DNA from: Candidatus Nitrotoga sp. SPKER
Lineage (GTDB): Bacteria; Pseudomonadota; Gammaproteobacteria; Burkholderiales; Gallionellaceae
Reading direction: 5' to 3'
DNA length: 64,000 bases
Assembly: GCA_003402285.1 (NCBI GenBank)
Contig: QFXG01000001.1
Coordinates: 124,001-188,000, forward strand
This document shows positions 1 through 64,000 of the stretch, piece after piece. The notes beneath the pieces were generated by a model. That model was not told where the DNA came from. It ran no database searches and worked only from the letters and a program-made list of their open reading frames with translations. Every line of letters begins with the position of its first letter. Positions within the stretch are counted from its first letter, which is position 1. Position numbers and translations under genes: made by a program.

Positions 1-233
1 ATGCAGTAGGCGTTGCTATCAAAGAGGTAACAGGTATCGAAACCGAACTGTCTACCAGTGGCGGCACGTCGGATGGGCGCTTTATAGCGGATATCTGCCC
101 GCAAGTAATTGAGTTTGGTCCCCTTAACGCAACAATACATAAACTCAATGAATGCGTATCTGTAACCGACTTGGATGTATTGTCCAAAATTTACTGCCGT
201 ACATTGGTCAATTTGCTGGTCAATAAAATATGA
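1..233 (+). CDS. dapE: Succinyl-diaminopimelate desuccinylase, C-terminal end (partial)
   Basis: The open frame entering from the left edge (codons from base 3) gives 76 residues and ends at TGA 231-233. It contains the segment [12 protein letters not shown], typical of the C-terminal metal-binding part of DapE, the M20-family metallohydrolase that removes succinate from N-succinyl-LL-diaminopimelate in lysine and peptidoglycan precursor synthesis. Only the tail is visible; the start and most catalytic residues lie outside the window. The stop overlaps the start of prmB by ATGA, so the two are translationally coupled. The dapE-prmB order is familiar in betaproteobacteria. Confidence 0.9.
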
Positions 234-1135
234 GTATGTTGCACCATTTTGAGAATACAAACGAACTCCATACCGTGCGTGACTGGCTGCGCTTTACGGT
301 AAGTGTATTTAACGAAGCAAAGCTCAGTTTCGGACATGGATCAGCTAATGCCTATGATGAAGCAGCCTACCTTATTCTGCATACCCTGCACTTGCCGCTG
401 GATACCTTGAATCCATTTCTCGACGCGCGACTTATTGCTGAAGAAAAAAAAGCGTTGCTCACATTACTCAAACAGCGTGTGGATGAACGAATTCCTGTTG
501 CCTACCTGACGCATGAAGCTTGGTTAGGAGATTTCAGTTTTTATGTAGACGAGCGCGTCATCGTACCCCGCTCTTTTATCGCTGAACTGATACCGGAGCA
601 ATTTACACCCTGGATAGACGATACAAAAATCGTGACCAACGTGCTGGATCTATGCACCGGCAGTGGCTGTCTTGCCATTTTGGCTGCGCACGCTTTCCCT
701 GATGCCATCGTGGATGCTGTTGATATTTCTCCAGACGCACTGGAGGTTACGCAGCGTAATGTTGCTGACTATGGCTTGGAAGACCGAATCAATATAATAA
801 AGTCAGATCTTTTTTTCAATCTGACGGGCAAGCAATACGACGTCATCATCAGTAACCCCCCTTATGTGGATGCATCATCCATGACCGCGCTACCGGCAGA
901 ATACCGACATGAGCCGCAACTCGCATTAGGCAGTGGCACAGATGGACTAGATGCTACACGCGACATATTGAAACATGCGGCTGACCATCTCAATCCAAAT
1001 GGATTGCTGGTGGTCGAAATCGGCCATAATCGCTCCGCACTCGAAGCTGTATATCCCAATTTTCCATTCATCTGGCTGGAGGTATCGGCAGGTAATGAAT
1101 TTGTATTTATGCTGCGGCGTGAAGATTTAATTTGA
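230..1135 (+). CDS. prmB: Ribosomal protein L3 N5-glutamine methyltransferase PrmB
   Basis: 301 residues, the usual length for PrmB, a cytoplasmic SAM-dependent enzyme that methylates a glutamine of ribosomal protein L3. An N-terminal helical region (about 1-110) precedes a Rossmann methyltransferase domain with the SAM-binding glycine motif [11 protein letters not shown] (140-150) and the NPPY signature (209-212) that holds the target glutamine amide. NPPYVDA, with a substrate domain of this kind, separates PrmB from its paralogue PrmC, although PrmC cannot be excluded by motif alone. The start overlaps the dapE stop by four bases (ATGA). The downstream neighbour ispH is convergent. Confidence 0.92.
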
Positions 1136-1158
1136 AGCAAGCCAACGCTCTCCTATTG

Positions 1159-1176
1159 CCACTAACGTCATAGTGG
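1159..1176. terminator. Possible weak bidirectional terminator between prmB and ispH
   Basis: A six-base-pair inverted repeat (ccacta / tagtgg, six-base loop) lies between the convergent prmB and ispH stops and is followed on the plus strand by TTGAGATTTT. The stem is short and the T run poor, so this rests mainly on its position. Confidence 0.3.
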
Positions 1177-1185
1177 TTGAGATTT

Positions 1186-2106
1186 TCAGGCAAGCACTTT
1201 GGGGATTGGGAATACTACATTTTCGCTAATGCCATCCAATTCACGCACACTTTTTGCACCTAGTTCTTGTAATCGTGCAATTACGTCTTGCACTAAAATT
1301 TCCGGGGCGGAAGCGCCGGCTGAAATACCGATATGCAATTTTCCTGAGAGCCATTCTGCTTGCAATTCACCCGCATTATCAACCAGGTAGGCGGGAACGT
1401 TCATGTTATGCGCGACTTCGCGCAAGCGGTTTGAATTAGAACTACTGGGCGACCCGACCACGATTACTACGTCGCACTGGCTGGCCAGATGCTTGACTGA
1501 ATCCTGACGGTTCTGCGTTGCATAGCAAATGTCATTTTTACTGGGGCCGATAATGCCCGGGAAACGCGTCTTGAGCACCGAGATAATGGCAGCGGTATCA
1601 TCCACGGACAGGGTAGTCTGGGTGACAAAGGCGACATTGGTTGGGTCTTTCACGTCAAGCAATTGCGCGTCTGCGGGTGATTCCACCAGATACATGCTAC
1701 CGTCGCCCTGCCCCATCGTGCCTTCCACTTCGGGATGACCAGCGTGGCCTATCATAATAATTTCTTTGCCCCGCTCGCGCAGGCGCGCAACTTCGATATG
1801 CACTTTGGTTACCAGCGGGCATGTTGCGTCAAATATCGTGAAACCACGTGCCTGCGCTTCGCTTCGTATTGCTTGCGATACACCATGTGCGCTGAAAATG
1901 AGAATGCTACCCGCCGGTACATCGGCTAAATCATCAATGAACACTGCACCTTTTTTGCGCAAGTTAGCCACCACAAACTCGTTGTGTACCACTTCGTGAC
2001 GTACATAAATTGGGGCACCATGCAGAGCCAGGGCACGCTCAACCATTTCGATGGCGCGATCAACGCCAGCACAAAAACCGCGGGGATTGGCGAGTAATAG
2101 TTGCAT
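1186..2106 (-). CDS. ispH: 4-hydroxy-3-methylbut-2-enyl diphosphate reductase IspH
   Basis: 306 residues, full length. IspH (LytB) is the last enzyme of the MEP isoprenoid pathway and uses a 4Fe-4S cluster to reduce HMBPP to IPP and DMAPP. The three cluster cysteines are visible in their usual motifs: C12 in [10 protein letters not shown]96 in ATCPLVTK and C194 in NDICYATQ. The active-site histidine motif HAGHPE is at 121-126. It is last in the minus-strand series ribF-ileS-lspA-ispH, with 126 bases separating it from lspA, so it may also have its own promoter. Confidence 0.96.
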
Positions 2107-2232
2107 TTCATCCCTTCAATTAATAGTGATTTATTAGTTAAGTTTCAGGCAAATTTAGCGTGGTTATTTTTGCACTGAACCCTGATTCTAGAAATCTTCC
2201 TAATTTGTTATTTCCGCGATGACAGAAATATT

Positions 2233-2718
2233 CTATGATTTTTTTGTGAAGCTTTCCCATAGCAATAAGCCTGCACCACAGGTAACTGCCGAATCGGCAA
2301 TGTTGAATGCTGGAAAGTGATAAGTGTTCCAGTAAAAATCCAGAAAGTCCACCACATAACCGTAAGCAGCACGGTCTATCAGGTTACCCAGTGCGCCACC
2401 TAGTATCAATGTCAGAGCAAAACAAAACAATTTTTCCTGTTTATACTTGCCCAGTAACCAAATTATCCATACCGAAGCAGTCGCGGCGACAGCGCTGAAT
2501 AACCAACGTTGCCAGCCTCCCGCATTGCTGAGAAAACTAAACGCCGCACCACTGTTATGCACAAGCACCAAGTTAAAAAAATTGGTCACCGCCCTATTTT
2601 CGCCATAGACAAAAACCTGGCTTATCCACAGCTTGGTAATTTGATCGAGGATGATTATTACTGTTGCCAAGCTTAACCAGTGTTTCAACCCCACACTTTT
2701 TCCCACCAGCTTTGTCAT
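2233..2718 (-). CDS. lspA: Lipoprotein signal peptidase (signal peptidase II)
   Basis: 161 residues with four hydrophobic segments (about 13-33, 70-90, 97-113, 137-155), as expected of LspA, the inner-membrane aspartyl protease that removes signal peptides from prolipoproteins. The two catalytic aspartates are recognisable: D124 in YVVDF and D142 in FNIADSA. The conserved GNLIDR motif is also present. It lies 39 bases downstream of ileS in the conserved ribF-ileS-lspA-ispH cluster. Its substrates in this window include the lipoproteins FlgH, NlpD and the BON-domain protein. Confidence 0.95.
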   Translation of the reverse strand: MTKLVGKSVGLKHWLSLATVIIILDQITKLWISQVFVYGENRAVTNFFNLVLVHNSGAAFSFLSNAGGWQRWLFSAVAATASVWIIWLLGKYKQEKLFCFALTLILGGALGNLIDRAAYGYVVDFLDFYWNTYHFPAFNIADSAVTCGAGLLLWESFTKKS

Positions 2719-2757
2719 TCTTTTTCCATAAAAGATAAAAAGGAATGAAGTCTTTGC

Positions 2758-5652
2758 TTAGGCATATTTTCGCACCTCGCCGTTACCTAATAAATTACTG
2801 ACGCAACGCCTACACAAAGTAGCATTTTGAGGATCGCTACCTACATCGGCGCGGTAATGCCAGCAACGTTCACACTTGATATTCACACTCGGTATGACTT
2901 CAATGCGCTCTTCCGCTTCAGATGTGACGCGATGCAAGGTAGCACGCGAAGTTATCAGCACAAATCGCAGGTCATCACCCAGACGGGTAAGCACATCAAA
3001 ATTTTCACCCGCTGCATAAATTTCTACCTCGGCGGCCAGCGCCTGGCCAATCAGCCCGGCAGCGCGCACTTCTTCGATGTGCTTGTTTACTCTGGCACGC
3101 CAGTTACAAACTGTTGTCCAATTTTGCATTAAAACTTGATCGTCTGTTTTTGGTAAATCTGGTAAGGCAAGCCATGTTTGCTGAAACACACTCACGTCCT
3201 GCTGAGCACTCAATATCGCCCACGCTTCTTCTGCGGTGAAGCTGAGTATTGGCGCCATTAATCTCACCACGCTATGACTAATATGGTGCAGTGCATTCTG
3301 TGCTGAACGTCGTGCGTGCGAATTTTGCGCTGTAGTGTAGAGACGGTCTTTGAGAATATCCAAATAGAATCCACCCAGTTGTTCGGAACAAAAAGTCTGC
3401 AATTTCTGTACGACAAGATGAAACTCATAGCGCGTATAATCACCTGTAACCTCTGTCTGCAACTGACTTATTAGCGCTAAAGCATAGCGGTCAATCTCCA
3501 GCCATTCCTCCACTGGTAAAGTATCTCGCTGCACATCAAAATCGGCAGTGTTCGCCAACAAAAAACGTAAGGTATTGCGGATGCGGCGGTAGCTTTCCAC
3601 TACACGCTTAAGAATTTCATCGGAGATGGTCATCTCGCCTGAATAATCAGTGGACGCAGCCCACAGACGCAAAATATCCGCACCCAGCGTATCAAAAATT
3701 TTCTGCGGTGCGATGACATTGCCTTTGGATTTGCTCATTTTATGTCCATGGCCATCCACCACAAAACCATGGGTCAGCAGTGCGTTGTAAGGCGCACGGT
3801 CATTCATGGCGCAGGAGGTAAGTAATGAAGACTGAAACCAGCCCCGATGCTGGTCCGATCCTTCCAGATACAAATTAGCCGGGAATGACAAATCTTTACG
3901 TCGATGTAATACTGATGCATGAGTAGTGCCGGAATCGAACCACACGTCCAGCGTGTCGGAAAGTTTGCGGTATTGTGTCGCTTCTTCGCCTAATAATTCT
4001 TTTGCGTCCAACGAAAACCAAGCTTCGATACCCTGCTGCTCAACACGCTGCGCGACCTGCTCAAGCAATTCAAGCGTGCGCGGATGTAACTGCGTGGTTT
4101 CATTGTGAACGAAAAACGGCATCGGCACGCCCCAATTACGCTGGCGAGATACGCACCAGTCTGGACGGTTTGCAATCATCGCTTTCAGTCGTGCCTTACC
4201 CCATGCCGGGTAGAACTGCGTGGCTTCTACCGCATTATTGGCAAGGTCACGCAAGTTTTTCCCATGTCTCGTCTGCGGTAGAAGAATATTATTAAATGGC
4301 TCCACTCCGAGAAATCCCGGGATCTTCGTTAACTTTTCATCGGTCTCATATCTAATTGGCACATACGACCGCGTGGGATCGAAATTTTCCATACCTATGA
4401 ACCACTGCGGTGTGGAACGAAAAATGATTGGCGTCTTATGTCGCCAGCAGTGCGGATAACTATGCTGTATTTTTTCCAGGTGCAGCAGATGCCCGCTGGC
4501 CTGAAGTGTGGCAACTACGACATCATTCGCTTTCCATACAAATAGACCACCAACTACAGGTGTGCTGGCAAGAAACTTGCCATCATCGCCCACCGGGCTG
4601 TCATTAGGTAACCCATATTTCTGACCAACGAAATAATCGTCCAGACCATGTGCCGGAGCGGTATGTACCAAACCCGTACCCGCTTCCAGTGTTACATGGT
4701 CACCACAAATAATTTTTACCCCACGTTCATCGAATGGATGATGTAATGGCACTCCGTCTAGCGCAATGCCCTTGCAAGTGGCGAGTATTTCTCCATTCAG
4801 ACCATAGCGATCCAGGCAAGCCTGCCTCAAATCAGTAGCCAGTATCAGCAATCCGCGCGACGTTCTAACCAGCCCATAGTCAAAATCAGGATGTACACTT
4901 ACTGCCTGATTAGCGGGCAACGTCCATGGCGTGGTAGTCCAAATAACTGCATATGCTTTTTCATCATCCAGCAAAGTCACGCCAAAAGCTTTGGTCAATA
5001 AGTTGATATTTATAACTTCAAAACCTACATCAATCGCGGATGATGTTTTATCTTCATGCTCGACTTCCGCCTCGGCCAGCGCGGACTGACAATCCAGGCA
5101 CCAATTCACAGGCTTGCGCCCTTGGTAAAGATGGCCACGCTCGAATATTTTTCCCAAGGCGCGGATGATATCTGCCTCGGTTTGGTGGTTCATGGTGAGA
5201 TAGGGATTATCCCAATCACCCAACACACCTAGACGAATAAAATCCTTTTTCTGTCTTTCTATTTGCTCGGTGGCGTATTCGCGGCACAGTTCTCGAAAGC
5301 GAGCAGGTGGCATTTCCTTACCATGCTTTTTTTCCACCTGTAATTCAATCGGCAGGCCATGACAATCCCAACCGGGCACATAGGGCGCATCAAAGCCGGA
5401 TAAAGTCTTACTTTTGACAATAATATCTTTAAGCACCTTGTTCACCGCATGGCCAATATGGATGTCTCCATTAGCATAAGGTGGGCCATCGTGCAGGATA
5501 AACTTTGGACGTCCCAGACTGGTGGCGCGTATTTTTTGATAACGCTGTTGTGCCTGCCATTGAGCAAGCATCTGCGGTTCACGCTTGGCCAAATCGCCGC
5601 GCATGGGGAAAGGTGTGTCGGGAAGATTGAGAGTATTTTTATAGTCAGTCAT
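2758..5652 (-). CDS. ileS: Isoleucyl-tRNA synthetase
   Basis: 964 residues from the preferred start at 5652 ([10 protein letters not shown]). An in-frame ATG at 5676 would add eight residues. Class I synthetase that charges tRNA-Ile in the cytoplasm. HIGH is at 65-68 inside [13 protein letters not shown], and KMSKSKGN appears further on. The editing domain lies between the halves of the Rossmann fold, and the C terminus carries the zinc motif CERCWHY...CRRC. The start overlaps the ribF stop by eight bases (ATGACTGA), which supports 5652 and translational coupling. No strong Shine-Dalgarno is seen at either start. Confidence 0.96.
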
Positions 5653-6571
5653 TTTGTATAAACCATTGCTTTGCATTACTTACATCGAGCTCAATCTGCT
5701 GTGTCAAACTTTGCAGGTTGAGGTACTTCACTTCATCGCGCAACTTGTGCAGGAAATCCACACGCAAATGTTTGTTATAAATGTTGCCCGAAAAATCAAA
5801 AAGATGTACTTCCAATACAGGCTTGCCGTTTTTTTTCACCGTAGGGCGCACGCCCAGACTCGCTACGCCCTGCATGAGTGACAGATTATCTCCCTGCATC
5901 CTTACTACAAAAATACCGGTAAGTGGCGGCCGATTGTGTTTTAACTGAATGTTTGCAGTCGGGAACCCCAGCTTCTTGCCTAAGCCATCGCCATGAACCA
6001 CACGCCCGCTGATACTATAAGGACGCCCCAAATAACGCTGTGCTGCTTGTAGATCACCTTCGATCAGCGCAGCGCGCACCGCCGTACTGGATATTCGTAA
6101 GCTATTCTGCGATACACTGTGCATAGCCTCTACTTTAAAACCTAGCTGGCTCCCCATCTTTTCCATCAACGCAAAATCACCGCTGCGTCGGTAACCGAAA
6201 CGAAAATCATCGCCAATCAACACGAATTTCGCCGCTAATTTATCAGACAGAGCATGAATGAAATTGACTGCACTCATCTGTGCAAAGCTGTTAGTAAAGC
6301 GACATACATATACCCGATCTACATCAAGTGTCGCGAAAAACTCAAGCTTCTCACGCATGCTGGTCAACCGCACGGGCGCCTCTTGCGGTGTAAAAAATTC
6401 ACGCGGATGTGGCTCGAATACCAGTACTGCCGTCGGAAGTCCGAGCCGCTGTGCGGTCATCTTTAATCGCTTGAGTAACGCTTGATGGCCAAGGTGTACT
6501 CCATCAAAATTGCCTATAGTTAGTGCAACTGATTTTTTGTCTGTTGAGTTAAATCCGCGAAAAATCAACAT
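5645..6571 (-). CDS. ribF: Bifunctional riboflavin kinase / FAD synthetase
   Basis: 308 residues, normal for bacterial RibF. It converts riboflavin to FMN and then FAD. The N-terminal FAD synthetase half has the nucleotidyltransferase motif NFDGVHLGH (21-29). The C-terminal flavokinase half contains GFPTANIQL. It is the first gene of the minus-strand cluster ribF-ileS-lspA-ispH and its stop overlaps ileS. No FMN riboswitch-like structure was noticed in the bases before the start. The Shine-Dalgarno is weak. Confidence 0.95.
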
Positions 6572-6715
6572 TCGGGCTGGATCGCCGATAAAAAAGAGTA
6601 CGATTATACCGTGAGCAAAGAATGGGAGTGAGGCATTAAGAAATACTGTCTTGATGCCTGGTTATTTAGACTGCGATGTAGAGTAATAGATAAAATAGCC
6701 GTACCTGATGAAGTT

Positions 6716-6774
6716 TCACTTGAATGGAGTGGGTGATGCCAGACTTTCTGCTTTATTCAACAAAAATTGATTGA
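6716..6774 (-). pseudogene. Relic of a cbbR-like LysR gene 3' end
   Basis: On the minus strand this stretch reads in frame as NQFLLNKAESLASPTPFK followed by TGA. The first 14 residues match the C terminus of the CbbR encoded at 8230-9162 (NQFLLNEAESLASP). At the DNA level about 43 bases align with four differences seen by eye (6731-6774 against about 8260-8303). Upstream of the relic the similarity stops at a long perfect hairpin. It is the tail of a lost second copy or a rearrangement scar. Confidence 0.75.
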
Positions 6775-6814
6775 GATGAATTACCCCGCGGCTTGCCGCG
6801 GGGTAATTCATCTC
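6773..6814. terminator. Perfect 20-bp stem hairpin, probable terminator downstream of the carbonic anhydrase gene
   Basis: The arms 6773-6792 and 6795-6814 are perfect reverse complements of 20 bases with a two-base TT loop and a GC-rich centre (ccccgcggc / gccgcgggg). On the minus strand, which carries the carbonic anhydrase gene ending at 6891, the stem is followed by AATCAATTTTTG. On the plus strand it is followed by a T-rich run at about 6823-6831. It could terminate in both directions. The stem is longer and more perfect than most intrinsic terminators. Confidence 0.7.
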
Positions 6815-6890
6815 GCAATATCTATTTTTTTGTGGATTCATTTTCCTCACCTTAATTTATTATGGGGATAAAATCATATTTGAAAGTAGA

Positions 6891-7541
6891 TTATCCCTGA
6901 TTATTAAGAATTAACGTGTCTTCATAAAAATCCACCACACCAGTGGCTATGTTATGTTTGCCACCAACAATACCAATCGCACCAGTTTCAACCATCTCTT
7001 TTAAAATTGGGCTGCGTTCCATAATGGCATGTAATGTTTTTTTTACGTTCATAGTGGCTACCTGTTCTACAAATTCGGGATTTCTTGAATTACGATTTTC
7101 GGTTTCGTTACTTGCCTCATAAACCGCTGGCTGTATTTTACTTAATAGAGCGGTTAGATTACCCATTTCTACGTGGTCGCAAGCACCTTTTATGGCACCG
7201 CATTTGGTATGGCCTAAAACTACTATTATTTTAGAGCCAGCAACTTTGCAGCCAAACTCCATGCTGCCTAATATGTCTTCATTAATTATATTGCCCGCTA
7301 TCCGAACACTGAATACATCGCCTAAGCCCTGGTCGAAAATCAGCTCAACCGATGTACGAGAGTCTATGCAACTTAAAATAACCGCAAACGGATATTGTCC
7401 ATCGGATATTTCATTGGCCTGTTGCAGCAGATTACGGTTTAACTTAAGGTTACTTACAAAGCGTTTATTTCCTTCTTTTAATAACTCTAAAGCCATTGCT
7501 GGTGTAATGGCAGTTTGCATCTCTTTGGTTAATGTTTTCAT
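6891..7541 (-). CDS. Beta-class carbonic anhydrase
   Basis: 216 residues. It interconverts CO2 and bicarbonate, which in an autotroph feeds CO2 to RuBisCO and bicarbonate to carboxylases. Zinc ligands and the active-site pair are visible: C58 and D60/R62 in SCIDSRTS, and H111 and C114 in GHTKCGA. No signal peptide is seen, so a cytoplasmic location is inferred. A Shine-Dalgarno (CTGGAGATAAAAA) precedes the ATG. It lies about 1.8 kb from cbbLSX on the opposite strand, separated by relic-bearing DNA. A role in carbon fixation is inferred from position and the autotrophic setting. Confidence 0.93.
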   Translation of the reverse strand: MKTLTKEMQTAITPAMALELLKEGNKRFVSNLKLNRNLLQQANEISDGQYPFAVILSCIDSRTSVELIFDQGLGDVFSVRIAGNIINEDILGSMEFGCKVAGSKIIVVLGHTKCGAIKGACDHVEMGNLTALLSKIQPAVYEASNETENRNSRNPEFVEQVATMNVKKTLHAIMERSPILKEMVETGAIGIVGGKHNIATGVVDFYEDTLILNNQG

Positions 7542-8229
7542 TTTTTATCTCCAGAAAAGTTATGATTTCGTATGTATTTAACTTTATTGCGACTGTTCTA
7601 TAGCTCTGGCCTGGTGAAGTATTAAGTCTGCATGTAGAGTTGACTGTGCCAAGTACTATTATGTATTTACACTACATCGGGTTGAAGCAATAAGGCGGAT
7701 TCAACGCTGAAGTACAACTTTTGTAAGAGTATTTAGGTGGCGCGAGCTGCATTACTATCGTAGCCACTTAAACGACCCGGTATCAAGGAACATAGACGAA
7801 GAAATATAAGCCACTCACCAGTGGTCAACGATATCAGATTTATGAATTGAAGCAAGCGGGTTTGAATCAAACTCGGATTTCCCAAAGGATGGGCGTGGAA
7901 AAATGATAATCGATTTACATAAAACCAATGTATTCGGTACTCCGGAACAAGTCGCACCAAAATATTTGAAAACACCTAGATGCACCTGAAGAATTCCCCA
8001 AAGTTATTTTCTGCACGTGAAATTTTACAATCCTTTAACCTAAATCAGTCAAAAAATCTAACTGTAACCATCTAATATAATAGCTATTTTTAAAAATAGC
8101 ATTCGTAAAACAGATACATGGCTTTGCCTATGTCGCACTCTATCTCAAAATAGTTACGCTTCACTGAATAGCTGTATGTGGGCGCCTCCAGCCTAAAATA
8201 ATGACAGCAGACAATATAAGGATTTTTGT
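7542..8229. other. Gene-free AT-rich stretch with an insertion sequence relic
   Basis: No convincing intact gene was found between the carbonic anhydrase gene and cbbR. The stretch holds an IS30-like N-terminal fragment (7799-7906) and an 18-base perfect palindrome, gctattttt/aaaaatagc, at 8083-8100. The rest is AT-rich with stops in all frames. An 80-codon open frame on the minus strand (7733-7975) runs antisense across the IS relic and is not believed to be a gene. Confidence 0.6.
7799..7906 (+). pseudogene. IS30-family transposase N-terminal relic
   Basis: Codons from 7799 give a 35-residue helix-turn-helix-like segment starting KKYKPLTSGQRYQIYELKQA and ending RISQRMGVEK before TGA at 7904. 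The pattern 'LT..QRYQI..LK.AG..Q..I...MGV' is that of the N-terminal DNA-binding region of IS30-type transposases. The likely start codon is decayed (ACG at 7796-7798) and nothing recognisable as the DDE domain follows. Assignment is by pattern only. Confidence 0.55.
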
Positions 8230-9162
8230 TTACTTGATGCGGCTTCGGTTGCTCGATGTTGGTGAAGCCAGACTTTCTGCTTCATTCAGCAAAAACTGAT
8301 TGAATGCATGCGCTGCGGTGGTAAGACGTTTACTCTTTAGATGGACAATATGCCAGTGACGCATGATAGGAAAATGATCCACATCCAATACTTGCAGACG
8401 TTTGATTTCCAATTCCATTTCGATGCCATGCATGGAAATAATGCCTAACCCCATACCAGCTTGCACCGATTGTTTGATTGCTTCATTCGTGTCCATTTCC
8501 ATATGAGTAGGCAATTTCAAATGGTGGCTGGCAAAATATCGTTCTACTACACCACGAGTGCCCGATCCTTGCTCGCGCAGTAAAAAAATTTCTTGCGCTA
8601 ATTGCCTGGGCTTAATGTTACGCACCTTGGTTAAAGGATGATTGGGTGCAGCGATGACAACCAGCGGGTTTTGCATAAACGGCTGCGATAGCGTATCTGC
8701 ACTTTCTGGCGGTTGACCCATGATAGCAAGATCGGCGCTATTATCGACGAGCAATTTTATTACTGCGTCACGATTGGCAACATGCAGGCTTACGCTGATC
8801 TTAGGGTATTGCTGAATAAATTTTGCCAATAATTGAGGCATAAAATAGCTAGCTGTACTGACTGCAGAGATATTCAAGCGGCCATGTTCCAATCCTTTCA
8901 TCTCGCTAAACATTGCGTTCATTTCATCAAGTTGTTGCGCAATGTTGCGAGTGTAATGCAGCATTTCCTGGCCTGCTTCGGTCAGGTGTATTTGTTTGCC
9001 CACTCGGTCAAATAAAGGTAGGCCGACACTATGTTCAAGTTGCTTGATTTGCATAGAGACTGCTGGCTGGCTAAGGTACAATTCCTTGGCCGCGCGTGAA
9101 TGACTCAAATGCCGTGCTACGGCATCGAAAATTTTAAGTTGTCGGATCGTTAAATGTAACAT
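8230..9162 (-). CDS. cbbR: LysR-type regulator of RuBisCO operon, CbbR
   Basis: 310 residues from the last of three tandem ATGs (9168, 9165, 9162), giving MLHLTIRQLKIFDAV, which matches the usual CbbR N terminus. A frame extending further upstream to 9198 is unlikely. The N-terminal winged helix-turn-helix contains SRAAKELYLSQPAVSMQIKQ. The rest is a periplasmic-binding-protein-like effector domain, which in CbbR homologues senses metabolites such as RuBP, PEP or NADPH. It is divergent from cbbL with about 180 bases between, the classic arrangement for CbbR control. A 3'-end duplicate of this gene lies at 6716-6774. Confidence 0.92.
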   Translation of the reverse strand: MLHLTIRQLKIFDAVARHLSHSRAAKELYLSQPAVSMQIKQLEHSVGLPLFDRVGKQIHLTEAGQEMLHYTRNIAQQLDEMNAMFSEMKGLEHGRLNISAVSTASYFMPQLLAKFIQQYPKISVSLHVANRDAVIKLLVDNSADLAIMGQPPESADTLSQPFMQNPLVVIAAPNHPLTKVRNIKPRQLAQEIFLLREQGSGTRGVVERYFASHHLKLPTHMEMDTNEAIKQSVQAGMGLGIISMHGIEMELEIKRLQVLDVDHFPIMRHWHIVHLKSKRLTTAAHAFNQFLLNEAESLASPTSSNRSRIK

Positions 9163-9208
9163 CATCATATTATAATTAATACTTATAGTTAACATCAATA
9201 TAATTGAC

Positions 9209-9226
9209 TATTATTTATGAATAATA
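9209..9226. promoter_or_regulatory. Putative CbbR operator in the cbbR-cbbL intergenic region
   Basis: TATTATT-TATG-AATAATA is a perfect 7-bp inverted repeat with a four-base spacer and contains the T-N11-A pattern bound by LysR regulators. It lies about 115 bases upstream of cbbL and directly behind a TTGACT hexamer (9204-9209) that could be a -35 element. A second imperfect palindrome (9259-9282) lies nearer cbbL. The binding role is inferred from position and pattern. Confidence 0.5.
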
Positions 9227-9258
9227 TTAGGTAATGTACACCCTACGCGCTGAAACAA

Positions 9259-9282
9259 ATACCCATTAATCGTAATGAGTAT
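9259..9282. repeat. Imperfect palindrome upstream of cbbL
   Basis: Arms ATACCCATTA and TAATGAGTAT match at nine of ten positions around a four-base ATCG centre. It lies between the putative CbbR operator and the cbbL ribosome binding site. It could be a second regulator half-site cluster or form a hairpin in the leader. Confidence 0.4.
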
Positions 9283-9328
9283 TGCCCGCCAGCTTACACA
9301 GGAGGGCGCGGTGCGGTTTTTTCAATAA

Positions 9329-10816
<1,488 letters not shown>

Positions 10817-10838
10817 TTAATATCAAGGAGATTCAATT

Positions 10839-11273
10839 ATGATGACCAATTCTGGAAATCAGATCACGCAAGGGCAGTTTTCTTTTTTGCCCCCGCTGAC
10901 TGATGTACAAATCACAGCGCAAATTAAATATGCGCTGAAATGCGGCTGGTCGCTATCGGTCGAATACACCGATGACCCGCATCCACGCAATACTTATTGG
11001 GAAATGTTCGGCAACCCTATGTTTGACCTTAAAGATCCTGCAGGAATTTTGATGGAGATCAACAATTGCCGTAAGACTTTCCCTAATCACTACATTCGTG
11101 TGATGGCTTTTAGTGCAGTACGCGGTATAGAAAGCCCAACGATGTCATATATCGTTAACCGTCCTAAAACCGAACCTGGCTTCAGGCTCGTGCGGGAAGA
11201 AGCGGAAAGTCGTAGCATACGCTACACCGTCCACTCCTACGCAACCGAAAAACCAGAAGGCGAGCGGTACTAA
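10839..11273 (+). CDS. cbbS: RuBisCO small subunit, red-type
   Basis: 144 residues, starting 22 bases after cbbL with a Shine-Dalgarno (AAGGAGATTCAATT). The small subunit caps the L8S8 holoenzyme. The C-terminal extension after about residue 105 ([13 protein letters not shown] and onward) is the red-type beta-hairpin extension that lines the central channel of the complex and substitutes for the green-type loop. [12 protein letters not shown] is the conserved core segment. A strong intrinsic terminator follows, so cbbL and cbbS are probably made in excess over cbbX. Confidence 0.96.
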
Positions 11274-11280
11274 GCAATTG

Positions 11281-11310
11281 CGGGTACGGTATATGCCGTA
11301 CCCGTTTTTT
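11281..11310 (+). terminator. Intrinsic terminator after cbbS
   Basis: A nine-base-pair stem (cgggtacgg / ccgtacccg) with a six-base TATATG loop is followed immediately by TTTTTT at 11305-11310. It sits between cbbS and cbbX and probably attenuates transcription into cbbX. Confidence 0.9.
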
Positions 11311-11472
11311 AACCCGCTGTTGAAATACTCTGTAAATAGTCTTCCTCAAAACTTGGCGATAAAGAATTTTCTTCTTTGAAAATTGCCGTTCCAATTAAAT
11401 ATAAACTTATTTAAAAATACGCAGAAAGTATGCGGAAAATTTCAACAGCCGATTGATTTAACAGGATAAATA

Positions 11473-12414
11473 ATGGACGACCTCTCAAAAAACCTCATTC
11501 TTCCCGACGACACTCCGGTTGATTTGGACGCCGAATTTCGCAACTCTAACATACAAGAAGTGCTAGCTAAACTTGATCGCGAATTGATTGGTCTGTCGCC
11601 AGTCAAGACACGCATCCGCGAAACCGCAGCACTCTTATTGGTAGATCGCGTTCGCAAGAAACTCAACCTATCAGCGGTTTCACCAACGCTACATATGAGC
11701 TTTACTGGTAATCCCGGCACCGGAAAAACCACGGTCGCATTACGTATGGCTGAAATACTGCATCGCCTGGGTTATGTGCGTGAGGGTCATTTAGTATCAG
11801 TCACACGCGATGATCTAGTCGGTCAATACATTGGACATACTGCACCAAAGACAAAAGAAGTCATTAAAAAAGCAATGGGCGGCGTGTTATTCATAGATGA
11901 AGCTTATTACCTATACAAGCCTGAAAATGAGCGGGACTATGGCGCTGAATCTATCGAAATTCTATTACAGATAATGGAAAACAATCGTGACGATCTGGTT
12001 GTAATATTGGCCGGTTACAAAGACCGGATGGATAAATTTTTCCATAGCAATCCTGGCATGCGTTCGCGTATTGCGCATCACATCGACTTTCCTGATTACT
12101 CAGCAGAAGAATTGCTTACCATCGCAAAGCTAATGCTGGCAGAGCAAAATTATCGTTTCAGTTCGGAAGCAGAAAAAGCATTTGCAGAATATATTCCGTT
12201 ACGAATGAAGCTGGAACATTTCGCTAATGCCCGTTCCATCCGTAACGCACTGGATCGCGCACGTATGCGCCAAGCTAACCGTCTATTCGCTGGCGCCAAG
12301 AAAAGTCTCACTAAAATTGATTTGATGACCATTGAAGCCGAAGAAATCTATGCTAGTCGTGTATTTAAAGATGGCCAAGTTGATCTGGATGGAGATGAGT
12401 TGACGGAAAAATAA
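11473..12414 (+). CDS. cbbX: Red-type RuBisCO activase CbbX
   Basis: 313 residues, AAA+ ATPase. Walker A GNPGTGKT is at 79-86, Walker B FIDEA at 140-144, and the pore-loop segment [11 protein letters not shown] at about 118-128. CbbX hexamers use RuBP and ATP to thread the C-terminal tail of red-type CbbL and release inhibitory sugar phosphates. CbbL here ends in a flexible tail ([10 protein letters not shown]) suitable for that. AGGATAAATA precedes the ATG. It is the third gene of cbbLSX, separated from cbbS by about 200 bases and a terminator, so it may use read-through or a promoter of its own. Confidence 0.95.
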
Positions 12415-12734
12415 TAAAAGGATTGTGAAGGCTGTACATATAAATTAACGTATCAATTTAATACGTTAATAGACTATGCTAAAGATCAAGTCTTCATGTT
12501 TTTTGATTGGTTAGTAGGAAATCAGTTTGGTTAAATAATTTATAATCAAATTGAGATGCCGAGTACACTTTGATTCGGTCATCATTATTTTCGAATGATT
12601 GAGAATTACCAAACAATTGCTACTAAATGAACATATAAAACTATTTACAGCCTCTGGTTAACTGGTACTATACGCAAGTCAAGGCGACCTTGATCCTACA
12701 ACTATCCTTACAACTTCATATTTAGGAGCTTTTC
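12415..12734. other. AT-rich intergenic stretch with inverted repeat
   Basis: No gene was found. It contains a 10-bp inverted repeat (attaacgtat / atacgttaat) with a seven-base loop at 12444-12470, without a T run, which could weakly end the cbbX transcript. The remainder is AT-rich and should hold the promoter of the small secreted protein that follows. Confidence 0.5.
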
Positions 12735-13076
12735 ATGAAAAAGAGTCTTATAAATATCACACTTATGTCCTGTTTTGCTTTAGGTGTTTCTTTGGCAAAC
12801 GCTGATTCAATGGTTGGTGTTACTACTTCGGGTATTTCTACCAACACTGGACAATCCTATGGCACATCGGGTGGCAGAATCCAGCCTATGGGCGCAGATG
12901 GCCGAGTTCAGCCAAATAATGCCGGTTTTGATGTTCAGAACCAACCACCTGAGTATTATCGTTACTCTCATGTTTCCAATCAAACCAATATCGTTCAATC
13001 TGGACCTAATGGACCATTCAATCAATTGGGCAATCCAGGAATGAACTCCCAAGAGCGTTATCCAATGGGAAGGTAA
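12735..13076 (+). CDS. Small exported protein of unknown function
   Basis: 113 residues. Residues 1-23 form a clear Sec signal peptide (MKKSLINITL, then a hydrophobic core, cleavage likely after ANA). The mature part is rich in Gly, Asn, Gln, Pro and Ser with no cysteine, and low in complexity (GPNGPFNQLGNPGMN), so it is probably disordered and periplasmic or surface-exposed. A good Shine-Dalgarno (TTTAGGAGCTTTTC) precedes the ATG and a strong terminator follows, so it is a monocistronic gene. I do not recognise the family. Its place after cbbX may be fortuitous. Confidence 0.75.
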   Translation: MKKSLINITLMSCFALGVSLANADSMVGVTTSGISTNTGQSYGTSGGRIQPMGADGRVQPNNAGFDVQNQPPEYYRYSHVSNQTNIVQSGPNGPFNQLGNPGMNSQERYPMGR

Positions 13077-13114
13077 TAAATACGTTTGGTAGCAATGAAT
13101 GAACAAATTCGTTT

Positions 13115-13149
13115 AATAAGAAGGCCAGCTTAATGCTGGCCTTCTTATT
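13115..13149 (+). terminator. Intrinsic terminator after the small exported protein gene
   Basis: A 15-bp perfect stem (13115-13129 with 13135-13149, centre AAGGCCAGC / GCTGGCCTT) has a five-base TTAAT loop. The descending arm ends in ATTTTA. It follows the stop at 13076 by about 40 bases. Confidence 0.85.
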
Positions 13150-13526
13150 TTACATACGATGGTTTTAGTATAGACAATAATTTTATATTCAGTGGTGACC
13201 ATGCCGAGCAGTAACAGCGATTTCATCTTGCTTGATAATGAAAGATATGCATTGTTTACGGATCAATTTTAATGACGTAGATCTTTTACTTTATTACACG
13301 TCTAAAAGCTACGATCAGCTAAATAATTTGTATGGTTGCAACGCGTTAAAACACAATCCCAAAAAAGAAGCCATGATCAATTAGTGAGCATGTTTCGCAC
13401 AGACTTTAGACGTAAAAAAATTATTATTAAAATAATCAGTATAGAACTAAATCAAATTGTTTTAATGGTTGAAACTTGGTTAATTAGATTAAAATACACT
13501 GCTGGTTGTTATTTTAGGAATTACTT
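13150..13526. other. Gene-free AT-rich stretch
   Basis: No coding frame here looks real; a 64-codon frame at 13336-13530 starts with TTG, has no ribosome binding site and overlaps the next gene's start. Near its right end TTGAAA (13469-13474) and TAAAAT (13490-13495) with a 15-base spacer may form the promoter of the 88-aa gene. Confidence 0.45.
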
Positions 13527-13793
13527 ATGAATCAAAAACTTTTGCAGTTATTGGATGGTGCGGAAGATAAATATCCGCATGCACTGGAACAACAGTTCCC
13601 ACATGTTGTAAATAAAATTATAGAGTTATGGGGTTCACCGGCAATAGATCAATATTTCATTGATCTGATGTTGCATACACGTGCCGTGCCACGTGAAGGT
13701 TTCCCGCCTGCAATAGCTAAAGAAATTTTCGATCTAAATCTGATAAATGACGAACAACTTAAAGCAAAGCAAGGCGTACCCATCAGTCGATAA
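13527..13793 (+). CDS. Conserved hypothetical protein, 88 aa
   Basis: 88 residues preceded by TTTTAGGAATTACTT. It has no signal peptide and no membrane segment, and its predicted secondary structure is helical. It has features of a small cytoplasmic protein (ALEQQFPHVVNKIIELWGSP, then a conserved-looking RAVPREGFPPAIAKEIF). It resembles short uncharacterised proteins I associate with betaproteobacteria, but no function can be given. It stands alone, with the rimO gene convergent downstream. Confidence 0.75.
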   Translation: MNQKLLQLLDGAEDKYPHALEQQFPHVVNKIIELWGSPAIDQYFIDLMLHTRAVPREGFPPAIAKEIFDLNLINDEQLKAKQGVPISR

Positions 13794-13917
13794 ATATGAA
13801 CAAAATCTTATTTTAAAGATATAAACCGGATTTTTATCTTTTCAGGAAATATCGCCCAATTCATCTCTTCTACCCTTAAGTACAGAATTTAACCGAGAAA
13901 ATCATATATTCAGTAGG

Positions 13918-15240
13918 TTAAACCGTTTCTGCCCACAGATCATGAACATCAGAATCAGTTATTCGGACATTCACAAAATCACCTGGCTTTAGTGTTTGAC
14001 CATTACTAATATAAACCAGCCCATCAATCTCTGGTGCATCAGCTGTACTACGTGCAATTGCACCCTCCTCGTCCACTTCATCCACCAACACCTGCATGGT
14101 CTTGCCTTTTTTACATGCAAGGCGTTCACCACTAATCCCTTCCTGCAATTGCATCAAGCGACCCAAACGTTCTTGCTGAACTTCAAGTGGGATGTGATCC
14201 GGTAAATTATTGGCTAGAGCACCTTCCACAGGGGAATACATAAATGCGCCGACGCGATCCAATTGAGCCATTTCGAGGAAATTGAGCAGATCTTCAAATT
14301 CTTCTTCCGTTTCGCCGGGGAAGCCGACTATAAAAGTGCTGCGTAAGGTAATGTCCGGGCAAATTTTGCGCCATTGCTGAATACGTGTAAGCACGTTTTC
14401 ACTACTGGCAGGGCGTTTCATTAATTTAAGAATGCGCGCATTGGCATGCTGAAACGGGATATCCAGATAGGGCAGAATTTTCCCCTGCACCATCAGCGGA
14501 ATAGCTTCATCTACATGTGGGTAAGGATAAACATAATGCAATCGCACCCATACCCCCAGCTCACCCATCGCCTGGACTAATTCGGTCATACGTGTTTTGA
14601 TCGGCCGACCACCCCAGAAACCTGTACGGTATTTTATATCTACGCCATAGGCACTAGTGTCTTGCGAGATTACCAGTAATTCTTTCACGCCTGCGTTTAC
14701 CAAATTCTGCGCTTCCTGCATAACGTCACCCACCGGACGGCTTACCAGATCGCCGCGCATACTGGGGATGATACAAAAAGTGCAGCGATGGTTGCAGCCC
14801 TCTGAAATTTTCACATAAGCATAATGCTTGGGTGTCAGCCGTATGCCTTGTGGCGGAACCAGATCACTATAAGGATCATGCAACTTGGGCAAATGGGCAT
14901 GAATAGCTTCCATTACCTCATCGGTCGCATGCGGACCTGTGACTGCCAATACTTTGGGATGCGCTTCTTTCACTACATTACCTTTGGCACCCAAACAACC
15001 AGTAACAATGACCTTTCCATTTTCAGCCAGTGCTTCGCCGATGGCTTCAAGTGATTCTGTCACTGCACTGTCAATGAAACCGCAAGTGTTAACTATCACT
15101 AGATCGGAATTCGCATAGTTGGGAGAAATAATGTAACCCTCAGTACGTAAACGAGTAAGAATATGCTCGGAATCCACCGTCGCTTTAGGACAACCGAGAG
15201 ATACGAAACCGACGCGTGGCGCTGTGCTTTGCTTGTTCAT
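13918..15240 (-). CDS. rimO: Ribosomal protein S12 methylthiotransferase RimO
   Basis: 440 residues from the preferred start at 15240 ([17 protein letters not shown]); an upstream ATG at 15270 adds ten unconserved residues. It is a radical SAM enzyme that methylthiolates an aspartate of ribosomal protein S12. The N-terminal MTTase domain carries cluster cysteines in [15 protein letters not shown] and VTGCLGAKG. The radical SAM motif is CNHRCTFC, and a C-terminal TRAM domain lies around [21 protein letters not shown] and the S12-type sequence favour RimO over MiaB. Confidence 0.94.
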
Positions 15241-15352
15241 GTTTTCACTTTGATATATTGAATTGAACATTTTCTTTCCTGCAGCCAGCTTTATCTTTAC
15301 TGCAGTAAATTACTACGAAAAGTGGTATTTGGTAATGTAGGAGAAAAGATTT

Positions 15353-16132
15353 TTACTCTACCATTAATACACTCATTAACCAGACTGTCCCTACACCCGA
15401 TACAATCAAAACGACTTGCTGCAAGGTATCGCGTAGCTGTACGCGCTTATGCAAACCGGGTATTAAATCCGCTACCGCAACATAAATCATGCTCGCAGCG
15501 GCCAGTGCAAGCAACGATGGAATCCACGATTGCATGGTCTGCAAAGTGAGGTATCCCAATATGCCGCCTGCCACAGAGGCGAAACTGGATATCACGTTCA
15601 ATTGAAAGGCCCGCAATTTGCTATAACCCGAGTGTAGCAAAATAGCAAAATCCCCCACTTCTTGCGGAATTTCGTGTGCGATGATGGCCAGTGCAGTGAC
15701 AATACCCAGATTCACGTCAGTCAGAAATGCTGCCGCTATGATGATGCCATCCACAAAATTATGGAAAGTGTCACCGATTATAATCATCATGCCACTGCGG
15801 CCATGGTCATAACCATGCTCCGCATCGACTGTTTGATGTGCTTCGCAATGCTCATGGTGGCAATGCCTCCACAGTACCAGTTTTTCCAGGATAAAAAACA
15901 GCAGGATCCCAAACAATACCGTACCGCTTAAAATAGCGACATTGGGAGTTAGGTTGATTGCCTCGGGCAAAATATTGAGGAATACTGCTCCAAGCAGCGC
16001 ACCTATTGCATAGCTCACCATGCCACCAAGGTAATGCTGTGTGCGGTTGTTAAACGCGAATAATGCTGCACATCCCACACTCAGCGTTCCGCCTACAATA
16101 CAGGTGGTAATAATCCAGACCAAAATACTCAT
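15353..16132 (-). CDS. ZIP-family divalent metal transporter
   Basis: 259 residues, about eight membrane segments, typical of bacterial ZIP (ZupT-like) permeases that import zinc, iron or other divalent metals. The two metal-site motifs in the membrane are HNFVDG (124-129) and HEIPQE (153-158). Between the third and fourth helices is a histidine-rich cytoplasmic loop (about 89-110: RHCHHEHCEAH). The metal preference cannot be told from sequence. Monocistronic by position, about 80 bases upstream of rimO on the same strand. Confidence 0.88.
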   Translation of the reverse strand: MSILVWIITTCIVGGTLSVGCAALFAFNNRTQHYLGGMVSYAIGALLGAVFLNILPEAINLTPNVAILSGTVLFGILLFFILEKLVLWRHCHHEHCEAHQTVDAEHGYDHGRSGMMIIIGDTFHNFVDGIIIAAAFLTDVNLGIVTALAIIAHEIPQEVGDFAILLHSGYSKLRAFQLNVISSFASVAGGILGYLTLQTMQSWIPSLLALAAASMIYVAVADLIPGLHKRVQLRDTLQQVVLIVSGVGTVWLMSVLMVE

Positions 16133-16341
16133 GGTGTGTTCAAGAAATAAATGAGGCGCGGATTATACCTAAAGACAGACAAGCCATTCTCTAAGTGCGT
16201 GGTTAATTGCAGCGGATTTAATTTTTCAAAAATCTAAAAAGATGAATGATTTTGATACTTGTGCTTCAAATACGGCATATATAACGTTACAGAGTTCAGA
16301 GTTGCACAAAGCTTACACAGTCAAAGAGTGTTTTCCCCGAC

Positions 16342-17196
16342 TCATGCTGCAACCTTCGTTTCTACTCCTAATACTTTAATGCGCGCAGCGAAAGCCTCTA
16401 ATTGTTGCTTTGACAGCGTGGCTAGTGTCGGTGCTTCCGGTTGTAACGTGGGGCGTGCCAAGCTGTAAAGCAACACACCCTCAGGTTTGATATTGTCATG
16501 CAACAATGTAGCCAGAAAATCCAGATAATCGTCCTCGTCCTGCTTAGCCGGTAGCTCCCCATCCAGCATAAACCAGCAGGTTTGCAGCCAAGTCGGACAT
16601 AGCGCAATGGCAGTAGCAAGGTTTGCGCGCACCTTAACCAGACTTGTGTGGGTGCTGTTGATTTGTTGCATGCCCACCTTGCTGGCACGGTCAATCTTGA
16701 ACCACACTTCACCATTCAATTGCGCCATTTTGCGCAAACCTTGCTGCACGTATTTGCGGTGCATAAGGCTGCCATTTGTGATGAGAACCAGTTTGATATG
16801 GGAGGGCAGCGCCAGTTCTTGTTGCAGCTTGCCAATGAGTGTAATAATTTGCTCAAATTCTTTGGCGCTGGTTGGCTCACCATTGCCGGATAAGGCAATG
16901 TCATTAATGCGGCGCGCGCCTTCTGGCACGCGACGCAGCATGAAATCACCGTGCAATAACTCATGTAGAAAACCACGCAACTCCTGCTCCAGCAATGCCA
17001 GATCAACCGGTGGAGCTGTGCCGCGCTTGAGTTCCGGCACCTGGCAATATATGCAGCGCCAATTGCAGGCATTATTAGTATTCAGATTGATACCGACCGA
17101 CACTCCACCCGCCCGCCGCGAAACCACGGGATAGATATAGCGCAAACCTGCGCTGTCGCGACTATGATCGGTTACATCAAGACCAGTATTTTTCAA
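16342..17196 (-). CDS. Radical SAM protein, unknown substrate
   Basis: 284 residues with the radical SAM cluster motif CNWRCIYCQ (C44, C48, C51) and a downstream glycine-rich segment DIALSGNGEPT. The family pattern is that of stand-alone radical SAM proteins found in many proteobacteria, but I cannot name a substrate. Its start overlaps the nlpD stop by four bases (ATGA), so it is the last gene of the surE-pcm-nlpD transcript. In many gamma- and betaproteobacteria rpoS follows nlpD; here this gene takes that place. Confidence 0.85.
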   Translation of the reverse strand: MKNTGLDVTDHSRDSAGLRYIYPVVSRRAGGVSVGINLNTNNACNWRCIYCQVPELKRGTAPPVDLALLEQELRGFLHELLHGDFMLRRVPEGARRINDIALSGNGEPTSAKEFEQIITLIGKLQQELALPSHIKLVLITNGSLMHRKYVQQGLRKMAQLNGEVWFKIDRASKVGMQQINSTHTSLVKVRANLATAIALCPTWLQTCWFMLDGELPAKQDEDDYLDFLATLLHDNIKPEGVLLYSLARPTLQPEAPTLATLSKQQLEAFAARIKVLGVETKVAA

Positions 17197-18161
17197 GATT
17201 TTACGAGTGGTAAATATTTGGCAGGATCAACAGGCTTGCCAAAGCGGCGTATCTCGAAGTGCAAGCTGACCTGATCCGTATCAGTGTTGCCCATCTCTGC
17301 AATCTTCTGCCCTTTATTTACGTTTTGCCCTTCTTTTACCAGTAGCTGGTCGTTGTGGGCATAAGCGCTAAGATAAGCTTTATTATGCTTGATGATGACC
17401 AACTTGCCATATCCACGCAGCCCACTGCCGCTATAGACCACTTTACCCGCTGAGCTGGCAACGATCGCCTGGCCTAGTTTGCCTGCAATATCGATTCCCT
17501 TGCGGCTGGCGGTTTCAGAAAATTCACTTATTAACGTTCCAGACGTTGGCATACTCCATTCCAAGATACTGCCATCGTCATCGGTAATGCCATCAATCTT
17601 GGTTTCTGGTCTAATTTCAGGTTTAGACTGAATTTTGGTTATCACCACAGGTTCGGATTTTTGCGGGTCTTCCTGCATTTTTTCAATTTGTGCCACAGCC
17701 TGTTCGGTATACGGCAGCTTGGCCACCTTAGGTTGACTCTTAACGGGAACGTCTAGAGGCTTACTTTCAACCATGGTTTTAACCACGGTCGAAGGACCGG
17801 CAGAGGGCAAACGTAACTCCTTGCCAACATGAATAACAGCATGATTTTGAATGTTATTTAATTCTGCAATTTCGCGATAATCCAGACCATAGTTAAAGGC
17901 TATGCTATACAAAGTATCGCCTTTTTGTACTACGTAAATCTGCGGACGCCCGTCTTTATCACGTGGCACCGCTTTCATGATTGGCGCAGCAACCGGCACA
18001 ACCGGTTTTTTCAACTTGGCTCCGCTTGCTATTTCGCGTTCTGCACCATGTTCCTCTACTGGGGCGTGAGAGCCACTGGAAGAACAACCTATCACTAGCA
18101 CTGCGGCAATAACGGCAATAGCGATGGGTTGTAATCGAAAAATGAATTTTTTCAGTATCAT
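17193..18161 (-). CDS. nlpD: NlpD-like lipoprotein, amidase activator with degenerate LytM domain
   Basis: 322 residues. A lipoprotein signal peptide has its lipobox around LVIGC (C26). A LysM peptidoglycan-binding domain lies at about 75-119 (YVVQKGDTLYSIAFNYG), and an M23/LytM domain occupies about 205-320. The zinc-ligand HxGxD motif of active M23 peptidases is replaced by RKGIDIAG, as in E. coli NlpD, which does not cut peptidoglycan itself but activates AmiC-type amidases at the septum. It is third in surE-pcm-nlpD, and ATGA overlaps couple it to both neighbours. Confidence 0.9.
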   Translation of the reverse strand: MILKKFIFRLQPIAIAVIAAVLVIGCSSSGSHAPVEEHGAEREIASGAKLKKPVVPVAAPIMKAVPRDKDGRPQIYVVQKGDTLYSIAFNYGLDYREIAELNNIQNHAVIHVGKELRLPSAGPSTVVKTMVESKPLDVPVKSQPKVAKLPYTEQAVAQIEKMQEDPQKSEPVVITKIQSKPEIRPETKIDGITDDDGSILEWSMPTSGTLISEFSETASRKGIDIAGKLGQAIVASSAGKVVYSGSGLRGYGKLVIIKHNKAYLSAYAHNDQLLVKEGQNVNKGQKIAEMGNTDTDQVSLHFEIRRFGKPVDPAKYLPLVKS

Positions 18162-18814
18162 ACTTTCCCCATCAATAGTGGCACGAATTTCACCGCCTCC
18201 AAGCGAGTTTCACGGTAGCCTTGCGTCCCACGCTCAATCAGGCATAAAAACTGTTCCTGAGCGCCCAATGGCAGCACCATTCTACCGCCCACGGCTAGCT
18301 GCTCCAGCAATGCCTGTGATATATGCGTAGCGGCTGCCGCCATAATGATGCCATCAAACGGTGCGACTGCCGGCAAACCAATGTTGCCGTCCGCATAACG
18401 CAAAATAACATTTTTTACTTTCAATTCTTTCATGTAGCCTGCCGCGCGTTCATACAAAGGTTGCACGCGTTCCACTGAATATACCTCATGTGCCACTTGA
18501 GCTAGCACCGCTGCCTGATAACCGCAACCCGTACCCACTTCCAGCACGCGATTTAATGCCATGCCATTGCGCAGGATTTCGATCATGCGCGCCACAATGT
18601 AAGGTTGCGAAATAGTCTGACCAAAACCCAATGGCAACGACACATCGTCATAGGCACGGCTGGCCAGCGCTTCGTCGATAAAAATATGGCGTGGCACCAC
18701 ATTCATTGCAGCCAGTACAACCTCATCCTCAATCCCCTGCGCACGCAGCCGCTCGATCAACCGCGCGCGCGTGCGCGGCGAGGTCATGCCAATGCCACTA
18801 TGACGCCCACTCAT
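18158..18814 (-). CDS. pcm: Protein-L-isoaspartate O-methyltransferase
   Basis: 218 residues. It repairs isoaspartyl damage in ageing proteins by SAM-dependent methylation. The family motifs are visible: GQTISQP (65-71) and the SAM-binding [11 protein letters not shown] (90-100). It overlaps surE upstream and nlpD downstream by ATGA on each side, the standard stress/repair operon order. Full length. Confidence 0.94.
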
Positions 18815-19563
18815 GCAGCGTTACCTGTCAGCCATGTTCCAACCGCATCGAGCTGGCTATATTGTGTCAGATCCATCTGTAATGGCGTAATGGATACACG
18901 GCGCTGAGTAATAGCATAAAAATCCGTACCCGCACCTGCATCCTGCGCCTTGCCAGCTGCACCAACCCAATACACAGTCTCACCATGCGGATTAGTACTT
19001 TTTATTACTGGTTCGGCCTTATGACGTTTACCCAGACGGGTTACTTCGCGGCCTTGTAATTGCTCGTATGGAATGTCTGGCACATTCACGTTGAGTAACC
19101 ATGGGAGAGAATGAGTACGCTTTTCAAATTGCTGCACCAGATCAGCCACCACACGTGCCGCAGTAGCATAATGCACCAATGTCTTGCTCGCGAGCGATAC
19201 GGCAATGGCCGGGATTCCGAGCAAAAAACCTTCTGTGGCAGCTGCCACCGTACCTGAATAAATTGTATCGTCACCCATGTTTGCACCCGCATTAATACCG
19301 GAGATAACCATATCCGGTTGAGTATCCAGCATACCGGTCACTGCTAAATGCACACAGTCGGTCGGCGTCCCATTTACGTAATAAAAACCGTTGGCGGCAC
19401 GACGTAAATTGAGCGGGCGATCCAACGTCAAAGAGTTGCTTGCACCGCTGCGATCACGTTCGGGAGCCACCACTATTATTTCAGCAATTGTAGACAACGT
19501 TTCCGCAAGGCAAGCCAGGCCAGGTGAGAAATAACCATCATCATTGCTGAGCATAAGCATCAT
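18811..19563 (-). CDS. surE: 5'/3'-nucleotidase SurE
   Basis: 250 residues. A metal-dependent phosphatase for nucleoside monophosphates and polyphosphate, linked to stationary-phase survival. The N-terminal metal motif LSNDDGY (5-11) and [15 protein letters not shown] and [12 protein letters not shown] are all present. A Shine-Dalgarno AAAAGGATAG precedes ATG 19563; the next ATG (19560) is equally possible. It is the first gene of surE-pcm-nlpD-radical SAM. Confidence 0.95.
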
Positions 19564-19739
19564 ATTTCTACTATCCTTTTGTTCTGTATGGGCTTAGCGC
19601 CCATGATGCGCTTTAAATAAGTATTGCTATTGAGTAAACTGCACGAAATCGGGAACAGTATAATTGCTATTATCGCCTGAATTAGCTCAGGTATAAATCC
19701 TCGCTCCTTCTATCGAGCATTGCACGGAAACATTAAAAA

Positions 19740-20435
19740 ATGCGCTCACGCCATATGGAACGACACCTCACGGGACAAATCGGCTGGCTTCGTCCCGCAG
19801 TATTAGGCGCGAACGACGGTATCGTTTCCACGGCCAGTTTGATACTAGGTGTTGCAGCTGCACATGCAAACCACGACAGTATATTGCTTGCGGGGATTGC
19901 TGGTCTTGTCGCAGGCGCCATGTCAATGGCTGCAGGTGAGTATGTGTCCGTCCAATCACAAGCAGATTCCGAACAGGCTGATATTGAGCGAGAACGACAA
20001 GAACTTGAGACAGATGATCTAGGTGAGCGCAAAGAACTGGTTGCGATCTATGTTGGCCGTGGCCTTGATCCTGCGCTTGCGAAACAGGTAGCCGATCAAC
20101 TTATGGCGCATGATGCACTTGGCGCACACACTCGCGACGAACTTGGAATATCAGAAGCGCTTAATGCGCGTCCTCTTCAGGCTACTTTTGCTTCAGCAAT
20201 CAGCTTCGCTGTTGGAGCAGCCCTGCCTCTCCTGGTCACAATATTTACTTCAAGCGCAAGTCTGATTCTATCCATATCAGTTACTTCACTTGTATTCCTG
20301 GCACTCTTGGGTGGTGTGGCTGCATGGGCTGGTGGAGCGCGAGTGACTACAGGTGCAATACGCGTCACATTTTGGGGCGCTCTAGCCATGGGATTGACCG
20401 CCGGCGTGGGCACACTGTTTGGAACAATTGTATGA
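19740..20435 (+). CDS. VIT1/CCC1-family iron/manganese transporter
   Basis: 231 residues with five predicted membrane helices: two near the N terminus (about 20-65) and three in the C-terminal half (145-231). Between them is the charged cytoplasmic segment typical of VIT1 proteins. The signature VLGANDGIVSTASLILGVA and the second-helix AGAMSMAAGEYVSVQSQ mark the family, which exports Fe2+ or Mn2+ from the cytoplasm in bacteria. The start at 19740 lacks a clear Shine-Dalgarno, and ATG 19755 is an alternative. In an iron-rich respiratory lifestyle it may guard against metal overload (inference). Confidence 0.88.
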   Translation: MRSRHMERHLTGQIGWLRPAVLGANDGIVSTASLILGVAAAHANHDSILLAGIAGLVAGAMSMAAGEYVSVQSQADSEQADIERERQELETDDLGERKELVAIYVGRGLDPALAKQVADQLMAHDALGAHTRDELGISEALNARPLQATFASAISFAVGAALPLLVTIFTSSASLILSISVTSLVFLALLGGVAAWAGGARVTTGAIRVTFWGALAMGLTAGVGTLFGTIV

Positions 20436-20851
20436 CCTTTGATAGTTTGAGAACATGAACCCGCATAAGATTAACAAAGATAATTAAGTTGATAGTGCCT
20501 TGCAGTGGCTGGTTATACGCGACACCAAGCAACCACCTGCTGTTTCACTTTGAACTTGAATCCTCCAGATTTATAGCAGAAGCAAGTGACCAGGTATACC
20601 TCTGTCATTAATCTCAGAAAAATAATGCAAGCGGCTAAATAACACATTAGATAACGAGATCCTACTAAGATACGTGCCTTTATCTATAACGAGTAGAAAT
20701 CATATTCTATGTGCGATGGAGCACAGACGGTCATTTTCGTTTGCATAATACTATTCCGCAGGGACGTGGCGATAACTGCGGAAATCAATAATGGTTTTTG
20801 TAAAGCTCTGCGCCTTACGCTACCCATTAATGATGATTAGGAGATCAGAAA
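20436..20851. other. Intergenic stretch upstream of small stress genes
   Basis: No gene was found. It includes a small palindrome TGTGC-GATGGA-GCACA at 20710-20725, about 125 bases before the DUF3309-like gene, which may be an operator or leader element for that cluster. The rest shows nothing I can interpret. Confidence 0.45.
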
Positions 20852-21010
20852 ATGACATTAGGAACAATTTTATTAATCATTGTGATTCTGCTACTAATCG
20901 GCGCGATCCCAAGTTGGCCCCATAGTCAGAGTTGGGGTTATGGACCGAGCGGTGGTCTTGGATTAGTGTTGTTAATCCTGATCATTCTATTACTGATGGG
21001 GAAAATTTAG
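20852..21010 (+). CDS. DUF3309-like small membrane protein, 52 aa
   Basis: 52 residues starting MTLGTILLIIVILLLIGAIP, with two hydrophobic helices (about 3-19 and 34-50) separated by a short polar loop SWPHSQSWGYGPSGG. This pattern (MTLGTILLIILILLLIGALP...WPHSxSWGYGPSG) is characteristic of the DUF3309 family of tiny inner-membrane proteins of unknown function. A strong Shine-Dalgarno TTAGGAGATCAG precedes the ATG. It neighbours a BON lipoprotein and a DUF1328 protein, which suggests an envelope-stress cluster. Confidence 0.88.
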   Translation: MTLGTILLIIVILLLIGAIPSWPHSQSWGYGPSGGLGLVLLILIILLLMGKI

Positions 21011-21175
21011 CGCGTTACTTTAAATTTAGTGTTCTTCTGTTATTCAATGAGCAGCGAAATCGGAATTTTTATTTTCACCGCAACTTAACGTTGCAAACAC
21101 GCGCCTCTTGGTTCTAATCTGGTTTAAGCATCGAGAGGCAATTTAGCATCATTATTTACTTTTTAAGGGCTTAAC

Positions 21176-21487
21176 ATGACACAATTTAAACGTTTTTCCA
21201 CTTTTTTTCTGACCGCTCTGTTGGTATTTTTTGTAGGGTGTGCAGCTACATCAAAGCAGGAAGGGACCGGAGAATATATTGACGATAGCGTCCTGACCAC
21301 TAAGGTCAAGGCAGCGGTTTTCAATGAACCCACCTTAAAATCCACCGAAATCAATGTTGAAACATTTAAGGGTGTAGTACAACTGAGTGGTTTTGTAAGT
21401 TCTGAAGCTGATATCAACAAGGCGGCCGATGTCGCACGTAATGTCAAAGGTGTGAAATCAGTTAAGAATGATATGCGAGTCAAATAA
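21176..21487 (+). CDS. BON-domain lipoprotein (OsmY-like)
   Basis: 103 residues. The lipoprotein signal peptide ends at lipobox FVGC (C22). One BON domain (about 35-103: DDSVLTTKVKAAVFNEP ... VKSVKNDMRVK) follows. BON domains bind phospholipid surfaces and are found in osmotic- and envelope-stress proteins such as OsmY and DolP. Probably an outer-membrane-anchored periplasmic protein. The stop is followed closely by the DUF1328 gene, so the two are likely cotranscribed. Confidence 0.9.
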   Translation: MTQFKRFSTFFLTALLVFFVGCAATSKQEGTGEYIDDSVLTTKVKAAVFNEPTLKSTEINVETFKGVVQLSGFVSSEADINKAADVARNVKGVKSVKNDMRVK

Positions 21488-21553
21488 AAGATAAAGGTCG
21501 GTCTTCAACATGGCAATGTGCGGTCGACCGATCGTCAAATAAAGGAAAATATC

Positions 21554-21718
21554 ATGCTGCACTATACTGTTGTGTTTCTAGTTATAGCACTTGTTGCTGC
21601 CCTACTTGGCTTTACTGGTATCGCAGCCGGTGCTGCTGAAATCGCTAAGATCTTGTTCTTCATCTTTATTATTTTATTTGTCATCTCGCTGATAATGGGA
21701 CTGATGGGTCGTAAGTGA
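21554..21718 (+). CDS. DUF1328 (YtjA-like) small membrane protein
   Basis: 54 residues from ATG 21554, which has the Shine-Dalgarno AAAGGAAAATATC; a longer frame from 21518 has no site. Two hydrophobic helices are separated by [14 protein letters not shown], the conserved centre of the YtjA/DUF1328 family (LGFxGIAxxAAxIAK). Function unknown; homologues are often induced by stress. Last gene of the BON-DUF1328 pair. Confidence 0.9.
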
Positions 21719-22084
21719 CCTTAGTTTAGTGCGTCAGTAGCGTAGTGACCTTACTTTAATAAAGCAGCCCATAATTTGAGTATTAATCTGCGCTCTTAAG
21801 TAATTGGCTGGCTTTCAGTCAGCCTTTGCTCAAGGGTCGGAAATATCAACAAATATGTATTAATCAATTTAATTGAAATTGTGCGGTGGTACAATCACGC
21901 CTGTTCAATATCTCCACAAGCCTCTTCAAGCTTATCAAATATGAAATAGCCTACATTTGTTTTAGTTAAAAGTATAAAAATATGAATTTTATATTTATTC
22001 TTGCCTGTGCAATAAAATAATTTCCTTAAAGTCAGTCGTGCCAATCATAACTTTGTTCGAAGATAAATAAAGTACTAAACTAGT
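21719..22084. other. Intergenic stretch, terminator then AT-rich DNA
   Basis: It holds the terminator at 21806-21824 and below that AT-rich sequence leading into nadB. No reading frame looks coding. Confidence 0.5.
21806..21824 (+). terminator. Probable terminator after the DUF1328 gene
   Basis: An eight-base-pair stem (GGCTGGCT with AGTCAGCC, including one G-T pair) has a three-base TTC loop followed by TTTGCTC. The T run is short, so efficiency may be modest. Confidence 0.6.
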
Positions 22085-23662
22085 ATGCTGCAATTTGATA
22101 TTTTGATTATAGGCAGTGGACTGGCTGGGCTTTCATTGGCATTGAAACTGGCTGATAAGCGAAAAATCGCCATCATCACCAAGAAATCTTTATTGGAAGG
22201 TGCAAGTGTTTGGGCACAGGGCGGAATCGCAGCTGTGCTATCACAAGAAGATTCTCTAGCTGAGCACATACAAGATACTTTGACTGCGGGTGCGGGTCTC
22301 TGTGATCCCGCTACAGCGCGCTATGTTATTGAGCACGCCAAGCCAGCAATTGACTGGCTAATTAAGCAAGGTGTGCCGTTTACACGTGATATTAATACGG
22401 ATACCGGCTATCACCTGACCCGCGAAGGCGGTCATAGTCATCGACGTATCATCCACGCCGCCGATGCCACTGGGCATGCTGTACAAGAAACGCTTGCCAC
22501 TAAAGTTCTGGCGCATCCCAATATCACGCTGCTGGAACATTACATTGCCATCGATCTGATCACTGGCCATAAACTCGGCCACACACACAATCATTGCTAT
22601 GGCGCTTACGCACTTAACAGCTTGAGCGACGAAGTCAGCACCATCGCTGCTCATAACACAATTCTAGCCACTGGTGGAACTGGCAAGGTATATCTTTATA
22701 CCACCAATCCAGACACTGCCACTGGCGACGGCATTGCCATGGGTTGGCGTGCTGGTTGCCGAGTGGCTAACATGGAATTCATTCAATTTCATCCAACCTG
22801 CTTATATCATCCGCACGCCAAATCTTTCCTCATCTCTGAGGCAGTTCGTGGCGAAGGTGGCATCCTGAAACTACCTGACGGTACCCGATTCATGCCTGCT
22901 CATGATGAGCAGGCTGAGCTCGCGCCACGCGATATCGTTGCACGTGCCATCGATTTCGAAATGAAAAAGCGTGGTTTAGATTGCGTATATCTTGATATCT
23001 CACATAAATCGATAGAATTTCTGCAAACACATTTTCCTACCATTTACTCGCGCTGTCTGTCGCTGGGTATCGATATTGCGCACCAGCCTATACCCGTAGT
23101 GCCAGCAGCGCACTATACCTGCGGTGGCATTGTTACTGATCTACATGGACGCACCGATCTCGCTCATCTATATGCTGTGGGTGAAACCGCTCATACCGGA
23201 CTGCATGGAGCTAACCGTCTGGCGAGCAATTCTTTGTTGGAGTGTATGGTATTTGCCGAAGCTGCCGCGCGCGACATATTAGCCACGCCACAAAGTCAGT
23301 TTATTCCACTGCCGCAATGGGATGAGAGCCGTGTGACCGACGCCGATGAAGAAATTATTATCTCGCATAACTGGGCCGAATTACGCCAATTCATGTGGGA
23401 CTATGTTGGAATTGTGCGCACTACTAAAAGACTGCAACGCGCCCAACACCGCATCCGATTATTGCATGAGGAAATCGACGAGTATTACACCAATTTTCAT
23501 GTTACAGCTGATTTGCTGGAATTACGCAATCTGGTGTTAACGGCCGATCTTATCGTGCAAAGTGCATTGTCTCGGCACGAAAGCCGGGGATTACATTACA
23601 GCAAGGACTACCCCGCTATACTGCCACTGGCCACACCGACCATACTCACTCCATCTGCGTAG
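22085..23662 (+). CDS. nadB: L-aspartate oxidase NadB
   Basis: 525 residues. A flavoprotein oxidising L-aspartate to iminoaspartate, the first step of de novo NAD synthesis. The FAD-binding IIGSGLAGLSLAL is near the N terminus, the active-site region SHRRIIHAAD and the succinate-dehydrogenase-like HxTxGG pattern are present (HYTCGGIVTD), and HGANRLASNSLLE matches the family. The C-terminal helical domain is complete. No nadA or nadC is adjacent. The Shine-Dalgarno is weak. Confidence 0.95.
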   Translation: MLQFDILIIGSGLAGLSLALKLADKRKIAIITKKSLLEGASVWAQGGIAAVLSQEDSLAEHIQDTLTAGAGLCDPATARYVIEHAKPAIDWLIKQGVPFTRDINTDTGYHLTREGGHSHRRIIHAADATGHAVQETLATKVLAHPNITLLEHYIAIDLITGHKLGHTHNHCYGAYALNSLSDEVSTIAAHNTILATGGTGKVYLYTTNPDTATGDGIAMGWRAGCRVANMEFIQFHPTCLYHPHAKSFLISEAVRGEGGILKLPDGTRFMPAHDEQAELAPRDIVARAIDFEMKKRGLDCVYLDISHKSIEFLQTHFPTIYSRCLSLGIDIAHQPIPVVPAAHYTCGGIVTDLHGRTDLAHLYAVGETAHTGLHGANRLASNSLLECMVFAEAAARDILATPQSQFIPLPQWDESRVTDADEEIIISHNWAELRQFMWDYVGIVRTTKRLQRAQHRIRLLHEEIDEYYTNFHVTADLLELRNLVLTADLIVQSALSRHESRGLHYSKDYPAILPLATPTILTPSA

Positions 23663-23891
23663 GGGCATGGTTTCTTGCGCAATCCATCAAACAGAAAGTT
23701 GCTTGGGATGAGTTAGCGCATTGTTTGGCAATTATTTTTTGAATTGTTTAAAATACTGCTCTCACTTTACATTAGTAAAGCCAATAAATGGTGTCTAACA
23801 AGTTGGTACGTATCGCACGAAATAAATTTTTTGCGCAATGCAACATTAAATTATTAAGCAAGCGTAGTACTTAAGTCTATAAGGAGATAGC

Positions 23892-24677
23892 GTGGAAAAG
23901 ATTGAAAAGGATGTTGCAAAAAATTATTGGGAAAATCAGGCTAAAACCCATAAAGGCTCACATCTGGCATCTTGGAGCGATAACTTTATGATTGAGCTTG
24001 AAATCGATGCCATAGGAGAGCACATTTCAAGTGGGAATCATGTTTTGGATGTAGGTTGTGCTAATGGATATTCCGCATTCCAGCAATTGGAACGACACAG
24101 AGATGTTGGTTCGATTACAGGCGTCGATTTTGCTGAAAATATGATTAAACAGGCAAATAGCCTGAAAAAGGCTCAGTGGGTAGGAGATATTGTAAAGTTT
24201 GAAGTAGGAGACATTAATTCCTTGCAGTTTCCTGATGATACTTTTGATGTAGCGTATGCCACACGAGTGGTTACCCTTATGCCTACGTGGGAAGAACAAC
24301 AAATTGCGATCAATGAATGTATACGGGTTGTAAAACCCGGCGGCAAAGTGATTTTTTCCGAGCCTTTTTTAGAGCCATTTACATTGCTCAATGCTTTGAG
24401 GCAGCTTAAGGATATGCCCCCATTGATCGAGCATGATTCAAATCGTTTTTTTAAAAAGGCTGTATTAGAGGAATTTCTGACCCGAAAGGGCTTAACATTT
24501 ACGGTTAATGAGTTTTCATCAATTTATTACCTGGGGTCAAGATTTTTAAGAGAGTTGGTCACAGACCCGGCGGCATACCCGGGCTTCAATCCAATTAATC
24601 GCATTTTTTATGATATAGAGAAAGATTTTTCTGGTGGCGGCTTTGGCATTCAACAGGCTTATATTGTGACTAAATAA
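23892..24677 (+). CDS. SAM-dependent class I methyltransferase, unknown substrate
   Basis: 261 residues from a GTG start with a perfect Shine-Dalgarno AAGGAG eight bases before it. Methyltransferase type 11 fold: motif [11 protein letters not shown] (51-60), acidic motif II around GVDFAENM, and a post-motif [14 protein letters not shown]. The substrate cannot be inferred. It looks more AT-rich than nadB and fumC on either side, which hints at acquisition, though I did not calculate this. Only 11 bases separate it from fumC, so the two may be cotranscribed. Confidence 0.85.
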
Positions 24678-24688
24678 AAGTACATTGC

Positions 24689-26071
24689 ATGACTCAGACT
24701 AGAATTGAACACGATACATTCGGCCCCATAGCGGTTGCGTCAGACCGGCTTTGGGGCGCGCAAACACAACGTTCGCTCGAACATTTCCACATTTCCTCCG
24801 AGCGCATGCCGAAAGAAATCATCCTTGCACTCGCTATGGTCAAGCGCGCTTGCGCGCGGGTCAATCGTGATTTAAATCTGTTAAGCGCTGTCAAGGCCGA
24901 TGCAATTGTGCAGGCAGCGGATGAAATACTGGCCGGTCAGCACACGCCAGAATTTCCACTTTCTGTTTGGCAGACCGGTTCGGGTACCCAGACCAATATG
25001 AATCTGAACGAGGTACTCGCGAACCGGGCTTCTGAACTGCTCGGCGGAAAATGGGGTAAAGACCGGTTGGTACATCCCAATGATGATGTAAATCTCGGCC
25101 AATCATCTAATGACATTTTCCCCACTGCAATGCACGTGGCTGCCAGCCTTAGCATTACTCAAGCGCTGCTTCCTGCGCTAAGCAAATTACGCTCGACATT
25201 AGAGGAAAAATCCCGCAACTTTAATGACATCGTCAAGATTGGGCGCACGCATTTGCAGGACGCTACTCCACTAACGCTTGGACAGGAATTTTCTGCTTAT
25301 GTGGCGCAATTGGATTATGTCGAATCCATGATTAAAGCTACCCTGCCCTCGCTTTGCGAACTTGCAGCGGGGGGCACTGCAGTGGGTACCGGGCTTAACA
25401 CACACGTCGAATTTGGGGAGCGCGTTGCTGCGGAACTGGCTTGTAGCACTCGCTTACCGTTCAAAAGTGCCGTCAACAAATTTGCCGCTCTGGCCGCACA
25501 TGACGCTCTAGTGGCGGCACATGGCATACTTAAAACACTCGCTGCCGCCCTCATGAAAATTGCCAACGACATTCGCTGGATGGCTTCGGGACCACGCTCT
25601 GGTCTTGGAGAAATCAGTATTCCTGAGAACGAACCTGGCAGCTCTATCATGCCCGGCAAAGTTAATCCCACACAATGCGAAGCACTCACCATGCTGTGTT
25701 GCCAGGTCTTTGGTAATGACGTTGCCATCAATATAGGGGGGGCTTCGGGAAACTTTGAACTTAACGTTTTCAAGCCGCTCATTGCTCACAATTTCCAACA
25801 AAGCGTGCGTCTTCTAGCTGACGGAATGACAAGCTTCGAGGAACACTGCGTTTATGGAATCCAGGCCAACCACGAACGTATTGCAGATTTACTAGAACGC
25901 TCACTAATGCTGGTAACTGCCTTGACCCCGCATATCGGCTACGATCGGGCCGCCGAAATCGCTAAGCAAGCACATCGAGATGGCGGCACGCTCAAACAGA
26001 CGGCGTTAATCCTAGGCTATGTTACGGAAGAAGAATTCGACCGTTGGGTACAGCCCGCAAAAATGACTTGA
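24689..26071 (+). CDS. fumC: Class II fumarate hydratase
   Basis: 460 residues. Iron-independent fumarase interconverting fumarate and malate in the TCA cycle. The superfamily signature [15 protein letters not shown] is present, as are [14 protein letters not shown] and [10 protein letters not shown], all characteristic of FumC. Complete from [13 protein letters not shown], with no extension or truncation. The enzyme lacks an Fe-S cluster, so it tolerates oxidative stress. Confidence 0.96.
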
Positions 26072-26118
26072 TCTAAAATAGCTTAAACGCATCGTTCAAT
26101 TTCGCATTCCCATTTTTC

Positions 26119-26706
26119 TTACTCGTCTACCAGATCCTGATTAGGATATAGCACATCGGTAAAGCCAAACTGGCTTAGGTCACGGATACGCATGGGATAC
26201 AGAATTCCATCCAGGTGATCGCATTCATGCTGTACTACGCGAGCATGAAAACCGTTTACCGTACGATCTATTAATACGCCATATTCATCCCGTCCCTGAT
26301 AATGAATGGATTGAAACCGTGGTACGAGTCCACGCAATCCCGGCACGCTCAAGCAGCCTTCCCATCCATCCACCTTATCCGGATCCAATGCCGATCCCAC
26401 ATGTAAATCTACCGTACTTAAGGGATTACCTGATTTTGTTAGCGGAGTGATGATGGGGTTGATCAATACTGTTTCTGGCACTATTTCGGCATCAGGGTAG
26501 CGTGGGTTGAGCTGCACACCGAAAATCACTACACGTAAATTTACGCCTATCTGCGGTGCTGCCAGCCCCGCGCCATTCAACGCTTGCATGGTGTCGCGCA
26601 TATCAACCAGCAAGGTGTGCAGCGCCGGCGTATCAAAATCAATTACCTCTTCCGCGCAACGCAACAGACGCGCATCCCCCATACGTAATACTTCCCTAAT
26701 CGACAT
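26119..26706 (-). CDS. def: Peptide deformylase, with extra segment
   Basis: 195 residues. Removes the formyl group from nascent N-terminal methionine. All three family motifs are present: [10 protein letters not shown] (45-54), EGCLSVPG (116-123, metal ligand C118) and QHECDHLDG (159-167, ligands H160/H164 and catalytic E161). An extra segment of roughly 15-20 residues (about 91-113, [18 protein letters not shown]) sits between the second strand and EGCLS, where shorter homologues run straight through. It overlaps mtnP by 11 bases at its start. Last gene of the zipA-ligA-galU-hpt-mtnP-def series. Confidence 0.93.
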
Positions 26707-27442
26707 CAGAATCTACCACGCATTCCAGGATGTTACGCACGCGCGCCATGGCAGGTTGTACCACTGCACTGATGGTTTCCAAATGTACACCAGTGCGGCT
26801 ACTACCGCGACCGGCAGCATGATTCACCACCACTGCGATCGCTGCATAATTTAAACCAAGTTCTTTAGCCAAGCCAGCTTCCGGCATACCGGTCATACCC
26901 ACCATATCGGCACCGTCACGCTCCAGGCGATTGATCTCTGCTGCCGTATCCAGACGTGGACCCTGTGTAGCCGCATATACGCCCCCATCCAGACAAAGAA
27001 TATCCGCACCTTTACCCGCATCCAGAATTTGTTGGCGTAACTTCTTGCTATACGGCTGGGTAAAATCAATATGCGTTACCGAGCAATCGCATCCATCAAA
27101 ATAGGTGAACTCGCGCCCATAGGTGTAATCGATAATCTGATCTGGCAACACAATAACGCCGGGTAACAGGTCAGCACGAATCCCCCCCACTGCTGCGACA
27201 GAAATGATGCGTTGCGCGCCCTGTTCTTTCAACGCCCAGAGATTGGCACGATAATTAACCGCATGTGGCGGGATCGTATGGCCGTAACCATGACGAGCAA
27301 TAAACATGACCTCATGCTGGCGCAAACGGCCAAAGGTAATCGCTCCGGAAGGCTCACCATAGGGTGTGCGCATCACTTGTCGATGTGATATTTCCAGATT
27401 GGCCAGTTGCGTCAGTCCCGTGCCACCAATAATCGCTAACAT
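26696..27442 (-). CDS. S-methyl-5'-thioinosine phosphorylase (MtnP/MTIP-like)
   Basis: 248 residues of the purine nucleoside phosphorylase / MTAP superfamily. Motifs: [32 protein letters not shown] and [11 protein letters not shown]. The base-binding residue is Asn (VVNHAAG) where adenine-specific MTA phosphorylases have Asp. This favours the 6-oxopurine methylthioinosine as substrate, as in the Pseudomonas enzyme. The product would be hypoxanthine, which the upstream hpt gene could salvage. Adenosine-type specificity is not excluded. Confidence 0.85.
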
Positions 27443-27551
27443 TTATTATTACCTTTTGGAAAATACCATGACTTCTTAATTTCAAAATTATCTATTTTTA
27501 ATCAATGTATAGAACAACAAATAGAATGTGTTACTTAAAACCTTGCTGAAT

Positions 27552-28099
27552 CTATTTTTCCCTTGTTGCGTAAACCGCTGGTAGATTACGCCACGCGCCA
27601 TGGATGTCCATACCAAAGCCGAACACAAAGCGGTTAGGCAATTCTATCCCGACAAAATCGGCATGTATCGGTTTAGCCTTCCCAATCCGTTTGTCAGCAA
27701 ATACAGCACTGTAAAACCTGGTGGCACCTAAATTTAGTACACGCTGTTTAACTGCCGCTAATGTTTCACCCGCGTCGAGAATGTCATCCACTACCAGCAC
27801 CACGCGGCCAGTTACATTTTCGCGCGGTTCAACTGTCCAGTTTAGGATACCGCCCTGCTGATTACTGCCATAGCGCGATACATGCACATAATCAAAATCG
27901 AGCGGAAAAGTCAGCAACGGTAATAATTGCCCGGTAAATACCACTGCACCGCCCATTACGGATAACAGTAGCGGATGCATGCCAGCCAATACAGCATTGA
28001 TTTCCTGCGCGACATTCGTTACGGCCGCCCGCACTTCTTCAGCTGAAATAATCAACTCGGCCTGATTCAGGATATCCCTCGCCTGCTGATTAGAAAGCA

Positions 28100-28100
<1 letters not shown>
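27552..28100 (-). CDS. hpt: Hypoxanthine-guanine phosphoribosyltransferase
   Basis: 182 residues. Salvages hypoxanthine and guanine with PRPP. The PRPP-binding motif VVDDILDAGET is at 103-113, and the C-terminal purine-contact region (DFVGIELPNRFVFGFGMD) is as expected for Hpt. Its start codon overlaps the galU stop by one base (TAATG). It follows galU and precedes mtnP on the same strand, so hypoxanthine made by the mtnP product can be reused. Confidence 0.92.
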
Positions 28101-31032
<2,932 letters not shown>

Positions 31033-31056
31033 TCAAACCTAACCTGAAAGGCAAAT

Positions 31057-32133
31057 CTAGGAAAACAACCTGCGCGCCTGGGCGCTGCCTGCAATAATGT
31101 GGTTGGCTCGCATGTCAGTCTCAACAGTAGCAATCCGCTCACGGATGAGCATAATGCTGCCTTCGCTTAATGCCACGTGGTGTGCATCCACTATGGTTGC
31201 ATGCAATTCATTAGCAAGTCGCTGTGCCAAAACGACCATTTGGTCAAAACCTTGTGTGGGCTGTTCCACACGCGGTACGTCTAGCAACAAAGTCAGGCCA
31301 TCTATATGTAATTGACTCAAAGTATGATGTTGAAATGGCGTGTTGTCTTCATTACACAGGCTAAACAGAGTATGTCCGTGCGTATCAACCAAGTGAAAAG
31401 CACCGTCCGCTTGCAAATGTAAATCATATTGCTCAGCCACGCGCGCAACATCGTTGCCAGACAATATGTGTTTATCGCCAGGTAAAATATTAAGGCCGAT
31501 CATCTGATCTACACCTGCACAAAACTTATCCAGCTCTACTGCGTGCGTGGCAGTTTTTGCCACATCCGGTAGTACCACACTGATGTGCAATTGTGCTGCA
31601 ATCATTCGTGCCAGCTCACGAAAGTCCATCAATTTAGCTTCGCTCACCGCACCGGAGCGATTAACTAGCTGTAATGCCAACTTAAATGAGGTATAGGCCG
31701 AGGGACTATCGGCAATGACTTTCTCCCATTCGCCGCTCACGGCATTCAAGCCACACGCATGAACATTTTTACCAAAATCAAAGCGTTGCTGCCATAACAA
31801 GGTTAACGTGTCTGCACCCACGGGACTTTTAGGGGAAATCACTACAATGTAATCGGTTTCCTTATCCAGCAACCCACACACGGCATCCAATGTGTGTCCA
31901 CGTTGTGGCTCATTGGGCAAAATACTGTCGGGCACGGCCTGCTCTATCTTCTCTACCAGCAATTCATCTGGCGGCATTTCTGCAGCTGGGCGATATAGTG
32001 CATCCTCATGCCCATGCTTGAACGCCGCGCCAAATTTGCGTCGATACTGGCGCTGCTGTAACCAATTATAAATATATATTATCAGCACTACGGCAACGCC
32101 GATGCCGAGCAAGCTAATTTGTAATTCACTCAT
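31057..32133 (-). CDS. zipA: Cell division protein ZipA
   Basis: 358 residues. The N-terminal membrane anchor (about 3-24, LLGIGVAVVLIIYIYNWLQQ) is followed by a positively charged patch, a linker, and a C-terminal ZipA/FtsZ-binding domain (about 215-350, GLNILPGDKHILSGNDVARV). It anchors FtsZ to the inner membrane at the division site. The sequence is poorly conserved as usual for ZipA, but the topology and the position directly upstream of ligA support the call. Confidence 0.88.
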   Translation of the reverse strand: MSELQISLLGIGVAVVLIIYIYNWLQQRQYRRKFGAAFKHGHEDALYRPAAEMPPDELLVEKIEQAVPDSILPNEPQRGHTLDAVCGLLDKETDYIVVISPKSPVGADTLTLLWQQRFDFGKNVHACGLNAVSGEWEKVIADSPSAYTSFKLALQLVNRSGAVSEAKLMDFRELARMIAAQLHISVVLPDVAKTATHAVELDKFCAGVDQMIGLNILPGDKHILSGNDVARVAEQYDLHLQADGAFHLVDTHGHTLFSLCNEDNTPFQHHTLSQLHIDGLTLLLDVPRVEQPTQGFDQMVVLAQRLANELHATIVDAHHVALSEGSIMLIRERIATVETDMRANHIIAGSAQARRLFS

Positions 32134-32234
32134 AATGGAAAGTTAATTTTTTGCACACGCGGCAAATCACGCCGTTACTGTTGAATTATCGCAAGAGCGC
32201 TGAGAAATGGCAAAGGTCAATGCGCTCTCCTAAT

Positions 32235-33131
32235 TCATTTCAAATTATATTCCCCGCCCAGTGCCTCCATAAGATCAGCCAACAAATGAGGTAACTCACC
32301 GGTCATAATGGCAAAATCAGTATCGAATGTATCCTCTGATTCACTGGAATTTATTTGTTCTTCTATAAAATCCAATGCGGCAATACGTTTAAGTTGCATG
32401 TTTTCATTCAAAGTAAATGAAATTTTGTCTCTCCAAGTCATGGCTAGCCTGGTTGCTTTTTTGCCTTCTTTAACATGCCGGATAATTTCTGCTGAATCGA
32501 GAGCGTGGCGTACATAACGCACCGTAGCTTTTTCATCACCCGTGCCGCATAGTTCACAATCCCGGTCGATGCTAAGTGAAGCGGGCACATCATCTCCAGC
32601 AAGCCATGCTGTCATGGCTGAAGCGGGTGATTTCGCAGTTTTAACCAGTGCCAGTGAGCATCCCTCAATTGATCTATGCAACAACTCGATCAACTCATCG
32701 GCTTTTGCCGCATTGGAAGTATCAATGACAAACCAGCGGTTAACTGGATCAATCCATGCATAAGTTTTGCGCCGGAGTGCGAATGCGCGTGGTAAAAGCT
32801 CATCGGTAACGAACTCCTTAATTTCTTTCATTTGCTTGCGGCCAGGCTTGTACCCTTGCTGCTCTTCAATTTCAGCAGCACGCAATTTCGCAAATTGATT
32901 GATAACGGAAACGGGGAGTAATTTTTTCTCTACACCCAAAACAATTAACATTTGTTGCCCCAATGTATGTACTAATGGCTCATTGTCAGCTTTGGGAGAA
33001 ACCCAGCCACGGCTTTGTATTTCCATGCTAAGACAACTATGTAGGGTATGTTTTGAAAGTGCTACTTCAAGTTCAGCAGGAAATGTATTCCAGTGGATGA
33101 TACGATATATCTGAAGGTTCTTAAACCACAT
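32235..33131 (-). CDS. rdgC: Recombination-associated protein RdgC
   Basis: 298 residues from 33131 (MWFKNLQIYRI, the canonical RdgC N terminus); three upstream codons are unlikely to be used. RdgC forms a dimeric ring on double-stranded DNA and limits RecA activity. Conserved segments: YKPGRKQMKEIKEFVTDELLPRAF and WIDPVNRWFVIDTSNAAKA. Separate from zipA by about 100 bases, on the same strand. Confidence 0.95.
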   Translation of the reverse strand: MWFKNLQIYRIIHWNTFPAELEVALSKHTLHSCLSMEIQSRGWVSPKADNEPLVHTLGQQMLIVLGVEKKLLPVSVINQFAKLRAAEIEEQQGYKPGRKQMKEIKEFVTDELLPRAFALRRKTYAWIDPVNRWFVIDTSNAAKADELIELLHRSIEGCSLALVKTAKSPASAMTAWLAGDDVPASLSIDRDCELCGTGDEKATVRYVRHALDSAEIIRHVKEGKKATRLAMTWRDKISFTLNENMQLKRIAALDFIEEQINSSESEDTFDTDFAIMTGELPHLLADLMEALGGEYNLK

Positions 33132-33208
33132 ATTGAGCACTCAAATTTTTAATTATACTAAATAATTTCCTCCATATTTAAACGCATGATGATTTATAAG
33201 TTACCAAT

Positions 33209-33463
33209 TCAGTGAGGTTTTGGGATGGTGCGAATTGCTTTATCCAATTGCAAATGCGCTTGTTTGCGGGCTCTTTCGGATTTTATTGCCAATGCTTTTT
33301 GCACCAGTTCAAAAAAAGCGATCAAATCTTGCCGGGGATAATCATCCTGCACGCCATTATCCTGGAAAAATTCGGCAATCCAATGTGCATCCAATTCAGC
33401 GTTTCCCGCCTCCTGCAAATATTCCGTTGCAGCCATTTCGACGTACTCACTCAATTTGCGCAT
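33209..33463 (-). CDS. Conserved hypothetical protein, 84 aa
   Basis: 84 residues, helical and charged (MRKLSEYVEMAATEYLQ, then DAHWIAEFFQDNGVQDDYPRQDL). No signal peptide or membrane segment. It lies between rdgC and the ergothioneine genes on the same strand. I do not recognise a named family, and no function can be inferred. Confidence 0.65.
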   Translation of the reverse strand: MRKLSEYVEMAATEYLQEAGNAELDAHWIAEFFQDNGVQDDYPRQDLIAFFELVQKALAIKSERARKQAHLQLDKAIRTIPKPH

Positions 33464-33500
33464 TTTTTCCTCTAACCTAATCGGGGTCTATCGTAACGAT

Positions 33501-34466
33501 TTATAAAGCTCGCAGCAGGTGTATGCTGAAAAATTTATTAGCATCAGTCCAAAATTTCTCCGAATGCCAGCCTGCTTTTTTCGCCAGATCCTGAAATTGA
33601 TCAGGTCGATATTTATAGGAATTTTCTGTATGGATAGACTCCCCCGCGGCTATCCAGAATTTCTCCCCCGATATACGAATGACTTGATCAAATCGGCTAA
33701 CCAGATGCATTTCCATGCGCCCTTGCACAGGGTTGTAAAAAGCATAATGAGAGAATCCATCGGGTTGCATCTCGGCACCAAGCTCGCGCTCGATTCGTGC
33801 AAGCAAATTGAGGTTAAAAGCCTCGGTCAAACCTGTCTTATCGTTATAAGCGGCATTGAGAATTAATGGATCTTTTTTACAATCTACCCCAATCAGCATC
33901 AAACCATTGGGTCCAATTAATTTGGCTGCTTTGCGCAAAAGATGTTGCGCTTCTTCAGGTGTGTAATTGCCGATGGTAGAACCCGGGAAAAAAATGACGG
34001 GACGCAAATCAGTTGATACTAATAAAGGTAGCGCTTCTAGCTGAGTGTAATCCGCACACACGGCCAATATTTCAATCTTAGGGAACTGCGCGACCAAACG
34101 TGCTTCAGTTTGTTCTAACTGCGGTTTGCAAATATCGATCAGCACACAGGCGGCTGAAGAATCCATATGACGCATAAGCAATGGCGTTTTCACTGCACTG
34201 CCACAACCAAATTCCACTAAGGCACACGATTGACCGATGAGGCTCATCATCTCATCACTACATTGATCCAGAATGGCCGTTTCAGTACGTGTTAGATAAT
34301 ATTCAGCAATTTCACATATTTGCTCAAACAGAGCTGATCCTTGCGCATCGTAAAAATATTTAGGTGGGATTGAACGCTCTTGCTGGCGCAGACCGACGCA
34401 AACATCTAACCGAAAACTCTCAGTCTCGACAATATCTACAGGAACGTTGGGGTATTCCATTTTCAT
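33501..34466 (-). CDS. egtD: L-histidine N-alpha-methyltransferase EgtD
   Basis: 321 residues from 34466 (MKMEYPNVPVDIVET); an upstream frame to 34568 lies inside egtB and is not used. EgtD trimethylates histidine to hercynine with SAM, the first step of ergothioneine synthesis. Motifs: IPPKYFYDAQGSALFEQI, EIAEYYLTRTE, the SAM motif EFGCGSAVKTPLL and FPGSTIGNYTPEEA. Its ATG overlaps the egtB stop by one base (TAATG), so the two are coupled. Confidence 0.93.
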   Translation of the reverse strand: MKMEYPNVPVDIVETESFRLDVCVGLRQQERSIPPKYFYDAQGSALFEQICEIAEYYLTRTETAILDQCSDEMMSLIGQSCALVEFGCGSAVKTPLLMRHMDSSAACVLIDICKPQLEQTEARLVAQFPKIEILAVCADYTQLEALPLLVSTDLRPVIFFPGSTIGNYTPEEAQHLLRKAAKLIGPNGLMLIGVDCKKDPLILNAAYNDKTGLTEAFNLNLLARIERELGAEMQPDGFSHYAFYNPVQGRMEMHLVSRFDQVIRISGEKFWIAAGESIHTENSYKYRPDQFQDLAKKAGWHSEKFWTDANKFFSIHLLRAL

Positions 34467-35746
34467 TATAAATCCTCCGCTAAACGTAAACCTGAAAATA
34501 CCCAACGACTTCCAGGTGGAAAGAAATTGCGATAACTTGCCCTGATATGATCCACTGCTGTTGCGCATGATCCACCACGCAATACCATCTGGTTACACAT
34601 GAATTTGCCGTTATATTCACCCAATGCGCCGGAAAGAGAACGAAAGCCTGGATAGGGCTGATAAGGGCTTTGCGTCCACTCCCAAAGATCACCATAAAGC
34701 TGGGTTAGACTAGAACATCGAACGCCATCTGGATGAAAGCGCCCGGAATCAAGGAAATTTCCTGCTATCGGCAACTGGGCGGCGGCGAATTCCCATTCGC
34801 ACTCGGTCGGTAACCGGTTGCCCGACCACCGCGCGAAAGCATCGGCTTCATAGTAGCTTAAGTGAGCTACGGGTTCATTCAGGTCAATAAGATGCTGACC
34901 CGCCAGTCCTGTTAACAACCAGTTATCCTCTTCTTTTATCCAATACAGTGGAGCTTGCCATCCCTGCTCGTTAACAGTACGCCAGCCATCGGAGAGCCAA
35001 AGTTCGGCCCGTTGATAGCTTTTATCGTTAATAAAAGATAAATATTCTGCATTGGTGATTAGCCTTGTACCCAAGCGAAAGTCTCTGAGAAAAGTTTTAT
35101 GGCGTGGCCTTTCGTTGTCAAAAGAAAAACCTTGCCCATCATGCCCAATTTCGACAATACCGCCACCGTATTCCATCCAGCCCAATGGTGGTGGCTCTGG
35201 GCATAAAATTGGCGGCTGGCTATGATAGGCCGGCTTTAAAGGATTAATGAAAAAATTGTATTTCACATCCATCAGTAATAGCTCTTGATGCTGAATTTCA
35301 TGCTCAATGCCCAAAAGAATTCGTTCAGCAATCTCTTGCCAATTCTGCCCGGTAAAATTATCCAACATTTGATCGAGAGCGGCGTTTACGTGGCTGCGAT
35401 AGTTATAAACCTCTGCCACGGTTGGACGAGACAAGAGCCCACGTTGAGACCGGGGAAAGAAAGTACCCAACGTTTCATAATAAGAGTTAAACAGATATCC
35501 GTAAGCCTGATGAAAGACCTGATAATTTTTCGCAAAAGGCAATAAAACAAAGGTTTCAAAAAACCATGTGGTATGAGCCAAATGCCATTTGGGCGGACTG
35601 ACATCAAGCATACCTTGTATACAGTAATCTTCTTTTTCTAAAGGTACGCAGAGAGCTTCTGTACGCGTTCGCACCAATCTTAATCGCTCTCCCAACAAGT
35701 TAGGATCAAGCTTATCGAAATTATTTTTCAGGGAATTAATATTCAT
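34466..35746 (-). CDS. egtB: Ergothioneine biosynthesis protein EgtB (hercynine oxygenase)
   Basis: 426 residues. The N-terminal DinB-like helical domain provides iron ligands in KWHLAHTTWFFE and EHEIQHQELLLMD. The C-terminal formylglycine-generating-enzyme-like (FGE-sulfatase) domain contains RLPTECEWEFAA, LYGDLWEWTQSPY and VLRGGSC. EgtB joins hercynine to a thiol substrate with O2. No egtA (glutamyl-cysteine ligase homologue), egtC or egtE is near. If the partner substrate were cysteine, only a C-S lyase would then be needed; which substrate is used cannot be told from sequence. Confidence 0.93.
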   Translation of the reverse strand: MNINSLKNNFDKLDPNLLGERLRLVRTRTEALCVPLEKEDYCIQGMLDVSPPKWHLAHTTWFFETFVLLPFAKNYQVFHQAYGYLFNSYYETLGTFFPRSQRGLLSRPTVAEVYNYRSHVNAALDQMLDNFTGQNWQEIAERILLGIEHEIQHQELLLMDVKYNFFINPLKPAYHSQPPILCPEPPPLGWMEYGGGIVEIGHDGQGFSFDNERPRHKTFLRDFRLGTRLITNAEYLSFINDKSYQRAELWLSDGWRTVNEQGWQAPLYWIKEEDNWLLTGLAGQHLIDLNEPVAHLSYYEADAFARWSGNRLPTECEWEFAAAQLPIAGNFLDSGRFHPDGVRCSSLTQLYGDLWEWTQSPYQPYPGFRSLSGALGEYNGKFMCNQMVLRGGSCATAVDHIRASYRNFFPPGSRWVFSGLRLAEDL

Positions 35747-35985
35747 TTCTTTACCTTATCAGAAACCGGGAAATCATAATAGCTTGCAACTATTTCCCTA
35801 CAGAATGTTGTGTTAAAACCTGCATGAAGATCAGCTTTCAAAAATTTAGATTGCGTACCCTTATGCCATTACGTGAATTCGCGAACAGCTGCCGTCTGGA
35901 TACCTGATTGGTGATTTGGCTAAGTAAAGTTTTGCTGAAGCCGCTATATAGTTCATACAACTTCACTACAAGATGGGTGAAAATC
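35747..35985. other. Upstream region of egtB, no gene
   Basis: No coding frame was found. It should contain the egtB promoter on the minus strand, but no clear -35/-10 pair was identified. Confidence 0.4.
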
Positions 35986-36162
35986 ATGAACAAGAAACAA
36001 TTATCCGTTAGACCTCGTTATACGGTTGGGCGGAAATACCTGCCGATGCTATATGTCAACGATAAGAGCACTAACAGCAAGTTTGATTGGGATGTGGATG
36101 AGCCGTTAGTGGAGGTAGTTCGCAAATATCTGAGATACATCGCACACAAGACGTTCAGATGA
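35986..36162 (+). CDS. Hypothetical protein, 58 aa, doubtful
   Basis: A 58-residue frame starts MNKKQLSVRPRYTVGRKY after the weak Shine-Dalgarno GATGGGTGAAAATC. It is basic, with no signal peptide or membrane segment and no recognised domain. It sits between egtB and the IS3 relic, a place where remnant DNA is likely, so it may be a fragment of a lost gene or simply non-coding. An upstream in-frame ATG at 35908 has no ribosome binding site. Confidence 0.35.
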   Translation: MNKKQLSVRPRYTVGRKYLPMLYVNDKSTNSKFDWDVDEPLVEVVRKYLRYIAHKTFR

Positions 36163-36299
36163 AGCGTGCCTCGCTGTGATCAATGCTCAAGTTATCCTGC
36201 GACAAATTACTTCCGATCTAAGCAATGACTGAGACTGTCGGCTCGCAAATCGAGCCGGGCATCGAGCAAATAGAGGACTATTACCTTGCTGCTGACGCC

Positions 36300-37140
36300 C
36301 TGAAGCGTGTTCGCAAAGGACAAGAACAGGTGCATTCCACCGCTTCTGAAGACAGCCAGTGCTTTTTTCGCCCAGGCGGCGCTCGACAGCGAACTGAAGA
36401 AATAAATACCTATATTGATCAGCATCGGAATCTGTATAGGGTTGAGCCAATCTGCAAAATCCTGCAGGTTGCCCCGTCTGCTTACCCAAGTATGCAGCAC
36501 GCTGTCGTCAACCGGAATTACGCAGCCGCCGGACGCAGATGGATGAACAGAACAAGATCAATATTTACCGGATATGGGAGCAGAATTTTCAGGTTTATGG
36601 CGCACGCAAGATCTGGCGGCAAATGAACTGGCAAGGCCAATGCATCGCCCGCTGCACAGTCGGACGCCTGATGCGGGATCTGGAGATTGCAGGCGTGCGT
36701 CATGGCAAGCGGTTGCGCACCACGATGCCGGATCAATCAAGGCCATGTCCGCAAGATCTGGTTCTACGACAGTTTGCAGCCAGCCGCCCGGATCAGCTGT
36801 GGGGGGCAGACTTCACCTATGTTTCCACCTGGCAGGGATGGTTATATGTCGCCTTTGTTATTGACGCCTACGCCAAACGAATCGTGGGTTGGCGAGTAAG
36901 CAGTCAAATGACGACGGACCTAATTATGGATGCACTGGGGATGCGTATAACAACGCATTAGCGGAGACGATTAACCGCCTTTATAAAGCCGAACTGATAC
37001 ACCGGAGAGCTCCGTGGAAATCCAGAGCCGCTGTTGGAGCTGGCAACCCTGGAGTGGGTGTTTTGGTTCAACCATCAGCGCTTGCTTGGCTCAATCGGCA
37101 ATATTCCACCTGTACTAGCTCAGACCTGATTTGACAGTCA
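36300..37140 (+). mobile_element. IS3-family insertion sequence, decayed
   Basis: A single broken IS3-type unit with orfA and orfB remains in the plus direction. The orfA tail LLKTASAFFAQAALDSELKK ends at 36405. The orfB frame follows with frameshifts and an internal deletion and ends at ...PPVLAQT before TGA near 37133. No clear terminal inverted repeats or target duplication could be identified, so the outer ends are approximate. It abuts the truncated cheB copy at 37190-37255. Confidence 0.8.
36402..37133 (+). pseudogene. IS3-family transposase orfB, frameshifted and internally deleted
   Basis: Four pieces of one integrase-type transposase lie in different frames: INTYIDQHRNLYRVEPIC (from 36402), MDEQNKINIYRIWEQNFQVY to LIMDAL (36539-36930, with the first catalytic Asp in WGADFTYV), then GDAYNNALAETINRLYKAEL (about 36930-37015) and finally ELATLEWVFWFNHQRLLGSI in a fourth segment. 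About 50 residues holding the second catalytic Asp (usually in HSDRGSQY) are missing. At least three frameshifts plus this deletion make it inactive. Confidence 0.85.
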
Positions 37141-37189
37141 CTTCGATCAATTGGGCAAATGTCAGATAATGTCGCGATTACTACATTTA

Positions 37190-37255
37190 ATACCCCTGCA
37201 ATACTTGTCGTACGACAGCTGAGTCGTCAACCAATAACACTTTTATTTTTTTCAT
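37190..37255 (-). pseudogene. Truncated cheB copy, N-terminal 21 codons only
   Basis: On the minus strand ATG 37255 reads [20 protein letters not shown], then GY and a stop. The first 20 residues equal the start of the intact CheB at 42796-43863, and the two DNA stretches match with few changes. The rest of the gene (response-regulator phosphorylation site and methylesterase domain) is gone, and IS3 sequence begins a short way beyond. It overlaps the end of the cheD copy by about 29 bases. Confidence 0.88.
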
Positions 37256-37775
37256 TTATTTTATTCTGCTCCTGGCTCTGATATTCCAACACCTTGCTTA
37301 CATGCTTAACCCATACATGACCGCTCCAGATATTGAAAATCACATTTCTGTGACCAATTTTACCCACATCGTGCGCGATAACGTTGAAGCCATGCAGATC
37401 AGTGAGTACTTTTGCCATCTGAACATTCTTTTTTCCGATATCCCCGCTATTCGCTTTATTAACGAAATCCGGAAACATATTACCGCCTCCAAATATCTTG
37501 ACTTCATAATCATCAATTTTCGTTTTACTGCGCTTTACTGCCTCCAAAAACATCAATATCGCCTCGTCCGCATACTTACCGTTCAGCCTGTCTGGATCTC
37601 TACGTCGCCCACCCGGTAGCATGTAATGACACATGCCACCGATTAGGCGCTTAGGGTGCCACACAGTAATAGCGACGCACGACCCCAGCACAGTGCGGAT
37701 GCTGGTCTCCGCATCGCCGAAATGGAAATCACCAGGCTGCAAAAATATCTCAAGGACAAAGTCAGGTCTTTTCAT
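37227..37775 (-). CDS. cheD: Chemoreceptor glutamine deamidase CheD, second copy
   Basis: 182 residues. CheD deamidates glutamines of methyl-accepting receptors. The catalytic residues are kept: T28 and C33 in TVLGSCVAITVWHP, and H50 in GGMCHYML. Compared with the other CheD (43882-44412) the N-terminal half is similar but the C-terminal half has diverged and carries a longer basic tail. It may still be functional even though its cheR and cheB neighbours in this block are broken. Confidence 0.85.
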   Translation of the reverse strand: MKRPDFVLEIFLQPGDFHFGDAETSIRTVLGSCVAITVWHPKRLIGGMCHYMLPGGRRRDPDRLNGKYADEAILMFLEAVKRSKTKIDDYEVKIFGGGNMFPDFVNKANSGDIGKKNVQMAKVLTDLHGFNVIAHDVGKIGHRNVIFNIWSGHVWVKHVSKVLEYQSQEQNKINEKNKSVIG

Positions 37776-38301
37776 GGCTTACAATATACCGATGGGGAGA
37801 CTAACTTTAGAGCTGCGGTATGTTGTGTATCCGTTCCATGTCATAGTGACCAGAGCGGGCTTTTTTAAGTACGCGAGTGCTAGTGTCGAATGCGATGATT
37901 TCCCAAGGCGAACGAGGTAGGCCATCAGCAAGTGTCATGGCAAGACTGTAAGGTTCTTCGCCGGTCGAGCTAGCCGCGCTCCATAATCGAAATGTTTTGC
38001 TTACTTGTACTTTGGGCAAAACTTGCTTGCTTAGAAAATCGAAGTGTTTAGGTTCTCGAAAAAAATAGGTCCCGTTGGTGGTCAGCAGGTCCAATGCAAT
38101 TTGCAGTTCTGCTGCTTCTGTATTTTGTGTAATCAGCCGAAAATAATCATCATAGCTGGTCAGGTCATGATGTTTCAGCCGTTTGGATAGACGATCTGAA
38201 ACTAATGCTTTTTTTGCGTCGGAGAGACTAATCTCGGCAGTACGATGTAACCAGGAACGGAACTGGTTAAATTCATCATCTCTCAGAGTTTCTGCATTCA
38301 T
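37776..38301 (-). pseudogene. cheR copy with internal deletion (protein methyltransferase remnant)
   Basis: The minus-strand frame from 38301 gives 164 residues and then stops. Over about 158 residues it matches intact CheR (44409-45215) with some 20 differences seen by eye, then breaks after HNIPQ. The next bases resemble the very end of cheR (SPSIY-like) out of frame, so roughly 110 codons are deleted. Within the kept part, the conserved NETYFFRE motif reads NGTYFFRE. The SAM-binding start SAASSTGEEPYS is kept but the C-terminal half is absent. Confidence 0.88.
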
Positions 38302-38447
38302 GGTTTTATTGTTTTACCGGTTGTTGTAAACGTTTGGTCTACCGGGAATAGGTAACACTGTCAGCGTAGCGGGTATCAGGATGGAGGAATTCAGGTAATG
38401 ACATTGACCTTCTTCCATCCATTCCCCACCTTGCGTGTCTTGCTTGC

Positions 38448-38987
38448 TTAAGCCAATTCTGCCGCAGCAAGTTCCGTCACGCCTGCTCCTGAAAGCCTAG
38501 CCATTTCATCCACTGACAGTACGCGGTCAGCGTTGAGTATGATTACAAACTGGCCGTTCACTTTGCCCATGCCACTGATAAAGTCAGCCCGGATCCGGGC
38601 ACCGAAACTCGGTGCTGGCTCAATTTCAGCGGCGGATATTTCCAGCACTTCTGATACCGAATCCACCACTACGCCGACATCTTGCTTTTCGTCATCCGCT
38701 TCAACTTCAATGATGACAATACAGCTGCGCCGCGTAACTTCGGATGCAGTGCGGCCAAAACGGGCCGACATGTCCACTACTGGTACCACGGCGCCACGCA
38801 GGTTGATTACGCCACGAATGAAATCCGGCATCATCGGTACCGTGGTGAGATTGCCGTATTCGATGATTTCCTTGATGCCGAGTATGCTGATGGCAAACAT
38901 CTCGCCTCCAATCAGAAAAGTGAGATATTGCCCCCTTTCCTGCTGCACGACTGCCGCATGAATTTCCTTTTTAACTAGTGCGCTCAT
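38448..38987 (-). CDS. cheW: Chemotaxis adaptor CheW, second copy
   Basis: 179 residues. CheW links receptors to the CheA kinase. The fold is two five-stranded barrels; LTFLIGGEMFAISILGIKEI and PDFIRGVINLRGAVVPVVDM are the usual signatures. It is nearly the same protein as the copy at 45360-45899, with four residue changes seen, all near the ends. About 450 bases in the middle (38482-38930) show no difference at all between the copies. The start is at MSALVKKE. Confidence 0.94.
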   Translation of the reverse strand: MSALVKKEIHAAVVQQERGQYLTFLIGGEMFAISILGIKEIIEYGNLTTVPMMPDFIRGVINLRGAVVPVVDMSARFGRTASEVTRRSCIVIIEVEADDEKQDVGVVVDSVSEVLEISAAEIEPAPSFGARIRADFISGMGKVNGQFVIILNADRVLSVDEMARLSGAGVTELAAAELA

Positions 38988-39000
38988 GGCTGTCTCCTAA

Positions 39001-41310
39001 TTAAAATCTAGTAAAATCAGCTTCATGTGGGATACTTGCAATAGGCTTGGCACCCTTTGCCTTGGTCGGGCGCGCAGCTTTGCTATTAGTAGATGCTGCA
39101 ACCCTGTTTACAGCAGCCTGACGTTGTTGGCTGCCGCTGGTATTCGACTTTACTGTAAAGAATCCCATTATTCCTTGCAGTTGATCCGCCTGACCATTCA
39201 TTTCCTCAGCGGTTGCAGCCAGCTCTTCGGATGCAGATGCATTTTGCTGAGTCATCTGATTCAACTGTCCCATGGCATTGTTGATTTGATGCACACCTGA
39301 AGATTGCTCTTCCGATGCGGCGCTGATCTCTTGCACCAGGTCGGAGGTCTTGCTAATGGAGGGCACCATTTCGTCCAACAGATTACCGGCCTTCTCCGCC
39401 ATCCCGACACTGCTGGAGGCCAGCTCGCCAATTTCCTGCGCCGCCACCTGGCTGCGCTCAGCCAGTTTGCGAACCTCCGCCGCGACCACCGCGAAACCCT
39501 TGCCATGTTCGCCCGCCCGGGCTGCTTCGATGGCAGCATTGAGCGCAAGCAAATTCGTCTGATAGGCAATGTCGTCGATAATGCTGATTTTCTTTGCGAT
39601 TTCTTTCATGGCCGACACTGTTTGCCCGACCGCCTCGCCACCCTCGGTCGCTTCTTTAGCTGCCTTGCTGGCCATACCATCAGTAACCTTGGCATTTTCG
39701 GTATTCTGGCTAATAGAAGCACTCATCTGCTCGATCGAGGCACTGGTTTCTTCCACACTCGCTGCCTGTTCACTTGCAGCTTGTGATAAAGACTGTGAAG
39801 TGGCACTAACCTGTTCTGAAGCTTGTAATAAAGCATCCGTTGAACTGATTACGTCGGTAACAATATGTGATAATTTTTCAACTACTTCGTTACTAGCCAC
39901 CTTTAACTCACCAAATGTTCCACCGTACTCCTTTTCAATAGTTTTCGTTAGATCGCCTTGAGCGAGGGCTGCAAGAACACGCAATACATCGTTCAGTCCT
40001 TCCTCACTGGTTGCCATTAATTGATTAACATCTGTGCTAATTTTAGCAAAGAAACCGGTTTTCCCTTCTTCTAAAACTCGTAAAGTAAAGTTACCATTCA
40101 CTGCACCTTCAACAATCGAACCGATCTCATTTTCGATCGCCACCTCGAGAGTACGATCATTCCATTCGACAACACTGCCAAGGCGCTCACCGTTTTTGTT
40201 CAACACCGGATTAGCCGATAACGCAAATATACGCGCGCCCACGGTAATTTGCGCCTTGTGGTTACTGTTGAAAGTAGCCAGTAGGTGCTTCTGGTGTGAC
40301 GGATTCTTGTGAAACTGGTCAATATTGGAACCGATCAATCTAGCCGCCGAGAAATTAGGCAGAACCTTGCGCATATCAGCTTCAGCATTAGACAGCATAC
40401 TTACAACAGCAGCGTTCGCGTAAATAATATTTCTATCATTGTCGGCTATCATCACATTAGTACTAACGCTATCCAATGCGATCTTAATACGCAGGTTTTC
40501 ATTGGCAATTTTTGCCGCCTCCTCTACGTTCGAACGAATATTGTCTGCCATGATTTGCATGGCTGCGAGCAGTTGGCCAGTTTCATCTTTAGAGTTTACA
40601 TTGACCTTGACATTCAGCTCACCTTTAGCTAACTGATTAGACACACTCACTGCTTCATTCAATGGATTTGTTATGCTGCGCGTGACCCAATAGGCGATAC
40701 CTGCGGCTAATCCTAAAGCAATTGTTGCCAGCGCCAGCATTAAATTGCGTGCAAAATTATAGTTTTCGGTAGCCTCCTTGGCGGTTGTCCGAACTAATTC
40801 AACTTGAAAATCGTTTAAAGTATTCAAATTAGCTTGATAAGCTTCCAGGATGGGTCGTAGTACGTTAGTCATAAATGCCCGTGACTCGTCTTTCTTCCCG
40901 TCCTTAACCATGGTTATCAAGTTTTTCTGGCTATCGATATACTTTGCGCGATCATCCAGAATATGTTGCAACATCTCCTTTCCTTTTGGCAATGCGATAA
41001 GCTTTTGTAACTTATCTACATATTCTTGAATTTTTTTCCGTGCTTCGATAATTTTATCTTCCTGCTTTAGCTGGTCATCGCGTTTATCTGTGAGCATCAT
41101 GTTTCTCATCGCGATGGCGATCTTATTGGTTTCATTCTTGATATCCGCAATCATAGCCACTTTTATATTTCTATCACTAATCACCAGATCCAACATTTCA
41201 TTAAGTTGTGAAAGCCGTGTAATAGCTATCGACGCTATTATTATTAGTAAAATCAATACCAAACCAAATCCAAATCCAAGACGCATCCCTATTTTCATGT
41301 TTTTAAACAT
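39001..41310 (-). CDS. Methyl-accepting chemotaxis protein with PAS domain
   Basis: 769 residues. TM1 at about 10-30, a four-helix-bundle periplasmic domain (about 35-185), TM2 at about 188-210, a HAMP domain to about 263, a PAS domain (about 275-395, [21 protein letters not shown]), a second HAMP-like segment (about 425-470) and a C-terminal signalling domain with the hairpin tip [20 protein letters not shown]. The C terminus DFTRF fits the loose tethering pentapeptide x-aromatic-x-x-aromatic used to bind CheR or CheB. Compared with the copy at 45912-47561 the PAS-containing part is the main difference. GGGAGG precedes the ATG. Confidence 0.92.
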
Positions 41311-42795
41311 AACCCGCCTCCCTTGTTAATTTTTAAATATAAATATGGAGCCCCATATTGATCGAGGCACCTACATTCCTTCATAAACATGCTTTTCGAT
41401 TGGCTCATTATTGAACCAACAATTGAAAATCTAAAATAAGTGTTTCTTCATTACTGCCCAATTTAAGTAACAATTTTAAAAAAATACACTTTCTATGTAC
41501 CTATAGCGGATATTTTATTTATTACTTTAATTTTCCATCAATTGGTAAAACCACCAGCTTTAGCTAGTGCATTTAAGGGTTTTAAATGCTATGAGTATGA
41601 TTACACGGCGAGGAAATATGGTTTGAGTGTATTCCGCCACGGTTCGCCACTTTTAGTGAGCGGCCGATATAACCTCAACCCACCTACTTTAGTAGGTAGC
41701 AGATGAGTTTGTTATTTGAGATTTATCGAGACAGGAACAGAAATATTAATAACAAACTGGAGTGGAAATTTTGTTTTTATTAAGCAACACATTCTGCAGT
41801 ACAGCAACCAGAATGTATCCGAAACATGCAAGTTCCTGAACACAGGGAACTGTCCGTTCCTGGCGAAATTTGCAGGTTATGCTCATGTTTCAAGCTTGCA
41901 CAGCACAGCAATCACGCCACAAATCAAGAATTCATGATCAACGTATTTGACCAATTATCCCTTTTCCTCCGATATATATGGTGGCTCTTCTAACGGTGAA
42001 ATCATGGGTTGAAATTTCTTTCAAAATTTAAGTGCGCTATAAAGTTACAAGTTATAAAGCCGTTACTGAATAAGAAATAGCGAAAGTGTGAGCAAATTTT
42101 TAATGAATTTAAGAACAGTGGAGGAATCGTGAAATTTAAAAAATTGATTGTAAAGTTACGCTATTGGGGACAGGAGTTTTTCTTTATATACCAGCAGCAT
42201 TAACAATACTTAGAGAGACTAGTCAGCTAAACCCAAAAGCTTGCCTCCATTCCAAGCAGGCTTTTATGGCTCATCCATAGTGAGAAAATTGGCATACAGA
42301 AGTGATCGGCTATGTCACGAAATTTTTTCTTGGCTCCTTGTAAATCTACCCATTATTAATGTCGCCATAGGTACCCTGTGAAACAGATAATAATTAATCG
42401 GCAGCGGATGCAAAAACTAAATATTTGCCCAAATATTCACTACAACAAAGCGATTGCCATGGGTCATGGTTTACACCCATTTTGAACAAAAATGATCTAT
42501 TGCCAAATTCGATTGATATAAATATTTCGTTCTATTTATACGACATTTAGATAGATCAAATATGCCTTCCATAACTCCTAACACGCATTACAAAATAAAT
42601 ATTAAATTTCATTTTTAGATGAGGCAGAAATCCAAGCAATATCATGCCAGCCAAACCAAAAAATCACTGTAACTCAACTATTCAGATTAATATAAATGGG
42701 TTAACGCAAATTGGATATATATAATTTTAATCGTCTACGTTCAAGCTAGATATCCATAATCTAGCATCTCAAAACTCGATACTTGTTAGCCCCGT
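41311..42795. other. 1.5-kb gene-free AT-rich stretch between the two chemotaxis blocks
   Basis: No convincing gene was found on either strand. It contains a sigma-28-like promoter facing the MCP at 41310, a 7-bp hairpin (acctact/agtaggt) at 41682-41697, an 8-bp inverted repeat (acattctg/cagaatgt) at 41789-41816 and several smaller repeats. A 73-codon frame at 41716-41937 overlaps the second of these and shows no family or ribosome binding site. Confidence 0.55.
41503..41529 (-). promoter_or_regulatory. Sigma-28-like (FliA) promoter upstream of the PAS-domain MCP
   Basis: On the minus strand TAAA (41526-41529), a 15-base spacer, then TCCGCTAT (41503-41510) match the pattern TAAA-N15-GCCGATAA at all four -35 and five of eight -10 positions. 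It lies about 190 bases before the ATG. Confidence 0.5.
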
Positions 42796-43863
42796 TTATC
42801 TTCCCAAAATAGCCCAGTGCATTTCATGCAATGGCACTATTTTTTTTGCGGCACCCATCTTGATGGCTTCCTTGGGCATACCAAATACAATACACGTGGC
42901 TTCATCCTGCGCCACCGTGGGAGCACCTGCATCCAGCATTTCTTTCAGCCCGCGTGCACCATCGTCACCCATGCCGGTCATGATGATGCCGGTAGCATTT
43001 TTTCCTGCAAATTTAGCTACCGAACGGAAAAGCACATCTACAGACGGGCGATGACGGTTAACCAATGGCCCATCCACCACTTCAACATGGTAATACGCAC
43101 CACTGCGTTTAAGCAGCATATGCTTGCCACCAGGAGCAATTAGAGCAAGACCTGGAATAACGCGATCATTATTTTTTGCCTCTCTTACTTCTATTTGGCA
43201 CAGACCGTTGAGACGTTCAGCAAATAAGGCAGTAAATTTTTCTGGCATATGCTGCACGATGACAATGCCGGGGCACACTCGCGGCAACGCTGTCAACACG
43301 GCTTCCAGAGCCTGTGTACCACCCGTCGACGTACCAATGGCAACAATGCGTTCAGTTGTTTGCGCCATAGAGTGAGCAGTAGCAGCAGAGAGAATAACAT
43401 CAGCATTAAGCTTCCCGGCCACTTGCGGTAAGGGTGTTGCTGGTCTGACCTGACGCCTGACGTTGGCCTGGGCTGCCGCCCTAACTGCCGCCACTAGATC
43501 ATTGGATGACTCCTGCAAAAAACTTTTCAACCCAATCTTGGGTTTGGTAATAATTTCCACTGCTCCAGCGGAAAGCGCTTGCATGGTGGTTTCCGCACCT
43601 TTTTCCGTGAGCGTAGAACAGATCACCACCGGTGTTGGGTGTTCGGCCATAATCTTTTTAAGGAAAGTGATACCGTCCATGCGCGGCATTTCCACGTCTA
43701 GAACGATCACATCTGGCCATTCGCGAGTCATTTTTTCCATGGCAAAAATTGGATCGGATGCCGCGCCAATTACCTGAATATCCGGTTCCTGATCCAATAC
43801 TGCCTGCAATACTTGTCGCACTACAGCTGAATCGTCGACCAATAACACTTTAATTTTTTTCAT
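42796..43863 (-). CDS. cheB: Chemotaxis protein-glutamate methylesterase CheB
   Basis: 355 residues. The N-terminal response-regulator domain has D10/D11 and phosphorylation site D56 (VIVLDVEMP). The C-terminal methylesterase has the catalytic serine S179 in GTSTGG, H205 in VQHMPE and Asp in MTGMGDD (about 300). It removes methyl groups from receptors after phosphorylation by CheA. Last gene of the complete chemotaxis operon. The same N terminus reappears at 37190-37255 as a fragment. Confidence 0.96.
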
Positions 43864-43881
43864 TTATTTATGCTCTTTAAA

Positions 43882-44412
43882 TCATGCCTGGGTTACGCCG
43901 GATTTGCGCACCCAGACATTGCCGTTATGGATGTCGAATACAATCTGCCGATGGCCAGTCCCTCCCAAATCTTCTGTTGCAACCACGAATCCGTGTGATG
44001 TAACAAGTGAGCGGGCAACAATCATATTTTTGCATGGGATGTTCATGCATGCATTGATACTATCAATGCATCCTTTAATATCGCACGGGTTCTTTTTTTT
44101 TATACCGGGGAACATGTTGCCTGCCCCGAATAATTTCACGGTATATTCTGATGGGCGGGTTTTGGCTGCCCGAATTTCCCGCGCAAACATTTGCATTGCT
44201 TCCTCTGCATAACGACCATCGAGCGAATTCGCCGAAGTGTTTTCCCGAGCAGGCAGCAGGTAGTGACACATGCCACCAATTAATCTTGTCGGATGCCACA
44301 TGGTAATAGATACACAGGATCCCAGAAGGGTACGGATGCGAGCATTCCTTTCTCCGAAATAAAAATCTCCCGGCTGTAAAAATACTTCAATGACATTCCC
44401 AGACCGCTTCAT
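43882..44412 (-). CDS. cheD: Chemoreceptor glutamine deamidase CheD
   Basis: 176 residues, normal length. The catalytic set T28, C33 and H50 lies in TLLGSCVSITMWHP and GGMCHYLLP. ATGA overlap with cheR upstream and 18 bases to cheB downstream. CheD deamidates receptor glutamines and can be bound by CheY-type phosphatases in other bacteria. A second copy is at 37227-37775. Confidence 0.93.
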   Translation of the reverse strand: MKRSGNVIEVFLQPGDFYFGERNARIRTLLGSCVSITMWHPTRLIGGMCHYLLPARENTSANSLDGRYAEEAMQMFAREIRAAKTRPSEYTVKLFGAGNMFPGIKKKNPCDIKGCIDSINACMNIPCKNMIVARSLVTSHGFVVATEDLGGTGHRQIVFDIHNGNVWVRKSGVTQA

Positions 44413-45215
44413 GGCTTGCTGTATATAGACGGAGATACCAATTTCAGGCCATCGGTGATTCCATTGAGGCTTTCAGAATGGCTGACAATAAAATAACCGC
44501 CAGGCTTTAAAAATGGCAACATGCGTGCAACTACTTGGCGTTTTGTATCCATGTCGAAATAAATCATGACATTACGCAAAAAAATAACGTCAAACTCGCC
44601 CAGCTTCGGTAGTGTTGTATTCAGATTGATTTGCATAAATTGCATGCGACTGCGCAGACTGCGCTCAATCATGAAAGTACCTTCTTGGGAGCCAGTACCC
44701 TTCAGGCAATGCTTAGAGAGCAGCGGCTGCGGAATGTTGTGCGCCCGTTCCATGTCATAGTGGCCCGAGCGGGCTTTTTCGAGAACGCGGGTGCTGATGT
44801 CGGATGCGACGATTTCCCAAGGGATGCTAGGCAAACCATCGGCAAGTGTCATGGCGAGGCTGTATGGTTCTTCACCGGAGGAGCTGGCCGCACTCCATAA
44901 ACGAAATGTTTTGCCTGCTTGCGCTTTGGGCAAAATTTTCCCTCGCAGAAAATCAAAATGTTTGGGTTCGCGAAAAAAATAGGTTTCGTTGGTGGTGAGT
45001 AGATCCAGGGCAATCTGTAATTCTGCTGCTTCAGTATTCTGAGTAATCAGCCGGAAATAATCACCGTAGCTGGTCAAATCATAGTGCTTAAGCCGCTTGG
45101 ACAGCCGTCCTGAGACCAACGCTTTTTTTGCGTCGGAGAGATTAATCCCGGCAGTACGATGTAACCAGCTACGAAATTGGTTAAATTCATCATCTCTTAG
45201 CGTGGTGGTATACAT
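44409..45215 (-). CDS. cheR: Chemotaxis protein methyltransferase CheR
   Basis: 268 residues from 45215 (MYTTTLRDDEFNQF); a longer frame from 45287 has no counterpart in the other copy. SAM-dependent methylation of receptor glutamates. Helical N-terminal domain, then NETYFFREPKHF, the SAM-binding SAASSSGEEPYS, and FDVIFLRNVMIYFD near the C terminus. Complete, unlike the copy at 37776-38301. Its stop overlaps the cheD start (ATGA). Confidence 0.94.
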   Translation of the reverse strand: MYTTTLRDDEFNQFRSWLHRTAGINLSDAKKALVSGRLSKRLKHYDLTSYGDYFRLITQNTEAAELQIALDLLTTNETYFFREPKHFDFLRGKILPKAQAGKTFRLWSAASSSGEEPYSLAMTLADGLPSIPWEIVASDISTRVLEKARSGHYDMERAHNIPQPLLSKHCLKGTGSQEGTFMIERSLRSRMQFMQINLNTTLPKLGEFDVIFLRNVMIYFDMDTKRQVVARMLPFLKPGGYFIVSHSESLNGITDGLKLVSPSIYSKP

Positions 45216-45359
45216 AGATTTATGTCTGCCCCTTATTAGTAATCTTTGATCAATCAGGCAAAGCTCAAACGCCAGGATGAAAAGCATTAAGATGGAGGAA
45301 CTTTGGTAAATTACGCCAATCTTCTCTCATCCTGCGCCTACCATGCAGGTTCTGCATGC

Positions 45360-45899
45360 TTAAGCCAATTCTGCCGCAACAAATTCCGTCACACCTGCTC
45401 CTGAAAGCCTAGCCATTTCATCCACTGACAGTACGCGGTCAGCGTTGAGTATGATTACAAACTGGCCGTTCACTTTGCCCATGCCACTGATAAAGTCAGC
45501 CCGGATCCGGGCACCGAAACTCGGTGCTGGCTCAATTTCAGCGGCGGATATTTCCAGCACTTCTGATACCGAATCCACCACTACGCCGACATCTTGCTTT
45601 TCGTCATCCGCTTCAACTTCAATGATGACAATACAGCTGCGCCGCGTAACTTCGGATGCAGTGCGGCCAAAACGGGCCGACATGTCCACTACTGGTACCA
45701 CGGCGCCACGCAGGTTGATTACGCCACGAATGAAATCCGGCATCATCGGTACCGTGGTGAGATTGCCGTATTCGATGATTTCCTTGATGCCGAGTATGCT
45801 GATGGCAAACATCTCGCCTCCAATCAGAAAAGTGAGATATTGTCCCCTTTCCTGCTGCATGACTGCCGCATGAATTTCCTTCTTAACTAGTGCGCCCAT
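45360..45899 (-). CDS. cheW: Chemotaxis adaptor CheW
   Basis: 179 residues, starting MGALVKKEIHAAV. Couples MCPs to CheA. Four residues differ from the copy at 38448-38987, and the centre of the gene is identical in DNA. It lies 12 bases after the MCP stop in the complete operon and about 145 bases before cheR. Confidence 0.95.
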   Translation of the reverse strand: MGALVKKEIHAAVMQQERGQYLTFLIGGEMFAISILGIKEIIEYGNLTTVPMMPDFIRGVINLRGAVVPVVDMSARFGRTASEVTRRSCIVIIEVEADDEKQDVGVVVDSVSEVLEISAAEIEPAPSFGARIRADFISGMGKVNGQFVIILNADRVLSVDEMARLSGAGVTEFVAAELA

Positions 45900-45911
45900 G
45901 GCTGTCTCCTA

Positions 45912-47561
45912 TTAAAATCGGGCAAATTCAGCTTCATTCGGGATTCCGGCAAGAGCGTGCATGGCAGCTTTTGCTTTTGCCTTGACCGGGCGTGCAGCCT
46001 TGTTATTAGATGCGGCCACCTGGTTTACAGCAGCCTGACGTTGCTGGCTGCCAGCACCATTACTTTCGACCTTAAAGAACCCCATCGTCTGTTGGAGTTG
46101 ATCCGCCTGATTGCTCATGTCCTCAGCGGTTGCAGCCAGCTCTTCGGATGCAGATGCATTTTGCTGGGTGATCTGGCTCAATTGACTCATGGCCGTATTG
46201 ATCTGGCCCACGCCTGAAGATTGCTCTTCCGATGCGGCGCTGATCTCTTGCACCAGATCGGAGGTCTTGCTGATGGAGGGCACCATTTCGTCCAACAATT
46301 TGCCGGCCTTCTCCGCCATCCCGACGCTACTGGAAGCCAGCTCACCAATTTCCTGCGCCGCCACCTGGCTGCGTTCAGCCAGTTTGCGAACCTCCGCCGC
46401 GACCACCGCGAAACCCTTGCCATGTTCGCCCGCCCGGGCTGCTTCGATGGCAGCATTGAGCGCAAGCAAATTCGTCTGGTAAGCAATGTCGTCGATAATG
46501 CTGATTTTCTTTGCGATTTCCTTCATGGCCGATACTGTTTGTTGCACAGACTCACCACCCTCGGTCGCTTCTTTGGCTGCCTTGCTGGCCATACCATCAG
46601 TAATCTTGGCATTTTCGGTATTTTGGTTGATGGAAGCGCTCATCTGCTCAATCGAGGCACTGGTTTCTTCCACACTGGCTGCTTGTTCGCTGGTGGCTTG
46701 ACTAATGGATTGGGCGGTCGCACTTACCTCTTCAGAAGCGCTTGAGAGACTGTCCGAGGCGCTGCGGACTTCGGTGACAACATGTGACAATTTGCCCACC
46801 ATGTTTTGCATGGCGGCGAGTAGTTGACCGGTTTCATCTTTAGAACTCACCTCAATATTTGCAGTCAGATTTCCTTCAGCCAACTGGTTTGATACATTCA
46901 CGGCGATATTCAAAGGCCCCGTAATACTGCGCGTGACCCAGAAGGCGATACCAGCTGCCATTGTCAAGGCAATTCCTACCAGTACCAACATTACGTTGCG
47001 TGCCATGTTATAGCTTTCGGTGGCTTCCTTCACGGCTGTCGCCACTAATTCAATTTGAAAGTCGTTAAATTTATTCAAGCTGGCTTGATAGGTGCCCAAG
47101 ATAGGACGTAGTACATTAGTCAAATACGCCCGCGCTTCATCCTTACTCCCTTCATTAATAATATTTATCAAGGCCTTATAGCCATCGATGTATTTAGTTC
47201 TAGCATCTAGAACTTGCTGCAGTATTTCCTTTCCTTTGGGCAAGACAATTATCTTTTGCAATTTCTCAACATGTTCTGCAATTTTATTTTTCGATTCAAG
47301 AATTTTTCCTTCTTGTTTTTTCATGTCATCGCGACTGTCAGTGAGCATCATGTTTCTTAACGCAATGGCAATGGCAGTGGTTTCGCTCTTGATATCCGTC
47401 ACCAAACCCATTTTCACATAACGATCATTAACGACAAGATTCAGCATGTCGTTTTGCTGCGAAAGCCGCGAAATAGCTAAGGTCGCAATGATTAACAGTA
47501 ATATCACCACCAAGCCAAAACCAAATCCCAAACGCATACCTATTTTCATATTTTTAAACAT
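45912..47561 (-). CDS. Methyl-accepting chemotaxis protein, four-helix-bundle sensor
   Basis: 549 residues. TM1 (about 10-30), a four-helix-bundle sensor (35-185), TM2 (about 188-210), HAMP (to about 263), then directly the signalling domain with [20 protein letters not shown]. It lacks the PAS domain of the related receptor at 39001-41310; the two share N-terminal halves and are almost the same in the signalling tip. The C terminus EFARF fits the x-aromatic-x-x-aromatic tether for CheR/CheB. Confidence 0.93.
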
Positions 47562-47619
47562 AATTTATTCTCCCAATGATTATTTCTAGTAAAGTTTATA
47601 AAGTGTAGTGAGACAATAA

Positions 47620-49818
47620 TTAATGTGTAAGTTGCCTGGTTGAAACATGCTGCGATTCACGATTTACGGCCTGCTGAACCAACGATGGCACATCCAAAAT
47701 CAACGCCACTTCACCGCTACCGAGTATGGTGGAGCCACTGATTCCGCGCAGGGTACTGAATATCTTGCCTAGTGGTTTGATTACAGTCTGGAATTCGCCC
47801 ATTAGCTCATCTACCACCAGCCCCGCTTTTTGACCTGCACAGCTCACCACGACCACGTTTGCGCGACGTGCCCCATTACCCTCAATTTCAAAATGCTCAC
47901 GCAACATGACAAAAGGCAATACTTCGCCGCGCAAATTAAGATAGCTGCGTTCGCCTGTCGCCTGGCGGTCATTTTCTGTCAGTTCAATACATTCGTGCAC
48001 CATGTCCAGCGGCACTATATAGCTGGATTTTCCGACACCCACCAAAAAGCCATCAATAATGGCGAGCGTAAGCGGCAAACGAATACTGACTGTAGTACCT
48101 TGACCTACCGCACTGTCTAGACTCACAGTGCCGCGCAGTGCAGCGATGTTACGTTTGACCACATCCATCCCCACGCCTCGACCTGAAAGATTGGTTATGG
48201 CTTCTGCAGTGGAGAAACCTGCCTCAAAAATCATGTTATAAATTTCCTGATCAGGAGGCGTTACGTTAGGGGCAATCAGGCCGCGATCTCTAGCCTTTTG
48301 TAAAATTCGATCACGGTTAAGACCACCTCCATCATCGACAATCTCAATTACGATACTGCCCGAATCATGGAAAGCATTAAGCCGCAGAGTGCCTTTTTCT
48401 GGCTTACCTTTTTCTTGTCTAATTGATGCCGACTCAATGCCATGGTCCATGGCATTACGCACCAGATGCATGAGTGGATCTCCAATTTTTTCTACCACGG
48501 TCTTATCTAGCTCAGTATCTGCACCGGTAATTACCAGTTCGATATCCTTGCCAAGTTCACGGCCCACATCGCGTACCACGCGCTGAAAGCGATTGAAAGT
48601 TTCACCTATTGGAACCATACGCAGGCGCAATGCACCGTCGCGGATTTCCTCCACTAGTCCCGACATCACAGAAGCAGCTTCCTGTAATGGATTATCTTTC
48701 ACGCGTTGAGCAAGTAAACTGACGCCCGCTCCGGCTATGACTAGTTCACCCACCATATTGATCAATTCGTCCAATTTGTCAGCCTGTACACGAATGTAAC
48801 GACTTTCCTTGTTTTTACTATCCTTGGATTGGGTTTGCTTATCCAAAGCAGCTTGCACGACCTCATGTTCAACCGAGCGTTGCTCCACCAAAATTTCGCC
48901 CAGAGGTGTTGTCGAGCCATCAGGACGGGCGCTGGTTTGCTGTTCACTTAATCCAGATTCAAGCTCTTGTTGCGTAAGCGCTCCTGTCGCCACCAGGATT
49001 TCACCCAAGCGTGTTTCACTTTCTGGCAATGAGCGAATTAATTCAATATATTCAGTGAGTTTACTATGCGGTGGTAAAATATGAACAAGGCTACCTTCTC
49101 GTGCAAATTCAAATACTCCGGCAATAGTGGCTTTATCGGCATCTGATTTAAAATCAATTTCAAAACCGAGGTAGCACGATTCCGCATCCATTTCATCGGC
49201 AAGCGGCAGGGCATCGAACATGGTGGTGATAGAAACAATTTCTCCAAGAGTCGATAAATAGCGAATAAATGAAAGTGGATCCATTCCATCTCTCATTACG
49301 TTCTGGCCGAAACGCAAAGAGATGTGCCAATTATCTGTCTCTACAAAACCACCCCCGCTGGATTGGAATGAAGTCTCAGTTTCTACCTGAACAGCATGGC
49401 TGACCTTGGAGCTATCCTGACTAGCTTGATAAGCCTGCAACCGAATACGCAAACCATTTTCTCGGGCAATCGCTTCTGCATCCAATTGCCCACCCTGAGC
49501 GGCAACTACGTTAACCAGATGCAACATATGATCGCCGCTTTCGAGTAATACCGCGATCAGATTGGCTTCAATAACAACGTCCCCATCGCGTACTCGATCA
49601 AGCACATCTTCAACAATATGAGTGAAACTGACGATAGGATCCAACCCGAACAAACCAGCCGATCCCTTGATGGTATGCGCAGCGCGGAATATGGCACCAA
49701 TTGTGTCAGCATCATTCGGATCAGCTTCAAGCCGTAACAACGCATCCTCCATATCTTGCAAAAGTTCGCGTGCTTCAGCGATATAAGTTTGCAGTGCTTG
49801 ATCAAGATCTAAACTCAT
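47620..49818 (-). CDS. cheA: Chemotaxis histidine kinase CheA
   Basis: 732 residues. P1 Hpt domain with phosphorylated H48 in AAHTIKGSAGLFG, a linker/P2-like region (about 150-330), P3 dimerisation, P4 kinase with N box HLVRNAMDHGIE and G boxes DDGGGL and GRGVGMDVV, and a C-terminal CheW-like P5. It phosphorylates CheY and CheB. Positioned after the STAS gene and before the MCP in the complete operon. One kinase gene serves both receptor blocks here, since none exists in the second block. Confidence 0.96.
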   Translation of the reverse strand: MSLDLDQALQTYIAEARELLQDMEDALLRLEADPNDADTIGAIFRAAHTIKGSAGLFGLDPIVSFTHIVEDVLDRVRDGDVVIEANLIAVLLESGDHMLHLVNVVAAQGGQLDAEAIARENGLRIRLQAYQASQDSSKVSHAVQVETETSFQSSGGGFVETDNWHISLRFGQNVMRDGMDPLSFIRYLSTLGEIVSITTMFDALPLADEMDAESCYLGFEIDFKSDADKATIAGVFEFAREGSLVHILPPHSKLTEYIELIRSLPESETRLGEILVATGALTQQELESGLSEQQTSARPDGSTTPLGEILVEQRSVEHEVVQAALDKQTQSKDSKNKESRYIRVQADKLDELINMVGELVIAGAGVSLLAQRVKDNPLQEAASVMSGLVEEIRDGALRLRMVPIGETFNRFQRVVRDVGRELGKDIELVITGADTELDKTVVEKIGDPLMHLVRNAMDHGIESASIRQEKGKPEKGTLRLNAFHDSGSIVIEIVDDGGGLNRDRILQKARDRGLIAPNVTPPDQEIYNMIFEAGFSTAEAITNLSGRGVGMDVVKRNIAALRGTVSLDSAVGQGTTVSIRLPLTLAIIDGFLVGVGKSSYIVPLDMVHECIELTENDRQATGERSYLNLRGEVLPFVMLREHFEIEGNGARRANVVVVSCAGQKAGLVVDELMGEFQTVIKPLGKIFSTLRGISGSTILGSGEVALILDVPSLVQQAVNRESQHVSTRQLTH

Positions 49819-49820
49819 TT

Positions 49821-50153
49821 TTATTGTCCTTTTTTCTCATTGCAAGAAAGCACCACCGGATCGCCAAAATAAGATGCCAAATTGCACATATCCAGCACAT
49901 CAAGCACCGCACGACTATGCCCACTTAATCGCATACTGGTCCCGTGCTTTTCAGCTTCGCGCTTAGCCAAGATGAGAATTTGAAGACCAGCGCTATCCAT
50001 TTCACTGACCTCTGATAAATCAATTTCTCGCTCGCACGGTTGAGCCATATGAGCTATCAGCTCACTCTTCATGTCGGCAGCAGTGTAGATAGTCATATCT
50101 CCCTCAATATGCAGCAGCGACTGTCCATTTTTATTTGTTGCAATGATAGGCAT
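49821..50153 (-). CDS. Single STAS-domain protein in the chemotaxis operon
   Basis: 110 residues, one STAS domain of the anti-sigma-factor-antagonist type. The conserved phosphorylatable serine is S54 in EMDSAGLQIL. It lies between cheY and cheA with only two bases to cheA, so it is coexpressed. Such STAS proteins occur in several chemosensory operons, where their partner and role are usually unknown; a second set of regulatory partners (RsbW-like kinase, phosphatase) is not seen here. Confidence 0.88.
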   Translation of the reverse strand: MPIIATNKNGQSLLHIEGDMTIYTAADMKSELIAHMAQPCEREIDLSEVSEMDSAGLQILILAKREAEKHGTSMRLSGHSRAVLDVLDMCNLASYFGDPVVLSCNEKKGQ

Positions 50154-50186
50154 AACATTTCCTTATGTAGTTCACATTGCCAAGCT

Positions 50187-50555
50187 CTATGGCAATATCA
50201 ATTTGGCCACGGCGGTAAGCATTTGTGCCGGCTGGAACGGTTTAACCACCCAAGCCTTAGCACCCGCTGCCTGGCCTTCTTGTTTTTTTCCTTCCTGAGA
50301 TTCAGTGGTGAGCATAATGATTGGCGTGAACTTATAATTTGGCAGTTTTTTGACTTCCTTGACGAAGGTAATCCCATCCATGTTGGGCATATTCACATCA
50401 CTGATAATGAGGTGGATTTTTTGCCCATTAAGTTTTGTCAACGCATCCTTGCCATCACACCCCTCAATCACGTCATAACCCGCCCCTTTTAATGCAATGC
50501 TGACGACCTGCCTTACACTTGCAGAATCATCAACTATCAATATTGCTTTACCCAT
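50187..50555 (-). CDS. cheY: Single-domain response regulator CheY
   Basis: 122 residues from 50555 (MGKAILIVDDSASVRQ) with the Shine-Dalgarno AGGAGGAAGC. Acidic pocket D9/D10, phosphorylation site D53 in ISDVNMP, T83 in MLTTESQ and K105 in VVKPF, all as in CheY. It binds the flagellar motor when phosphorylated. The longer frame upstream is not used. Second gene of the operon, eight bases after the MCP gene. Confidence 0.93.
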   Translation of the reverse strand: MGKAILIVDDSASVRQVVSIALKGAGYDVIEGCDGKDALTKLNGQKIHLIISDVNMPNMDGITFVKEVKKLPNYKFTPIIMLTTESQEGKKQEGQAAGAKAWVVKPFQPAQMLTAVAKLILP

Positions 50556-50563
50556 GCTTCCTC

Positions 50564-51793
50564 CTAAAAAAATGTAATTTCTTGTTTCGCGGCTACGCTG
50601 GATTGCCCCCCGCGATGATTGTGCACTTGCTCTTGGGTAGCATAGAGCGTCTCCATCTCCGCCAACCATGACTTGATATCGATATGCTTGATCGGGACGG
50701 ACGCTGCCCGATCTTTTTTGTATTGCTGCAAATGCTGATGCAGTTTTTCCATGTTGTTGCGCACATGAACCAATATCTGGCTGACGCGATCCTGGAATTG
50801 AAGGGAAACAAGTACGTCAGATAATTCATCGCGAATACCTGCACTTTCCTGTTGTAACAGTTCCGCTGAATCTGACAAATGCGAAGTGACGTTATTAAAG
50901 CTTTGCAGAACCTGCTGAATAATCAATTCAGAGCTTGCGACCGATTTGGAATCATGTTCAGAAGTGCTTTCAGCGATCTTGAATACGCTGGTGATGGCGT
51001 TACTGATAATATCAACGGTACCTGACATTTTTTTACCAGTCTCACTGGAAAGACTGGATAGTTTGCGTACTTCGTCCGCTACCACAGCGAATCCACGGCC
51101 TGCTTCTCCAGCCCGCGCAGCTTCGATTGCAGCATTTAAAGCGAGCAAGTTTGTTTGAGCGGCAATCTCCGCTACCTTAACGGCCATCGCTCTCAGCTCG
51201 CCAGTGTAATCATTGAGGCTTCTAACTTGTTCCAACATATCATTGCGGCTATGCTGCGCGTCCCTGATAGTGTCAATTACACTGGTCAGCGATGACTCAC
51301 TTTGTGTCATTACCGCCAATGCACCACCCTCGGCATTACCTGCCAGGTTACCAGCAGCACTTTGGGAAGCACGTACTGATGCTTCCAATTTTGCATTAAT
51401 ACCGACAAAACGATTGGCCAAGTCCATGATGGCTGTTTCGGTTTGATTACGAGTAGTTTCGACTTGCCTGGACCAAATAGGCACCACCTCCGTACATACC
51501 TCTTCCAAGCCACCTACACCGGCATTCTCAAGCTCGATTTCAAATTTTGCTTTGGCATTAACCATCTCTTGTGCCACGGCTAACTTAAGCAAGGTGCGAT
51601 GATGACGAGTCCCCCACTCTGCAGCAGCTGCTGATATTCCTATAAGAACGACAGCAGACACTATGCTGGCCCAGCCAATTCCACCCAAAATAAGCAGCAT
51701 AGAGGCACCGACAACAGCAACTCCTAAAGCAATTCCCCAACAGAATATTGCTGTAGTTTTTTGTGCTGTCGAATTAATTTTTTTCACTGCCAT
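50564..51793 (-). CDS. Methyl-accepting chemotaxis protein with short membrane anchor, no periplasmic domain
   Basis: 409 residues. Two adjacent hydrophobic helices (about 15-40 and 42-60) with almost no loop, then a cytoplasmic coiled coil and signalling hairpin ([22 protein letters not shown]). With no periplasmic sensor it probably senses cytoplasmic or membrane cues. The C terminus EITFF does not fit the aromatic tether pattern seen in the other two receptors. First gene of the complete operon, preceded by a sigma-28-type promoter. Confidence 0.88.
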
Positions 51794-51847
51794 AATTTTG
51801 TCCCCCCGCTTTTTAATTTTTATTTAAAAATGAAATTCTCAAAATAT

Positions 51848-51874
51848 GTAGCGGCAATCTTTAAAAAATCTTTA
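51848..51874 (-). promoter_or_regulatory. Sigma-28-like (FliA) promoter of the complete chemotaxis operon
   Basis: On the minus strand TAAA (51871-51874), a 15-base spacer and GCCGCTAC (51848-51855) match TAAA-N15-GCCGATAA at four of four and six of eight positions. It lies about 55 bases before the MCP start, a plausible distance for late flagellar and chemotaxis genes. Confidence 0.6.
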
Positions 51875-51997
51875 ATGCTAAGACAACACTAAATTATGAT
51901 TGGTAGAGGTCATTTTTCTAGAAATACAAAATGAACAGCACGAAGTCATCATGCACTGCGACTGAATAGAAACTTTTCATTTGGCGAAAAGTAAATT

Positions 51998-52028
51998 CGC
52001 TCATCCTTCGATAAGCTCAGGATAAACG
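51998..52028. repeat. REP-like palindromic repeat
   Basis: Arms cgctcatcct and aggataaacg with the loop tcgataagctc form an imperfect palindrome of the widespread 'CGTTCATCCTTCGACAAGCT' type found in many proteobacterial intergenic regions. It lies in the gap between the flgL stop and the chemotaxis operon and may act in transcription ending. Confidence 0.5.
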
Positions 52029-52146
52029 CGTGTATGTTTTCTGTGGGGGCGTTATTTTTCTGCAGGAAATTGGAAGCTGATTACTACGCTATTTCATATA
52101 GTGCAACTAAAACTGTCAACGTAGTGAATTGAAAGTACAGTAGTTT

Positions 52147-53346
52147 TTACATATAGTTGAAAAGAGACAAACCAGACACAGCCAGAAAAGATTTCTGCGC
52201 AGCTTCCAGGCTGGTTCTTTGCTGGGTCAAATCGCTGATCGCTTTATTTAAATCTACATCCCGCAATTGAGATAATGTCTGTTTGTACTGGATCCCCATA
52301 CTTTCACCAGCACTTTGCAGGGCATCCAGCTCCCGCATACGAGTTCCTAATGAGGCGCGTACTGTCAACACATTATCCATGCCACGATCCAGATTATTTA
52401 ACGCGGTTGCAATCGTCCCCCCCGGTAGAGTCGGCATTTTCAACGCTGTAATTAAATTAGAAATAGTTTTGAATATACTTTCATTGATACTGGGCGCTAC
52501 GGCGAATGCATCACCGCTAGCTGGCGCGCCTGTAACATCAATCTGTAAGCCATCAAAACTGATTGCCTGTCCACTGACATAAGGAGTACCAGCTGCTACT
52601 GGCACCGGCACCAATGCTCCCGGCGTGGTATTAGTCACACCATAAGTTGTCACACCAGCGACCACACTGAATGTCACCTGATAATTATTTCCCGTAAGTA
52701 ACGCCGGATTAGTAACTGTTCCTGAGCTGACAATACCACTCCCAACATTCGCAGGTGCCGCTTGGGTAGTAAAGCTTCCATTGCCATTTTTGATACGCAT
52801 AAAAATGTCTGCGCCAGAATCACTGGCTGCTAACTGTCTTGAACTACTAACCTGAATCATGCGTTGACCATCATCGGTCTGATACTGCACACCAGCATTG
52901 CTGTTAACAAAAGGTTGCGTTCTGCCCTGAAAACCAGAGAACAGGTAATTGCCTAATCCGTCTGTGCTATTTGCCAGCGACAATAATTCTTCCAGACGAC
53001 CACTCAAATCCGTTGCAATAGTTTGCCGGTCAGAATTATTTAACACTCCGCTACCCGCATTAACTGTCAAAGTTCGAACGTCCTGCAGTACGTTCGTTAC
53101 ACTTTGCAAAACTCCCTCACTCATTGAGATGGAATTCAATGCAGCATTTTGATTGGTCGCATATTGTGAATTTGTAGCGTCCGCTTGCGATACATCCAGT
53201 ATGCGAGCTGAAGCAATCGGATCGTCTGCTGGCGTGACGATACGCCGCTGGGTGGAAATTTGCTGTTGTGTGTGCAACAACTGAGCCTGCTGCTGATTAA
53301 GCACATTTATGTTGGCATTATAAAGAGTGTTCGTGCTAATACGCAT
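52147..53346 (-). CDS. flgL: Flagellar hook-filament junction protein FlgL
   Basis: 399 residues. Starts MRISTNTLYNANINVLNQQQ, the flagellin-like N-terminal helix, and ends with a matching helical C terminus (about 330-399). A central beta-rich insertion (about 170-290) carries a GDAFAVAPS-type repeat similar to one in FlgK. It joins the hook to the filament. Last gene of the flgB-L series, six bases after flgK. Confidence 0.94.
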   Translation of the reverse strand: MRISTNTLYNANINVLNQQQAQLLHTQQQISTQRRIVTPADDPIASARILDVSQADATNSQYATNQNAALNSISMSEGVLQSVTNVLQDVRTLTVNAGSGVLNNSDRQTIATDLSGRLEELLSLANSTDGLGNYLFSGFQGRTQPFVNSNAGVQYQTDDGQRMIQVSSSRQLAASDSGADIFMRIKNGNGSFTTQAAPANVGSGIVSSGTVTNPALLTGNNYQVTFSVVAGVTTYGVTNTTPGALVPVPVAAGTPYVSGQAISFDGLQIDVTGAPASGDAFAVAPSINESIFKTISNLITALKMPTLPGGTIATALNNLDRGMDNVLTVRASLGTRMRELDALQSAGESMGIQYKQTLSQLRDVDLNKAISDLTQQRTSLEAAQKSFLAVSGLSLFNYM

Positions 53347-53352
53347 GGCTTG

Positions 53353-55266
53353 TTACCCCCCTAAGCTTAACAAAGTATCAAACAAAGTTTCGGCAATTTG
53401 AATCGCTTTCCCCGCAGCTTGATAGGCACGCTGATAACGAATCAAGTTTGCTGCCTCTTCATCCAGATTTACTCCAGATACGGATTGTTGTGTTTGAATA
53501 AGCTGATTAACCATACTGGTTTGCGCCAGACTGATTGTTCCCAGTTCGCGTGTTTTATTACCTACTTGACTGACCAATTGCGCATAAGCGCCCTGATAAG
53601 AAGCAGTCCCGCCTGCAACTGTATTTTGAGTTTGTAAGCTCGCCAGTAGCAATGCATTACGGTTATCTGTTGCAGCATTGGTATTATTTGCCACCGTAAA
53701 GGTATCCCCCGCAACAGGAGCACCGGTGATCTGCATGGTCCATCCGTTATAGCTGACGTCTGAACCAGCAGTGTAAGCCACGCCCGCAACCGGAGAACCC
53801 GGTATCCCTACGCCTGTCACAGTGAATGTAGTCGGTGGGCTATCAAAAACAATACTGACTGGCTGCTGCAAGTTGGCATTGGTAGGCAATGTCGTATTCA
53901 CCGTGCCCGCACTAATGCGCCCGGTTCCAATATTAGCCAGTGATGCATTAGTACGAATTGGCATCGATGCTGCAATCTTGGCAGGATCACTGATAGCAAC
54001 AGCAATGTCACGTGCTCCATTTACGGTCGGGCGTATCGTATAACTATCACCCGTGATTGCGCCCACAGTGGTAGCGATCGTAAGACCATCCACTGTTTGT
54101 GGCAAAGTAGCAAAAACAGTAACCGAATTATCAGAAAGGCGAGTCAGCGTATAAGCAGTTCCTCCGTTAAACTGCAACGAATAATCGCTGCCGGTCAACG
54201 CTGAAGGGCTAACAACGCTGGCGTTAACAGTGGCACTACCTGTATTTGCTGCACTTGTATTAACTACAGGCACAGGCTGGGTAAAGAAATTACCACCAAG
54301 AGTACCATTCAGATCTTGTCCAAGTTTATGCTGTTGATTAAACGTATCTGCCAATACCATGGCCACTCGGCCCAAAGCATTTTGTTCGACATCTAGCGAC
54401 TCGCTGCGGAAAGCCAGAAGCCCCCCCAGATTGCCACCCTGAAGACTATTTTGCTGCAAACGAATCACGCTCGCACCTGAACGATACGCCACCTCAAGTC
54501 TCGAAGGATCACTAAGCGCTTGAACTGCCTGTAATGTATTAACCTGCTCTCCCACCACTAGCGATTGGCCGGCACCAATAAATACATTAAGGCTACCGTC
54601 ACCTTGCTTAACTACACTTACCTTTATTTCCTGATTTAACTGCGAGATGAGTTGATCACGCTGATCTAGCAAATCATTAGGCGCCTGCCCATTAAATGCC
54701 GCTTGTGCCAGCACAATATTCTTGTTCATCGATGCAATTTGCTGCGCATAACTATTAATGGCCGTTACACTGCTGGTAATCTGACCATTGATACTGTTAT
54801 TAATGTCACTCATACGCTGATTTAACGACTGAAACCTTGACACAAGAGACTGGGCGCTTCCCAACATAGATTGCCTCGCCGCTTGTGACTCCGGCGAACT
54901 GGCAACATCATTTACCGCACTGAAAAATTCCTGTAATGCAGGCGATAGACCCGCATCGGGATCAGCCAGCATATTATTGATTTGCCCAATCTGATTGGCA
55001 TAGGTTTCCAATTGACTGGCCTGAGCCTGACCTTGCATAACCTGGTTAGACAGAAATTCGTTATATATTCGTTTGACGCTACTGACATTTACGCCCTGGC
55101 CAATAAATCCTGCGCCACTCGCTTGGGCTAAGCGTGAACCTAGCAAGACCTCCTGCCGATTAAAACCAGGGGTATTCACATTGGCAATATTGTGTTCAGT
55201 TGTCAACAACCCAATTTGGGCTGCATTTAATGCGCTGACCCCACTCCCGAAAATACCGATTGCCAT
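53353..55266 (-). CDS. flgK: Flagellar hook-filament junction protein FlgK (HAP1)
   Basis: 637 residues from 55266 (MAIGIFGSGVSALNAAQ), the canonical N terminus; five upstream residues are unlikely. The N-terminal rod-like motif NIANVNTPGFNRQEV is clear, with coiled ends and a beta-rich middle (about 340-560) containing two GDSYT/GDTFT-type repeats. The C terminus ends in IQIAETLFDTLLSLGG. It forms the hook-filament junction with FlgL. Confidence 0.94.
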   Translation of the reverse strand: MAIGIFGSGVSALNAAQIGLLTTEHNIANVNTPGFNRQEVLLGSRLAQASGAGFIGQGVNVSSVKRIYNEFLSNQVMQGQAQASQLETYANQIGQINNMLADPDAGLSPALQEFFSAVNDVASSPESQAARQSMLGSAQSLVSRFQSLNQRMSDINNSINGQITSSVTAINSYAQQIASMNKNIVLAQAAFNGQAPNDLLDQRDQLISQLNQEIKVSVVKQGDGSLNVFIGAGQSLVVGEQVNTLQAVQALSDPSRLEVAYRSGASVIRLQQNSLQGGNLGGLLAFRSESLDVEQNALGRVAMVLADTFNQQHKLGQDLNGTLGGNFFTQPVPVVNTSAANTGSATVNASVVSPSALTGSDYSLQFNGGTAYTLTRLSDNSVTVFATLPQTVDGLTIATTVGAITGDSYTIRPTVNGARDIAVAISDPAKIAASMPIRTNASLANIGTGRISAGTVNTTLPTNANLQQPVSIVFDSPPTTFTVTGVGIPGSPVAGVAYTAGSDVSYNGWTMQITGAPVAGDTFTVANNTNAATDNRNALLLASLQTQNTVAGGTASYQGAYAQLVSQVGNKTRELGTISLAQTSMVNQLIQTQQSVSGVNLDEEAANLIRYQRAYQAAGKAIQIAETLFDTLLSLGG

Positions 55267-55424
55267 ATAATTCCTTGCCACACTTTACGTGTTTAAATTT
55301 ATCGTATGCATTCAATCCAGCATGAAAAGTTATACATAACCACTATTTCTTACTAACCTGGATATTTACATAACGTTTTACAAATTATCGGCATCCCAAA
55401 AAATTTCTTTAATTAAGCACGTTA

Positions 55425-56336
55425 TTAACTGATTGTATTAATCCGATTCATGACTTTCACCAGCTTATCCGCATAATCAGGATCAGTCGCATAGCCCGCT
55501 CGCTGTACTGCATGAGCTAGCTCGGAAGTTCCTTGCCCTGACTGCAACACTTGGGCATAGCGTGGATTGTCTCTTAATAGATGTGCATAATCACTGAATG
55601 CTTCGGTATAAGATGAATAAGCACGAAATTTTTCTACCTGCTTGCTTGCTATTCCATTGTGATACTCGGTAGTAACCACTTCTGCTACTTTCCCATTCCA
55701 GTTACCACTAGCCTTAATACCAAACAGGTTGAAACTGGTGCTGCCATCAGGCAGACGTATTTCCCGTCGGCCCCAGCCACTTTCCAGCGCAGCCTGCCCC
55801 ATTACCAGATGCGTCGGTACACCGGTCTCCTGGCTCGCTTGCACGGCGTGAGGTGTCATGCGACGCACAAAATCTTGCTGAAGCGGGGTGGGCTGGGAGG
55901 GACTGTTTTTTATCCCATTCGTAAAGTTGTCGCTATACGGCAGAGGTATCGCACTAGCAGTGCGCACTGGCGGAGTCAATGCAGATTCTGTTGGTGTCTG
56001 AATAACATCAGTACTGGTTGACCGACTCAATTGCTTAATCATAATTTCAGCTAGACCAACCCCTCGGCTGGACATGCTCTGCACCAATTGCTGATCCAGC
56101 ATTCCGGTAAACATTTTTGTTTGTTCGCTATCAAACATGCCGTCTTGCGGTGTGGCATCACGCATGGATTTCAGCATCATATTCATAAATACTGTTTCAA
56201 ACTGTTGCGCAACCAGTTTTAGTGCCTGATCGGGCGATTGTTTAGCCTGCATACGCAGTTTATCCAAACTTTGCGTACTCACCGCCAAGCTGCCAGATAC
56301 GTCGGTACTACCGGAAATGTTGCCTGAATTAATCAT
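55425..56336 (-). CDS. flgJ: Flagellar rod assembly protein / muramidase FlgJ
   Basis: 303 residues in two parts: an N-terminal rod-cap domain (about 35-115, FETVFMNMMLKSMRDATPQDG) and a C-terminal glucosaminidase domain (about 150-300, GQAALESGWGRREI, catalytic Glu in ALESGWG). It cuts peptidoglycan so the rod can pass. The two-domain form is typical of beta- and gammaproteobacteria. Confidence 0.94.
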   Translation of the reverse strand: MINSGNISGSTDVSGSLAVSTQSLDKLRMQAKQSPDQALKLVAQQFETVFMNMMLKSMRDATPQDGMFDSEQTKMFTGMLDQQLVQSMSSRGVGLAEIMIKQLSRSTSTDVIQTPTESALTPPVRTASAIPLPYSDNFTNGIKNSPSQPTPLQQDFVRRMTPHAVQASQETGVPTHLVMGQAALESGWGRREIRLPDGSTSFNLFGIKASGNWNGKVAEVVTTEYHNGIASKQVEKFRAYSSYTEAFSDYAHLLRDNPRYAQVLQSGQGTSELAHAVQRAGYATDPDYADKLVKVMNRINTIS

Positions 56337-56426
56337 TATCTGTATTTCAATGAATCTAAAGTTCTACATAAGATAGATAGTTGATACAACACAAGAGGAT
56401 GTTCTTAATGTTTATAGAGATATTCA

Positions 56427-57551
56427 TTAAATTATTTCAAGCTCAGCATGCAATGCCCCGGCAGACTTCATTGCCTGCAATATAGCGAGCAGATCTTGCG
56501 GAGTTGCACCTATCGAATTTAGCGCCTTGACCACTTCGTCCAACGACACCCCTTTATTCAACATGACCAATCCTCCCTTATCGGACTGAATATCGATTGT
56601 AGACTTAGCGACTTGCACTGTTTTGCCTTGGGAGAGAGGGTTGGGTTGACTCACCGCGATATCAGTATTAATCACCACCGTCAGGTTGCCGTGTGAGATC
56701 GCGCAATTATCTAAAGTCACGATCTGATTCATTACGACCGAACCGGTACGTGCATTCAATATTACGCGCGCCCCAGCCTGCGCGGGGTCAACCTGTAAAT
56801 TTTCGACCTGCGAAACGAAAGCCACACGCGCGCTACCGGTTGGTGCGCGCACCTGGATAGTGCGGCCATCCAATGCAGCAGCAATTTCCGTAGACGGCGA
56901 GAGTGCAGAATTAATTGTAGCGGCAAGACGTGTTGCAGTAGTGAAATCCATAGCGTTTAATTCCAGATGGATGAAATCACCCTGCCCCAATACTGTCGGC
57001 ACAGCTCGCTCCACTGTTGCCCCACCGGGAATACGCCCGACACTCAAATGATTGACCTGCACCTTGGCATTACCGGCTGCAGCCCCCACACCGCCAACCA
57101 GCAAATTACCCTGTGACATGGCGTACACTTGACCATCTGCACCTTTGAGTGGTGTCATTAAAAGTGTTCCTCCGCGCAGGCTTTTTGCATTACCCATTGA
57201 AGAAACTGTGACGTCTATAGCCTGCCCAGGACGCGCGAATGGTGGAAGCATTGCCGTCACCATTACTGCCGCCACATTTTTTAATTGTAAGGTGATATTA
57301 GGTGGCAGACTTACTCCCATTTGCGTCAACATACTGATCACACTTTGAACGGTAAATGGTGTTTGCGTGGTCAAATCGCCGCTGTTATCCAGACCAGCAA
57401 CCAAGCCATAACCAAGCAACTGGTTTTCTCGCACACCCTGAATACTGGCGAGATCCTTGATACGCTCAGCGTATGAGACAGTAGGCGTAGCAGCTAACAG
57501 AAACAGTAATATTATTTTGGCAATTCTGATAATAATTTGTAAATTATCCAT
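56427..57551 (-). CDS. flgI: Flagellar P-ring protein FlgI
   Basis: 374 residues with a Sec signal peptide, cleavage likely after SYA (28). RIKDLASIQGVRENQLLGYG is the conserved start of the mature protein. FlgI forms the P ring in the peptidoglycan layer. No flgA chaperone gene is present in this window. Between flgH and flgJ. Confidence 0.95.
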   Translation of the reverse strand: MDNLQIIIRIAKIILLFLLAATPTVSYAERIKDLASIQGVRENQLLGYGLVAGLDNSGDLTTQTPFTVQSVISMLTQMGVSLPPNITLQLKNVAAVMVTAMLPPFARPGQAIDVTVSSMGNAKSLRGGTLLMTPLKGADGQVYAMSQGNLLVGGVGAAAGNAKVQVNHLSVGRIPGGATVERAVPTVLGQGDFIHLELNAMDFTTATRLAATINSALSPSTEIAAALDGRTIQVRAPTGSARVAFVSQVENLQVDPAQAGARVILNARTGSVVMNQIVTLDNCAISHGNLTVVINTDIAVSQPNPLSQGKTVQVAKSTIDIQSDKGGLVMLNKGVSLDEVVKALNSIGATPQDLLAILQAMKSAGALHAELEII

Positions 57552-57565
57552 GGCATTAGCCCTTC

Positions 57566-58252
57566 TCAGAACGGCAATACAGATAAAAAGGCGCGTCCCA
57601 GCATGCTCATGATTACAGCCATATCAATATGATTGGCACCTTTGTATTCAATGTGTGCATCCGCCACTTGTGTGGATTGCACGGTATTGCTGCCAGTTAT
57701 GGTGTACGGATTGACTACACCGGAAAATCGAATATATTCATTCGCTTGATTGATCGCGACCTGCTTCTCACCACTGACTAATAAGTTGCCGTTTGTTAAC
57801 ACCTCAACCACAGTCACTGTGACGGTTCCAATAAAAGTATTGTCACCCGCATTATTACTTTTGTCAGCCAAACTACCGCTTGAACTGCTGGCAAGCCCTA
57901 TACCATGCATCGTTAAATTGGCACCTGGAATTTGCGTGATACTCGGCGTTTGTACAGACATACTTCCTTTATGTTCTGCGCCGCTAGTCGATTTCCCGGC
58001 AGCTGAAGTCGTTTCTGAAATGATAATTGTGAGAATATCGCCCACGTTACGCGCGCGTTTTCCTTCATACAGTGGTCGCTCATTCAGCCCGGCCTGAAAG
58101 ATGGAACCGTTATCGACCTCTGCTTTTTTATCGGGCGCACGTGCTGTCATCGGCTGATGGATATTGGTTGAAGGAGTATGCGCACACCCCCCAAGCATCA
58201 ACATCACGCTACACATAATCCAGCTAGACAAATTCCACATGGCGCGTTTCAC
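57566..58252 (-). CDS. flgH: Flagellar L-ring lipoprotein FlgH
   Basis: 228 residues. The lipobox LGGC gives C23 as the lipidated residue. Mature sequence motifs: ARNVGDILTIIISETTSAAGKS and VTVTVVEVLTNGNLLVSGEKQ. It forms the outer-membrane L ring. Starts five bases after flgG. Confidence 0.95.
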   Translation of the reverse strand: MKRAMWNLSSWIMCSVMLMLGGCAHTPSTNIHQPMTARAPDKKAEVDNGSIFQAGLNERPLYEGKRARNVGDILTIIISETTSAAGKSTSGAEHKGSMSVQTPSITQIPGANLTMHGIGLASSSSGSLADKSNNAGDNTFIGTVTVTVVEVLTNGNLLVSGEKQVAINQANEYIRFSGVVNPYTITGSNTVQSTQVADAHIEYKGANHIDMAVIMSMLGRAFLSVLPF

Positions 58253-58257
58253 TCCAC

Positions 58258-59040
58258 TTACATCTGCGATAATTTTTGCAACATTTGATCGGAAACTGTG
58301 ATTGCCTTGGAGTTAATTTCATAAGCACGCTGCGTCTGTATCATATTAACCAGCTCCTCCACTACGTTCACATTAGAGGTTTCCACATAGCCCTGATTCA
58401 GAAGTCCAGCGCCATTAGTGCCCGGCACATTAGTGTTGGGTGTTCCAGACGATGCAGTTTCTACATACAAATTTTCTCCTTGGCTTTGCAGGCCAACTGG
58501 ATTAATAAACACAGCCAATTGCATGCTGCCGATCTGCACGGGCGCCGCGACTCCGGCCTGCGTCACCGACACTGTGCCGTCGCGAGCTATAGTAACGTTG
58601 GTGGCATTAACAGGGATCGTTAGAGCAGGTTGCACTACAAAGCCGCTCGCCGTCACTAGCTGCCCTTGACTGTCAGTCTGAAATGATCCACTTCGTGTAT
58701 AAGCTGTTGTACCATCTGGCATGAGTACCTGAAAAAATCCCGCGCCCTGTATTGCTACGTCAAACTGGTTACTGGTTTGTTGCAGATTACCTTGAGTTTG
58801 AATACGCTCTGAGGCAGTCGGACGCACACCAGTACCGATCTGCAAACCAGATGGAATCTGGGTCTGCTGCGAAGATTGCGCACCAGGCTGACGTATAGTC
58901 TGGTACAGCAAATCCTCGAACACCGCACGTGAACGTTTAAAACCGGTGGTGCTAACGTTCGCAAGGTTGTTAGCAATTACGTCCATTTGGGTTTGCTGCG
59001 CTTCCAGTCCCGTTTTAGAAATCCATAAAGAACGTATCAT
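58258..59040 (-). CDS. flgG: Flagellar distal rod protein FlgG
   Basis: 260 residues from ATG 59040, which has AAGGATAGTGACC before it; an upstream GTG at 59046 is not used. [20 protein letters not shown] and [21 protein letters not shown] are the FlgG signatures. The C terminus ends with the conserved rod helix ([15 protein letters not shown]). Confidence 0.95.
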
Positions 59041-59089
59041 GGTCACTATCCTTTCAAAATTTATAGAAGCGCGATTAGTCGCGCCGAAA

Positions 59090-59833
59090 TCAAGCGTTCA
59101 TGCTGAATATTTGGCTAGCCTGTTTGGCGTTGCTGTCAGCGGTCTGCAGCATCTTCATCTGCATCTCGAACTGCCGTGCCAGCGTAATCATATTTACCAT
59201 TACTTCTACCGCATTCACATTGCTACTTTCCAAATTACCGGGAGCGACTGTCACCGCTATATCAGCCACAGCAGGCTTACCATCCTGGGTACGAAACAAA
59301 CCATCGTCACCGCGCACCATCTGCGCTTCTGCCGGATTTACTAATTTGATCCGCCCAACCACCACAACCTGATTAGGAGGCATCCCAGTCGGCACGGTAG
59401 AGATCGTGCCATCTTTGGCAACGGTCACTTCGGTATTAGGCGGAATCGTAATCGAACCAACGTCACCTGCCACATTCAAGCCGGTACGGGTCTGCAGAAG
59501 ACCTTCGGGGGTAACGTGGAAACTGCCATTACGGGTATACGCCTCACTGCCGTTTTCCAATTGCACGGCAATCCAGCCTTTACCCAGCACCGCCATATCC
59601 AGATTGCGCCCGGTTGACTGCATGACTCCTGGTGAAAAATCGGTACCAGCCGTGGAATCCACTACAAAAGCACGCGTCGGCAAACCATCGCCAACCAGCG
59701 GCACTGCACGAAATGCACTAATGGCGGCACGATAACCAGGCGTGTTAACGTTAGATAAATTGTGCCCCACCGTCGCTTGCTGTTGCATCGTGTGCGATGC
59801 CCCACTCATGGCAGTATAAATAAGCCTATCCAT
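59090..59833 (-). CDS. flgF: Flagellar proximal rod protein FlgF
   Basis: 247 residues. [20 protein letters not shown] and [18 protein letters not shown] mark FlgF. Rod-type N- and C-terminal helices with a beta middle. Between flgE and flgG; 36 bases from flgE. Confidence 0.95.
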
Positions 59834-59869
59834 CTTTTTTCCTCAGTTAACCAGCCGTTAGCTAACTAT

Positions 59870-61132
59870 TTAGCGCAGATTGGTAATGGTTTGCATCATT
59901 GCATCCTCAGTCTTGATAGTTTGCGCATTAGCCTGATATACGCGCTGCGCCATAATCATATTCACCAGCTCGGCGGTCAAATCCACGTTGGAGTCTTCGA
60001 CAGCGCTTGATTGCACCACACCTAAACTTGAGGTGCCCGGCGTACCTATCAATGCTGAACCCGAGCTTGCGGAAGCAATCCATTCATTGTTGCCCACAGG
60101 CTGCAAGCCCTGCGGATTGGCAAAATTAGCGAGCAAAATTTGCCCCAATGCCTTGGATTGGCCGTTGGTATAACGACCCACAATCGTACCGTCCGCACTT
60201 GTGTTAAAACCACTCAACTGTCCGGATGTATAGCCATTCTGGGTCAGTTGATTCACTGCAAATGCCGAACCGAATTGAGTAGAAGAAAGAAAATTAAACG
60301 TCAAAGGTTGAGGAGTAGTCGAACCTGTTGCATAAACAATACCCGGTAGTATGTTTACAATGCCTGTCGCTGGGGTAATCAGCGCACCGGTCGTGTTAAA
60401 AGTTAAAGTAGGAGATGCCCCTAGCAAAGTATTTGTTGCAGTTGCAGGGGTTCCATCCAGACCTAAACCATCCACGGTCATATGAACATCCCAAGTATTG
60501 ACAGTCGCATTCTTCACAAAATACGTAGTTGCAATATGGCTATTGCCTAAACTGTCATATAGCGTCAAGGCGGTAGAGCTATTATATGAAGTTGAATCAA
60601 TCGGGCTAAAAATTGCCGTAGTAGGCACTGTCATACGCGAATCCAAATTTACACCAACCGAAGACGTAGAACTCGGCAGAGGCGTAATGGACTGCGTAGA
60701 GACTTGCAATGGCACTGCACTGCCCAGCGAAATAGCTCCCGTCACCGGATTAGCGACAAAGCCGGTTAATTTATGACCTTGTGCACTTACTATAAAACCG
60801 TTTTTGTCCAATTGAAATTGGCCATTCCGGCTGTATGATATTGCGCCATTATTGTCCAGTTGATAAAACCCTTGGCCGCTAATCGCTATATCCAGCGGGT
60901 TGTTGGTTGTGCTGATATTCCCTTGCCCAAATTGCTGGGCCACAGTTGAAATTTTAGTGCCAATCCCTGCTGCCACGCCACCGGAGCCGCCCAAAGTGCT
61001 GGCATACACATCCGCAAATTGCGCTTGTGATTGTTTAAAACCAACAGTACTCGCGTTAGCAACGTTATTACCGATTACGCTGAGATTCTGGGCCGCAGCA
61101 TTTAATCCACTTAATCCTTGTTGAAATCCCAT
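59870..61132 (-). CDS. flgE: Flagellar hook protein FlgE
   Basis: 420 residues starting MGFQQGLSGLNAAAQNLSVI, with VANASTVGFKQSQAQFADVY and a long serine/threonine-rich middle that forms the hook's outer domains. The C terminus is SNVDLTAELVNMIMAQRVYQ. AAGGAGAGTGTC precedes the ATG. Subunits build the hook joint. Confidence 0.95.
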   Translation of the reverse strand: MGFQQGLSGLNAAAQNLSVIGNNVANASTVGFKQSQAQFADVYASTLGGSGGVAAGIGTKISTVAQQFGQGNISTTNNPLDIAISGQGFYQLDNNGAISYSRNGQFQLDKNGFIVSAQGHKLTGFVANPVTGAISLGSAVPLQVSTQSITPLPSSTSSVGVNLDSRMTVPTTAIFSPIDSTSYNSSTALTLYDSLGNSHIATTYFVKNATVNTWDVHMTVDGLGLDGTPATATNTLLGASPTLTFNTTGALITPATGIVNILPGIVYATGSTTPQPLTFNFLSSTQFGSAFAVNQLTQNGYTSGQLSGFNTSADGTIVGRYTNGQSKALGQILLANFANPQGLQPVGNNEWIASASSGSALIGTPGTSSLGVVQSSAVEDSNVDLTAELVNMIMAQRVYQANAQTIKTEDAMMQTITNLR

Positions 61133-61148
61133 GACACTCTCCTTGATA

Positions 61149-61832
61149 TTAGATAATTTGCTTTACTGCAGACATCGCAACGCTACCAGCCGACCCCACA
61201 TCCAGAGTAGCTCCATTTATTCCTGGGGTTACAGCATTGACCATGCCAAAGGTCAATGCATTCGCATCAATCTTATTGCCAGCCAGCATTGCTTCCACCG
61301 AAAATTTATACGTTCCATTTGCAGCAACTGTACCCGCGTCTGTCTGACCATCCCATACCAGTGGTGTCACACCCGCCTTCTGTGGACCCATTTGCAATGT
61401 GCTTACCGTGTTACCCGCAGCATCCTTTATCAGCACTTTTACGCTGTCGGCAGGCTGCGTCAATTCAATTCCACCAATCGCCTTGCCATCTTTCAGAGTG
61501 ATCGCCGAACCGGAAATCAAAACCCCATGTCCTATCATGCTGGTCGCTGATAACGACTGCCCCAAGGACATACTGTCGCTTAATGCCTGCAAAGTGGCAT
61601 TAAGCTTGTCAATGCCGCTTACCGTACTAAGCTGCGCCATTTGCGATGTCACCTGCGCGTTATCCATCGGATTCAGCGGATCCTGATTTTTCATTTGGGT
61701 AACTAATAGCTTCAAAAATCGATCTTCTGTTGTAGCAACGCTGCCTTCAGTACTCGATGCAGCATTTCTCTTTGCATTAAGCGAAGAAATAAGTGCGGCA
61801 GCGGAGCCGGTATCTTGAGTTGCGCTAATCAT
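61149..61832 (-). CDS. flgD: Hook assembly scaffold FlgD
   Basis: 227 residues. The N-terminal FLKLLVTQMKNQDPLNPMDN motif and DAQVTSQMAQLSTV-like segment are typical of FlgD. The C-terminal FlgD Ig-like and Tudor-like domains cover about 90-220 (WDGQTDAGTVAANGTYKFSV). It caps the growing hook. Confidence 0.94.
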   Translation of the reverse strand: MISATQDTGSAAALISSLNAKRNAASSTEGSVATTEDRFLKLLVTQMKNQDPLNPMDNAQVTSQMAQLSTVSGIDKLNATLQALSDSMSLGQSLSATSMIGHGVLISGSAITLKDGKAIGGIELTQPADSVKVLIKDAAGNTVSTLQMGPQKAGVTPLVWDGQTDAGTVAANGTYKFSVEAMLAGNKIDANALTFGMVNAVTPGINGATLDVGSAGSVAMSAVKQII

Positions 61833-61846
61833 GGTTTATCCTTTCG

Positions 61847-62251
61847 TTACTGACCTATGGTCAGCGTTTTGAGCAACAAACTCTTGGAAGTATTCATCAC
61901 CTCCACATTATTTTGATAGGAACGTGAAGACGAAATCATGTTCACCATCTCATCCACCACATTCACATTGGGCAGCGTGACATAACCCTGCGCGTTGGCC
62001 ATAGGATGTTTGGGGTCATAAAGCATTTTCATCGGTGAAGCATCTTCCACCACTCCCGATACTTTTACTCCGGCCCCCCCTCCATCCCCCATCGGTGTGG
62101 CGCTAAACATCACCTGCTTGGCACGATAAGGCTGGCCATTGGCGCTGGTCGTACTGTCGGCGTTGGCCAGATTGCTTGCCACCACATTCAGACGCTGCGA
62201 CTGCGCTGTCATGGCAGAACCAGAAATGTTAAAAATATTAAATAACGACAT
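61847..62251 (-). CDS. flgC: Flagellar proximal rod protein FlgC
   Basis: 134 residues. [20 protein letters not shown] and [20 protein letters not shown] are characteristic. The C-terminal helix ends in [16 protein letters not shown]. Between flgB (five bases apart) and flgD. Confidence 0.95.
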
Positions 62252-62256
62252 AATGG

Positions 62257-62661
62257 TTATCCTTGTAATGCGCTCAATACACTTTTGATTTGGTTGTCCA
62301 CAAATTTCACACTGGCTTCATAGCGCAAAGCATTGTCAGCAAACTGCGCACGCTCAACATCCATATCCACCGTGTTGCCGTCTGCGCTAGGTTGCACTAC
62401 ATTACGAAACATTACAGGTGTTCCCATTACGTTTTCACCTGAACTGCTATTTAAATGATGAGGCACGGTACTTGTCATCTGTAACTTCGCTGTATTACCT
62501 GAAATTGCACCTTGCAACGTCTTGGCGAAATCAATATCTTTTGCCTTGTAGTTGGGTGTATCGACATTAGCAATATTCGAAGCAAGAAGCTCCTGACGCG
62601 CCGCACGCAGGTTCAGTACGGTTCGATTAAACTGTAATGCATTGTCAATTTTGCTGACCAT
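62257..62661 (-). CDS. flgB: Flagellar proximal rod protein FlgB
   Basis: 134 residues from ATG 62661 ([15 protein letters not shown]), preceded by AGTGAAGGATATAAG; an upstream frame from 62703 has no site. [20 protein letters not shown] and the C-terminal [15 protein letters not shown] are the family marks. First gene of the flgBCDEFGHIJKL series. No flgA, flgM or flgN is visible beside it. Confidence 0.95.
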
Positions 62662-62792
62662 TTTGCTTATATCCTTCACTTTTTTACTTTTTCCATGACA
62701 CACATGCTAAACAACAATACGCTATGACTATTTAACGAATAAGCGTAGAAAACCGTCTTAATTTCCGCGTTATAAATGCAAAATAAATAACA

Positions 62793-62814
62793 AGCCCATC
62801 CCAAGGAGCGGGCT
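62793..62814. repeat. Short inverted repeat between flgB and the MFS gene
   Basis: AGCCC (62793-62797) and GGGCT (62810-62814) with a 12-base loop. A weak stem in the divergent region between flgB and the transporter gene; its role is unclear. Confidence 0.25.
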
Positions 62815-62856
62815 CTTATGATAAGTAAAAGCGATTAAAAAAGAGGCAACGACACA

Positions 62857-64000
62857 ATGTCACCCGATCCGGCAGGTAAAAAATTTGGTGTGCATCCAGA
62901 TATACTCAAGCTGGGCCTAGTGAGCTTTTTAACTGACCTGAGCTCCGAGATGATTTTTTCCGTCTTCGCAATTTTCTTTACTATCATCGCGGGGGCATCA
63001 GCGGCTTTGCTTGGCATAATTGAGGGACTTGCTGACTTCTCCGCATCCTCATTGAATTACTTGGCGGGCTGGCTGTCCGATCGAACCGGGAAACGCAAAA
63101 TTTTCGCACTGGCCGGATATGGTTTCTCCGCGCTGGCTAAAATTATTTTGTTAATCACCAGTTCGGTCGTTGGACTCGGTATATTTCGTGTCATCGAGCG
63201 GCTGGGCAAAGGTTTCCGTGGGCCGCCACGAGATGCCTGGCTTGCGGCAGTATCCGACAAAAGCACGAGGGGATATTCATTCGGCGTGCATAAGGCTCTC
63301 GACAAATCCGGCGCTGTTCTTGGCCCGCTTGTGGCGTACGGTCTACTTTCATGGCTAGGTGACGGAGCCTCCACGTTCCAGATCCTATTCTGGGTCGCGC
63401 TCATTCCCGCCTTGCTCGGCATCCTGATTTTAAGTCTCATCAAGGATCGCCCAGGGGTTGAGCACCCACGCGAGAACATGTTTGAAACATGGAAAGTTCT
63501 CAGCCCGGAATTTAAGCGCTATCTCGTTGCAGCAGGAATCTTTTCACTAGCCTATTTCAGTTTTGGATTTTTGCTGTTACGTGCACACAGCGTCGGTTTT
63601 TCAATTAAAGACATCGTGTTGCTTTATGCCTTGTTCAATATTGCGTTCGTTGTTGTATCACCGCTGATCGGCAAACTTGGCGATCGTTTAGGAAGAGCGC
63701 GAATAATCATGCTGGGCTATCTGATCTATCTATTGATGAGCCTCGGCTTCGCATTTGCGACCACACAATGGCAGATCATTTCCCTGTTCATCATTTATGG
63801 TGTGTTTTATGCGATCGACGAAGCCCAAAGCAAAGCGTTTATAGCAGATCTCGAATTAGAGCGGCGTGCATCTGCGATCGGTGTCTACAATTTTGTGACT
63901 GGCCTTATCTACTTGCCTGCATCGCTGATCGCTGGGACGTTGTGGTTAATACATCCGTCCAGCGCTTTCTTTTTGGCTGCATGTTTTGCCTTTAGCGCAC
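62857..64000 (+). CDS. Major facilitator superfamily transporter, partial (runs off the right edge)
   Basis: 381 codons visible from ATG 62857, preceded by AAGAGGCAACGACACA, with no stop before the edge. Membrane helices are dense from residue 20 on. Family signs: SFLTDLSSEMIFSVF in helix 1, GWLSDRTGKRK (MFS motif A) after helix 2, and FRVIERLGKGFRGPPRDAW after helix 4. The pattern resembles YajR/TetA-like drug or sugar efflux members; substrate unknown. Divergent from the flagellar operon. Confidence 0.88.
   Translation, partial: MSPDPAGKKFGVHPDILKLGLVSFLTDLSSEMIFSVFAIFFTIIAGASAALLGIIEGLADFSASSLNYLAGWLSDRTGKRKIFALAGYGFSALAKIILLITSSVVGLGIFRVIERLGKGFRGPPRDAWLAAVSDKSTRGYSFGVHKALDKSGAVLGPLVAYGLLSWLGDGASTFQILFWVALIPALLGILILSLIKDRPGVEHPRENMFETWKVLSPEFKRYLVAAGIFSLAYFSFGFLLLRAHSVGFSIKDIVLLYALFNIAFVVVSPLIGKLGDRLGRARIIMLGYLIYLLMSLGFAFATTQWQIISLFIIYGVFYAIDEAQSKAFIADLELERRASAIGVYNFVTGLIYLPASLIAGTLWLIHPSSAFFLAACFAFSA

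Follow-up and report, generated by a model that had tools for sequence, protein, structure and literature searches.

The window analysed here, a 64,000-nucleotide stretch of contig QFXG01000001.1 (positions 124,001 to 188,000) of Candidatus Nitrotoga sp. SPKER, carries two blocks of chemotaxis genes, both on the minus strand and with the identical gene order MCP-cheW-cheR-cheD-(cheB). An earlier note on this DNA had described this arrangement, and open reading frames, Pfam matches and a repeat finder agree with it, placing block A at 37190-41310 and block B at 42796-47561 (Table 1). The repeat finder paired the blocks at a spacing of ~6.25-6.92 kb, through four 300-nt families with 74-95% identity. 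In block A, Pfam recognized CheD, CheW, MCP and part of CheR (only positions 1-95 of the 195 of its SAM domain); the block B matches were to CheB, CheD, MCP and a complete CheR. The difference in length between the two receptors, on which the earlier note was silent, corresponds to a 222-residue insert in MCP-A. As the earlier note had claimed, cheA and cheY lie upstream of the intact block B, and no cheA- or cheY-like frame of at least 150 aa was found within 37190-42795; that they occur only there must be qualified by a decayed cheA 3' end ahead of MCP-A, clear in the related genome G006 and borderline in the window.

Table 1. Features of the two che blocks and their surroundings (-A and -B denote the block; positions are those of the window).
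Feature	Positions	Strand	Evidence
Broken IS3-family-like transposase remnant, rearranged end of block A	36200..37143 (ends approximate)	+	HTH_21, rve
cheB-A remnant	37190..37255	-	20 codons match cheB-B, then GY and stop; 67-nt repeat at 93%
cheD-A, 182 aa, intact frame, divergent allele common to G001	37227..37775	-	Pfam CheD 9.8e-25
cheR-A, truncated; 277-bp frameshifting deletion, half of SAM domain gone	37807..38301	-	Pfam, alignment
cheW-A	38448..38987	-	98.7% nt identity to cheW-B; 440-bp matching run 38483-38922 within gene
MCP-A, 769 aa: 4HB - HAMP - PAS - HAMP_2 - MCP signal	39001..41310	-	G006 orthologue at 94% aa
Predicted Aer2-type haem-PAS + HAMP module of MCP-A, residues 272-483	39862..40497	-	3vol, 4hi4 matches; conserved His334, Trp383
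Spacer, cheB-B to MCP-A	41311..42795	.	Homologous to G006 spacer; decayed cheA 3' trace ~41385-41450, borderline alone
cheB-B, intact	42796..43863	-	Pfam
cheD-B, intact, with Cys-rich insert	43882..44412	-	Pfam, alignment
cheR-B, intact	44409..45287	-	Pfam; likely start ~24 codons inside listed ORF
cheW-B	45360..45899	-	Nucleotide comparison with cheW-A
MCP-B, 549 aa, without PAS insert	45912..47561	-	Pfam
cheA, upstream of block B	47620..49818	-	Pfam

The internal deletion that had been noticed in cheR-A is a single event located, by alignment with cheR-B, between positions 37812 and 37811; it shifted the frame, removed the end of the gene and left 163 matching codons, without a complete SAM-binding domain. 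The likely internal start of cheR-B is based on the cheR frames of most relatives, which have 268 aa. The truncation of cheB-A was likewise confirmed, the alignment giving 20 matching codons and two others before the stop instead of the 21 codons first reported. This gene was cut at a breakpoint joining block A to a region that lies ~180-190 kb away in two relatives assembled in one contig, G006 and G007. In G006, window positions 22000-34500 correspond to 1.689-1.702 Mb, with the che locus at ~1.483-1.496 Mb; the respective positions in G007 are 0.668-0.683 Mb and ~0.476-0.487 Mb. Window positions 52100-64000 adjoin the che locus in both genomes. The neighboring IS3 element of the earlier note is a broken IS3-family-like remnant: the frame 36539-36961 matches HTH_21 (6.1e-15) and about half of the rve domain (2.8e-13), the two adjacent frames scanned gave no Pfam match, and partial copies are found elsewhere in the genome.

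According to the earlier note, block A arose by segmental duplication and was then partly lost. A simple tandem duplication is expected to leave near-uniform identity between the blocks outside the decayed parts, and this was not observed. Nucleotide identity between A and B is 98.7% in cheW, 81% in cheR, 73.5% in the sensory half of the MCP and 54.7% in cheD, only cheW and the receptor tip being near-identical, and synonymous divergence (dS) reaches ~1.0-1.4 in the MCP sensory half and 0.95 in cheR. The two copies of this genome are each other's closest relatives in cheW, but not in the MCP N-terminal half, cheD or cheR. A recent duplication would account for the common order and strand and for the identity of cheW; such mosaic identity, however, does not fit simple duplication and decay, and MCP-A is also present in G006. 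We therefore consider a recent duplication very improbable and, in the form first proposed, ruled out by the mosaic identity together with the G006 orthologue. What stands of the proposal is that block A originated as a che operon copy, as indicated by the gene order and the cheA 3' remnant of G006.

The trees on which the following comparisons are based were built from hand-chosen ORFs of 19 annotated loci, a selection of 80 + 12 loci in which genus genomes without the locus are absent. AU tests covered 11 sequences: the A and B copies of the window and of G006, together with those of seven further members of the genus; neither G018 nor the outgroups were included. The window cheR-B was trimmed by 24 codons in the cheR tree, the AU tests and later comparisons, to match the start of its relatives.

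Full-length MCP-A was found in 2 of 19 genus genomes, that is, in the window and in G006, the latter being the only one among the 18 other genomes searched. In G006, the second receptor occupies the identical tandem position, behind a homologous spacer. The sensory half of the window MCP-A is 93.4% identical at the nucleotide level to that of G006, against 73.5% to its neighbor in block B, and a tree uniting the two sensory halves of the window was rejected (delta lnL 302, p-AU 1.6e-41). When the tree is rooted on the outgroups, this half is placed among the Nitrotoga receptors and above G001, with a support of only 0.761. MCP-A is a constrained receptor (dN/dS 0.108 vs. the G006 orthologue) with an Aer2-type PAS-HAMP insert absent in MCP-B, which supports the earlier suggestion that an extra receptor was kept while redundant enzymes degraded. 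Relative to G006, synonymous sites of the window have diverged less in MCP-A (0.20-0.34), cheR-B (0.28) and cheD-B (0.23) than in cheA (0.70), cheB (0.50), MCP-B (0.48) and cheW (0.45-0.49). The lower dS of MCP-A and its identity of 93%, slightly above the 87-91% of the flanking regions, make an exchange within the genus possible. No Sigma-28-like promoter above chance was detected upstream of MCP-A: the best match scored 9/12 for the window and 10 for the G006 sequence, against best scores of 8-11 when the window stretch was shuffled 100 times.

In both genomes cheW has been homogenized between the tandem copies, while the receptor sensory half stayed distinct. Identity between the cheW copies is 98.7% for the window and 100% for G006, and topologies uniting the A copies across species were rejected (delta lnL 138-144, p-AU 7e-6 to 1e-4). 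Paralogues unite within the cheW tract and the flanking MCP N-terminal half groups by orthology, as expected under gene conversion. Silent sites were homogenized as well, with an A/B dS of 0.023 in the window and 0 in G006, against 0.45-0.49 between species. The longest identical run in the window comprises 89 matching polymorphic columns (440 bp), compared with a maximum of 16 in 10,000 permutations, and lies wholly within cheW; in G006 it comprises 419 columns (maximum 108) and continues through cheR. Among the controls, window A and G006 A showed a slight excess at the conserved receptor tip (20 vs. a permutation maximum of 17) and window B and G006 B none (23 vs. 36); only runs far longer than the control excess were used. 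The near-identity of cheW seems best explained by later gene conversion. CheW is indeed conserved (window vs. G006 dN/dS 0.045), but strong constraint does not explain why the copies also match at silent sites. A recent duplication of cheW only would be in line with the confinement of the window run to this gene, but not with the longer run of G006, and would be less simple, since it must have entered an identical slot once in each genome; we find it hardly credible that either produced the pattern without conversion. Conversion at the receptor tip is less firm than that of cheW. In this region (MCP-A residues 560-700), both A copies group with the B copies of the window and G006 and not outside them (0.981), but A groups with A in the whole signaling half (1.000) and, within the tip, at 0.665.

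Alignment of the window and G006 spacers gave identities of 83.5% (1,357 nt) and 87.3% (157 nt), and the window spacer had no Rfam match at the gathering threshold. Before MCP-A, the G006 spacer contains a cheA 3' remnant (score 100-109, against a maximum of 38-45 in 500 shuffles), which in the window is borderline (47 vs. a shuffle maximum of 46; 39 vs. 37). Since G006 has the same receptor, tandem place, spacer and cheA 3' end, block A looks like an old partial operon copy. This copy seems to have arisen before the divergence from G006 because spacer and receptor are common to both, although its age rests on one comparison, as block A was found in only one other genome. In our view, the che operon was probably copied in part and in tandem long ago, over a segment reaching from the 3' end of cheA at least as far as the 5' end of cheB, and block A is its remainder. 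This copying likely predates the split between the window and G006, and the genes of the block have different histories. An error of assembly is extremely improbable: the 440-bp identical run exceeds most short reads, but the repeats are direct, so that the present order would be the only linear path using every unique segment once, and G006 shows the same tandem order in a single contig.

The remaining genes of block A have other affinities. The AU test rejected the union of cheR-A with cheR-B (p 0.0008), and FastTree placed cheR-A beside G003, G007 and G015 (support 0.974). Its grouping with the cheR of G001 (81.7% identity) was disfavored (p-AU 0.0195), although not significantly in the SH test (0.125). 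A further constraint of the cheR AU test, with the window A copy outside all others, is trivial for an unrooted tree and was given no weight. Such a placement would fit replacement or transfer as well as an old duplication. cheD-A is a deeply divergent allele, with 90.1% nucleotide identity to G001 against 54.7% to cheD-B; among the genus genomes compared, this type (type 2) is otherwise found only in G001 (dN/dS 0.173), past the end of whose CheD the window protein reads 13 residues. In 300 genomes of the order, taken from a larger set and searched with an E limit of 1e-45, the top identity to type 2 outside the window genome was only 57%, and so no donor can be named. G001 has a single block, with an MCP-B type receptor, cheD type 2 and an intact cheB. 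This block is possibly the deletion product of a former tandem pair, but the cheR of G001 is not close to cheR-A.

Alternatively, a whole che block from another Nitrotoga lineage may have been inserted beside the native one, with only cheW and the receptor tip being later overwritten. The affinity of cheD-A to G001 and the separation of cheR-A from cheR-B are compatible with this, but no single donor emerged among the compared genomes, given the disfavored grouping of cheR-A with G001. The rarity of full-length MCP-A in the genus and its window-G006 dS, below those of cheA and cheB, also favor an import, whereas the weakly supported rooting of its sensory half inside the Nitrotoga receptors, the tandem place and spacer common to G006 and the cheA 3' end upstream speak against it. 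We regard such an import as unlikely. A plasmid search with the 12-kb region returned only short matches (78-81%, 3 records). The earlier note would have taken a better match of block A to another species throughout as evidence against duplication; MCP-A and cheD-A show such a match, whereas cheW does not.

The PAS-HAMP insert of MCP-A matched Aer2 structures (3vol, 1e-70 over 212 residues; 4hi4, 2.4e-39; 6ceq, 1.9e-15), and its His334 and Trp383 align with the haem-ligand histidine (H234) and Trp of Aer2. H234 was located in the alignment by counting back from this Trp, which we take to be Trp283, presumably with a distal role. MCP-A is accordingly similar to Aer2 (McpB/TlpG) of Pseudomonas aeruginosa in its PAS-HAMP module with conserved haem His and Trp, but has a periplasmic-type 4-helix bundle and one HAMP ahead of the PAS. 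In PMC13401364, H234 is given as the haem-coordinating histidine, and P. aeruginosa Aer2 as a predicted cytoplasmic protein with three N-terminal HAMPs; a title cited there reports a membrane-bound Aer2 in Leptospira. From these likenesses, MCP-A is predicted to bind haem and sense O2, and is most likely an oxygen or redox receptor using the CheA, CheR and CheB of block B. Elsewhere in the genome there are CheW-like matches on contigs C14 and C17 and another CheR-like match (34%) on C17, so that CheR-B is not the sole candidate partner of MCP-A.

Block B follows the order cheY-cheA-mcp-cheW-cheR-cheD-cheB of che operons in beta- and gammaproteobacteria, among them Sulfuricella sp. T08 and MAGs of the Gallionellaceae. 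This order was found in the genus and in L053, L057, L076, L084 and L092; in some of them cheW and cheR are separated by a gap or by a further gene. The window differs from this operon in its extra, partial tandem block with mosaic ancestry. In Campylobacter jejuni, the paralogous receptors Tlp2, Tlp3 and Tlp4 have identical signaling domains and divergent sensory domains, according to PMC9769880; in the window, the receptor tips are near-identical rather than identical, and cheW is homogenized within a tandem operon copy. Titles and abstract openings of open-licence papers on Nitrotoga chemotaxis, or on chemoreceptor gene conversion, tandem duplication or concerted evolution, contained nothing on this locus, which is a good evolutionary example and not a new system.

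After the tandem copying of the old operon segment, recombination between the direct repeats would have converted cheW and perhaps the receptor tip. In the array of the CheA encoded upstream, MCP-A would be an additional receptor and depend mainly on CheR-B, CheB-B and CheY; CheW-A would raise CheW dosage, and CheD-A may still deamidate receptors. Selection, beyond chance recombination, might keep the array-contact parts alike (CheW and, less clearly, the receptor tip) while the sensory half and adaptation enzymes diverge, swap or vanish. We offer this only tentatively: the cheW pattern was seen in two genomes, and plain repeat-driven conversion is also compatible with it.

In a single operon copy, we found genes with separate histories, namely orthologous descent (MCP-A), within-genome homogenization (cheW) and a deeply divergent allele (cheD), which would be missed from gene order alone. 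The locus also provides a predicted oxygen-sensing receptor in a nitrite oxidizer, found in some but not all genomes of its genus, and this prediction is testable by expression of a single domain. If selection does keep the array-contact parts alike, such a locus would represent a route by which an array already in place acquires a new sense, here for oxygen.

Blocks A and B are arranged head to tail, and block B lies directly behind the genes for CheA, a STAS protein, CheY and a soluble chemoreceptor (MCP) in this Nitrotoga, a genus of nitrite oxidisers. The earlier note had described two chemotaxis (che) blocks, one of them decaying, and this was borne out: gene order and strand are the same, cheR-A (suffixes denote the block) differs from cheR-B by a single frameshifting deletion of 277 bp, after which the last cheR codons persist out of frame, and 20 codons matching cheB-B remain of cheB-A. 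As listed, the cheY ORF runs into the gene of the soluble MCP; its counterpart has 122 aa in six of the seven genus relatives showing it (160 aa in G007), which points to a true start probably some 38 codons inside the listed frame. CheD-B carries a Cys-rich insert, CDIKGCIDSINACMNIPC, that may bind metal. Among 12 aligned CheDs the insert was also present in G003, G006 (both copies) and G009, the proteins of loci L056 and L092 contain a stretch rich in Cys at its site, and it was absent from CheD-A and from the CheDs of G001, G038, L057 and L076.

Coordinates of the che blocks and associated features in the window
Feature	Position	Strand	Description
Block B	42796-47561	-	MCP-cheW-cheR-cheD-cheB
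cheD-B	43882-44412	-	carries the Cys-rich insert
Block A	37190-41310	-	same order as block B; cheR truncated, cheB start only
Receptor tip, block A	39603-39403	-	
Spacer part	41518-41710		between cheB-B and MCP-A
cheY ORF as listed	50187-50669		160 aa
Flank beyond the IS3-like remnant	22000-34500		
Flank on the other side	52100-64000		

Block A had also been read as a single, simple decaying duplicate. Alignment of the blocks in windows of 100 columns gave identities from 45 to 100%: 95–98% at the receptor tip, dropping to 71% in the receptor tail, 100% over most of cheW, 45–84% past cheW and 88% at the cheB start. Nucleotide identity is 73.5% for the sensory half of the MCP and, pairwise, 98.7% for cheW, 81.1% for cheR and 54.7% for cheD, while dS is 1.0–1.4 in N-terminal windows of the MCP, 0.023 in cheW, 0.95 in cheR and saturated in cheD. 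Mosaic identity and dS of this kind are incompatible with one recent duplication as the source of block A. The reading as a simple decaying duplicate fails; the copying of a che segment and the gain of a receptor stand.

Full-length MCP-A was found in one of the 18 other genus genomes (G006, 94% aa; two of 19 with the window), and the CheW of this locus (at least 86% aa) in 10 of the 19, the window among them; several of the 19 genomes are incomplete. G006, a one-contig genome, has the two blocks in the tandem order of the window, with a homologous spacer separating cheB-B from MCP-A (83.5% over 1,357 aligned nt and 87.3% over 157). Immediately before MCP-A, G006 retains a decayed cheA 3' end (scores of 100–109 vs shuffle maxima of 38–45); the trace in the window is shorter and barely above shuffles (47 vs 46 and 39 vs 37). 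Judging from the MCP-A, tandem order and spacer shared with G006, and from the cheA 3' remnant, block A appears to be an operon copy that starts at the end of cheA and predates the split of the two species. Pieces matching part of the spacer are scattered through other Nitrotoga genomes (seven places in G001, three in G003 and smaller numbers in G006, G012 and G015), resembling a small repeat family. Five genus genomes (loci L044, L045, L046, L047 and L048) have a further MCP of 519–533 aa between cheW and cheR, that of L044 with an N-terminal start PAS-like as judged by eye alone. The che locus of G018 (L050) is apparently decayed as well, with a short cheW and cheD split into two frames, and neither cheA nor a block-type MCP was found in that stretch.

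The genes of block A have separate histories. In the sensory half of the receptor, the A copies of the window and G006 are sisters, and a tree constrained to pair the window's A copy with its B copy is worse by 302 log units (p-AU 1.6e-41). The cheW copies cluster by genome, not by block; forcing A with A costs 138–144 log units (p-AU 7e-6 and 1e-4), and cheW-A and cheW-B of G006 are identical. In the window, the longest run shared by A and B lies inside cheW and spans 440 bp with 89 polymorphic columns (permutation maximum 16); that of G006 has 419 columns (maximum 108), and there the homogenised stretch also takes in cheR at 99.8% and the greater part of cheD at 97.0%. Orthologue controls gave 20 vs a maximum of 17, and 23 vs 36. 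For the receptor tip the picture is less clear. The two A copies cluster with the B copies of the window and G006 (0.981), as might be expected after an ancestral conversion, but A still pairs with A (0.665), and over the whole signalling half A groups with A (1.000). The cheD-A gene is 90.1% identical to the sole cheD of G001 and 52–60% to the other genus copies compared; its type occurs in two of the 19 genus genomes, several incomplete, and in a set of 300 genomes of the order, drawn from a larger group (E limit 1e-45), identity outside the window genome reaches at most 57%. Finally, a sister relationship of cheR-A and cheR-B is rejected (p-AU 0.0008), and cheR-A is placed near the copies of G003, G007 and G015 (0.974), a position compatible with old paralogy and with replacement.

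Compared pairwise with four other copies, cheR-A gives a dN/dS of 0.07–0.10, slightly higher than that of intact cheR (0.03–0.06, four between-species pairs), and values so low suggest that most of its divergence accrued under constraint; the deletion looks recent. About 50 bp from the end of cheB-A lies a broken IS3-like remnant with HTH_21 and about half of rve. In G006 and G007, the two one-contig relatives on which the mapping rests (che surroundings are mostly interrupted by contig breaks in seven other genomes searched), the flank beyond the remnant is found ~180–190 kb from the che locus and the opposite flank adjoins it, which indicates that cheB-A was severed at a rearrangement breakpoint. 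G006 is also without cheB-A, by another route, its block A homology ending just before the cheB start codon.

MCP-A comprises 4HB, HAMP, PAS, HAMP_2 and signalling domains, and MCP-B is without the PAS-HAMP_2 insert. Residues 272–483 match the PAS-HAMP structure (3vol, 1e-70) of Aer2, a haem-PAS chemoreceptor of Pseudomonas aeruginosa, and the insert matches the Aer2 PAS structure (4hi4, 2.4e-39). His334 (FHKNP) and Trp383 (GSVVEW) are conserved, the latter aligning with the distal Trp of Aer2, residue 283. MCP-A is constrained (dN/dS 0.108). A 2026 review (PMC13401364) describes binding of b-type haem by Aer2 via H234 and Aer2-driven responses to O2 in E. coli. Aer2-type modules are common across the order (62 of 300 genomes at 1e-60) and scarce in the genus, where four of the 19 genomes, several incomplete, have any match at 0.001 (window, G006, G018 and G013, the last weak and in the HAMP part only); in the Gallionellaceae MAGs L076 and L084 an Aer2-type receptor occupies the main operon slot. 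A further MCP core, 78% identical (aa) to MCP-A residues 506–725, lies at a contig end of the window genome (G000:C6:6-668), cut by the edge.

Tlp2/3/4 of C. jejuni offer a precedent for shared signalling halves with different sensory halves (PMC9769880). Besides CheR-B, CheW-A and CheW-B, candidate partners in the window genome are a CheR-like match on contig C17 and CheW-like matches on C14 and C17. Most likely, MCP-A would join the array of the upstream CheA and be adapted by CheR-B and CheB-B, with CheW-A and CheW-B interchangeable, and would contribute O2 or redox sensing.
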